Below are positions 1-64,000 of a DNA stretch of 64,000 bases, in pieces. The first letter of the stretch is position 1. Each line of letters opens with the position of its first letter. Source of the stretch: Apteryx mantelli (Eukaryota; Chordata; Aves; Apterygiformes; Apterygidae); contig NC_089994.1 of the NCBI RefSeq assembly GCF_036417845.1, forward strand, positions 18,494,001 through 18,558,000. Reading direction: 5' to 3'. A program made the position numbers and the translations under genes. The notes under the pieces are model-generated. The model did no database searches. It saw only the letters and a list, made by a program, of their open reading frames with translations, and was not told the DNA's origin.

Positions 1-108
1 TATCTCCAGGCATAAATATACGTGATGTTGTTTGTACTTTTGAAAACACTTAAAAATCTTCTTAATTTTCTCATAAACTCAAGAACTCTCAAGGAACTCA
101 TCACTTAC

Positions 109-3100
109 CTGTCATGCTTGTTCTCTTGTGCTGCCCGCAACAGCTCCTGAATATTTTTAGTGATCTGTTCAGTCTTCCGAATCACATCTTCTGTACTGGG
201 CAAACTGGAACTGGGGGCCGTATCAGTATCTTCAGGGATAGACCCTTCCCCCTGCCAAATGACACTCCTCTGCCTTCCTTTTCTACCTGACCTGGAAAAG
301 AATAATATTGACATTGTCACTGCGGTACAGAATTTTATTGTTGTTTAAATAATTCTATGTCTTTTGATATTGCAAAGATACAAGCATTAGCTCTATGTGT
401 CACCAGACCTACCCTGCCTCATCCAGCTCCAAACTGGTGGTGGGATTATCATAGTCACTTTCAGGCATGCTATTCTGCTTTTCTAACTTCGATGCCTACA
501 ACAAATAAAGATTTATTTAAGTATTGTGCTTAAAATAAAGATCTTTTTCAGTGATACATTCTGTGTACATTGGTTTGTTCTTTTGCATAAAAGTTTCTGT
601 ACCAGTCTTATTTTTCAAGCTCAGTCTACCCCTATCATTATTCACTGCTCAATTCTAGGTTACTCATTCACACACTTCCAGCTACTGTTGTTTCAGCTGG
701 GATTTATTTTTTTCCTGTTTTTACCCAATAGACTCTGATGCTTAGTATGCTTACAGCATACATACAACAGCAGCACTGAAATGAATGTGATACCAAAGGC
801 CGTTCTCTTCTTCCAAAACAAGAAATTCATTAGCTCCCTAGTTAAATATTACCTCTTTAATGAGAAATTCTTCCCTAAAGTACAAATCAGATCTGTATTA
901 GAGAATATGTTTTTCCAAGCTTTCATCAGCAGTTCTAAAAAGAAAGAGTCCTTCAGCTTTCACAGAACCTGCCATCTGAGTACCAATGTTCTCCTGCTCT
1001 CCCTTTCACTTGACGTTCAAAAGGGGCAATAATACGGAGTGACCTAGGAACCACACGTGGAACCAGCGTGCCACCCAGTTCAATGCCCCGAGCAATGATG
1101 CTTTTTCAGAAGCACGATGTTAGAGAGTCAGTTACCTCATAACCCTCAGCAGACCAGTTCTACACTTCCCAGTAAAGCATCTGATCCATGTGTAAGGGGG
1201 TGATGTTGCTTATTTCTTTCTAAACTACCTTTATCATGACTTTTTTTCCCCCTCCCAGAGGGCTGTTAACACAAGTGAGCACACTTAGTCATGACAGCTC
1301 TGGAATAGTACCCTGCAGATCCTACCGTAGCCCCGCCCGTCGGCAAGCTCTCACAGGTCGTGCTAGTCTCCCTTCTCTAACCTCAGCTGGCCTCCTTGTA
1401 CAGTTTATATCCTGGCAATACATCCTCCAGGCTTATGCTATGGATACCTACTGTTAGGCCCACGTCCAGAATTCACATCAGTTTTCAGTTCAAGACCCTT
1501 GGAGGCACATTCCCACGCGAGGCCAGGCCAAGGGTCACCACGCACCTGCCTGCTCTAGTCTTAAATTGCAAAGCTCACCTGAAGTGCCTACTGCAGCTCG
1601 TCCATTTGCAAGTACGGCACACTGGTGTCACTCTACATACGGGTCCCTCTGCTAAGCCTAATAAGTCCTGGCATCCCCCCAGCTCCAGCCTAATTCACAG
1701 ACTGCACTGCTCACCTAACAGGGTCTTCTGCGATCCCAGCTGAAGAATCACCCTTCGAGCTTTACAGAAACTCTGAAGTAAAGATCAAGGGAATCTCAAG
1801 TGTTAGATTGTAAAGGATGCCTTCAGTTAGCATCCCTGACACGTACAGTCAGGACAATATTTTTGTCTTGGGGAAAGATGAGGAGTGTGAACAGGAAGTG
1901 TTTTTCATTGGTTAAGGCCCATTCCATTTGCTATGCACTCATTTAATGTTAAAAAAAAAAAAAAAAACAAAAAAAAACAGATCTTCGGTCTGAAGCACTT
2001 GTAACATGAGCACTTTCCATCCATTTTAAAGTTATTTTGCACAGAAGAAAAAAAAAGTTGCATTTTTTGAATCATCTCTCAAGATAGCAAAGACCAATCC
2101 TAAAAAGTGACAAATAGCGAAGATACAAAACTATTACATGCAGCTTCTGGCCTTTCCCTTCTCCCAGATGTATAATGGAGAACAGTATGATGAATGGCAA
2201 TGCTGTATGTTATGGTCAAAAATACAAATACAACAATGAACTAAGAAAACAGGATTTTGATACAGCAATAAAATCAGTGTATGCTTGAAGGAAAAAAAAA
2301 AAATCTCTCAAGTTTCTAGGTTCCACCATAGTTTAAAAACATAGTATTGATACCAGTTGCAGGCAAACCCAGATTCACATTTGACTAAGCAGAAGGACAT
2401 TCACTTAAAATTTTTATTATCTAGCACTCCTTGTAAATCTAATATTTCCTAAATTGATGTCTCCAAACACTATACAGTCAAAATAAACTGGTGGCACAAG
2501 AATTAAAGGGATTTTATGCTGAGGGAAAGAGGCCAGAGGTATGACCGTTCAATATTTAAACCCACAGACGGGCTTTTGAAAAAAATCTCTGTTATATAGT
2601 AAAATCTGATTAGAGACCCTGCAATGTCCAAGAAACAGAATGAGACAGTACTGATTCATTATACTAAGACTAAAAGGGAGAAATTTTCTTAAAGATCTTT
2701 TCAAAATTAGCTAAGTCTTGCAAAGAAATAAGAATATTTTTCTCTTTTAAGTTTGCTCTTGGGAAAGCCTTGTTTTAGTGCAAAATAAGCAAAGTTTAAA
2801 TTTTTAATGTATAATAATACACCAAAATGGGTATAAGCTACTCATAATTTTGTATGAAGTGAGCCATAAAAATCTAAGAACACCCCAAAGAATCTTGTAT
2901 TGATGTTTGCTTCACAGTTAAAGATGTTTAGTCATAGAGTCCTCAAAATGCAGCCAGCTCACCGATGACTGAGGGGTACTTTCTGCCACAGTGCAAGCTG
3001 GTACTCCAGGTCAGTCAAACAGCAGTGGAGAAAGCTATCGGGCCGTTCATCTCAGAAATTCATTTGTCTGTGACACAATAAACTGAGCCTACTCTGGATC

Positions 3101-6100
3101 CATTACAGCCATCGCCCTTCCACAGCCCAAACCAGAAGTTATTCTAGAGCTGCAAATGTAATGTGCTTTTGCGTTCTTTTGAATATGTAGCTTGTAATTA
3201 TTTCTAGGATCCCAAACAAAATGTAGCCTGCTAAGAAGCTGTCTGTCGCAAACAGACTAGTCTAAAACTGTTTACCTTGCTAGCTACACTAAATTTGTCC
3301 TTTTGTGAGGTGGCATTTTATGCTCACTTCCAGCAAATGAACTTGAATAAGACTAGATTTAAATGTCCCACTACATCAAAAGAGAACATTTAGAAAAGTG
3401 TAATAAGCTGGATAAAGCTTCTTTAAATAGCTAAAGCTCATGTACGAGGCTGCAACAAAGACAGTGTCTTTGAGATAACACGACCATATAGAATGGACTC
3501 AATGCTTCCCAGTAATACAGCAATTTTTCTTCCTAAAGTCAGTATAGTGACTAACAAAGACCTGAAGAACAAGTTTTGCAGATCCTCATGGAACAAAGTA
3601 TGAACTTCCTTTATACGCTTTCACAATATCTTCAATTTTAACCTGAAAGGAGTCTTGCTAAAAGCAATTTCCATGCCCTTTCAGTCTTTTGTCCGTCAAG
3701 GTAAGCAGAAAGCAGGCTAGCTGATATTAAACGAACTGGTGGGCAATCTAAATAGTTATCCATTTGGACGCTTGAAGAACTCACTTCAGACAAACTAATG
3801 AACATCTGTAAGACAAACTGTCAATCAGTACCATTCCGGATTGGATGCAAACTGACAGCCCCCAAAGAAAGCAGGCTTTAAAGCTAGGACCCAGTGAGCA
3901 TACCTGTGCCTCATGCAATGCATTTTAGTCAGTAGGAAAAGTTATATATTGGCTTATGAAACATCAATAAAGTGCCTACCAAATTACTTTTTAAACAGCA
4001 GCCAGCTTGTCTTCTGATTGTTTTCAGTGTTATGCAGTTGAACAAGTGATTTGGAGCAACTTTGTGCATGGTGTTAAATGCTGAAGATTTTAGCTGTTGT
4101 GAAGTTAGAGAGAGGCAAGTATCCATAGTATGTGGCAGAAGAAACCGAAATGATGAAATGCTGCTTCATGCAGGCATGAAGGCTAGTTAGCATAAAGGGG
4201 AAAGAACAGAGGCATAAGGGCTTTTTGGATGATTGCCACCTCCTCCAGGTAAAAGACTAATTGGGAAGGTACTTAACCCTTCGTGTGCTTTCATCCCTTG
4301 ACCAGGAAAGCGTGGAGGGGAAGGAAGGTAGAGATGAAGAGGAGGTCACAAACGCACTCCTCCCGATCTAAAAATGGGAAAGAAAAAAACACTCGGGAAA
4401 ACCAAAAACAAAACACAAATAACTCTGAAGTGAAATAAAGGAACATTCTTAAAACCAAGGAGATGACATAAAGCAAGAATGATACTGAGAACTTGGCTGA
4501 GGTTGAGTGGACTTAATTCTTTCAAAACACAACTGACTTCATTATAATTGTAACACTGATATTCTAGAGGTGCCAAATTCCACAGTGAAAAAAATACATT
4601 CACCATAATACCAAATTAACCAATCTCCACAGAACAAATCAATGCTTTAGAACTACTATTGCTAACTATCCAAATTCAAAACCAAATGAGAAATGTAAAA
4701 GACTTGTACAAAGTGATATCATGTTTTGCCTACATTGCCACATACAGAAGAATTCTTACACTTCTTGCTGCCAGAACCGCCTTCATATTGACATGCCAAC
4801 TTCATTTAGAATGATACAGATTTCATTTAGTTTAGAGTTCTTATTAATTCAACTGAAGGAAAAAAAAAATTAAGATTTCTGCACCAGTTCCCTGGTGCAC
4901 TACTCCTGTTGGCACTCACTGTTTTCTTTGGGATGTTCATGGAACATTTGCTCTCCCCCATGTCAGGTAAGAAATGTTAACTTCCAAATATGTTTTAAAG
5001 TGCTTAAATGTTCATGTGGCAGGGGAATACAAGATAGTGCTATCAACAGAGAACACACTGAAACCAATCCCCAAATGCTAAATATGTGCTTGCAGGAAAT
5101 ACTGTCACATATTCCTTCTCACAAGGCAATTTAAAAAGTTGCCACAAAAGTTAACTTTAATAAGCCCTAATGCGTGTTGGGCCACTTATCTACAGTGTGA
5201 GCACCTCAGTGCAGAATCCTTGTGGCTGATTCAGATCTCCCTCTCTCCTATTAGTACCCTATACAGAAAAATACCAATCCAGAATACTAATCCAGAAGAA
5301 TCTGTTCAGCTAACAGGTCTAAACTGTCTTCAGTCGCAGGTTTCACCAACTCAGAATAAGAAAGAGTTGCCTAATGAAAAAAGTTATATTCAATTTTATT
5401 TTGTTTTTGAAAGGAGGTTCTAAAGTTCCACAAATAGGCACATGCCTGTGTATCTCGCAAAAGAAACCCATGAACTATACCTACCTTCTTGAAATACTAC
5501 TTTTCCCTCCCCTCCTGTTTTTGACACATAGATATTTGGCAAATATACTGTGGTTAAAAGAAAGAGCTGAGCAGAAGCCAAAAGCTTCAGTTTATATATT
5601 CAGGAATTGTTATAGCTTTTACTCTTCAAAACATCAAGCTCCTGCAGACATGTTAATACAGCAAACAGTAACAATTCTTACAGTTCAAATCTGCTAAGAA
5701 GCAGACAGTTGAGAAGCACCAGTATATGAGCACAGTTGGAATAGACAGAAAAGTCGAACATAAGGAGAAATGCAGAAGCATCAGCAATTTTACTTACATG
5801 TGGAGGGAAAGGCTGTAGTCTCGTTATGCTTTCTTCTGGGTATGTGACCTCTCCCATGGGGAGGTAGGGTTTCTGACCTGATCCAGTCTCATACATAGAC
5901 ATGGGTCTGCTACCCCGTGCAGATGGTCGTCGCTTTAAGGAAGAATTGTTGGTAGGGTCTGTGTATTCAGAACCAGTTTGGACCTGATATATATTGGTTG
6001 TGGCCTGTCTTCTGAGGTTGGTATTTTCACTCTGTAGCGTTTGAAGCTGAAAGAAATGTTTAGCAGTGGGACTTTGTTTTTCTAATAGCAAGCGTCAAAA

Positions 6101-9100
6101 GCAAACGGAATATACAGGTACACGCTTGTCAGCTTTACTAGTAATCCAGCTACTAGCAGCTGGCGTTCGATTTCTTTTTCAGAAACTACTTGATTTGCTC
6201 AGTATAAGCACAGAAACATCTATGTTCCAGATCTGTTAAATATTTATGTGCTGATTTGCAGCACTTTCTTCTGGGAGGCAAGTCAAATTGGACCTTAAAA
6301 TTGTTGCAGTTCAAAGTACACAATCAATTTCTTCCAGCCTAACTGTACTTGCACGTGAATCATGTAATACATTGAGTTGTCTGGGGAGGCAAATGTGAGG
6401 AGGGCTTGCCAACAAAACAATTTTTAAGTGGAGTGATCCATTTCAGCAGTCACTACAAGAACTTAAAAGAGGACTTTAACATAAGGTCCATGAAGTTTGC
6501 AAATGCCAAAATTATAGCACAGATGCCAGAGGCAGCGCAAAGAAAACTAGAGCTTGCTTTGCAAAGCAAGAAGAGAGTTTAGCTTATGAAAATAAAGTAT
6601 CAGCTATTGCTTTCTACGAAGCCAACAAGAACTAATTTTAGCTTTTTATTATATACATTTGATGGATAGTAAAAATGCAAAAATTCTAATTTTTATGTGG
6701 AGTTACTCAGAGTAAGTTTGCTATATTAACACATCATAAAGAAAAGATGTAAAAAGTACTTCAGTATCAGCAATTCTCCAACAATATATTGAGTATATTT
6801 CAAACAGCTGATGGCCTTTTATCTGGAAATTGTACATTTATTACTTGCATTTACTTTGCATCATATGAACTTTCAAGAACATTATCTCCACCAAAAAATT
6901 CTGGTGCCTGGAGCACTTCCCAGAACTCTGAATTGAGCGTGCAGACTTTTATCAAGATAATTTATGCTTCTTCCACATTCTTTCGTGTACTCTGTAGTAA
7001 GATGCACTGTGTATTAAGATTTCTGTGTATTAAGATTCAAGGACCAGCCAAGACTCAAGCTATTTCTTTAAACTTTGTCATTAGGGGCAATTAAATAGGT
7101 CAACTTCGCAGTTTCCTTTTTCTTATCCTCCACCACATTTTATAAACTTTTTTGGTGGAATTTCAGGTTACAGCTAATGTAAACTCAGACCAATCTCCTC
7201 ATTGCCTCTAGGTACATAAACACATATGCAAGCATAAAAAAAATTTTTTTTTCCGTTAGAGTGCCCATTGAAGTATTTTCATTTTTATTTAGGAAGAATC
7301 TATTCATAAGTAGCATGCATCAAGTGTAGCTTTGCCTTTTCTTTAATTAGCATCTTTCTCAAGTAATTAGCATGCAAAAGATTAGGTACATAGTTGGCTA
7401 ATAAGGTGATGTGTAAAGTGGACAGAAATTTTAGCTTGAGCTCTGTGCTTAGAAAACAATATATATATTATATATATATATGTATATATAAATATAAAAA
7501 ACCCTAAAAAAACCCCAAGACCCAGTCTCTTGAATAAAGTCTATTGCTTTAGAATTGCTGAAGCAGTACAAGTACATTGGTGTCTCACTCCAAATAGCCA
7601 CCAGAGAACTCCCACAATGTCCCGAAGTTCCCAGTAGCCTCATACAGCTAATACAGCCATTCTCCTTTCTTCCTTCTGCGATAGAGCATTGCTATATCCA
7701 TTCTTCATAATTAAAAACTAAGTTAGAGAAGTCCCATAGCTATCTACATCACCAGGACATAAAATGAGCGCAACTGATCTTCAAAATGAGTGAGCCACAG
7801 CTGTGCCATCTTTCAAAACATATTCTACTGCAGAAGAGCAACGATCTCTTTTCTGTTACACCACATAAATACACTAAGACTCATTAATCCATAGGCCTTA
7901 GGAATCTTTTTTTTTTTTCCTGAAAAAGATTAAATCTATCTAAAGAAACTCAATATAATTGAAAAGGTAAATCAACTGATGTAGAAAAATGATTAAGCAG
8001 TACAAGTTGTTAAAATACCACAGAAACAACCTGAGCTGTCTTACATTCCTCTCTCTATTTGTCATTCCAATAGACCTCAAAGGCTAACAGTTTTAACAGA
8101 AGGATGGTACTGAACATATGAGGATATTCGCATTTACTGACTTAGCTTGGCTTTAGATGCTAATAGCTTAACAGCCCCCACCACTCTCCAAAGTATCAGC
8201 CTCTTTGCTCCAAAACAACAGGGGGAAAAAAATACATATTTTTGGCTTGTGCTAATGCAGCCCTCAGAACAAGTTCACCTCCGCAATAGCAAAGCTTGAA
8301 GACTCCTAAGCAAACTTTCTGTACAGGGAGAGCTTTCTGCAGCTGCAATTAGAAGTCTTGCAGCCTTGTAATTATTTGGAAAATAGAATTTCTAACACTA
8401 ATGAAGAGAACCCCTTTGAGAAAGTAGCCAGCCCTTTCTTAGCTAGCATGACAGACAGGATAGCGAGTTCAATAGAGATATAACTCCTCCCTTACCCCAC
8501 TGAGAAAAAATGGCTGGTTTATCTATTTTTATTCCAATTTACCCCAAATACTGGTAAAGCATAAAACAAATTACGAATGGTTTGGTAGCCCATCTTACTT
8601 CACACACACACACTAGCCAGTTCTAGGGCTGTAGTCACTTCCTAGCATCAAGAACTGATAGCCTACAAGAGATGTAGGTGTCCCAAGTGATGATGAAATG
8701 GGCCTTTTGCATATTCATTTTCAGCAGTTTTATCTTTCGCAATCAAATTTACACATTAGTAGTAACCCTAAAAGCTCCGCTTCCTTCAAGCTAAACATGC
8801 ACTGCATCTTGATTTTTTGCTCCTATCATGATTATTTTTACGAAGATTTATTCGCTTGCCCATGAAGGACTAATTTTTGGCCTTTCAGAGACAACATGAC
8901 TTGTTTATATTAGGATTAGAAGGTCTGACTTCTAAAACAGTTTTTTAGAGCCCAGATTTTAAATTTAGGATTTTAGCACAAATGATCACTTTGCTGTTTC
9001 CCTACGACTATCTATATGTAGTATCTTGTAGTGTGAGATACCTCTACCTTATCCTTGTTTAGAGAAAACCCACGCTGAAGGTTTAAAGCAGTAACTGGGT

Positions 9101-12100
9101 TTGCCAAATGCTGAATATTTTAAGAAAAAAAAATTAATCCACAATATTCTTTACATTCTACTTCCCCACAGATTTGAATGCAAACAAAAAAGTAAATCTT
9201 AGCTTCCTTATATGCAAAAAAGAATTGATATTATATTGCCACACTTCAGATTCTTTCCTGCTGTAAAACTGGATTGGGATTTTAATTTCCCCTCATTCCA
9301 GCTAGGCTTATTAATGCAACAAAACAGCAGATCTACTGGAAAAGTTGAAAAGTACACTACACGCACAGGCACACACGCACACACACATGACGTCTGCTAT
9401 CACTTACTTTCTAAGTGCCGAAAACTGCTAAGATAGCAAAAGTATACACGATTTAAAACAACTGTCTGATCACTGGGAAAAGTTATGTCAGAGTGAAGTA
9501 AGATCATCAACATCCCCCCCCAAAAAAGCACTCAAAACACAGGTTAACACATATACCTTTGTTGTCTCATATCTGATTCCAAAACAGCTTTATTTCAAGT
9601 TTTCTCCCTACCCTTATATTGGTTTATTGAATCTTCAGTTTCAGTGGTGCTATTCTGGTCAACTGAAATTAAGATAAATGTTATTAAACGAAAGAGTTGC
9701 ATTATTGTGCTTGTTACCTTTTTCTGCATGATTCTCAGCTCGTCACTCAAGTTGATGTTCACTTTCATTAACTGCTGAATCTTTACCTCAGAAGCCACCA
9801 AAGCATTTTTAACTTGCATATATTCTTGGGCTGTCACTGGTCCATCCGACAAGTCTGAATCTAGGCTCTACAAACAGTAAGAGAAAAATACTTACACTAT
9901 TGAGAAACAGACTACTGGAAGAAAATGAGACAAGGAGATTTCAACAGATTTTCATTTGCTTAATTTAAAGGAATCGTGGTTCGAATTAAGTTCAAATTAA
10001 TAACATTCATGCATTAAAATAATTTTGGACTGTTATAAAAGAAATCTGATGTCAGTCAACTCAGCTCATCTATGCATAAAACACTTGTCTCATGCATGTC
10101 AAACAGTGAAAGAATACTGTTTCATAGTGGTTTAAAAAAAATGCAATAAAGAACTAGTAAATCCTAAAAGACAGATTACTAGATGTCCAATGGGAACATC
10201 ACCATGAAACTAGAACCAAAGGGATTTATTGCCCCTTTTTTTACCGTGCTGTATTACTTTCAGGAATGATTTAAATCACTCGGTCACTATTGGTCTGATG
10301 TATATATTTCTTCAGTGAGAAGCAGTAAATGTTTGTGAAAGTCAATGAACTCACTGATTAACAATATTTCGGTAGATTCAATTATTTCATCTGTTCTATT
10401 AAGTCTATAGCTTATCTCCAGATGTGCTCAGTGGCATGCTCTATTTTTCTAAAGGGGCATTTTATTTATAACAAATTTAAGCCACAACATTTAATTTTGT
10501 TAGAAACTTTATAGACTGAGGCATGATTCTGAAATAAAGGTGAAAAGTAATCAAAACACTAGACTTCTGACCACTCATGCATTTTAAATCACCTTACAAT
10601 GGGGAAGATTACTGACTTCAGATTACCTTTATGCATAAAATTTGGTGTGTGTGTATAAATACTTTAAACCTACCTTCTGTCTGTTCGATTTAGCTGCATT
10701 TGTTTCCAGATCTGTGTCTTCATCTGAAGCAACACTGTCATAATCAGGCTGATCATTATCCTGGCTTTCACTACTATGTTGATTGCTGATTGATTTCAGT
10801 ATCAGTTCCACATTTTCTGAAAAAATCAAAAAATATAATTTTAAAATCTGTATTACAAAGTTAGGAAGACAAGTGAAAGTGCACACTAAAAAACAAAACA
10901 AAACAAAACCAAAATCAAACAAAAATCCCACAAAAAACACACAACAGAAGAGAACTTTGACCAGAGTGACAATACAAAATAAGGCAGAATAAGGTATCAT
11001 TTGGTTAGCGTAGTCCTAAAAATTAATTTAAATCCACTCAATATGTGGATCTGCTGGTCAAAACTACAAACTTCTATGTTTTAATCTTTTCATTTCCTGT
11101 AAGTATTTAGGCAAGTTAAAGTAACTGATGAGAATTATGCTTTACAAGTTTAATAAAATTCACATAAGGGGAGAAAAAGAAAGTACAAAACAGACTACAA
11201 TGGCCAAATGGATATCAGCATTGAATTGACAGATACAGGGAAATATTAAAAATCCATTTTAGCAAGTTCTCTCCAGAAGGAGAATTAGAATGTTCAAACG
11301 TTGTTTTCTATCTCTATAGCTAGAGCTACGGCTCTGCTTGGTTGTTGGAGGGTTATTTGTATTCTCTGGAAGAAATACAGAAAGTAAACATTTTTAGGCA
11401 AATTAACAGGATGTTCTAAAGCATCCCAATTACAGTGAAGTCCTGCATGCAGAGAGCAGCTAGGAAGGCCAGTCTTTAACAACATTGACATTATCTTAGT
11501 TGCCAGTCAAAAGAAATAACACTGTAAAATTCTTGATTTCTAAAGAGTTCATGAGTCATCTGGAAAATTTTACCTAGTAATCATAAAATCATATTCATCA
11601 CAAAAAGATGCTCCCAAATTGCACACACACCACTTGATTTAATTGTAATACCAATATCTTAACAATCAAATCTTCTGCGTTTAGGCATTATGTTGGTGGC
11701 TAATGCATGCTGTCAATAGCCTGTTATCCATGTATCTGTTTAGCTCTTGTTATCATTTATAAAAATAGTATAAATCTCTTTCTTCATTCATATTAAGTAC
11801 TTCTGAATGATGCTATGGTATGGATTAAATCACTGAAATACTGCATATAGAACAGCCGACAACCAAAAGCATACTCACCTTTTGAACCAGTGAGTGAATT
11901 CCCCTGTTGTCTTCGTTTGGCATCACTTAAAATATCTATAACTAGTGTAGCAAATTCATGGGCATTAAATCGAGCCAGTTTCTGTCTCCCCTAAATTACA
12001 GAATGATGCAAAAAAAAGTACATTGTGTATTATATGAACAGTACAGTTCCCAGATAAAACAAAGACTATAGCACGTACAGAGAGCTCACAGCTCAATTAC

Positions 12101-15100
12101 ATTTTCTTGCAAAAAGAAAAGCGTGATTTTAAATAAATAACTGAAGGACTCCAAGGCAGACTTAATGTGAAACTATTTTAACCTTTTTACAAGTACATGC
12201 AACTCTTTTACAGTAATGAGACAGAGTAAAGGAATATTATTTTGAATACCTGGCCTATTAAATGAAAATATTTTTATATTTTATATTTATATAGTATCAA
12301 CAAGACCGCATACCTGATTCCTGGTTGAGGAATACTCAGGGTTTACAGGAAGAAAAGGGACCACTGTTGTCTCTGTCACAAGTGTACTATGATTCTGAGT
12401 AGCAAGCCAAACTGTTCAGGGGAAGAAAAAAGAGAGAGAGAGGAAAAAAAGAAAGAATAATCTTTCTGTTCCATTTGACAGAGTTCCTTGTCAAAGGATC
12501 AAAAAAATCACAACCTCAAGCACAAATACAATCGATTTAAAGAATTTTTTTTCAGAGAGTCCTCTACTCTCCAAAAAATAGAAAGGTCTTTTTTCAATTA
12601 ACATACACCTTCAAACAACACAGCAGACAAACAAACTACCAATAACAGTAACTTCTGAATACAAAACTATTTTAAATTTAATGGTAGTTTACACTAGCAT
12701 CTTGTATGTAATATACCAATTCAAATTAATTTTATACACACTCCAGAAAACCTCACTCACCTGCATCTGTTTCCCTCCTGTCAACTTCATCATACACATC
12801 CATGGCAAGTTCTTCAAATAAGTGGTTGCTTAGCTAAGAATAGAAGAGAATAATAATTACAGCTTGAAAATAAACTAATTCTAATAAGACCTCTATATTA
12901 ACAAAAACTTGAGTGCACAACTTTCCTTAATGGATAGCTTTACTATGCAGCCTGAGAAATGAACTACACAGGGTCAAAAATAGCCAAAGGAGAGCAGACA
13001 TACTCAATCTCAGAAGCTTTAAGTAGAGCGAAAACATATCCCACCCTAACTTATATAAAAATTTAGTCACAAACACCTTAAGAACACTAGTGAACTGGTG
13101 TTACTGTGAACTTAGTAGCATGCAGTAGCTCACTGTTCTGGCTTCCCAGAAAGTTAAAGGCAAATAGTGACATTTAACATACAGATTTATATAAAATATG
13201 CAATAGCAAGACAAGTTACAACATTAAAGGTTTTGAAATAGAGAGACAGACCTAGAGATACTACTACCCCAAACAAGGCCAACAAATATTTCCTCTCTGC
13301 CACGGATCTGTCATCTTCCCCTCTCCTCCATTTCAGACTATTTTCATGTTTTTCCCCAGAATTAAATTTCTTGCTATAAAGATGACGTTTATTTATGTGG
13401 TAATTAATAGCAGCCGAAATAAGTTTGAAAGATGAAGTGCAGAGTTTGCCACGTCAGGAGAAAAATGTGTTGCACAGCACACATTGGAATTTTTACTTAC
13501 AGACTGAAGCTTCTTCTTAGCTGCTTTTGCGAGTTCTGATAAATCCAGACTGCTATGAAAACAGAAAGTGATCATTATATCTACAGCATCAAAAAGCTTG
13601 TTAAACACAAATTCTACAAGCACGTTTACATTTAATGATTAGAAGAGTTCACTTTTATTTGATACTCCTTAATTTAATGTTAGTATTTTTAGTATACTTA
13701 TACAATTTTTATTGCATTAATCTTTCCGATATTACTAATATACTAATTAGTATATTCCTAAAGTTTTTCTAAATGACAAGCTTAAATTTAAAACAGAAAA
13801 ATCCCAACAATCCTTAGAAATATGATTAGCTATCTGTGTAGCTCAAGAAGTGGTCTAAGTTGTAGAACAGCAAAATGCTTTCTGTAGTGAACCTGAAGAA
13901 CTTGATTATTCTGACCAAAACGTGAGTCCACAAAGAACACACAGGATTTGTTCCACTGCATCATGCAGGAGCTAGGTTACCACCAGGATGGCAAATGGTT
14001 ACAGCAATAGGGTCATGCTTTAAACTGTTCTGTACCGATTAGTACATAATCTCTTCTGTTAGTTTCTAGCCCTAAGGCTGAGGCATAAGATGAAAATTCT
14101 GCAGTTCAACAGAATTTATCATAAAGGACATAAATCAGAAAGCTGACATTTTTTGAACCCATATTTGTATCACCCAGGGAAGACTCCCCTGGCCTACAGG
14201 TAGGGAAAGGCTCAGATAAAACCTCTGCATAATTAAATGACAACACGGAAGAGTTTTTGTAGGCAGTCACCCAGACAGGAAAAAAAAGAGTCCAGTGGAG
14301 GGCAGCAGGCAGAGGCGAGACTCTCAGGTTATACTGCAGAGTCTGCAATTTGAGGAGCATCTTTAAACAAGTCATTTTCTCTGTGCCTCAGCTTTCTTCT
14401 CTGTGCAATGAGGCAAACTATACTTACTCTGCTCCGCAAAATGCTTTGTAATGAAAATATAAAGCATTCTATCCAATATCTAAACACAAACTAAAAATTA
14501 TAGATGTTACCACTAAGCATTTTACTATTACATAGCGTTTCTCTACAATTTTTCATTTTTTATTACAGTTTTTTCATAGAAATTTTGCAAACAATAAGTT
14601 GAACATAATTTACTTACAGCCGCCTTATTTCCAATTGCATAGCAATAAAAGAAAAATAGGGACTTATGATTTGTTAATACGTGGTATCTTTTATACAAAG
14701 GCAATTTCACTGACCATGGCCAAAACTTATGAGCACTCAGATGACAAAAAGTACAAGTATTTGAAGAAAAAAATGCAACTATCTTGCAAGTATAAATTCT
14801 AAAATGCTGGTATCAAGACACTAACTCAGGAGATTCTTACATTATTTACAAAATCTGTTTCCCAGAAATCCTCATGTGCTTTAATATAACTATCTCATCT
14901 TCCCCTTGTATGCTTTTTAATCACATACAGTAAACTTCTCTATTTTTCTGTTTTTTTTTTTTTTTAATTCTAATATTCTATTCTGGAAAAAACCCAAACT
15001 TCTGAGATAGAAAAAGGTACATGATAAAAAGATAAAACTACAACAAGCTTAAAAGTTATTTCAACAAGGAAAGTTCTAAACTTAATTATTAGGGCTTTTT

Positions 15101-18100
15101 TTTCCCACTTATTTTGATGTTTTGATACATGTTATGGAATCAGCAACTTACCTGTCTGCCATCTGAGGTATAATAAAGTGCTGTCCATTTTTATGCTCTA
15201 GAGTTGAAAATAAATTATACTTTAATATGTTGTTACTGGTCTACAGTTTTCAATGTTGTCAGGATATACAGCAGGTATCAGTTTTACATGTGATCTCCCA
15301 ATTTCCAATAACAAGAAACTAACAAGCCCTGAAAGAAGATTCCTACCACTGTTAGTGTTATCAAAGGTTCCAATTAAGTCTTACCAACTGTATTAAAATT
15401 CCATCTTTTTTTTTTTTTTTTTTAATAAAGCTTAAGTTCTTGTTTAGGTGCTTTTATGGCACCTTATGGCGGAAAATTTCAAAGTGTACTTATGTTCAAG
15501 AGGTACATGCTACACTTCAATTTAATTGAGCATCCCCTTGCTTTTGCATTTCAATGAGACTACTTAAAAGTTTCTACAGTATTTTCTGTAGAATATTCAA
15601 CAATCACATACTTAATATTTTCCTTGTGATTCACTCCTTTAAGTTAAACAATACTCATCTCAGCTTATGGATGTTTCTCCATGCCTTCGGAAGTATTCTA
15701 TTTACAGAAAACTTATTTGTGGAAAACTGAAAGAAACTTAATTTTTAATTTAAGGATACTTAAATTCTGCAATTTTATTTGAATTTTAAATGCATTATAT
15801 CACTAATCTTACACTTGCTTTAGAGTTTTAGGACTTCATGTGTAATCTATATAATGTTAGAATATTTTAAATGGATATAAAAAGAGTAATAACATTGATG
15901 ACACAAATATAATATACTATAGCTTGAACTGTTCTATAATTAACACTGAAAGACCTTTGGGTGCAGTTTTTTTGCACTTACCTGGTTTCCTGCCACAGAG
16001 ATAGAAAGCTAACCTGTCGGTGAGTTCATACTGAATTTCCACCAGGCGCTCTGCCAGCTCATGATGCCCACCTTGTCTGTTTTACACAAATACACAGGAA
16101 AACAGTTATATTTATTACTCACTTTGAAAAAGTACAAAGCTTCAAAAAAAAATGCTCAAACAAAAATTTAGTTTAAGCCACAATAAGTTCAACACAGCAC
16201 ACACTTGAGAGTATCAGTGGAACACAAATTCACAGCAGGATTTTCAGCAATATGTTCCAGGGGGCAAAAAATAGAGATAGAATTTATGAACTCCCCAACA
16301 TTAGTCAGTAAAAATCCTGAACAGCTTTGCCCATTGTCTTGCTGTAGAAAAGCAAATTATACAGGCTATTTGGAATACACTATCACAAATTCCTAGACAG
16401 TTCCTGAGATCATGCACCAAATTCATCCAACTTCATGTTTGATTAATAGTAATAAGAAAAACTCGGGTATATTGTGCTCTGTAACCAAAAAAAAACATAT
16501 TCAGTCTTCATAATTCATGTACAGCCTACATTCAAAAGCAATCCAAGCAACAGAAATGTTTTATTTATGCAAATATGCAGCTTCTGCTTGATAAGTAGCG
16601 TCCAATTTTACACATAAACACACAAAAAGTCTTAAACTCTTTGGTTCCGTGCTGCAAATCTTGCTCTGCCTCATTGCTGCCCAAATGATCAGCAAGAGCC
16701 GTTCATGTTTGATCTTTCTTTACACAACTGTTGTCTGCTCTTGGGAAGCTTACAGCCTTTCTAAAGGAAGGACTTTCTGGGGATGCAGTTTAGGACTGGA
16801 TGAGCCTATTCAGCAGTTCACTGCCACTAAAAGGCCTGGTTCCACCCCGTACTCCCTCTCTTGTCTGTGCAGTCCTAGCCATTTTCTACAACTTATCTAC
16901 ACTCCTGGAGTCTATTCAACTTGCTGAACTCACAGAAAGTTTTTCCTGGATTGGTTTTCTGGGATCTCCTAGCTTAGCACAGCTAATTTCATTGGGATCA
17001 CAACTGTCGTCTCAGGCATTCAGGCTGTGAAATGAGGAAACGCATATTTATGCTCTTTATATATTTGTTCTTTCTGGAAAAAGTACTCATTGGTATTTAA
17101 TGGTCAAATTAGTATCAGGACTGAAAACCATAACTAAGCAGGTTCATTATATGATTTATGAACATCAGTTAGTATACAAAAGCATCACAGATGTCAGAGC
17201 CTTCTACCTTGCATAGTCAACTGGAGTTTTTCCATTGGAATCTTGCGTACCAGGATCAGCACCATAAACTGTTAATAACTCTGCTTGTAAAATCTGTCCT
17301 GCCTTAGCAGCAACATGAAGAGGGGTGTTTCCTTTCTCCTACAAGTTATTAAGAAAAAGCACATGATTCTACATAATCAACAGGTCTGAATATAAGATTG
17401 AAATATAATGTGTACCAGCTGAAAGCAGTATAAACATTACAAACTGTAAGAATTGATCTAATCAAAATAATGAAAAAGTGTTCATACAGGATGAAAGAAG
17501 TTGGCTTGAGCTCCTAAGGACAGTAATCTCAAACACGTCTCCAGATTCCCTGTCCTTACGCTGGAATGCAGTTGCTGAAAAACAAGCAGGATTGTACTTA
17601 ATACAATGGCAATAATTTTGATTCAGCACTTGTTTTTTCAAACATGCTTTTAGAAACAGGTATAAAAGAATTCTCACTATATCCTTTTTGTGCCAATGTT
17701 TTTCCCCAAGCTAACCTAAGTCTGTGCCTCTCAACCATCCACTAACCATATATACCACTGAAAAGAAAGCTGCTTCAAGCTGAAATTGAGCTGTATGTGT
17801 TTACATAATAGTGCAGAAGAGCAGCAATAGTTATCTTACTATTAAGTCAAAAACAGCTAACTTGATCAGATTTCAGTGTTCTGTTAGACACACGCCGTAG
17901 CCTCTGCAGACTGCAGGAAAAAAAAAAACAACAAAAAAACCCAAACAAACAATAACTTACCTTACTAAGATCTTTGGCAGTAACACTGTCATCATCACGA
18001 CATGGCAAGCGATGAACAAATGCTAACATTTGATATTTAGCTCTAATGAATTCTGCTTTGTTGGGACTGTAAAGAGAAAGAAAAGCAACAAAAGCAAAAG

Positions 18101-21100
18101 AAAATAAATATTACTGCTTTCAAAATGTTAATACATATGTCAATTTTTGTTTTTCCTAGAGAAAGTAAACATTGCATTAGATTTTTGCATGTTACTAGTA
18201 GCAAAATTAGAGAAATATTTTCCTTAAAAAGGTGACTCAATGCAGTTTTTATAACTGTACTTAGCACACTTTCATTAAATGTCAAAACACAGACTCTAGC
18301 ATGCACTGTATTTTTCTTAGAAGTAAACTTTGAATTTAAAATAATGACAGCTTAAGATCTATAGGTACTATATTCAATTATTTACATTTTAAAATGAAGC
18401 AGCATATTCACTGCTGAAGTCTTAAATAAAGTAAACAATGAACTAATTTAGTAACTAGAAATAGATATATTAAAGTCCTAAGCCAGGTTTTGAAACCAAC
18501 AGTCTCTTCTAATGGAGGCAGAAAAAAATGTGCATTTCAGTACAACCAACTAAATTATTCCATTTTAGCTACTTAACTAATTTCATTATTTAGTGTACAA
18601 CTGAAAAGCTAATCAGGAACCAAAAGAACATGTAGCCCTATTTTCTTCTCCAGTCTCTGAGTGAAACTAGAGACAAGAGGATGGTATCTACTGTTCCTAA
18701 CATCTGATAGACACAAACACCAAGAAAAATTATACCCAAACCCACTGAAGTCCATGTTCCAATCAAATGAGATATACATATCATAAAACAATCTAGTTAA
18801 AAATATATGTATATACACTCCACACACACAGATATAAAACAAACGTACAAAACATTAAAGTAAAAGAATTGATTCAGCTCTAAGATTAATTATTTTGAAT
18901 AGTCCCAATTAAAGGTTTATCTCCTGAGTAGTTCTGAACACTATTATTATTTATATTTCGCTTGAACTTGCATGTGCTCAGCACTTCTTCTGTTAAGTCA
19001 TTCTATCAAACTACAGCATCAAGATACAAACACAAAAAAATTAAAACAGACAGCTAAACTTCTGACAAACTGATGTGACAGAAAAGTTTTTTTTTTTTTT
19101 TTTTAAATCAACTGCTTAACACTCAACCACATTAGTATCCTTGGGTAGTGAAGCACATGTGGCATAAGAATTAAAAGTCTTAACAAAAATAAAAATAAAT
19201 CATTGAACAAATAACTAGTTTAATCCTTTTGCTCTCTTCCAGAAACAAAGCAAACTCAGGTTCCCATATATATGTTGCTATGTTCGTGACTGCTGAATAA
19301 AATAATCATGCTTCTACAATAAGAAAAATTCTGTAATTTTTCCACTTACTGTACTTTATCCTGTGGGTTAGCTTTGCGCCTTCCACTCATAACAGATGCA
19401 GGGTCCAGCAAAGAATGTTCCCATATGGAGTTAGCACCATTATTATACAGCGTTTCCACCATCTGAAATCCAAAATGTACACAAACAGGCAGTAAAGAAC
19501 TTTTGCTGCTAGCTGCATAGATGGACTTATCAAATAGCTGTAACTTCCAAGTGCACAGCAAGCAGACACAAACAAAGTCATGTTCTGTGGGCCAGTATCT
19601 ATAACCTACTGGGATATCAGAACCATGCCTAGTATGTTATTAGGTGGAATGTCATAGGAACCTCCTTAAATTCTCCACTCTTCACCAACAGCAGCCCTAC
19701 TAAAAAGAAAGGCTCATTATATATTGAAAATTTATGTTAAAGCAGACGTATTGCAGAAGTCTGACAGACAAATTGAAGGTGACCTTCCAAATCAAAGGTA
19801 TCAAATTAAAAATGCATAGACAATTCTGATCTTGGTGATCTACCATGGCAAAACAAGAGAAATAAAAGGAAACTAACTCCAAAAAAAAAAAAAAGGTTAA
19901 AAGGACCACCCTGCTCCAAATAAAAGTTTAGTAATTTAAATTCTGTAAAAACTGTAAAAGAATATAGATTTAATGAAGGAAGACAAACATTTACTCTTTA
20001 CCTGCAGCAGTGTTGGTGGCCATGGTGTATGCTTGAGATGTCTCACTTGAGAGATATGACGCCCCAAACTTCGATGAACACTAGAGCACTCATCACAGAT
20101 CAGAATTCCCCTGTTTATAGACGCCCAACAAGGATCTGAAAAAGAGAATTAAATACACTTATTGCAACATAGAAGGCAACACAGATGATCTTCTATTTTG
20201 AACGCAGAGTCTAAAATTAGGAGCCCTGGATCCTAACCTTAGCTTTAATGCTTAGCCATTATATGAGCTTGGAAATGTTAAAACCTTGCTAGGCTTCAGG
20301 ATCCTTGGGAAGCAACTGTCCTTGAACTCAACAGGGACTTCGGAGCCCTAGGACTGCCAGGAGACCTGCTGTGGAAACTCTGAACACCCTCCTCCGCCTC
20401 ATCTCCACCCCACTTTGCAGCTGTGAAATTAGGATAATACTTTCCTTTGTAGGTGCAATGAGACACTAGATTTATCACCTTTTTGAAGTGCTTGTATACC
20501 ATTTAGTGGAGTTCAACAGAAGTATTTGTAACAGTAGTTTTACTAATGGGGGAAGAGAGGGTTGTGAACAAATTAAGAATAATGATACATACCTACTTTT
20601 TTGAAAAAAATCAGTCTATGATTATGTTTTTTCAGATACTACTCAAAGTGTTAAATTCCACATCATAAAATGTTTTTCAATTAGAACATTAATATAAATT
20701 ATAAAAAACAACACACAAGAGTTTCCTAGTAAAGAAGAGGACAAGATATGTATGTGTTAAGTTAAAGGTCCAGTAAAAATCATAATTTGTCAAGCAAATT
20801 AACTCAATCAACTCCAAATGGATCCTGTATTTTCGCTGAAAGGTAGTCTCTCTCCCAGATAGCTGTAGTGCAAATTGAAGCCATCTATAAGCAAGCCAAT
20901 ACGACAATTGATGGAAGGTAGTAGTAATCACAGAATGGTTGAGGTTGGCAGGGACCTCTGGAGATCATCTAGTCCAACCCCCCTGCTCAAGCAGGGTCAC
21001 CTACAGCACATTGTACAGGATCACATCCAGGCAGGTTTTGAATATCTCCAGAGAAGGAGACTCCACAACCTCTCTGGGCAACCTGTTCCAGTGCTCCGTC

Positions 21101-24100
21101 ACCCTCACAGTGAAGAAGTTTTTCCTCATGTTCAGATGGAGCTTCCTGTGCTTCAGTTTGTGCCTGTTGCCTCGCGTCCTGTCTCTGGGTACCACTGAAA
21201 AGCATCTGGCTCCATCCTCTTGACACCCTCCCTTCAGATATTTGTATACATTGATAAGATCCCCCCTCAGCCTTCTCTTCTCCAGGCTGAACAGTCCCAG
21301 CTCTCTCAGCCTTTCCTCATAGGAGAGATGCTCCAGTCCCCTCATCATCTTCGTAGCCCTTCGCTGGACTTGCTCCAGTAGTGCCACATCCCTCTTGTAC
21401 TGGGGAGCCCAGAACTGGACGCAGTACTCCAGGTGTGGCCTCAGCAGGGCTGAGCAGAGGGGGAGAATCACCTCCCTCGACCTGCTGGCAACACTCTTCC
21501 TAGTGCACCCCAGGATACCATTGGCCTTCTTGGCCACAAGGCTCGTGGTTAACTTGTTGTTCACCAGGACTCCGGGGTCCTTCTCCACAGAGAGAAAGAC
21601 AGTAAATAATAGATATTAGCTATTATATAACTTCAAATGTCAAAAAAAAAAAAGAGAGAAAAAAACAAGTAGGTATGTTACATCAAACTGAAACCGAGTA
21701 TGTGCAAAACAGGACATTAAACTTAGGTCCCTCCATTGCCTTTAGCTCTGTCCTCAGGGGAGGGAACCCCAGCTTTCTATCAGTGACGCAAGAGACTACA
21801 CGTGCCAAGGACCCTGTAATAGCAAGAATCTGTGTAGCAAGACAGATCTTTAGGGTCTAGCACATCCTAGGGGAAAGAAAAAGCATCTACGATCTCTCCT
21901 AATTTGGAAAATTCTGCCTAATTCCAAATCCAGAGATCAGCTTGAGGCTAAATAATGAGTACAACACAAGCCAGGTATCTAATGAGAGATCTTCTGCATC
22001 ATGTCAGAATATACCTGAACAATTGTGCATCATTAAAAAAAAAAAAAAAACCTTCTGACCCGTGCAATAAATTGACTGAATCTCTGAAACACGAAATCTG
22101 ATCATTGTTGTGGTTTTTAAGCAGAGCTCATGCTATGTGTGTGCTGAAGGCAATGTAGGCAAACCTGTTCAAACCATGGCCCACGGAGGGAAGGGAGCCT
22201 CTACTCATAGCTGATAACTATCACATAGCCCAGAGCCAGATTTAAGTGTATGTTTGGGGAAAATAGCTAATCTAAATTAAAAAACAAAGTAATAATAAGC
22301 ACATAACCTCCTTATTAAATCATTCCATTACTTTTACAACTTTCACTTCTAAGAAAGAAAAAAAAAAAAACAATGAAATGAGATGCATTAACTCCAACCT
22401 AAGAACCAAAGACCGGAGGCAATCTTCCAGATTAACGAGTCCAGCCTCTTTTTAGCAGAGGCAACCTTATCACACCCTCATTCACAAACTAACAGGATTC
22501 TTCTGAAAGCCACTAAGTTTCTTGTTTCAGTCATTACAGCTACAGGCTGTTGCTGAACCCTGCTCCTCTGTTTTGACTAACAGTCATTAGCACATTTTTT
22601 CCTTTACATCTACCTCAATACTTAACTGAACTGGCTCCCAACAATTGCCACTTAGCCTTGATAAAGTAAGTCACTGTTGATTTGGCCATTTCATAGCAGA
22701 AATGGAGCTTTAAAATTCCTCTGAAGAGAAAAGCAGAGGTCTTACTTGTAATTTCAGGGTGCACAATCTACTTAAATCATATAGGTGAACAAGCCCAGAT
22801 GTTTGCGTAGAATCTGTCAAAAACTGGCATCACTGGAAGCGTGGATGGTACGATGGGAAAAAGAAGACAGTAAAAACCAGGAAAGCCAACAGGCAGCTTC
22901 CGCAAGGGAACTGGGAAGTTCAGCACAGTGGGCCAAGAGAACGCTCTTAGCTGTTACCAAGCGTTAGGGAGACCAGAGAGAGGATGGATTAGCATCTCGG
23001 GCCCCAGTTTGAAGGCCTGAACGACAACAAAGACAGTGGATTTGACCGTGTGCATGCTAGAGAACAGCCTGATCAAAAGAGGGGGGGGGAAGCTTAGAAG
23101 TGCAACCTATTTTCTGCAAGTGTTTTTTTTTTTTTTTAAATTAAATCATACAAAGATTTGGGGGCTCTCAATTCAATTCATATAGCAGCTTAGTAGATTT
23201 ATCTGTACTCAAGCAACAGGTGGGGATGGGAAAGGGAAAAGAATATGGCGTTAGATAGTCTGAAGACAAAGAGCGATGTCAGGTTGTGGTAAAATTGATA
23301 ATTCAGTTTTAAATTAAAGTGTCTGTGCTGGACTCTCCATCAATCTATTTGAATCATTTTTAAAAGAAAGCCAATTATAGATATGATCAAAATAAGCTGA
23401 TACCAAGATACAACAGGAGAAAAGCTAGAAAGATAGGTTAATGTGTTTTCAGAAACACGGCAGAGTAATTCAAAACAGGAAGTGTGTGATCAAGACAAGC
23501 CTGACACTGTAAGTTTGAAAAGTGAACTCATGCCTGAGAATAGGAAATGTACTAGCAAAGCACATAAAAAAGTCACCTCGCAGAAGAAAACTATTCATAC
23601 TTAGCTACAGAGACAAGGTATATGTTGATGAAGTCCAAGAGGTAAGTACTGACTATTGCAGCAGTCAGACATCCTGTACTTGCTACAGCTGATCTGGGTT
23701 AAAAGGTTACGGTCCCTCACATCTGCTGACATAGTTGCACACATAGCAGCTCCTAAACACAATCCTGTCGACTTCTGTCTGGTTTAAGTAAGAGAGGGCT
23801 TTGTTTTGGGCGTTTTTTTTGTTTTTTGGTTTCTTTTGTATGTAGTTTTTAAGAGATCATTAAGTTAAGACTCCTTCATTTATATGAGTAAGCCAGCAGA
23901 TTTTTTCACCAAGATCAGATAAGTATCTGACAATGCTATTATGTCATGAAATGATAAAATAAAGGCGGTCCAGCTTACGAGATTGCCATGATAGTGTTTC
24001 TGATACATTGCGTAAACTTTATGGAATAGCTTGTCAAGGCTAACACAATAAAACAAAGCTGTAACACTGCTAATTAAAATGAATTCAAAATGTATTTCAA

Positions 24101-25508
24101 CAGACTAGGAAAATGTATGTTTGGAGTTTTGTTTTTTTGTTGGTTTTTCTTCTCCTTTTTTAAGCCCCACTTTACAAAGGTTGTTATGCCCTCCCCCATG
24201 TCACACCTTCTGACTATTCAAATTTTATCTGCATTAAAGTGTTTTAACTCATTTCAGCTTATACATAAGTGAGCATATTGAAAGAACCAGAACAAGACAT
24301 AACTAATGAAAATAACAAAAATTACATACATTTGAGAGGACAACAAACATGGGCAACTCCTTAAAAAAGTATAATGGACGATTTTAAATACAAGAACAGC
24401 AGAAATACAGAGAATCAGAAAATGAGATACAGCTGACTTTTTAAAAAACATGATTTTTTCCAATAAGGTTCCAAACTATGTTTTGTTTTTTTATTTAAGA
24501 GTTCAAGCACCCTGAGCTACAACATGCTCAAGATTTCTTAGGTGCACCCTCCTTTTCTGCCCAGAAATCTTACCCAGACAGATAACGTGCATTTCAGTAT
24601 CCAGAACACACACTGCTCAACAAAAGTTTGCAACCCAAGCCTCCGCTAGAGGTTTTAGAAGAGCCTTTCTTTAGAAGTTGGGGATACCTGCAGTTACGGA
24701 GCGCAGAGTGTCATTCATTTAACAGATCCAAAGCTAAACCCTCCCCGACCCTTAAAATAACTGGCGGCAAATCCATCCTCGCAAGGCCCCTCACAAGCGG
24801 TCACTGCCCCCCTCCAGCGAGGCATCTCCGGCACACCCCCCCCCGCCGGCTCTTCGCTCCGCGACTGCAAGGTTTCTTTAGCTAAGTCCTGTCCCTCTCT
24901 CCAAGCTGAGGAGCTGGGAAGTTGATCGTAAATAGACGGTGCCCCTTTTTCCCGCAAACTCCTGCAAAACCTGACCCTTCCTCTTCGCATTCAAAATCAG
25001 CCTACCAAGGGGAGACCCAGAACTGTTGGCAAGCACCTGGAAGAAGAGGCGAGGGGAAAATAACGCCTTCAACGCTGCGGTAAGCCAGAGACACGGCTGC
25101 GTGCAGCGTCGCCGCGGTTTAAACGGGTCCTTGGGGACAAGAACCGACGCGAAACGCTCCGACAGGGAGCCCAAAGCGGCACAGCCCGCGGGGAGCCCGC
25201 GCCCCCCGCCCCGGGCCCCGGCCGTGAGGGGCGGCCCGGCACCGCCTGCCGCGGCCGGCTCCGGGGCGGCCCGCACTGACAGGAGCCCGCGGCGGCGCCG
25301 GGCCCGGCCCAACCCGCCGCCCCTCACGGCCGCCACCTGCCCGCGGCGCCCCGCGGAGGGGGCGGGGAGGCGCCGCTGCCCGGGCCGAGGGGAAGGGGGA
25401 TGGGCTCGCCCGGGCGCGGGGGTCCCTGCCCCTCGTCCGCCGCCGCCGCCGCCTACCCTGGGCGCTGCAGTCGGCGCAGACCTCGCTGCTCCGCAGCCGC
25501 TTCGACAT
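109..25508 (-). CDS. GIT2: GIT2, ARF GTPase-activating scaffold protein (3' end beyond the window)
   Basis: The protein stimulates GTP hydrolysis on Arf proteins and scaffolds PIX, PAK and paxillin at adhesions and endosomes. Coding exons with GT/AG borders in one continuous frame are 25457-25508, 20002-20135, 19350-19462, 17961-18066, 17488-17574, 17208-17338, 15982-16076, 15152-15197, 13501-13552, 12761-12833, 12314-12411, 11879-11990, 10674-10816, 9718-9867, 5798-6046, 4278-4367 (cassette), 413-495 and 109-291. The start [14 protein letters not shown] matches the family. The ArfGAP zinc finger has C11, C14, C31 and C34 (CX2CX16CX2C) with the Arg finger at R39. Three ankyrin repeats follow (about residues 135-235), then the Spa-homology region (about 255-370), a coiled coil (about 425-475) and a Ser-rich linker. 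The visible part encodes about 666 aa, ending at a split codon after ENKHD; the C-terminal paxillin-binding domain is off the left edge. The gene is divergent from ANKRD13A. Identity is very secure; GIT1 is excluded by the closer match to GIT2 throughout. Confidence 0.97.
1240..1745. other. GC-richer island inside a GIT2 intron, origin unknown
   Basis: This stretch is visibly richer in G and C than the AT-rich intron around it. I found no GIT2 exon, no known repeat family and no convincing splice-bounded reading frame in it. It could be a remnant of an old mobile element or simply unconstrained sequence. Confidence 0.3.
4278..4367 (-). CDS. GIT2: GIT2 alternatively spliced cassette exon
   Basis: This 90-bp, phase-0 exon lies inside the 5.3-kb intron between 5798 and 495. 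It is preceded by an AG acceptor and encodes 30 residues beginning [18 protein letters not shown], which matches the Ser-rich segment of the long human GIT2 isoform. Its donor reads GTTAAG rather than GTAAGT or GTGAGT, so it is weaker than the other donors of this gene. Skipping it keeps the frame, because the exons on both sides also meet at phase 0. I infer a long isoform with it and a shorter one without it. Confidence 0.88.
7458..7498. repeat. (TA)n microsatellite
   Basis: An imperfect TA dinucleotide run lies in the GIT2 intron upstream of the 5798-6046 exon. It is a probable length-variable marker with no sign of function. Confidence 0.85.
14362..14470 (+). repeat. MIR/CORE-SINE-like remnant
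   Basis: The stretch contains the order of words typical of the 3' half of MIR elements: CAAGTCATTTTCTCTGTGCC, then a CAGCTTTCTTCTCTGTG-like segment, GCAATGAGG and AATGAAAATATAAAGCAT. The element is heavily diverged and lies in a GIT2 intron. I identify it by resemblance only; an alignment to MIR1_Amn-type consensus sequences would decide. Confidence 0.4.
20220..20510 (+). repeat. possible MIR/CORE-SINE-like remnant
   Basis: The segment starts with a GGAGCCCTGGATCC-type stretch, includes ATGAGCTTGGAAATGTTAAA (compare the MIR phrase 'tgtgaccttgggcaagtca') and ends with GTGAAATTAGGATAATAC followed by GAAGTGCTTGTATACC. That order resembles an amniote MIR, interrupted in the middle. It lies in GIT2 intron 1, close to the CR1 copy. 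Confidence 0.3.
20926..21590 (-). mobile_element. CR1 non-LTR retrotransposon, 5'-truncated 3' end
   Basis: This is the 3' portion of a CR1 LINE in GIT2 intron 1, in the same orientation as GIT2. On the minus strand, 21588 to about 21001 is an uninterrupted reading frame of 195 codons that reads as the C-terminal part of the CR1 reverse-transcriptase protein; key words are [27 protein letters not shown] and [20 protein letters not shown] short 3' tail follows and ends in CAACCATTCTGTGATT, the usual CR1 terminus. The 5' end is cut near 21590, as is normal for CR1 copies. It lacks an endonuclease and most of the RT domain, so it cannot move by itself. Confidence 0.93.
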
Positions 25509-25701
25509 GGCGCGGCGGCACCGGGCGCTTCCTGCCGCTCTAACGGGTCCCCGCCAGCAGCCCCCGCCAGGCGGCCGAGCCGAGCCGAGCCGAGCGCGCA
25601 GGCGCACGGCAGCGCCGCCCGCTCCGCGATTCACCAAGCAGCGTACGCCAGCGCCGGGCAGCGCTCCGCAAGCGAAAGAAGGCGGCTCGCGGCGGCCCTA
25701 A

Positions 25702-26148
25702 GCCGCCATGTTCACTCCTGGCGTAAAGACGGTAGACGGGTGGAACGAGGCCATGCGCGCGGCGCTGTCGGCCATGCTTGTCCCTGGCAGGAGCCTGCCC
25801 ACCAGCCGCTTCAGGCCGTGCTGTCTCGCGCTCAGCGTCGGTCGCGCTTCCGCGGAGACCGTTCTGTAAGCAGCTCCATAGGCCTTACTGACTGTCCCCC
25901 CACGGGAAGCTCATAACAAACACGGATGCGGACCCAGGAGAGAAGGCAAGGTTTTAAAGGCGTGGTCCCAAGCGGTGGGCAGGGAGCGGGGTGATGGCAG
26001 GACTGGCGGAAGGGACTGTTCTCCGGAAACCCGTGCCCTCACCCGACATGGCGGCCGCGGAGGGCTGCCGGGAAACCCACGCTGCCCTGACGCAAGATGG
26101 CGCCCGGAGCCATCAGTGCCCACAACCGCCCTCACCCACGATGGCGGC
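25702..26148. promoter_or_regulatory. cluster of YY1-like motifs
   Basis: Four matches to the YY1 core (AANATGGCG or its complement CGCCATNTT) lie between the two divergent genes: GCCGCCATGTT at 25702-25712, ACATGGCGGC at 26046-26055, AAGATGGCGCC at 26094-26104 and ACGATGGCGGC at 26138-26148. YY1 sites near start sites are common in TATA-less CpG promoters. Binding is inferred, not shown. Confidence 0.55.
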
Positions 26149-26150
26149 GG
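26036..26150 (+). repeat. short direct duplication containing two YY1-like motifs
   Basis: The word CCCTCACCCGACATGGCGGC near 26037 recurs about 93 bp later as CCCTCACCCACGATGGCGGC near 26129. The two copies each carry an ATGGCGGC core, so the duplication has doubled the candidate motif. Confidence 0.6.
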
Positions 26151-26559
26151 CAGCGCGGCCGTTGCCGCCCCCTTCGACGGCAGGGCTGGCGGGCGAAACT
26201 AACTCTTGGTGCGGGCGGGGGGGGGTGGGGAGGGAGCAGGGCGCGCCCAGCGCCGCGTCCCACCTAACCCCGCGCCGCCGCCCCCCGCGCGGAGGGCAAT
26301 GGGACGAGCTCGTGGGTGGGACGCTCCATCTGCCCGCCCGTGAGGGGGGGGGAAATGGGCGGGGAGCAGTGACTTCCTCTTCTGAGCTCGCCGGTGGCGG
26401 CGGAACCGAGGAGAGCCGAGGGGGGAGCCCCCCCTCCGCAGCGGCCGCTGCCCTGGAGAGAAAGGAAGGAAGAGAGAGGGGGCGGGGGTGAGGCCGCGGG
26501 GGGCCGCGCGCGGGGCTCGCGGCGGCTGTGGGGGAGGGGCGGGGCGGGCTCTCCCCCGG

Positions 26560-27065
26560 GAGTGTGTGGGGGGGGGGGCAGGAGCAGGGGGGCAGCCCTG
26601 GGTGTGTGGGGCCTGGAGGGGGGGGCAGGAGCAGGGGGGCAGCCCCGTGTGTGGGGGGAGTGGAGCAGGGGGGCAGCCCTGAGTGTGTGGGGCTGGGGGG
26701 GGGCAGGAGCAGGGGGGCCCCCCCCGGAGAGTGTGGGGCTGAGGGGGCAGGAGCAGGGGGGCAGCCCTGGGTGTGTGGGGCCTGGAGGGAGGGGGCAGGA
26801 GCAGGGGGGCAGCCCCGTGTGTGTGGGGAGTGGAGCAGGGGGGCAGCCCTGAGTGTGTGGGGCTGGGGGGGGGCAGGAGCAGGGGGCCCCCCCGGGAGTG
26901 TGGGGCTGGGGGGGGCAGGAACAGGGCCCCCCCCCGGGAGTGTGGGGCTGAGGGGGACAGGAGCCAGGGGGGCAGCCCTGGGTGTGTGGGTCCTGGGGGG
27001 TGGGCAGGGACACCCCTAGGCGTGTGGGGCTGGGGAGGGCAGGGGGCACCCCTCAGAGTGGGGTG
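26560..27065. repeat. G-rich minisatellite with higher-order structure
   Basis: The basic unit is about 45-65 bp and reads roughly GGCAGGAGCAGGGGGGCAGC followed by a CCTGGGTGTGTGGGGCTGGG-like part. A block starting at 26577 repeats about 169 bp later at 26746 with only small changes, so there is a higher-order repeat. Runs of 5-9 G on one strand make G-quadruplexes likely. It ends about 190 bp before the ANKRD13A start codon. The long shadow frames on both strands across it come from the repeat and are not genes. Confidence 0.92.
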
Positions 27066-27253
27066 AAGGGTCTGCAGGGGGTCGTGGCCTGGGGAGTTTG
27101 TGAGATCTCCTCCCCTCCCTCCCCAAAAGAAGGTGGGTGTCAGGAGCGACAAGAAGCTTGAGGAGTTTGGGGCCTCCAAAATCAAGGAGGGTGGGGGGGG
27201 AAACAGTGAGGGTAGGCGCCCTGCTTCCCCCCCCGCTCCTGCAGGTGTGTGGC

Positions 27254-30200
27254 ATGATGAGTTCCCCTGGTAGGGCCGTCGGCAAGTTTCCCCTGCACGT
27301 CCTGGTCTGGAATAATGACTACAGGCGGCTGGACGAGGAGCTGCAAGATAAGGTAACCCGGACATGTAACCAGCAACCCGTCAGTAGAGTCTTTCAGGCT
27401 TGGTGGTCCTGAAGACCCTGTGCTATCCTGCAGGGCTTAATGGACCTTACTTACCGCCTTTCCGGGGAGACGTAACCCTGTTTGTGCACCCGGGTCTGTT
27501 TGCCAGGCCTGCGCGATGGTTATCCTTCTTTAGCTAGTTAATTGTGGCTGAGAGAGTGCTATAGGAAGATGTAGAGAGATATTTTTTGTTATGTAAGGTA
27601 TTCCTTAAACTTTGAGTTCTTACCTGTAAAACTATGCTCAGAGCATTCAGATGTGGTTTTCAAAATGGCTCTATAGAAAGTATTAGGACTGATTGAAACA
27701 GATCAGAAAGAGCAGATATGATGGATGTTAAAATTTTCTGTGCCAGAAAAGCAATAAATACTGCTTACCTTAGTGGGAAATCAACATGCAGCAAAGGTGG
27801 CTGCTGCTGCCAAAGATTAAACTGGCCACTATCTTGCCGAGGACGAACAGTTCTTATGGCTTCTTTGCTGTCCAGGACTGCAGGGGCAGCAGTTTTATAC
27901 TTGCTGGAATGTTTTCAGCATCTCTGTTAAAAAATGGATCATTGTTTCATGCTGTAGAGTAGAAAAATACAAAGCCAGCCCTCTTTGGGAACAACCAAGG
28001 GAGAAATAGTAATGACGTAAGGAGATGGTCTGAAAATCTGCAGCAAACATCCTCCTTGCTGAGATGCTGTGGGAAAACACTGGCATCCATTAGTATGGAG
28101 TATGGAGTACACTTTGCAGAAGCAGAGCATATTAATTACATTATGGCTGACACCACAAGGATATGATCCGAAGATGAGCTGTGCCACCTTCTAACTAGCG
28201 ATTACCATTTGCAGTTCTAACAGTACACCACGATTTACTAATGCTTGCTTAGAGCATGCTCCTGTTCTTTTTAGATGAATCTTTGGAATGCAGCTACTAG
28301 TTATCAAATTCATGTGATCTTAGTCCCTACTTAACAAAATGCTTAATTTGAATGACATGTTGTTTCTGTGTATTTATTTCTATTTCAATAATGTTCTCAT
28401 CCTTGAAAGTTTGTAATTAAACAGGGATAATTCTGCTCTTTGTTAGTCTAAGACTGCAGTTTGGTTAGCACGTACATCTGTGAAGTGCTGCTTCTTACCT
28501 CAAAACGTTTCACATTGTAAGGAAATGAGCAACATGTTAAGACAGAATATGTTTGTCTCTCATTTCCTTTATCTGCTTTTAAATAACTTTTTTTTAAATT
28601 TTAAGTATTCCAAAGATATGCTGCCCCCTGCTTCCTTGGGATAAGCTTCTTGCTTTTGAAGGGGTGGGTGAGAGAATCAAAAGAAACTTGCCAGCTGCAC
28701 TTGGTGTGGCAAACGATGAGTAGAATGTATGGTTACCTGTTAACAACATCAAAGCAAATTGGGAGGGATTTTTTTTTTTTTTAAGGGTCCATTACCTGTC
28801 AGTATGGTGGACATTGGAGCTGTAGAAAGTGGGGAAGTTAATTAGTATTTGACCACAGAAGTGAAAAGAGAATGCTTTCAATGAAGCTTTCCCAACTCTG
28901 TGTGTGATCTTTCAAACCTGATGCTGTCAGATAACTGGGTTAACTTGCATAATAACTTTCCTTTCTTATTCTGCTATTGACTTTCCCCTTTTCCTTTAGT
29001 TATAGATGCTCTTCTGTTTCAAATCTCTAAGCTAATAGTGAAAAATATGTAAGGTATGAGTATGTTGTGCTTGCATGTTTTGGATATTTATGCCTGTGTA
29101 GTTACCTTTTTTTTTCTTTCTTTTTTTTTTCTTGTGACTTGCATAATGCACTCACTCTTCATTGTGCTGTGTGTGTCAGTCAAACGGATGCTTTGTAAAT
29201 TACCATTTGCTTCCATACTTTCAAAAAGTGCTATACAAAATGTGTTGTATGGCCTGTCGCTCTTTCTTTTCCTTTTTTTTTCTTTTTTTTTCTTTTTGAT
29301 TTAATGTGCCATATAATACCATTCTACCCTCTAGTGATCTCTCAGGCTGTTGACTGTCATGGTGCAAAACACAAAGAGTAGAACTCCTATCTTCTCCTGA
29401 AAGAGACTGTTTCTGAAGGGAGACAGAAGGGGAAGTAATGTCGGAGTTCTTGTTGATGCTTCTCATTTCTTTTCCTGTAATGTTTTACAGTGATATCTGT
29501 TCTTATCCTGTTAGATTTATGGGCCCTGTTCTGCTTCTCTTTTATTTCAGTAGGGAAGTAAGATCGCACTGTAAGGAGTGCAGAAGGGCAATACAGTAGT
29601 GTTATGAAAGCTGAGTTGACTAGGTGTCACAAACTGATATATGGTAATACTGACTCCTGTTACATTATTACTGACAAGCTTTGTTTATACGAACTCTCCT
29701 CAGTGCACTCTGATTAATTGCATTTGATAGAACAACTAGAGTATTATTTCTATCTTGGATACTCAACAGGATGTTGATCAACGTGATCCGCGAGGCCGGA
29801 CCTTGTTGCACCTTGCTGTTTCCTTGGGTTATATAGAATCTGCCAAAGTCCTCCTTCAACACAAGGCAGATGTGACCAAAGAAAATGCGCAGGGATGGAC
29901 AGGTAAAGATAACTTGAAAAAAAGTTAAACTGTATGTTAATATTTTTCAATTGTAAATGTTGTATTTTTGACTGCATTTTATATTGCGTATTTTGTTTGA
30001 AAACCACCTGAAACCAGCTTGTGTCTTGATTTCTTTCAGTTTTACATGAGGCTGTCAGTACAGGAGATCCAGAGATGGTACATATGATTTTGCAGCATCG
30101 GGACTATCAGCAAACATCTATGACGCTTGGAGGAGTTCCTGAATTACTCCAAAAGATTAACGAGGTAATTATTTAGTTGAATCAGAATTACAGTCTGGAG

Positions 30201-33200
30201 CAAGAGGTTCAAAGTAGTTCAGTTAAGTAAACTGAAACCAGATGAACAGAGATTAGAACCCAGCTGATCTGAAGTTGGATGATTTTGTTCTTCATTTCAA
30301 TTTGTACGTCTCATAGACCTGTGGGAGATGATGGAGATTTTTCCTTGACTACGCTTGGTTATGAACTCCAGCATTAGAGGCTGAATCTTGAAGCTGTTAC
30401 TGCTTCTGTAGTAAAAAAGTGAAGAATAGCTCAGTAGAAATGTCTTTTATATCTCTTGGTTTCAATTTCATTGTTTTAAGGTTTGTTTGTCATGTCTCAA
30501 GTTCTGTGTGGTTTTTGTGTTTTTTTTTTTTTTTAAATCTGAAACGTAATGAGAAATGCTACACTGAATGTTTGGTTAAAACTATTTGTTTCACAAAGTA
30601 TTTTCTTCTTTCAGACTCCTGACTTTTATGTGGAAATGAAATGGGAATTTACTAGCTGGGGTAAGTATCTTGATCGTTGTTACCTCTTCTAAATGGTAAA
30701 CAGAACGACCTGCTTGTGTACAACTGCCACAAAAGATGTGCAGAGAAATATGCTTATTAGAATCTTCCTTGCTTTCCCCCAGTATACATATCTTCACCCC
30801 TCAAAATATTCAGAGCTTTGAGGATTTGATTTAACCTCTTATTTTTTGGTTGCATAAATTGTTCTTTTAATGGAAACTGCAACCATTGTCAGAGTTGTTG
30901 AAGACTTTCCTCGGAGCTTTGTTTACCTGACTCTGGGTACAGGGTGACTAAGACAGTGATACACGCCTCATATATTGGTGCACAGTCTACTCTAGAAACC
31001 CCTGCTCTTCTTTTAAATGAATGAATGCTGGGCCTTACAGCTGACTTCATTTTCCAAACAGCTAACTATTAAACTGCTAGGAGACTGTTTTATCTCATTT
31101 CACATCTTTTAGTCTGGACAAATGTCTTATTCCTTTTCATGTTCATCTTTAAATTAAAATCAGTGTTTTTAGCCCCTAAGTTCATCATTCTTAAAGGTAG
31201 AGAGGATCAATATTGTCTCCTTTGGAATAATGATTGTAGTACTTTATTGAGCAATTCCTATACCAGGAATATAGCTTCTGGCTGAGTTCAGACTTCCTGT
31301 GCACTTAGTCTCAGAGTATTTTATACTTTTATATTTTTCTTTTATAGTCCCACTTGTTTCTAGAGTGTGTCCAAGTGATGTCTGCCGCATCTGGAAAAGT
31401 GGTGCCAAGCTACGAGTGGATATCACATTACTGGGTTTTGAAAATATGAGCTGGGAGAGAGGAAGACGTAGTTTAATTTTCAAGGGAGAAGGTAAATATT
31501 TTAGCATGTCTGAATCATTGATCACTAAATACATTGTAAGCCCCAATGAGAAATACCAGTTCTACTCAAGAAGACCTGTTGAGAATGTGTACTTAGCTTT
31601 CAACAAAAATTTTCTACCTATCTTTCATGACCCGTAGAGTCACTGTTTTGGGGTTTAACATAAGGGCTTGACTTCTTTGCTTTGAGAAGACTTGGGGTCA
31701 AAATATGGGAATAAGGCTAAAATTTGATTTCAATCTCTTCTTTACTGGCTCCCCTTCTATTCTGCCCTCACCCCCCCCCCAAAAAAAAAAACAAAACAAC
31801 AACAACAACAACAAAAAACTGATTTGGAGATGTATCTGAGACTATCTCAGCTGACTACAAAATACAATGAATTAACTTCCAGCCTCATTTTCATATAGAC
31901 TATATATACCCTGTTCATTTTTTCCTTCTTGAATACTATTGGTAAGTTTGCAGATGATGAGATATATCATTCCAACAGATACTGGAGGCTGGGCAGAGCT
32001 AATTGAGATCAATCATGATGATAAGTTTGTTACAACGGAGCGTTTTGAGATTTCCCAACACATGAAGCGTTTGACGTTGGGATCTATGACACCGAAAAGA
32101 AAAGATGTGGAAAGACGCCTTACGTCTCCAATTATTAATACGTGCCTTGATACAAAAAATATTGCTTTTGAAAGGTAAGGTATGAAGTTTCTCATAGTAA
32201 ATAGATTCTGCAAGATTATGGTTGATCATACTTGCAATTAAGCTTTAAAGACAAACTCTCAAAGCCCTGTTAATAAAAATATTATGTCTGAAATTACTTT
32301 AAACTTCACATGCAGTTAAAGAAACTTTGCTTGGTCAGCTTACTGCTGTTGCTTGGCAAAAAGTTTCCAGTTGAACTGATTTGCATGAAGCTTTTGGATC
32401 ATCATATTAGTGGGGTCAGTGATAACCCCTCGTGTTACAAGTATGTAGTTCACCCAAATCTGTATGTGTAGTGTCAAAACTAATGGACAGACTGGGCATT
32501 GAGGATCCCGCAAGGGAATTCACAGGTTTTATGTTAGCTAAATGAGTTATATCTCACATTAATACTTTTAATAAAAATGCTTGTATAGTATCTCTTCTCA
32601 TAGTACTTTCTACTGTATTTGTCTTCCTTGTTTATTAATGTTTGTTTAATCTAGGTATCCGTCAGCTTAGTCAAAGGTGCTGAAACAAGCCTTTTTATTA
32701 CGCTCCTTTTGGAGTGTTCTGAAACACAGTAAAACACCCCTATGATCAGGTCATATTGTAAACGAGAGGCGCTTTCAAAGTGAGATATGTAATTCTGTCA
32801 TTTTTCTCCGGAATATTTAAGCACTCTTTCAAAGCTTCCAAAACTTAGTCCCTGTGAGGTTCAGTGAGCCTTAGTAAAGGTGGCAACTATACATTCAGAA
32901 ACTTGTCCCAGGGTTTCCTAGACAAGTGATCCTACCAACCACTTCCCCAAATTTCAGTGACAGGTTACTTTTGAAATTAAACTGTGCATGTTAAAAGCTG
33001 CTCTGGCCAGGCTGTCAGACAAAATTCAGTAAGTTTTTAGGTTCTCCTCCTCCTCTGTGGCTCAGGCATCCAAATCCCAACCTAAAATCTCTCACTGAGC
33101 CTCTGCGCTTTGGCCATGGACTGAATAAGAACAGAAACAGCATGGCCTCCTCAGCCCTCTCTTGGTACGTGTGTGTGGGGACAGACTGGCTTGTGCTTTT

Positions 33201-36200
33201 GTCTGGGGTTGCTAATCAAATAAGCTATTGTTTGTTCAAAGCTTTTTGAGAAAAATGGGCTGGGGACTGTGTAGAAATGCAACTGTGTAGACGCTTGTGG
33301 TGTTCACTTTTTGTCAGAACCACATCTGGATTCTGGGTATGGAGGACAGAGAAAGCAGAAGGTGTAAATGGTTATGAAGCAAAGGTAAAATCTCTTCTGT
33401 ACAACTAAGAAGTCTTATAGCTAACTGAAGTGTGATTGTGTTATGCCTTTATTTCCTGAATATCCCAGGTTCTAAATTTCCCCTGAGAGCTTTCTTGTTT
33501 TGCCAGCAGAACTGGGCAGGAGTGAGGAACTTCAAGGGTGCCAGCCTTATGGGAGTGATGGTGCCTGTGTGTAAGAATGTCAGCAGGGGCTTTTGGGGAG
33601 AGAAAGAATCAAAGCACTTCAGGAGAAATGGGACAAAAGGTTCAGCATAACCAGTAGAACTCACTTCTATCCAAGAACTAGAACTGAACTCATTCTGGAG
33701 TGCTGGCATCTTTCACTGTTTAGAAGATGAGGAGCCCATTGATGAAGTGCCTTGAGCTCTCACAAATGGCAGGACTGCAAGAAAGTGATGTAACTCATGG
33801 CAGCAGGAGGCCATTATCAACTCAAGTAAAAGACTGCTGGTAAACTAAAGACCCTGCCCCTGCTGATGAGCCAGGCAGTGGCGTTGATTGATTCCGTGTG
33901 ACAGTGGTTTTTTGGTTTTCTGTTTCACTTTTTTAGAAGTATTTTTGAAGATGGCTTTTACAGCCTTAGTGTTTTAGGAATTTTAAGTTAAGAATTGCAA
34001 GAATTAACTTTCCTAATTAATAAGTCTCTGTTTACTCCAGGTTTTGGAATTTGTGCAGTAAACAGCACTTTTTTTTATAGTTTCATTTAACAGTAAAATT
34101 AATGCTGAATAGCTTCATAGATTTATATGAAGACTTCTCTCATAAGACTGCAGGACAGTTCAGTTGGACACTGGAGTTCATTAGTGTTCCTGTGTAATTA
34201 AACCATCCAGTAAATTTCATTTGGAAAATCTTATCAATGACCTTTTGTTTAGAAATAGCATAGTCTGGCTTTTCTTCCCCGTTCTCTCTCATAAAATCTC
34301 TGCCCAGGTGGGGAGTCTTCAGCAAGACAGGAAATGCTTGTCTAGTTTTGAAGTTGGTTCAGACTGAAGAAAAACAAAAGTCTGTTTAAAAGTGCATAAA
34401 TCTACTTCCCAGGAAACTGTTTGAAAAGCTGAATTCTGTTGCCGTTGAAATCAATGGCCAAACTCCTTTGCTTTTTTCTTGGTGTACAATGCTTGAAAAA
34501 TTAATGCTGTCTAGAGATACTTTGTCATATGATTTGTAGGTTGCCTTATTTTATCAATTTGCCCAGCAGGTGGCCGTGTAGTTTCAGCCTTAGCACAGGA
34601 CTGTCAAGAAAATAGTATGTAGCATTTCTGTTGACAAGCAAAGTGAATAGAAAAGTCACTGAAGTGCAGTGTTTCATGTTGATCACCAATATGTTTAAGA
34701 TACTTGTCATAAGAAGATCAATACTTCTTAATCCTGTCTTGTTTTAGATTTGTGTTCATGGTCTTTTATTACATTTAAAGAGAAGGCTGTCTTTTAACCT
34801 GTGTTGTACCTTTTTTTTTTTTTTTTAGGTGTACACTGCAAACAATGTGAATGTAGTCACAAAGATACGAACGGAACATTTAACAGAAGAGGAGAAGAAA
34901 AGATATAAAGGTAATTGTCCTATAGGATAGATGGAATTAAGTAGAGCCTCTCTGACACCTTCTCTGTGTGGCTGCGGAAGTACTAGGCAGATAAAGTGAA
35001 ATACTTTGCTTGCCGATATTGCCCTGCTTTAGCTTGCATTTTGTGACTGAGGTGACTTGTTACTTGACTCCTACCATATGAATGAGCCATTATTTATTCT
35101 AGCTGTATCTGGAGGAAAGAAAAGCCCTTCAAAACTATTGAAAGCTTTAAAAGTCTGCACTTCTTTCCATGCTTTCAGCATCTCTGTTTCCTGTTCTGGA
35201 ACATATTTGTGCCTTTACTTCATTTTTTGCCATGACTACAAGATTCATGTGGGTTTTGTTTGTTTGGGCTTTTTGTTTCTTTTTGGTTCCCTAATTCTTT
35301 GTAGTATTTAAATTAGAGTAAAGGGAGATCAGGCAATAACCTTGCATGGTAACCTGCCCTTCATTGATCTACCTTGGGGCCCTGGAGGGAGTCACTATGA
35401 AAAATAAAGTTATTTGATGATAGAAACCACTGAAAACCTTCTCCTCTATTCTATGTCTTGTAACCATTTTATTCTGTCACCTTTTGGTCCTGGTCTTTTC
35501 TGCCCAAGTTTATGGGAAACTTGGGCTCTTCCCTGAATGTGAGCTGCCCCCTTTACTTTGGGTTAGAAGCCTTGTTTGTTAGACTGGTGTGTACATGAAT
35601 TTTAGTGCTATTCAATAATAATAGATAACTTTTTTTTTCCTCCTATTGTCTGAAGCTGACAGGAACCCCCTGGAATCCTTTCTGGGTACAGTGGAGCATG
35701 AGTATGGTGCTCAGGTGAGTGTCTTTGCTGTTTTCATAACAGGTCACTACAGTGCAGAGGTCTGTGTCAATAGAAGTTGTGTTTGCTAATGTATTCTATG
35801 CCCTTTTCATGGAAACCTTCAGAAGGAAGCAACTGCTACATATAAATGAACAGTTGAGGGTTAAAAACAAACAAAAACATCCTCAGGGAAAATTTAAGCC
35901 TCAATACAAAAATTGCTGCTGAACTGAAGAAATGGGAAACAATTCACAAAGTGAGAGGTGGGCATTAGCAGTGGTGGTGAATTTGAGCAAGCGCAGTTCT
36001 TAGGTGCATCCAACCATAATTTGGGAAAAAATGTCCACAGGTAAAGAGCCACAGACCGGCAGAGGCCTTGGTTGGGAGACGGTGTTAGTGTAGCGATCAT
36101 CAGACAAATGACAAGAGAGACAGAAATGACACAGTAGCGTGCTGCTCTCCAGCAACTCAGAAAAGTTGTGTCCTTGGCTGTTCTGAAATGTGTGTTGACA

Positions 36201-39200
36201 ATGATTGCAATATCGCCTCAGAAAAGACTCCCTTGAATCTGTATATATTAAGTACAGTAGATAATAGATTTGCCAACTGCTGGCTCTGTATCAAGATAGC
36301 ACTGTAGTTGTTAACATGGATTTAGAGCTCAGTAGAAAGTACTTGTTTGGGTCTGACTTTTAAATGTGTGTGTATGTGTGTATGGCTACATATCACTGGT
36401 GACTAAAATAGAGGAGGAGTTACTCCACAAGAGGTAACTTAGTTTCTTGTAGTAGCCGCTGCCTATTCATTCTCTACTTTTTTGATCTTTTTTCTTTTTT
36501 TTCCTTATAGGATCTAACAACAGAGTTTGCCACAATTAACAATCCTACTGCTATTACTCTGGAGGAATATTTTAATCCAGAGTTTGAATTGAAAGATAGA
36601 GACATAGGAAGACCGAAAGAAGTCACCATTAGAACACAGAAGTGAGAAATGCTCTTAACTGTTTCCTGTTTTAATGTCTTTCAAATGTGTCATTTCCCAG
36701 TCATCTAATCTTTAGAAAACAATTTTGTACAAATATCTGATGAAATTCCCCCCCCCCTTTTTCTAAAATAAATGAATCAAAAGAGGTATCTTGAACTATT
36801 CAGCCATACTCTAATTCTTCTTGTACTAAGTGAACAAAAACAGTTGGAGTGATGCTGTAACTTTCTAGAAGTCCTACCCTTACCTATTGTAAGGTATTAA
36901 TAACTTCTCTTATACATTGCCTTTAGTCTGACCAGAATGCAATTCAGTTTCTCAGTGCAGTAACTCTTCTGTCTCTTTGAGATGTATGAAGCAGGGGATG
37001 ATGCTATGTATTTTGCTTTGTATCTGTTCCAAAACTGTAAACGTAGAATGCTTTTATGCAACTTGATCTTACAGATTTAAAGCAACCTTGTGGATGAGTG
37101 AAGAGTTTCCTTTGTCTCTTATGGAACAAGTCACTCCAATCATTGATCTGATGGCCAGAACTAGTGCTCATTTTGCTAGACTTAGGGATTTCATCACTTT
37201 GGAATTTCCACCAGGATTTCCTGTCAAAATTGGTAATGTTCAGCATTTTTTATTTTAACATCTTCATTTCCATTCTGTTGGTGTTTGCAACACATTAGTT
37301 TATAAACTGGAACAAAAAGCTAACAAGGTTTTTGTAAATGTCATCTTCACCATCTCTAGAAGTGAGAACCCAGCTATACATTATCTTGTGAGCTTGGGAT
37401 CATTAAATCCAAATTCTGAAGGACCAGCAGAGTAATGTAATTTTAAAGACAATATCATTTCAGTAAGAATTAGCTGTTTGCTAGCCTTTTCCTTTTGTCT
37501 CCAATGTCTTAAATTATTAAAATCTTATGTTAAAATCTGAGAAGATTTAGAAATAGTGAGACTGACCAAGTGCAACTTCTTGGTGAAGTGGGTTGTGATT
37601 TGCTTTGTGGTTATGGGATGGTGTTTATGAAATATATTCAGTAAACCTGTACGGGTTTGATGTGGCTGCAAGTGTGGAAGTGAATGACAGAATTCTCTTT
37701 TTTTATAGAAATCTTGTACTCTTTCCTATAGAAATTCCCTTATTTCATGTGCTGAATGCCCGAATTACTTTTGAAAATGTTAATGGCTGCAGGACAGCTG
37801 ACAAACCATCATCGCAAATCGGTGGAGGTGCACAGTGTGAGACATCGGGTAAGGAGTGGAAAGTTGCAGTGGCTGCATCTTTTTATATTTCTGTCAGTGG
37901 AATCCACAAAAGAAAGAGACAGGTTAACTACAGAGAATGCAAAATTCACAGATGAGAGGAAGCTGCAATGCATGACAAAGCTGATCTGGAGTGTGTCATA
38001 TTGGTCATATCAACCCATTCTGCCCTTTCAGAGCTTGCTCAAATGACTAAGCTGAGCTCTAGCAAGCTTTACAAAGTGTTTTAGCATCTAAATTATGGTG
38101 CATTAGATCACAGTGCTGCTGCTAGTGAGAAAGCTACTGCTTTGGGAAGTGGAATAGAAAAGTGCTGTGACAGATCAGGCTGCGTGCCTTTCCAGGAGAG
38201 AGGGAATTATGTTCGAGTTAGATGTTTGTGACTGCACGTATCCAGTCATACTCCATCCTATGAGCTGTTACAGACCCGGTCATTAGGAATATCTTCACTG
38301 AAGTCTGAGACACTCCAGTATTTGTTTTGCAGCCTTGCTTTTCTTTTTGTCGGAGTTCAGCCACCTTTGCTCTCTGCTGCACATCGACTTTACTTGTACA
38401 ACTTGTCAGCATCCTAAAGGCTGTGTTCTTTCACTGCTGTGCTTGGTTGCCATATAAGTCTTTCAAAGCCTCTGGGTATGTGTAGCCAGGTGGTTTATCA
38501 AAGTTTTTGGAGTTAATTTAATTGTGCGAAAACATTTATCAGAGTTTTTTGAGCAACAATTGTAAAAATACACTATGCCATGTTTGTAACTATATTTGGC
38601 TTCTACAGGTGCTACTTTTGAGGTTGACCAGTCAGTGTTTGAGATCCCTAAATCTTACCATGTCCAAGATGATGGCAGGAATATACATGTGCAGGATGAA
38701 GATAACGAGATTATGCAATTTGCTATTCAGCAGAGTTTGTTGGAATCTAGTGGAAATAAAGTAAGTGTGGTGTAATCCACTCAGTGCAGATCTAACAGTC
38801 TTGCAAGGACTATGGAGAGATAGTTGCACCTCTAAATTGCACCAATGTATGGAAAAAGTTATGCAGGACCTCTTTTTCCTAAGAACCTCAAAGGAGAAAA
38901 ATATAGTAATAAATTTAAAAAAGTAGAGAGAGAGTAACTTAAGAGTTACCTTTCACTGAGTTGCATTGCAAGTCTGCTAACTGCTGTGGAATTTTTCCCC
39001 TTTCACCATTTCTAGGAAATGGGAGTGCATTCCAACGGAGCAGTTGCATATTCACAGGACTTCAATTTACAGTATCAGAGGTAACTTTTTTTTTTCTTCC
39101 ATGTCAAGCCATGCTGTGATAAAGCAAAATACTTCCAATAGTAGCATGAAGGAATTGTGAGGGTTTTTTTGTCCGTTCAGGTATAGATGCACAGAACTTG

Positions 39201-40075
39201 AGGCCTCTTTTCCTGTTGTTCTTATAGTTTTTATTGTTTCAAGAAATAAGAACCTCAAATTAGGCCTCCCTGGTTTACATAACATGACCCTTTCGCTCAG
39301 CTGTAGGACTGGAAGACACATGTAACTGAGATTCTTTGCTCAACAAAATAAGCACAATTCTTAGAACTGTGAATTTGGTCCCTGTAAGTATAATGTTTAT
39401 TAGGTACTGAACACGTCAGGGTAGCTCTTATTTAATTTCAAAATCATTATGTAATCCTTACAAACTTGGAACATATTCAATGGACCCCTGAGAATATGCT
39501 GTGGGGTTGTCCTGTAGCTAAGCGCAAAGAAATGTTTGTGCACACAAATAACTGCGTCCTCCTGGTGCTTTGGGTACATGGGAATGATGGCACCTTTAAA
39601 CAAGGTGAGGATCCTTTCAGAAGCACACTGAAAATTTAACTGTTAGTATTTTAGTGTGTATAAAAGATTCTGAGGAACCTTCAAAGAACAGGTTTTATCT
39701 TGGGAACTTTATGGCTGTTAGAACACGTTGCACTCTCACCTTGAGAATTGCTTTCTTCCCTTTAGGAAAAGGATTCAAATTTGCAATTGGAAAACAGTTG
39801 CTAAGGAGGATTATTGCAGGAGAAGTGATATAGAATCTGTGCCTCTTGTTTCTTGAAGCTGTTTTTCTTTCTTCAGGGCACTGCAGGAGAGCTTTCTAAC
39901 AAGCGCAGGTAATTCACACTGCAGTACTCCTAATGAGCCTTCCAGTTTTGAAAAAGACTTGCAGCTTGCTATGGAGTTGTCTGTCCGAGAGCAGGAGGAG
40001 CGGGAGAAGCAACGTCGTGAAGAGGAAGACGCAGAGCTTCAGCAAGTTCTACAGCTTTCTCTTGTGGAAAAATAA
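27254..40075 (+). CDS. ANKRD13A: ANKRD13A, ankyrin-repeat and UIM protein of endocytosis
   Basis: The protein binds Lys63-linked ubiquitin on activated receptors such as EGFR at the plasma membrane and controls their internalisation. Fifteen coding exons with GT/AG borders give a 590-aa frame, the same length as human: 27254-27352, 29770-29902, 30040-30164, 30615-30660, 31348-31491, 31979-32174, 33318-33384, 34829-34910, 35656-35714, 36511-36641, 37075-37232, 37732-37848, 38609-38760, 39016-39080 and 39877-40075. Ankyrin repeats span about residues 10-110 ([21 protein letters not shown] and the following exon). The central family domain covers about 130-430. Ubiquitin-interacting motifs follow near 483-500 ([16 protein letters not shown]) and about 522-590, the last at the extreme C-terminus ([14 protein letters not shown]). 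The start is ATG 27254 or 27257; the second aligns with the human MSS start and gives 589 aa. No break or missing segment is seen. Confidence 0.97.
31778..31817. repeat. (AAC)n-type microsatellite
   Basis: A C run and an A run are followed by a CAA/AAC trinucleotide run in the ANKRD13A intron before the 31979 exon. It is a simple repeat only. Confidence 0.8.
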
Positions 40076-41970
40076 CTCCTTAGTGATCTCCTGAAATAAG
40101 GATGACCAAAGTTGTGTGAAACTGAAAGCTTTTATAGCCATCAGTCTGAGGACTACTCCTGGATTACTAAAGTAAACATTTCACCTGCCTTCTTAATTGT
40201 CATCGTTAGCATAAAAGGTGGTTCAGAACCTCTGCTGTGGTTTTCCACCTTGATTTGTGGGCTGGAGCGCTACCTACAAAAAAGACTCTTTTGCAGATTG
40301 TGCAGTGCTTAAACGTGAGGGGAGTTTCAGAACATGGGGATCTGCATTTGGCTCCCCAGCCATGCAGTCTTAGCTTTGAAAGAAAAGTGTTACATAAACA
40401 CATTTATTGAAGAGCAGGTGGAAATTTTGCTTAGCATCAGGATGTAGGATTGCCATCAAGTTTGAGAACATGGTCTGTGGGGAGTTCAGGGGGGAAACCT
40501 CTTCATTACTTACCAAAGAAATAGTCATCTGCTTAGTTATTTCTGAATAATTCAAAGCCATTGACTGTGCTTCTTCCAGTTACGTGGAAGGATATCTATC
40601 TATCTATATATGTACACACACATACATGCATACAGTAGTTTTTCATGCTGACAGTGTATCATGCTGACAGACGTTTTCTCTTAGGTTTGTTTATACACGA
40701 CTAAGGATATTTCCTCTCTAGTTACCAAGATTTTATCACATGCTCATGCTTAAGAGGGATAATTTTATACTTGAACAGCTAATCCAAGCTCAAGATTAAA
40801 CTAGCGCTTTCTGAAAAAGGACAAAACAAGCCAGTAACATTTTAGATCCTAAATGGGACCATCTGTCTGTTAAAGTAGTAGTTTCTTTAGTGATTCAAAA
40901 CCAGCTAGTTCACATAGTCAGAGGGCAGCAAGAAAATAACTGGTAGATACAGGTGCTTCTTGAGATGATTCTCTGTGTGCGTATGTGCATGCGTGCGTGC
41001 CTGTGCGTGGGTGCTAAACTCAAAAAAAAAAAAAAAAAAAAAAAAAATCAGGTGGAATTTTAATGTACACTTATTGAAAAATGAGTTTTAATAATTCTGT
41101 CATCTGAAAGGGAAATGCGTGTATTGCTTTTTAAAATTCAAATGTTCATCCTTCATGTGAATACATATATTTTTTTATCTGAATCTTTTTATTGATTTTA
41201 AAACAAGCCAATACAAGTACGCTCCAAAAAAAAAAAAAAAAAGGTGGTATCGTAACAATTCAAAAGTATATTTTAACCAGCTTTCCTCAGGTCTTTAGTC
41301 ATACTATATATTTGTAGCTGTTTTGTCTGCACTTCTGTCAGTGTTTACAGTGTTTATGCTGTGACTCTAAAGTGCACTCCACAAGTACACGATGTACATC
41401 CACAGGAAAGCCTTATTGTAGTCAAATGTGAGCAATACTTTTTAGTCCTGGCTGGCAGAAGTGTAAAGAACCTATGGTACCTATGGTCTGATATTGCTGT
41501 CTAATCCTGCACTTGTTACTTGGGCAAAACAGGGCAGTTCTGTGTGACCAGCTATTAACCAGTGTAAAATCACTATAAAATAGACTTGATCATAACCAGT
41601 GAGATGGTTGGTAACTTGGAACTCTATTTTAAACCAGTAATTCATTGTTTTACATAGCAAATGACTAAAATTCCTTCTGTATACACTAGAACAGGTATAT
41701 CTGCACCATATTTGTTTAAAATGATGTGGCTTGTTTCCCTAAATAGTTTATTTGATATTTGCAGGATTGTTGACCATCGCTTCCTTGCGCATTGGCAGTG
41801 GTCTGTGTTGGAATTGTTGAGTCGTTCTTTGAAAAGAGATTTTCTGTGACTTTCACAGCTGCGTAAAAGGGAATTAGCCTTGCATTGAGCTCTTGACAAG
41901 TTGTGAGGTATAAGATGGCTTTTTTTTTTTTTTTCCTTCAGCGGAAATAAAGAGTGCTGTTGCCTTTATA
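40076..41970 (+). other. ANKRD13A: ANKRD13A 3' untranslated region
   Basis: This AT-rich stretch follows the TAA stop at 40073-40075 and runs to the poly(A) signal AATAAA at 41946-41951. It contains a GTGC-rich microsatellite (about 40975-41011) and A runs at about 41021-41047 and 41225-41242. The cleavage point is estimated at 15-25 bases after the signal. Confidence 0.75.
41946..41951 (+). terminator. ANKRD13A: poly(A) signal of ANKRD13A
   Basis: A canonical AATAAA is preceded by a long T run and followed by a GT-containing stretch. It is the first strong signal on this strand after the stop codon that has a downstream element. Confidence 0.7.
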
Positions 41971-41974
41971 AAAG

Positions 41975-43535
41975 CATCTGTCTGACATTGCTTATTTCTG
42001 TTAAGCACTTCAACGTTTCAAGGGAAATAGCTTGAGAAAAGAATCTTATTTTCTGTGTTTTGTATATCATAAACTAAAGAATATTGTGCAGTTTTCACTT
42101 TGTTTTGTTAAGGCCCCTGCTTCTTAACCTGCGACTGTAAAAACCTTGTTTTTCACTGTAACATTTTTATTTATTTATTTTTAAGTAAACAGCCTGCTTC
42201 TGTGAAACAGATGCTACTTTTCTTAAATCATAGCTTACGTCTTAACTACATGGGTAAAAGGCATCCTCTGATCACCCGCACACAAGCTTGTGTTATTCTC
42301 CTCAAGAGCACGCGATGCTTTATTACACACACTAGTACTTTCCTAGCATAGTAACCGGATTTACAAATAATATACAAATATGTTTTACGTAAATGAAAAG
42401 CATTTTAGTGTTAGAAATTCAATGCATTACACAAGAAAGTACTGAAGAAAAAGAGATAGGAAAAGAACAGTAAAAGGTTACATACTATTTTTGATGTTAA
42501 CACAGACTGGTGTAAAAAAAAAAAAAGTAACTTTTTGCAGTGAAGCAGAAAAGCAGGAACTCAAAGTTAAGAATAGTTACAGGCTGTATCTACCCATAAC
42601 TAGCTCTTAAGTGCCATCAGTCAAGGTCCTTTGGGAAGTCAGTAGGTTTCTCGTGCCCCGGTGTCAGCGCTGTTTGTCTCTGTCCCTTCCCGGAAGGGAG
42701 AGTAAACGTTTACGCACTGTTCTGTGCTTTTGAACTGTGATTTCAAGTAGCTAAGCTAAGCACAAAAACAGTTCCTGATGTGTTTAGTTTGGGCCAAAAG
42801 CAGCATGCTAATAAGAATTTCCACTTTTTAATCAAAGCGTATAGTCTTCATAAAAGCAACAGAGTTAATCGAACTTTGCCTGTTACAGCGGAGTTAGCAG
42901 TAGTCATTATTTGCAGAACCACCTTTGAATTTGAGCTCTGATTCAGCACTATCTATGCTTAATGGACTACATGTGCTGATTTAAGCCAGCACTCCAGTTT
43001 AAGTGCTCAGTCTATCTTTCCTTTTCAGTTTACTTCAGCAGCATTATTATGCTGCCGCTCTCTTAAAGGTTTCTTCAGGGCTCTGGCAGAAATTGCAGTG
43101 TTGAAATGCTCAGCTGTATTCAGCTCTCCCGTAAAGAGTGAAAGCTGGGTTTTCCACTTTTGTGGACAAACTGCACTGATTCCATACATGCTGTTGCTGC
43201 TGCACAAGGTAACACCCATATTGAATATAATTCAGAAAACAGTTGCCCAGAAAAAGGAGGGGTAGCACAGAGTCCAGCTGGTAACTCCAGTGTCCTAAAG
43301 GAGCTCAGATAGTGTATTTCACCAAGTCAGAATAGCTCCTTGCTGAGAAACATCCAGCAAAATCAGGCCTCAAATAGCGGACACCGCTGCCCTCTCCCTG
43401 TCCCCTCGCACGGACCTTCCTCACCCATCTTCTTAATGGTAAATTGATCAAAGCCGTATCACAGGCTGGGAAACCAGCTACGGCACGGCTATGGCAGAGG
43501 TGGTACCAAGCAGAATGTCCGTAAATAACCAAAGG
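41975..43535. other. intergenic, nothing recognised
   Basis: Between the ANKRD13A 3' end and the probable C12orf76 3' end I see no splice-bounded coding frame, RNA gene or known repeat. Some TTTATT words near 42165-42185 could serve as extra minus-strand poly(A) signals. Confidence 0.5.
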
Positions 43536-43559
43536 AGTCCTGCAGTGCTTATTTAGCCT

Positions 43560-43565
43560 TTTATT
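43560..43565 (-). terminator. C12orf76: candidate poly(A) signal of C12orf76
   Basis: TTTATT on the plus strand is AATAAA on the minus strand, about 1.5 kb after the C12orf76 stop. It is the nearest clear signal I find; use would imply a 3'UTR of about 1.5 kb. Confidence 0.45.
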
Positions 43566-44941
43566 TGTACAAAGAGACACAGCAGGGAGTGAAGAACGAA
43601 GGCAAACAAGAAGACGGCTCCAGGGACCACGGAGCTGCGGCTACGGAGCCCCAGCCCTGAGCACAGGCTTCCCCCTTGCAAACAGCACGCGGCTACAGGC
43701 GGAAAGTTTTACATCGGATTAAGGACAAAGTCAGTGATACAGGACTCTGCTACAACAACAACAACAAAAAAGCAATGTTACCTTGCTCCCTCTCTCATCT
43801 CACGCAGATTAGAAGTCATATCTGCTCTAGACCAACCTCATACCCTCATTTTACTAAAACAACGGAGCAGCAAAGAAAATCACCAAGAACGGTCAGTATC
43901 TTTTAAAGCAAACTGAATCGGAAAACATGTAAGATGCAACAGAAGGTTTTAGAGAACATGTCGACACAATTGTACTGGAATTAAAGTTTTAAAATACTAA
44001 AATAAATTACTAGCCCCAAAAAACCCTATGTTAAATATCAAAGTAACACACATTAGCAAAATCCAGTTACTACTCATAGCAGTGCAAAACCAAATAGCAG
44101 CATTCATATGCAAGTGTGATTTCAGTGTAAACACGTGAATTCATTACATACAATGCATAGAACGGAGATCTGTCCGTAGCCAAAACACTTCCAGAGAGCC
44201 GAGACCAGCGGTCCACGAGCTTCACCAAAACGGGCTCTCAAGCGTGAACTTCCGGAGGCTCTTAAGTATTTCCAGTATCACAGTAACCTGTCCCACCTGC
44301 TCCAGGAGCCCAAATCCATCTCTAAAGGGGTCAGTGGTTAGTACAAGTTAGAAACCCTCGTCTGCAGCTAAACTCCTAGCGGACTCAGCGTAGCTGTTTT
44401 GGTGCAAGGCTGTTGGAGGATGTTTAGTTAAGAGTAAAAGCAGCTAGTGTCAGGCACGACAAGCCTATCCCAAAAGAGCTAAACCAGATTTTGCTCGTGC
44501 ATCAGTATCTCTGCTCAGAGGCGAGCACGCAGCGGACCCGCACGGCCGCGGCTGGCTGCCGGGCGTTCGCCTTCCCGACGGCTTTTTTGGAGCCTCCGCT
44601 AGAAACCTTCCAGACTGGGCGGTCGAGCAAGGAACCGAATTCACCGGGAAGCAAAGCTCGGGCCCGCCACGGGTCACGCAGCGCCGCCGGGACGCAGCCC
44701 GCGCCATCGCCCTGCCCGGGCAGGGTCGCAGCCGGCGCTAAACCTGCGACCCTGGGGAAGGCAGCGGGGGGCTCCCGCTCGGGATCAGCCCCGGCGTCCC
44801 GCTGGGCTACGACCCGCGGAAGGCCAGGGCGCTGGGACGAGCCAGGCAGGCGGCGCCGCGGAGCCTCCCGGCGCGATGCCGCCGACCTCCTTCGAGCTGG
44901 GCCGGGTGGACGCACCGTGGAGGGCGTCCGCTGCGCGCCGT

Positions 44942-45040
44942 CACCGCCGCCACCCCGCCGTCATCGCCGTTGTCCCGTCGTCGTCGTCGTCTCGCCGTCG
45001 TCATCGTCTTGCCGCCGTCGTTGTCGTCCCGCCGCCGCCG
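44942..45040. repeat. CGT/CCG trinucleotide repeat tract
   Basis: Interrupted CGT, CCG and CAT triplets fill about 100 bp directly after the C12orf76 stop codon, that is, at the start of its 3'UTR. The longest pure run is about five CGT units near 44975-44990. It is a possible length-variable site. Confidence 0.8.
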
Positions 45041-45527
45041 CTACCGCCGCCGCAGGGGCTTGTAGACGCAGAGGGCCATGAGGACCATGGCGAGCAGCAG
45101 GGCGCTGAGGACGCTGCCCATGAGCACTGCGGGGCGAGACGGCGCCCGGTCAGCGGCCCACGGCGCCCGGTCCTGCGCCCCGCGGGGCCCCCGCTCCACA
45201 GGGCCCCAAACCGCGGAATGGGCTAAAAAAGGCCCCCTCCCTCCCCCCCCTTTTCAACCCCTTTTTTAATAACACAAGGCTGTTTTAAGCCCTTTAATAC
45301 ATCCAAACGCCTTCACGACGCAAATCGCCGATAACTACCGGGCGCCGCGGGGGTCACGCCGAGGGGGGCCCAGGCGTCCGGGGGGGGGGGGGCCCAGGCG
45401 TCCGGGGGGGCCGCTGCTTACCCAGGTTCTGCTTCTGCAGCACGGCGTAGGGCCGGCTCCGCGCCGCCGCGCCGGGGCCCAGCACGGCCGCCGCCAGCGC
45501 CCAGCCCCGCACCGCCGCCATCGCCAT
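45041..45527 (-). CDS. C12orf76: C12orf76 orthologue, small single-pass membrane protein
   Basis: Two coding exons (45422-45527 and 45041-45126) joined across a GT/AG intron encode 63 aa. The N-terminus looks like a signal peptide (AAVRGWALAAAVLGPGAAA). A short segment PYAVLQKQNLVLMG follows, then a hydrophobic helix (about residues 37-56) and a basic tail CVYKPLRRR. The PYAVL, QNLVLMG and CVYKP words match my recollection of human C12orf76, and the gene sits in the same place next to ANKRD13A. The predicted topology is type I with a very short cytosolic tail; no function is known to me. Two ATG codons compete: 45527 (MAMAAV) and 45521, the second with a better Kozak context. The GC-rich exons and repeat-rich flanks make this gene easy to miss. 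Confidence 0.88.
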
Positions 45528-45592
45528 CGGCCTCGGCCCCGGCCCCGGCCCCGGTCCCGCCTCGGGCGGCTCCTCGCGGCGCGGCCGGACCC

Positions 45593-46156
45593 GCCTCTTC
45601 CTCCTCCTCCTCCTCCTCCTCCTCCTCTTCCTGCCGGCCCGCCCCGCTCCCTCCCCTGCTCCCCCTCCGCCTTCCCTCCCTCCTCGCCCTTCCTCCCCCA
45701 GCTCCCTCCCCCCTCCCAGAGCCCCCTTCCTTTTCCTTCCTTCCTTGTTTCCCTCCCCTCCCTTGTCGCCTTTCCCATTCCCTCCTTCCATCCTGTTTCC
45801 CTCCCCTCTCTCTTACTCCTTTTCCTCTTTCCCTCCCTTCCCTATTTCCCTCGTCTCTCCCTGATCCCTTCCCTCGTGTTTTCCCCTTTCCATCCTTCCT
45901 TCCTGCTTCCCTGTCCCCCTTCCCTCGTTCTTCCCTTCCCCATTCCCTCACTGCTCCTTTTCCCCCTTCCTTGTTTTTCCCTTCCCTATTCCCTCACCTC
46001 TCCCAGATCCCTTCCCTCGCTCTCCCCTTCCCTATTCCCTTGCTTTTCCCCTATTCCCTTCCATCATTCTTCCCTTCCCTGTTCCCTCACTTTTCCCCTA
46101 TTCCCTTCCCTTGCTCTTCCCTCCCCTATTCCCTCGCCTCTCCTGGATCCCTTTCC
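45593..46156. repeat. homopyrimidine/homopurine tract upstream of C12orf76
   Basis: The plus strand is almost only C and T for about 500 bp from 45648, with imperfect units such as CTTCCCTATTCCCTC. A pure CTC run lies at 45598-45628. It starts about 70 bp upstream of the C12orf76 start codon and so occupies its promoter or 5'UTR. Such tracts can form triplex H-DNA, and they are hard to sequence. Confidence 0.9.
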
Positions 46157-46159
46157 CGG

Positions 46160-46950
46160 TGGGAAGCCAGGTCCCTGGCTGGGGTCCCTCTCCCACTCCG
46201 GTCCCTGTCATCCGCTGAGGGGTCTCAGCAGCACCCAGCTGCTGGAGACCCGGAGCCGGCTGCGGCGAGGAGTTTCGGGATCCCGCAGGGGCGGCCGCGT
46301 GGCCCGCGCTCGGCCCTGCTCGCGGCATGGCTGTGTGCGCCGCGGCGCTCGGCCGTGCCGCGCGGTTCTGCTCTCCCGAGTCGGGCTGAAATGAAGCAGA
46401 ACGCGCTCAGCGGGGCGGGCGGGAAGAGCGTGACGGGGAAGATGGAGCGCGCGTACGGAATAGCGAAACGCAGGCAAACCACGCGCCCAAGGGCAGCCTG
46501 GTGCTGTGACGAACACGGGAGCCGGGGAGCGTTTAATACCCCTGATAACTGCTGAAAAACGGGTGGGTTAGAGGAGAAGTGCCGCGAGGTGATTTAGGGG
46601 CTGTGACGGATGCCGGGTGGCCGGTTGCGAGCGGGAGCGGCGAGAGCGCGGTGGCCGCTCGCGCCGTCGGCCGTGGTGGGCAGCCCGCTTCTGCGGGACG
46701 CGGCTCCTCTTCCTCCCGCCGACGGGGAGCCCAAGGTGCTTGTGCCCAGCACCGTCGCGCCGGCGAGCAGCCGCGGCTTCGGGCCTCGCCTTGGAGCGCG
46801 GGGGCTCCGCCAGAGCCTTGGCGACGCTCTGTCCCACGGCATGAGCTGTTGCGCGGGCAGCCCGCGGCTCGGCGATGTGCAGCCGCCCCGGTGCCTGTCG
46901 CTTTTGGGAAATCGGCGCAAGGAATTCCAGATCCTCTCCCTAGGCTTATC
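46160..46950. other. GC-rich intergenic stretch
   Basis: It lies between the C12orf76 5' flank and the 3' end of the SLC6A4-like gene. It has high CpG content and several shadow frames, but no recognisable protein words or RNA gene. It may contain the C12orf76 promoter. Confidence 0.45.
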
Positions 46951-46970
46951 GCGTGATGACCAATATCGGC

Positions 46971-46976
46971 TTTATT
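46971..46976 (-). terminator. candidate poly(A) signal of the SLC6A4-like gene
   Basis: TTTATT on the plus strand (AATAAA on the minus strand) lies about 810 bp after the stop codon at 47784. It is the first such signal on this GC-rich strand. Confidence 0.55.
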
Positions 46977-47783
46977 TTCCGCGTCACTCACGTCACAGCT
47001 AAAGGCATGCAGCGCTCGCGTTCGCTAGGCTCGCGCAGCAAGGCGGCAAGCGTCTCTAAGCCAGGCTGGCGCAGTCGGACACAGCAGGGTGCGCGCCGCC
47101 ACGTGTCCCACCGTCCCGAGGCCTGGGAATCAGCGTTCGGCCCCGGATCCGCGGGGAGGAATTGGTCCCGCGTGAGCCAGCAGCCGAGCGGCTACAAGCT
47201 CCGGGCCGTGGCTTCGGGAAGCAGGCAGCGAGGGATGCTCGGTTTTTGCCAGGTCCGTGTCTTCGCGCCTCGCTCCGGCCGCCCGGATATCCTGTAACGC
47301 CAGCGTGCCTCGGCAGCTCGCGCGCGGGGCACTTGCCGTCCCTCCCTCCCTCCCCGTTCGTGTTCGGGGTGATTTACGGCCGCACGTCCCGGCTCTCTGC
47401 ACCGCCGCGGCTCTCGTCTCGTTGGGGTGACGGGGATCGGCGATGGGCTGCGACGACACGTGTGCAAAGCCGGGTCCTGCTCTCGTTGCTGTCGACGGGA
47501 GGGTTTTCCGCCCGCGGTGAGAACTGGATCTGACCTATTAGCGCGCGACGAAGAGGCCGGCAGCGCCGGCTGCGGCCGCGGTGCCGTTGGGATGTGCTGG
47601 CAGGAGCTGCCGCAGCGTCTCGCCATGCCGGTGCCTGCACGGCCTGGAGGGGGGGGGGCAGCGAGGGCAGCGGCGTGCCGCGGGGAGAGCGACGGCGGCG
47701 TTTCTTCCGCCTGCCCGAAGACGGTGTCAGGGCAGGGCCGGGGGCGCCGAGGAGGGTCCGTGTCCCCCCGCTGCGCGGCGGCG

Positions 47784-50700
47784 CTAAAGCAGAGGCGACA
47801 GGCGCATCGCCTCCACCTGCGGGTCTCGTGCCGCTTTCTCGGGCCGAATGCAGACGGCGAGGCGCTGCGGGACGGGAGACGCCGAGAAGAAGGGCAGCGG
47901 GTTACCTGCCGGCACGGGCGGCCGGGTGCCGTGCGCAGGAGACGCTGCTGCCTCCCGTCCTGCTCTTCCCCCAGCTGCATCCCTGGACGTGCCGGGCTGG
48001 CGCAGCCGGAGCGGGGCTGGGGGCCGTGCAAGCCGTCGGTGGCACGGCGCGGACGCCGCATGCCTGTACCCCCCCCCGTCAGCGTGGGGAGCCGCGGGGA
48101 GGAGGCGTCCCACGAAGGGGCACGGAGGAGCGGTGACGTCTGGGGACAGGTTTGTGCCTCTCGCCTGCCTATGAGCGGCACCGATCTCGCCCCGCTGTCT
48201 TCTGGCCCAGCCCAAATAACAGCTTTTGAAATACGGCTTAAAAGGATTAGGCCGTCGAGCCGGGCTCCTCTGCGCCCTCTTGAAACCAGCTCCCCAGCAA
48301 TGATTGAATCGCCGCGGGAAGGACAGTGCAGCGGGAGGAGCCCCGGCTCCCTCCCCGCAGCACCGGAGCCTTGAGCACCGGCCTCGCGCTGCACCGGGCC
48401 ACCGCCGCCGGCCAGCTCCCGCTCCAGTTCCTGCTCCCGCTCCCGCTCCTGCTCCCATTCCTGCTCCCGCAGCGCGGCCCCCGGCGCCTCACCTGCTTGA
48501 GAGACCCGGGCGTCCCCGCCAGCTTGCACACCATGTAGAAGGGGATGCAGACGAAGGACGAGGCTCCTACGAGGGAGCCCACCGAGATGCTCCACGCCGG
48601 GTACTGGTAGTCGAAGAGCGCGAGAGGCGGCTGCTCCAGCAGAGAGCTGGCGATGATGAACTGTGAGCGAGCGGAGAGGGCTGCATTAGGGAAGGACGAC
48701 AGCGGGACATCGCACACCGTCACACACGCGCACGCGTGCAGGGCTGGAGCATGGATGTACAGCCGGCAAAACCTCTGCACAAGCAGAGCCCGCTGGGGAG
48801 GCTCGCGCGTCCCCGGCAGAACAGCCCCGCTCGCTCCCCAAAGACAGCAGATCAGCTGCAACGTCTCCCCAGCCCTGTTACAAATATGGGCTCATCCCGC
48901 GGCTTAACAGTGTTCACATCCCTCTGCCATCGCTTCTAACTGCTAAAGGCGAACGTGGCTTTTGCAGTGACGTTTTCCAGACTGGCACCGCTCGCGCCGG
49001 TTTGCTCCTGCAGTTCCTCATCTGGCAAACCGCAAAGGCGATGGCCTGCAAAGGCTGCACGTCTCCGCGGCGAGATGAAACCATTTGCTGTCTACTTTGA
49101 TTATAATGCTTCTCTCTTAATAACCTAGGCGAAGCGCTTCGAGCCGTAATTAATGCCCACAAGGCCTCTCCTCCTGCAAATCCGGCGAGATCAGACCCCT
49201 GTGCATCTCGCAGGTGGCAGCCTTTGAAGCGCGGGCAGGGCTGGCGGCTCGGAGGCGGTGGGTGCAGCCGGGCGCGCGGGGCTGCAGCGGTGTTCGGGGC
49301 CGGGCGAGCGTGGGGCGCCGCCATCCTCGGCGTCAGCAGCTCCCTTTCCCGAGGAGGGTGAAACGGGCCGCATCCAGTGCACGGTGAGCACGCCCGGCTG
49401 CCAGCTCCTGGCTGTGCCCGGAGCGCAGCTGCCAAAGAGGCTGGAAAACGCACTTTTAACTCCCTGTCTTTGAGAAATGCCCTGTCCCGGGCTGTGGGCA
49501 GCTTGGCATGTCTCCTAGTTAATTTAGGAGCTTCCCATCGATTTTGTGTTGCAGAAAACAGTGGGGATGTGTGTTTCCCAAACAGCAGCCCTGGGCAACC
49601 CCCTTGCTCGTCATTTAAAGGGAAATTGGTGGCTTGACTTGTCCCTTGGGATATCGATACTCACTGCTAAAAAGGCAGGGCTGATGGCGACCCAGCAAAC
49701 CTTCCAGAACATCCCCGGGGCAAAGCCCAGCATGGCTTCCACGTCGTTCGAGAACCGCTGGATCCCTGCCGGAGGAAGAGCCGTCACCGCCCGGAGCGGC
49801 CGAGCCCCGCGCGCGCTGCGCTTGCGGGGGGATTCGCGCGCTCGGAAACGCACTGCCCCGAGTCCCTCATCCCGCCGTGCCGGGAGTCGCGCGTGCGCTC
49901 CCGCACCGCTGTGCCCCTGCGTCCCCTGCCGTTCCCTGGCGTGCGTGAGGCTGAACGCCTGTGCCAGCGCCCGCAGGATGGTTTTCAGGTGTGTGGTGGG
50001 CGCTTAATAACGGTTTCTTACCATAAAACCAGGACACAGCTATTGCTTCCAGCAGCACCACTGCCAGGATGGAGCAGCCGGCGCCGAACTCCTCCAGGAG
50101 CTTCACCACGTACGCGCCGCCCTGGAAGGACACGGGTGAGGTGGCAGCTCGCCCCGGCGGCGCGCTGCGCCCCTCTTGCTCCCAACACGTGGCTTTTTTG
50201 CCAAGGTTCGGATTCCCCGGGAGGCCGGGAGGCTCGGCCGGGGGGGGACAGAGAAGGCTCCGCTCCATGGAGTAGCTCCCCCAGCCCCGCGGCCACTGGG
50301 GAGGGAGTCTCCTGCATCCCTCGCGCCTCGGCCGTGTCCCCAGGCTCCGCTACGGGGACGGACCTGGCTGGCGAAGGAGCACGGCCACCTCCGAGGGCTT
50401 CCCGAGCGTGGGGTGAGTCAGTGGAGAGCTGCCCACAGACCCTGTTGGGGCGTTTAGCGGGTCTCTGGGAAAACCTGCTCCCAGAGTTGTTAGAGGAACG
50501 GATAAACGCCCGGCGAGGGGTGAGGCGGAGCGTGTGCGGCCTGCCGGTGCCGTACTCACGTAGGTGAGGGTGGTCAGAGAGCCCAGGAAGCACACTGCGA
50601 TGAGACCGAGCACGAAGAGCTCCCTGCGCGGCGCGAGGACGTGCGGGTACTCGTCCATCACGGCCGTGATCACCGCTTCCAAGCCCCCGAACTGCAACGG

Positions 50701-53700
50701 GAGCGCCGGCGTGAGGCAGAGCAAGAAGGCGCCGGGCCGGTCCTGCTCTCGAGGAGATCTGCCATGGCCCCGCGGTCCTCTCCATCCCGGCGCCCGGTCA
50801 GCCGCTGCCTCCTGCCGGCTTCGCCCGGCCCCCACCCGGAGCAGCCTCTTCCCGGGGTGTCGGGGCTCCCCTGCACTTGCCCGCGGACGGGAAAAGAGCA
50901 GCGAATCTTATCGGCGGAGCGCGGGGAGGCTGGTAAAATGCCGGGGCGCTTTGGGGAAAGCCGCAGGGCTGCTGTTGCTCCCGCGTTCCCGCGCGGCGCT
51001 GAGCGGCTCTGGAGCCGGAGCAACGCCGGGCGGCGGATGGAGAGCCGGGGCTGAGCGCTCGCTGCCTCCCCGCGCTGGAGCTGAGCTGGGCACGTCCCAT
51101 CCCCTCGCTCCGGGATCGCCGTCACCTCCTAGGGGCTCCGCGAGCGGCCAGCCGGATGAGGCGCGTTAGAGACGAGCAGGTTGTGCTCCGTCCGTGCCCG
51201 CGCGGGCTGGAGGGGCCAGGCCAGCTGCTGCCTTTCCCCGCGTCCTGAGGGCCCCGTTGTTCCCAGCAGGGATGCAGCCCGGAGCAGCCGGCTGTGCCCG
51301 CTGTGGTTTGCAGAGGCGCCTACCGTGCTGTCCAGCCCCAGCGTTATCACCATGAGGAAGAACATGATGGCGAAGAAGGTGGATCCCACCATGGTGGCGA
51401 TCGCTTCCGGGTAGGTGATAAAAAGGAGGCTCGGCCCTAGGAGGGAAGGTGGGTTCATTTTGCCTTTCCGCTGGCTGCTCCGGCGTGAGCCCAGGTGGCG
51501 GCAGTGGTGGGAACGGTGTTGGCGTCAGGAAGGAGAGGTCCCAAAGCTGCGGTGGCGGCCGCGCCGGCTGGGACGCGCTCGCAGAGCCGGGGCGGGTCGG
51601 CCCCGCGGGACCGGGAGCAGCCGGGGCGCTGACGCCGGAGGGAGGCGAACCTTTGTCTTTGGCCACGTCCTCCACCTCCACGTCCCTCATCTCGGCCATG
51701 TAGCCCAGCACGGTGAAGATGACGAAGCCCGAGAGGAAGCTGGTGAGGCAGTTCACCGCGCTGGTGACCAGCGCATCCCTGGAAAGCAGACGGGGGGTGG
51801 GGGGAAGGTGTCCCGCAATGCCATCGCCTACGGAGACCTTCCCGCGAGCTCGGCTCTCGCCGGCGCAGCCTGGGCGCCCCGGGGACCCCGCGGCTGCATC
51901 CCACCGCGGCTCGGCCGCGCCGCTCACCGGTAGCAGTTGTTGTGGAAAGGGTTGTAACTGGCCAGAGCGAGAAGGACGCCGAATCCGGGGCCCAAGGAGA
52001 AGAAAATCTGCGCGGCAGCGTCGACCCAGACCTGGCAGGGAAGCAAGAGGCAGGCTGGCGCCGGGACGGGCTCGGCAATGCGGAGACGGGCTCCGTGTCG
52101 GCACGCGCTGCCAAAGCTCCGCTCCTGCCTGGGGCTCCCGCGCCTCCCATTCCCCCCGGAAGCGTCCCGGGAGCAGGCAGGAGGGGAGCAGCTCTCCTCC
52201 CTGGGGCTGTGCAGTGGCGGGACCGGGCGCTGGCGTCCTCGTCCGACGCACGCGGAGGGCAGAAGGAAGCGCGGGGGTGCCCGGAGCCCCCTTTAATGAG
52301 AATTCCCAAGCGCCGCACTGCTAATTACCCACGGGAAGCGTATTGTCAGGCCGCGGCACAAATAAAGCCCGGCGGCAAATGAGATGGGTGATTCGGTTAT
52401 GGATTTGCATTTCCAAGAGCTTGTCCAGGGTGTCTCGTTTCTGCAGGAACAGGGAAGCGGCGGCGGCGGGGGCAGCCCCGGGGGCACGGCGGGCGCGCGG
52501 CGCGGCACTCACCGCAGTGCTCAGGAGCTTGCCCCAGTCCGGGCGCAGGTAGAAGACGACCCCTCTCCACGCGCCGGGCAGGGTGGCCCCGCGGACCAGG
52601 AGGACAAGGAGGACGACGTAGGGCAGCGTGGCCGTCACCCACACCACCTGCGGCGGAGGCGGGCGTCAGCAGTGCCGCCGGCACGGCCGGGCGCCGCGGC
52701 CCCGGGGGGTTTGAGGGGTGCCGGCAAGGGGCGCCAAGGGGGCAATATCCCTTATTTAACTCGCCGAGGCAGCCAGGCACACACCGTGCATGGCCGGAAC
52801 GATGGAGAGGAGCCGCTGGGTGCCCGGTCGCATGGCCCCCGTGCTCAGGTCCATGCCGTGCAGGGCTGTGCCGGGGCTCCTTACCTTCCCCGAGGTTTTC
52901 ACTCCTTTCCACAGGCTGAAGTAGACGACGGTGAAGATGAGGAAGAGGCAGAGGAGCAGCTGCCAGCGGATCCCCCCCACGTCGTACAGACCGCTGGACT
53001 TCTGGATCTCCAGGACCTTCCTCCTGTGGCCCGAGAGCCCCGTGCCGGGGAGGGGGACTCAGGGCGGTGCAGCACCACCCGGGACGGGGCTCAGCACCGG
53101 CTCGCCACGGACACGGCCCCGGCACCGCGGCACGCGCCCATCTCCTGCAGCATCGCGGAAGGGGACCGCGAAGCTCCCTGGGAGGCCGTGGTGCATCGCC
53201 GTACCTGCTCCCAGCGCTGCTGGTCCCGCTCCTCGACGCAGACCCAAGCGCATCCTCGGGGACTTGCCCCGGCTCAGTCGCATCGTCTGCTTACGCGCAC
53301 TTACGTGTAAAACTCCTCGGCGGGGGAGCGGGAGGAGTTGGTCCAGGTGACGTTGCTGCCCCCGAAGTAGCTGGTGCAGCTGGGCGTGTTCCAGGGGTTG
53401 TCGCAGCTCGTCCAGGGCAGGGTGCCCGAGAAGGACGAGTAGAAGTAGTAGAGAGCCCAGGCGATGATGGTGTTGTAGTAGAAGGAGACGTAGAGGCCGA
53501 TGATGCAAATGGCAAAGCCAACGCCTGGGGGAAGAGGAGGGCAGGTCCCCGCCAGCCCCTGGCAGCGGCCACGTCATTCCCCCCGTCCCGCCGGTCTCCT
53601 ACCTTTAAAGATGGGACAGATGCGTTTCCAGATGGGGATGGCGCCGGTCCCGTGGAACTGCCCCAGTGCCAGCTCCATGTAGAAGAGCGGCACCCCGCCG

Positions 53701-55596
53701 AAAACGGCCATCAGCGTGTAGGGGATGAGGAAGGCTCCTGCGGGGCAGGGACAGCACGGCGGTGAGCATCGCGCCCAGCCGCCGCCGGGCCGAGCGGCCC
53801 TGCTCCGATGGCTGCGGATCGTTAGCTGGGATCGCACGGCCCGACCGGCACAAGCGGCAGCACGAGCGGTGAGTGGCAGTAGGGGGCGACACCAAGCACC
53901 GCTCAGGTCTGGAAGAGCTCGGCAAAAATCCCCCTGAGCACGCGTTGCCACCCTGAGCTATAAATATTAATGCTGTCGTCTGCATTATTCATAACGATGG
54001 CGCCTGCACCGGGGCTACGCCGGCACCCACGGGGCTGTTCAGGCGGGAACCGCTCTCTGCGCTCTGCTGGGATTAGTTAATTCAGCCCCCGCGGCTCCTC
54101 CGAGCCCCTTCCTCGAGGACCGGGCTGGCACTGGTCTATCCCAGCCGCGTGCACGTGGGGTTTTCCTTCGGAGGACGGCGGGGAGCTGCCAGAGCCCCTG
54201 CGAGAGGGAAACTCCCTGCTCCTGCACGGCAGGGCTGTGTCTGGGCCGGGATGCTGCAGGCAGCTGGGAATGCTGTGGAGCAGCTGGGGATGCCGTGGGC
54301 AGCCGGGGATGTTGCGGGCAGCCGGGGATGCCGCAGGCAGCCGGGGAGGCCGTGGGACGGGCGCTGGGGGAGGCGCGCGGTGTGGTGCTGCGCTGCGCTC
54401 CCGTTCAGCAGCCCTCGAGGACGTCTCTGCCGTGGACGCGTCCAGCTGAGCCCAGAGCCCCCGTGCTGCCCGGAGCTGCTCTCCTCGTCCCTCTCTTTTC
54501 GGGCTGTTCCTTGCCTTTCCGAGCGATGCTATTTGGACGGGGTGCTTTCTGCACGCCGGTTTGCACGGCACGGTTAAAACTGCCTAAACCACCCCAGCGA
54601 AGAGCGGCTGAAGTTCACTTGCAGGCGCCCAGGAGTAAATCACAGATCACTCGGGGTGCTTCAGCCTGGGCGCCCGGCATCCACGTTTTAGCCTCAGGTA
54701 TGGCACTAATTATTTTCTTCTAATTTTCTCAGTCACTAAGAGGATGTTACCCGAATGCCTACGACTTTGGCAATTAAATCCACTGCGTTTCTGCAAACAG
54801 CACAAAATTTTCCTTCCTTTTCAGTCGTTCTCTGTAAAGGTTTTTGTGTTCTCGTCCATTGAAAACAGTGCATTTAGCTCTCACTTCCTGCAGGTTTTTC
54901 CTTAGTGGAGCTAATGTGTCTTGACTTGCTGTCGCTCGCCCCTGCCAGGAGGGAGCTCGCCGAGGGGCGCAGGGTGCAGCGCAGGGTGCCGGGCTGTGCC
55001 TGCCCAGGTTGTCCTAAAGCACGAGCGCCCGGAAGGGCTGCTCCCCAAAGTCTCCAGATCCCAAAGCGTACGAACCTCCCACCCCAAATTTACAGCTTAA
55101 TCGCTACATTCAGTTTGAACCTTGTTAGTTTTCTCTTTTTAATCTCAAAACTATTAACCATACAACGCGTGCTAGCCATCCCATAGCTGCAAGCTGACAT
55201 CTCTAATCCCACCAGGAAAGAAGTGAATGGAAGAGGGTTTTCAATGGAAAAAGACACAAGACAGAAAAGAGACAGATGTCAGCAGAAGTTGGGTCGCTCT
55301 CTGAAACCGCCCTCGCCGGAGAGGGGCAGCTACAGAGACGAACAAAGGAGAGAAACAGCAAGTTTGCCAGGTCTGAAAGATGAAAAACAAATTTCTCTTC
55401 TCGAAAAGAAGACTTAAATAATCCTAGCTGTGTCCTTACCCCCTCCGTTTTGATAGCAGATGTAAGGGAACCGCCAAACGTTGCCCAGATCTACAGCGAA
55501 TCCGATTACGGACAGGAGGAAATCCATCTTTTTGCTCCACTTGTCCCTGGGGCGGGTCGGGGGGCCCGGGGGCGCCGGGGAGGGCTGCTCCGCCAT
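47784..55596 (-). CDS. SLC6A4-like: SLC6 monoamine transporter, SERT (SLC6A4) paralogue
   Basis: Na+/Cl- coupled monoamine uptake at the plasma membrane is the expected role. Thirteen coding exons in one open frame encode 570 aa: 55440-55596, 53603-53737, 53305-53524, 52885-53023, 52513-52647, 51928-52031, 51651-51778, 51324-51436, 50560-50691, 50022-50121, 49665-49765, 48493-48660 and 47784-47864. Twelve membrane helices are evident. TM1 reads [20 protein letters not shown], with Asp36 matching the amine-binding Asp98 of human SERT. Other SERT words are [71 protein letters not shown] and [12 protein letters not shown]. The EL2 disulfide pair is C138/C147, and NVTW is a glycosylation site. 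From TM1 to TM12 it aligns with human SERT without a gap, offset 62. The N-tail is only about 20 aa and the C-tail ends MRLSPLL. Start ATG 55596 has G at -3 and lies just after a good splice acceptor. DAT and NET match less well. Confidence 0.93.
48414..48470. repeat. GCTCCC/GCTCCT hexamer repeat
   Basis: About nine imperfect hexamers lie in the last intron of the SLC6A4-like gene, about 20 bp downstream (in transcript sense) of the donor of exon 48493-48660. Confidence 0.8.
54248..54357. repeat. short minisatellite, about 20-bp unit, five copies
   Basis: Units of the form GCAGCCGGGGATGCCGYRGG repeat about five times with substitutions. The array lies in the first coding intron of the SLC6A4-like gene. 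Confidence 0.8.
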
Positions 55597-55640
55597 CCCG
55601 CCGCCACGCCGGTCCTGCAGCCTGCAGGCTGAGCAGGTCG
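55597..55640 (-). promoter_or_regulatory. probable splice acceptor and 5'UTR before the SLC6A4-like start
   Basis: On the minus strand a pyrimidine-rich stretch ends TCAGCCTGCAG, about 25-35 bases before ATG 55596. This looks like a 3' splice site, which would make the coding start lie in exon 2, as in SLC6A4 genes. It argues against the longer in-frame upstream extension that is open back to 55947. Confidence 0.5.
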
Positions 55641-58025
55641 GGGAAGGGCAGGATTTCTCGCGCTGATGACAGATCCGAGGAGGGGAGGGTCCCGCCGCCT
55701 GGGCTTCCCCCCCCCTCCGTCGGGAAAGCCGCGGCGCGGCGAGGCAGCCGGCAGAGGAACCCATCCTTTGATGGCAGGTGGAGGGGGAGCGGGGGGAGCG
55801 TTTCCCTGCGTGGCTGGAATGCGGGATGGGGACCGGCCTCAGCGCACAGGTTGTGCCGCTCCTGCCCCAGGCTGGCTGCCCACCCAGGGGGGGCACGTTT
55901 CTCGCTCCCGTGCTGGGGGTAGCAAAACCGTGACCGTATTTGCACACAGATGTGGTGCTAAGCCAGACATGGCGGTTTGGCTCTGCTCTCTTTCCTCCTG
56001 GTCAGTATTGATTTCCTTGTCCTGGGTGTGTTTTGCAGTTCCAGCTGTGCGGACAACAATACCAGACCCACCAAAGGCCACTGCAGCTCGTTCTTCCCGG
56101 GGAAGCTGCGGGGCGAGAGTGACCAGGAGTCGAACGCGGCTGCCGGCTCAGCCAGCGCTCGCAGCAGGCCCCCGCGCACCAGCAGCATCCCCGGGCGGTT
56201 CCAAGAGCCAGTGCTGGACTGGCAGAGCTGCCCGATCTGAGCTATCCTGCAGGGCGCCGTCTCTCTCCGTGTTAGCGCCGGGTCTTTACGTAGCGCAGCG
56301 ACCTGAGTCGCTGCAGGGAAACCATCTGGAAGTGAAACAACTTCCGCAGCTCAAGCACTGCCAGGGAGGCGATGGCATGCACCGAAAGCCCTTGCGCCGG
56401 GTACCGTCACTGGCACTGCAACAGGTTGCAGACATGAGCCTGGGGTCGTCAGCTGCTTGCAGCCTGGGCAGGTCTCCGACCGCCGGGGCCAGGCACGCCG
56501 GGGGCTGCCTTGCCGGCACTGCAGCGGCCGCGACAGGGTGGCCTGGGCTAACTGAGCCCTCGCCCCGCACCCGCACCGCCTGCCGCTCCCAGCACCCCTC
56601 CGGCCGCTCCAGCGCCAGCTTTTCCAGGCACCCCTCATCTGTAATTAAAAGAAACTAATGGGAAACGCGGTTCTTAGGGGCAGGGTTAGCGGGTTGCTGT
56701 GACGACGTGACGCCAGTTGCCTGGTGCTCCGGGGACACCTGCGCTGCTGCGACCGGCTCCGCGGCGCCTCCGGGCCGGCAGCGCTCCAGTGCCACCACTT
56801 GCCCAGGGAGCAACCATGGGAAACCTCCTCTGGACACTTTGATCCTTTATGCACGTGCATGAAGATCTGTTAGAAGCATCCAGTTAAAAATACATCTCAT
56901 TATTTTTGCGCATCTGACCCTGGTAGCCCTGGTTGCCCACCCGGAGCGGTGCTGGGGGTGAGGCCAGCTGCGGATCCAGGATGCTACACGAGGTGCAGAC
57001 AAGGGATACAAGCAGGAGCGTTTCTCCGCTGAGGTCGGATGAGCTACGTGGCTTGCCGCAGCTCCTGCCCGGCCCGAGGCTTCAGGCGGTGCCATTTATT
57101 GGGGGGGGGGGGATGCTGGCTGCAGGCATGGCTGGCCTGAGCTGTCTAGCTCACTGTCACCGTCTGCCCTGCTGGTGCTTAGTGACCCTCACAAATCACA
57201 GGTTTCTGCAGGGTTTCCTTCCCTCTTTACTTATGGAATATGATTTTCTTTTTTAACACTTGAAAATGCAACAGTTTTCTGCTTGTGGGTTTACGAGGAG
57301 TGATAGGTAGCAGCTTGTTCTCCGGGCTGAGCTGCTCAGCTGGAAGCCGTCGGGCTCGTCCCACGCTGGCGCCTGCGCGGGGTCCGGAGCGCGCGGGCTC
57401 GGGGGTGTCCTGCCCCTGCCGCGGCAGGGCCTCCGCTCCGCCAGGCTGGGCCGGCACGGCTCGCTCCTGAGCCACGGCCCGGCACACGGCTGAGGGACAG
57501 GTTAATCTCCCACAGGTTTATGCAGGATTTGTGTCGCTCCTGGGCTTTTGCAAAGCAATGAATTTCAATCGCAGTCCTTTCGGTACAGGCGTGGGCACAG
57601 CCATCGGAAATTAAAGCAAAGACTGTGCTTAACTGCCCCGGCTGCTGCGGGTAGCTAGGAAAGGGGGCGGCAGCGGCCGAGGCTTTTGTGTCTTCCCTCG
57701 CTTAGCGATGAAGGTGAGAAATCCCCTTTGCTGGCTGGATCTGTCAGAGGAGCGTGTTGGGGGAAGCAATATGTAATCCCACCCGGCTGAAGACTGTCTT
57801 AAGGGCATAAGTGACAGCACAAAGACAGCTGGTGCCATAGCAACTGTAAAAAATAACAGCTCTTTTTCTACAGCTGGCCCTTCTTTCCGCCAGGTATTTC
57901 GAATGCAAGGCCTCGGTGTACCGAAGTGCGGAGACCCTTGTGTGCAGAGCTCCTCGGTTCCGCTTGGGGAGGCTCAGGAACCGGGCTCAGAGCTGTTCAT
58001 GGCCACGCAGAAATGCACTGCGGCA

Positions 58026-58088
58026 GCGGATGGCCTTGCCGCGGTGGCGGATGGCCTCGCCACGGTGGCGGATGGCCTTGCCGCCGCT
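58026..58088 (+). repeat. three tandem 21-bp units
   Basis: The unit GCGGATGGCCTTGCCGCGGT plus G is repeated three times with few changes. Because 21 is a multiple of three, the frame reads as a repeat of ADGLAAV, but nothing else supports a gene here. Confidence 0.85.
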
Positions 58089-59509
58089 GCAGCACAGGCA
58101 CTTGCAAAGGCCGCTTCATGGGCATGATGCAGCGGCTGTTTAAAGATCGCCGTCTTTCTAAAACGAAGCTGCTTGCTCTTCGGAAGAGTCTTGTTTTCTG
58201 CACTGATCTCCTGAACTACACACGATGCGCGGCCTGAGGCGGGCGTTGCGTTTGCACCTTGGCGCAGCTGAGCGCGCAGAAACTCTCGGGGCTGCAGGAG
58301 ACGGGGCGGGGGGAAGAGGGGGGGTATCTGCGGGAAGCGGCGCTCGTTGCAAGCAGTTGCTCTGCCCAGGCTCGGCGCCGGCGTTGTGCAGCCGGAGCGC
58401 AGGGCTTTTCCCCAGGCTCCTGTTCGTTCTGGTCGTGGTGCTCCAGCCCCGGCGCAAGCAGCTGTGCGTGTGCTGCGAGCGCGGCTCGCCCTCGTGCACA
58501 TGGCAGGCGGCTGTGCATGCTCATCAGCAGCACGCCACATGGGTGTGTTTACTGGGTAAAATGTTGTTATTTTGCCAATTGCAGCCAAATATTTTTGTCC
58601 ATCGTCCGACGCTGCGTTAGCAGCATTTCGCAGAGCAGCCTGTGGAGATTGCAGGTGGCCTCACGTTGGAAATAACGCAACCGGCTCCTCTCCCACAGCC
58701 GGGGTGCCTGGCTCGGCGGTCGCGCTTTGGCCCGCTCAGGGAAAGGGGCCGTCGAGCGGATAGCTACGGCAGCTGAGGCCACCGCTTCTTATCTACCCCA
58801 GGTCATGCTCCAAAAGTTCGTCCGGCCTCCGAGACATCAGCCCTCACGTTGTCCAGATCCCTGCAGCTCCGCAGTCGGACAGGCTCTGTGCTCTCCCTCC
58901 GGAGTTCACCTTTGTTTTTCCTGTTACTTCCTTTACTCAAAGCAAAAACCGCTTTAGATTTAAAATATAGAGTTTAAATCTAGTTTAAATCAGACCCAAA
59001 CTTTAATTTCCATCTAGCTGGAAGAGGTTTCTAACCCGTACGATTATTTATTAGCAAATTGCTTTTGTCCTACCTGCTCATCCATGCAATGAAATGCAGA
59101 GAAGCGAACTGCAGTCTTGAAACAACTTTGGGCAATTCTGTTTAAGCCGCAGAGGCAGCAATGGGGAGTTTAATTTAATTAGCGTGATACTGAGAGATGT
59201 AACTCAATCACATTAAGTATAGATCAACGTGCTCTCATTTAAGCTCTCCAGCCTTCAGAAAACTAGGGCCAATTGCATCCCACTTGTCTTTAATCCGTTG
59301 AGAAGCAGCATTTTCCAGGGAGAAGGAACCAACAGGGTTTGTAGAGACCTTTTCCTTGTGTTTGTTTCAGCGAATTTCTCCCCAAAGGAGGGTGATAAAA
59401 TAGTAATAGCTTCCGTCACTCTGCATAGCCCTGTTCTTCCCAGGGAGAAAGAAGCCAGAGAAAAGGGGGAGCGAACAGAGCTTGTAATGAACTAAGGTGC
59501 AGAGAGCAG

Positions 59510-59544
59510 TGTGCGTGCGTGCGTGCGTGCGTGTGCGTGTGTGC
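59510..59544. repeat. (GTGC)n microsatellite
   Basis: GTGC tetranucleotides run about five units and pass into a GT-rich tail. Confidence 0.9.
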
Positions 59545-62500
59545 ACATCCTCCTGCAGATGTGATTTTTGTCTTTCACTGCCTTAAAGACCTAGAGTAGT
59601 ATAAAATCTTCACGTTAGTCGCCCCCTCTTTGTCACAGGCTAAAAGCTTTCTGGAAGCAGGATGTCCCAAGGCAGTGAGGGCGGCTGTGACTCTGCCGCG
59701 AGCAGCTCCCCGCGGCCGGGCGCAGTCAGCACCGACGCGGGAGCGCAGGAGAGGGCCCTGCTGTGTACAGAAATAACCGTTTGTCTCTCCCAAACGGCCT
59801 AGCATCGCCTTGCTTTGTACATGGCCCGCGGATGTGCCGGCACCAGCCATCCCCTGCAGAAGTGCCAGGAGCCCTCCATGAGCCATCGCCTTGGCGAACC
59901 ATTTCCATATTCCAGCAAAAGGTGCCTGATATTGCTAGGCAAATGGTGAAATAGCCATCGCTTGAGGACAGCAGCATGGAGGCCTTCAAGGACGTGGCAC
60001 AAATGGGCCCCGGTTTCCGTTTAGGTGCTGGGTGTGCAGGGAGGAACGGTCCAGAGGGACCAGTGAAACCAACGGCAGCAGCCGATGGCCAGTGATTCTT
60101 GCCAGCCTCCGGAAGAGATGGGTTAGGGGAACCGGAATATCATGGTGGCTTTCTCTGAGTGAGAGCAGTAAGAGACTTCTGTTATAGACTCTGCGAAGGG
60201 AGCGTGGGCTCAGACAACCCCGTCTGCTGTGGGCCTTTTCCCAAACACAACGTTTCTCCCGTGACTTAAATCCGTCTGCAGAGCACGATGGGAAGAGGCA
60301 GGTTCTCTCCGGGCTCCTTCAGCGCGCGAGCCACGGCTGCCCACCCAGTGCTGGTTAGCCTGGAGCAACGCGGGGAGATTGACAGGACTGCAGATTGTAC
60401 CGAAATGCTACGGTCCATCACCAGGAAACAAAAACGATCTTCCTGCCCCTCTGGGCTTCCCTCTGCCAGTGCTTCATCGCGCCGCGCAGGCTGCGCATTC
60501 GTGTCCGGCTCACCAGGTGATCATCGCCCCCCCCGAGCCTGGCCGGGCCGTGGAGGAGTTGGGGTTTGTTGGCTGGAAAAAATTCTAAAACAGTTGTTTT
60601 GGCTCAGCTTGGACAGAGACTTTTTCCTGAATCAGGCACTAACCTGAACAACTCCTTACGTGCTCCGTGCTTTTGCCGGGTTCCTCTACATGGGAAAGGA
60701 AAGGCCTGCTGCTTCACTCAGCTTCACACACAAATCAAGAGACAGGTCAATGTCTCCAATACCATTTTCACAATAGCAAAAATGAGAAACAGGCAGGAGA
60801 AATTTGCCTGCCTGTCCAAGGCCAAACTCAAAGCTTGTCAAGCAGCCCAGGAGCTCCTCTCCTTGGGTACAGTTGGCAGGTCCCTTTGGTTTAAGTGTGT
60901 GTGGTGGTACAGATAGTCCCACCCCGGATCAGAGAAGCTTTACAGAGATCAGAGCAGTGCAAGGCGCTCAGCACGACACGGCCGCGTTATCCCTTGGCCC
61001 TTTGGGAACCTGGCACCTTTTCAATTTTGGCATCAGACATGCAGAGACATGACTCCACTGTGTCTCACCCACAGCTCTGGGTCACAGGAGTGAATAGGCT
61101 GTCACCGCCCTTGGTGATTTGATTCACTGTTGGTATCTGATGGAGCTCCTACATGGGGTTTTATGAGGCCTTGATGCTTTCATTATGATCATTTATTAGC
61201 CTATCTTAATTGCCTGTGCAACACTGTAGGACCTGCTGTCGTAAATAAATCTGACAGCCAGGATCTCATAGCAGCAAAGCTATGTACGAGTTGTATGAGC
61301 TAATTCTGAACACAACCTGAGCTCCTTCTGAGACATCAGCATATTGCACACTGGTTTAAAGCCTGGTTCCAGTTCAAAGCCTGCTGTGTTGGGATAATTG
61401 CATAAGGGAGTCAAAAAACTCTGACCTGAGGCCAAACTCTGTGTCGGGCCATGCAGCTCCTCTGGATGAACATTGCAATACTGTCATACTCTTCTGTCCC
61501 CAGCTAGATGGGGTGCGTGTGGGTACAGGCACAGGAGAAATCCACTTTAAAGTAGAGAATATTTCACTATTGAGCGTACTTTGTACAGTCAATTCAGTGC
61601 TTTGACACCTGCTTCTTTCCCCGTGGAGCATTTGGCTGGTCTCAGTTCTAAGAGCCTTGAGCTAACAAACCCTGGGCTGCTTCTTCTTAGCAGTGTTGGT
61701 CCTTCTCATCCCAACGGCAAGCTCCATGCTCCCGAATGGGGAAGGGGAGCCCATCTGACCAGACCTTGCCCTGCTCTCCTCTCGGTGCCAAGCACAGACC
61801 CCTCGGTGCAGGAGGTTGCTTGGTAAAACAGATGCAATGGTGCCATCTTGTGACAGCAGGCAGCGGGGCTTTGCTGCGCTGGGGTATTCGGCGGCGAGTG
61901 CATCTCCGGGGAGCAGAAGTGCTGTTGTACTGACAAACCAGGCGCAAAAATCAGTGTTGCGCCATGCCAAGTCCTGCGCCACTTCCAGGCCATCTAGCCC
62001 GGAGGCCATGGGTGACTCCCGGGTCTGAGAACAGCATCCCGAGTGTCAAGTCAAAAACCAGCAATTGCTAACAGGAGTTAGTGGCCTCAGTCTCAGTGGC
62101 ATCTGGCTCCGGCCAGACTGGATCCCAGTTCCAGAATCCACCTGGGGTCTGTCTGCATCCCATTTTACAACATCACGGTACCCCTAAGCTAGCCAGCCCT
62201 GTTGCTACAGTTTAGTAACATTTGGACTGTCATCATCTCTGTCAACAGGGTATTTAGCAAGCAAATAAACATTAAAAAGCAACAAGCCCCAAATAACATA
62301 AAAGGAACTAGGTTTCCTCTGGAACAGTTTGCATAGCTATTCTCAGGGGCCTGTGCAAAAGGCAAACTACAGAAGAGGGTGAATTTATCCTGAGTCCAGG
62401 ATTTTCTCTCATCCACTTGCAGACCCACATCCTGCTGGATTAATGCCCAGAATGGACTGCAGAGGGGAGCCATCGGGACCAGTGGTTCCCACTATCGTCA

Positions 62501-64000
62501 GAGCCATCAACTAGCTGCAAGCACACAGCACTGGCTGAAATGCAGGTACTTTGACTGCACGGAAAATGCAGCCCAGCTCCAGGAGCAGTGCCAGAGGAGG
62601 AAGAGCTGGCCCGACTCAGGTGGACTGCGCTGCGGAGCCATGGCAGGTAACCCAGGGAGCTCACGGAGGTGGGAATTTGTAACAGGCTGGAGGTGAACGC
62701 ATTGCACTTCGCAAAGTATGTGGCCTCACAGTGCATTCACCTGCCATGTGCCAGCAGTCAGCACCTGAATGCGGACGAGTGGACACCTGTCCCTCCCCAG
62801 GGAGGACTGGAAGGGAACAGGCTTCCTCTGGCAGGGCAGCATTCGGGAGTCAGACGAGCAGGATGGCAGCCGGCAGGCAGGGATTGCACCACCGGGGAGA
62901 ACCTCGCTTGCAGCTCGTGTCTGGAGGAGCAGGTCACGGTGATCAGAGAGCGACCAGGGGACTACTGCCCACGCTGCATGACGGTGCCAGCCGGGTGGCA
63001 CTCTGCTGTCACGCACCAATCACAGTGCTGCCGGATGGGACCCCGCCTGCACAGCCCTGCCTGCTCTGCTCCGCGCTCAGGCTCCCCCGCGCTCCTTCTG
63101 CTAGACCATGAGACCGGCCCCGAAGGAAGGCCCCAATGAAGTGGGAGCGATGCTCCATGCCGACACAGGAGGCACCCTCTGAGCATCGCCGTACTCTCTG
63201 CAGCCCAGGTGTGATTAGACTTCTTGCTGCAGTCTGTACAGCCAGAATTAACTCACTTTCCAAGCGAGGACAGTGAGGCCCGCTGGAGGCTGCAGTGCCG
63301 ACCTGCCAACAGCTGACGGCCGCGATCTATGTGCATGCGGCGGAGCCGAGAGCAGCTGCCCTCGCTCTAATGTGGTTTGTAGTTATTGGAAACTGGACTG
63401 CTAAGGAACAAAGATCCTGTTTCTATGGAAATGTCCTGGAACATCAAATGAGGGAACAGAAAAACAGAAAATATGTTAATGAGAACTACTAGGCAGGGCT
63501 TTTTCTAAAGTGTTTACAATTTTGATAGGAGGCATCTCCAGGTCCCGTGTGAATAGACCTTTTCAGCTCATTATTGTCTTCCTGGTGCAGAAGAACCAAC
63601 AGACACGTGGCTGGTGGGTGCAGCTCGATGTGGCTTTGCAGAAGGGAAAGGACTTTGGCACTTCACACCTACAGAGATCTAGCTTTATGTATCTGGCTCC
63701 TGAGCCTCTATAAAACCCAAGATATCAGTGGATTATCACCTAGATGCTACTTCTCTAGAAATGATTGCTCTGGCAGGCTGCCTCAGCAAAAGGGCGATAC
63801 TGAGGGCTAGTTCCTGCCAAACGCTGCCACCTCGGCCCCAGTGTCCCTCTGTCCAGCACATGCCTGCTCCAGGCAGGGCAACTGCTGCAGCACGGTGCTG
63901 CCGTACGCTGGCAGGAGACTCACACTTGCAGCATTTCCACCTGCATCTAAACAAAACCATGGGACTGGTGTTAAATCAGAAACCCTCCGACCTGCAGCCT

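Follow-up and report, generated by a model that had tools for sequence, protein, structure and literature searches.

Based on a gene model, comparisons with transporters of solved structure, a search of the host genome and protein trees, we propose that the transporter gene at 55596..47784 of the window (the whole 64,000-nucleotide stretch analysed here, C17:18494001-18558000) is very probably SLC6A4B, the duplicate of an early GIT-ANKRD13-coronin-serotonin transporter (SERT) block, kept in this lineage and lost toward eutherians. The gene is intact, belongs to the SERT clade, shares its genome with a separate SLC6A4 and split from it before the host and human lineages parted. In the proposed course of events, the block would have been duplicated early in vertebrates, with SLC6A4B arising together with the GIT2-ANKRD13A segment, and the gene would then have been retained in the host lineage and lost on the eutherian line. 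Both gene and origin have been published: Lovell et al. 2015 named SLC6A4B, described it as a likely ancestral vertebrate duplicate of SLC6A4A and report it from fish, amphibians, reptiles, birds and metatherians and as absent in eutherians (PMC4894405). A VNTR of the chicken SERT paralogue slc6a4b was moreover tied to impulsive behaviour by Abe et al. 2013, as cited in a 2023 review (PMC10394247); in view of these two reports the finding was already known.

The preliminary description of this DNA had recognised an intact 13-exon SLC6 gene of the SERT type, and our model agrees with it to the base. The thirteen coding exons lie on the minus strand and run exactly from start codon to stop codon: exon 1 (start codon, TM1) at 55440..55596, exon 2 at 53603..53737, exon 3 (TM3 pocket residues, EL2) at 53305..53524, exon 4 at 52885..53023, exon 5 at 52513..52647, exon 6 (TM6) at 51928..52031, exon 7 at 51651..51778, exon 8 (TM8, with the S438 and T439 positions) at 51324..51436, exon 9 at 50560..50691, exon 10 (TM10, with the T497A and V501I positions) at 50022..50121, exon 11 at 49665..49765, exon 12 at 48493..48660 and exon 13 (diverged C-terminus, stop codon) at 47784..47864. 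The coding sequence of 1713 nt specifies 570 amino acids without internal stops, exon phases match, and all 12 introns are of the GT..AG type. The model is weakest at the exon 7 donor, at the start and in exon 13, the least certain of the exons. The donor reads gttcgc, which we judge weak, and only 16 amino acids precede the residue equivalent to human SERT 79, compared to 72 from an alternative in-frame upstream ATG. Weak donor and 16-residue N-terminus were both counted against the SLC6A4B reading, as was the Ser found at the first glycosylation site of EL2 (human N208).

The encoded protein is a member of the SLC6 or sodium:neurotransmitter symporter family, since the Pfam SNF profile (PF00209) is matched over its full length (residues 17-536, 741.7 bits, E = 6e-223). 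Among solved structures, serotonin transporter chains score best, with 892 bits (E = 1.5e-267) and residues 1-528 aligned to 1-528, followed by NET (683 bits) and then DAT, and a search with a short EL2 fragment gave the same outcome. Pairing with human SERT is gap-free over 528 positions, 380 of which are identical (72.0%). At the positions that we take to form the Na1, Na2 and Cl- sites, as well as at Asp98, all residues are identical to human SERT, as expected within the SERT clade, these being features common to NET and DAT. Conservation of the three sets of ion ligands and of the amine-binding Asp98 suggests that SLC6A4B would act as a plasma-membrane symporter taking up serotonin with Na+ and Cl-.

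If the gene were an early vertebrate duplicate now in decay, or one that the host species no longer translates, this would account for the exon 7 donor, the short N-terminus and the diverged C-terminus, and for a tip branch (0.18) longer than those of the host canonical SERT (0.07) and human SERT (0.10). Against such decay stand 570 codons without stop or frameshift, the retention of every listed ion-site residue and a tip branch that is still shorter than that of DAT (0.28), and we therefore regard it as improbable.

The age of the SLC6A4B split was addressed with a tree of seven proteins over 515 common columns, in which the host is represented by one genome and fish, amphibians and lamprey are absent. 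In this tree, the window protein groups with SLC6A4, with NET and DAT outside (SH-aLRT/UFBoot 100/100), and branches off before the pair of host and human SERT (100/100), so that the split predates that between the host lineage and mammals. Grouping of the window protein with human SERT is rejected (AU p = 3e-4, SH p = 4e-4). A five-protein tree likewise places it with human SERT relative to NET, DAT and Drosophila DAT, with alternatives rejected. Over the 515 columns, identity to the window protein is 73.6% for the host SERT and 72.4% for human SERT, compared to 73.2% between human NET and DAT, indicating that the two SERT types are about as far apart as NET and DAT. Family and clade shared with the host SLC6A4 would equally be expected of a recent, lineage-specific duplicate of that gene; however, host and human SERT are 86.4% identical, well above the 73.6% between the two host copies, and the corresponding topology is rejected among the seven proteins (AU p = 4e-12, SH p = 2e-4), leaving this origin with next to no likelihood. 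Hence, of the phylogeny envisaged in the preliminary description, the position of the gene outside the SLC6A4 of its own lineage stood, for seven proteins rather than for the broad sampling of vertebrates proposed there. For comparison, chicken SERT is given as 82% identical to human SERT in PMC4817154.

A search of the host genome (1.50 Gb, 408 contigs) with the window protein, for which scores were computed for 76 of the 183 candidates, revealed a second SERT on contig C22, with 51-81% identity by exon. A scan of genome_contigs found no relative. The C22 gene, the canonical SLC6A4, spans about 10020.4-10033.3 kb on the minus strand. Its exons 2-12 were found at lengths equal to those of the window gene and with AG/GT flanks, its first exon extends further upstream, the frame there being open and similar to the human one, and its last exon ends two codons earlier, with a C-terminus that we take to be close to that of human SERT. 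One genome thus holds, as expected for SLC6A4B, a second SERT gene besides the canonical SLC6A4. The latter carries Asp169 and Val172, which are the two pocket changes ascribed to chicken SERT in PMC4817154.

Around the C22 SLC6A4 lie a GIT gene (9822172-9824213, minus strand), an ANKRD13 gene (9835114-9836856, plus strand), a coronin gene (9843405, minus strand) and a BLMH-type peptidase gene (10049437-10070319, minus strand), in agreement with the expectation that a separate SLC6A4 would be found near BLMH and GIT in the same genome. That the window gene is instead a relocated, sole SLC6A4 orthologue, a reading for which no supporting point was found, can be discarded with near certainty, given a C22 SLC6A4 that has GIT, ANKRD13 and a BLMH-type gene on its contig and carries both chicken SERT changes. 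Order and orientation of GIT (minus), ANKRD13 (plus) and SERT (minus) are identical on C17 and C22. The coronin position differs, between ANKRD13 and SERT on C22 and beyond GIT2, away from ANKRD13A, on C17 (18044327, minus strand, about 0.45 Mb from the window). A further ANKRD13-coronin pair is located on C4 (ANKRD13 at 699631-702422, coronin at 792261, 90 kb away), with no SERT near it among the matches listed (76 of 183 candidates scored); this and the differing coronin placement were counted against the SLC6A4B reading. The arrangement over C17, C22 and C4 is the pattern expected from segments of an early vertebrate genome duplication. The copies on these segments are presumably GIT1, ANKRD13B, CORO6, CORO1C, CORO1B and ANKRD13D, and human SLC6A4 at 17q11.2 lies near GIT1 and ANKRD13B, the paralogues of GIT2 and ANKRD13A at 12q24.11. 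Tree, C22 SLC6A4 and shared order and orientation of GIT, ANKRD13 and SERT all support the earlier suggestion that the window gene is an ohnologue of SLC6A4.

In the window itself, the neighbours were recognised in pieces. GIT2 occupies 108..25697 on the minus strand (first exon by eye), with GIT1_C, GIT_SHD and ArfGap pieces above their Pfam cut-offs. For its ArfGAP exons, the solved GIT2 chain 6jmt is the sole match at E up to 1e-10. Against GIT2, a second query from the gene scored higher with a GIT1 chain (61 bits) than with GIT2 (48 bits). We note that the solved GIT2 chain stops before the coiled coil that this second query covers. In the genome, the GIT2 query is 89-97% identical to the C17 exons versus 71-88% to the C22 exons, which identifies the gene in the window as GIT2 and that on C22 as a paralogue of it. 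The neighbouring ANKRD13 gene extends over 27104..40072 on the plus strand (first piece by eye, with no Pfam match above cut-off). Its ankyrin and UIM pieces exceed the cut-off and ANKRD13_C reaches 24.9 against a cut-off of 25; in the genome search, ANKRD13_C is above cut-off at C17:18525413-18531231. We assign it as ANKRD13A from its position beside GIT2. Between the end of its last recognised open frame at 40072 and the transporter stop lie 7.7 kb. Regarding C12orf76, described earlier as the only gene in between, Pfam gave no match (E up to 0.1) for a 70-residue open reading frame at 45044-45253. Neither C12orf76 nor IFT81 was confirmed among ten open reading frames put to Pfam at that threshold, which gave no matches (eight of many at 57.6-64.0 kb, one at 21.0-21.6 kb and one at 45.0-45.3 kb).

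Compared to the canonical SLC6A4 of human and C22, to which it is 72-74% identical, the window protein shares the human SERT ion sites as well as T439, L443, K490, E493 and E494, and differs in locus, N- and C-termini. Human NET (SLC6A2), human DAT (SLC6A3) and host NET are 55-59% identical to it, and it lies outside their clade. Relative to human SERT, the pocket has Phe95, Gly169, Val172, Ser173, Gly441, Ala497, Ile501 and Ser556; Val172 is common to the C22 SLC6A4, and both canonical proteins differ from the window protein at 95, 169, 173, 174, 441, 497, 501 and 556. The pocket is mixed, being SERT-like at 439, 443, 490, 493 and 494 and NET/DAT-like at 95, 174, 441, 497, 501 and 556, where it matches host NET, human NET and human DAT; Drosophila DAT agrees at all of these except 556. 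In the five changes Y95F, A441G, T497A, V501I and F556S, both SLC6A4s agree and the window protein has the NET/DAT residue. Residues of the Phe95 and Ile501 type do not define all SERTs, however, as Drosophila SERT has both according to PMC4817154. Of the 15 paroxetine-site positions named in that text, six are changed in the window protein relative to human SERT; the paper counts two changes in chicken SERT and seven in Drosophila SERT, Phe95 and Ile501 among the latter. A docking paper (PMC8015229) lists Tyr95, Ile172 and Thr497 as non-conserved residues of the human SERT pocket.

In 131 columns, human NET and DAT share a residue and human SERT has another; of these, the window protein is SERT-like in 70, NET/DAT-like in 34 and neither in 27. 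NET/DAT-like residues make up 6 of 9 central-site columns versus 28 of the 122 others (Fisher p = 0.0095, computed after the residues had been seen and with our own list of central-site positions), two of these six (170 and 172) being changed in the C22 SLC6A4 too. A stricter set of 98 columns, in which the two SLC6A4s have a residue in common, as do DAT and the two NETs, gives 60 SERT-like, 24 NET/DAT-like and 14 neither. Of the 34 NET/DAT-like columns, 25 are common to Drosophila DAT and five have the human SERT residue there; the sharing of those 25 makes retention of an older NET/DAT-like pocket likelier than convergence. Our fuller proposal, that SLC6A4B retains an older NET/DAT-like monoamine pocket (Phe95, Gly441, Ala497, Ile501, Ser556) that was changed in canonical vertebrate SLC6A4, is tentative and on the whole rather doubtful.

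The Y95F substitution in human SERT lowers citalopram potency, raises that of mazindol and hardly affects paroxetine, as reported in PMC4817154. From Phe at position 95, block of SLC6A4B by citalopram would be weaker, and by mazindol stronger, than that of the other copy, an altered inhibitor sensitivity that is predicted from the residues. Our literature searches, which were not aimed exactly at the drug pocket and had most subscription journals outside their scope, returned no report on it for SLC6A4B. If the older pocket was indeed retained, birds may have a second serotonin uptake route poorly blocked by citalopram-type drugs, and perhaps some catecholamine uptake by SLC6A4B in a lineage lacking DAT. 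In zebra finch, SERT (copy unspecified) is found in the raphe and is absent from midbrain dopamine nuclei, as reported in PMC4894405, which counts against catecholamine uptake. In the host, a NET-type gene on C10, whose 12 exon pieces are 73-100% identical to human NET, is also the best exon set for a human DAT query; no separate DAT locus was found among the 83 matches listed (78 of 184 candidates scored), fitting the DAT loss in birds and reptiles stated by Lovell et al. 2015 (PMC4894405). Taken with the resemblance of the C22 SLC6A4 to that of chicken, this suggests that the host is a bird or closely related to birds.

We assign the window gene as orthologous to the published SLC6A4B from clade, age and gene order, and no difference from it was found, both being a second SERT besides SLC6A4A. 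Retention of both copies in this lineage is upheld; the loss, previously placed on the line to human, is published for eutherians, metatherians having kept the gene. The two genes represent a clean case of an early vertebrate pair cut to one in eutherian mammals. In birds, reptiles and fish, work on serotonin uptake or on antidepressant residues should take account of two SERTs whose drug pockets may differ, and the pocket difference between the copies offers a direct test of ancestral states. Finally, the VNTR of chicken slc6a4b is, in the wording of the review, intronic, and the window gene, likewise a bird SERT paralogue, carries a 19/38-bp tandem repeat at 54248..54347 in intron 1.

The NET-type (SLC6A2-type) gene of the same Apteryx mantelli genome (C10:20471001-20481000) carries a tyrosine where human NET has phenylalanine (motif QIFYSLG; bases 6839-6943 of that locus), at the position equivalent to Phe335 of human SERT, in the substrate site. 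With human DAT as the query, no separate DAT was seen in this genome among the 78 of 184 candidates scored. A third segment pairing ANKRD13 with a coronin lies on C4 (C4:699631-792452), near which no SERT match was listed in the window-protein search of the genome (76 of 183 candidates scored).

Within the window, a 204-aa open frame (21004-21615), without a Pfam match at E up to 0.1, resembles the end of a CR1-type retroelement. Intron 1 of SLC6A4B, the second serotonin transporter gene, contains a 19/38-bp tandem repeat (54248-54347); for chicken slc6a4b a VNTR, likewise in an intron, has been published (Abe et al. 2013, as cited in PMC10394247). Downstream of the SLC6A4B 3' end lies a pyrimidine-rich 47-bp tandem repeat of 7.3 copies (45797-46143).
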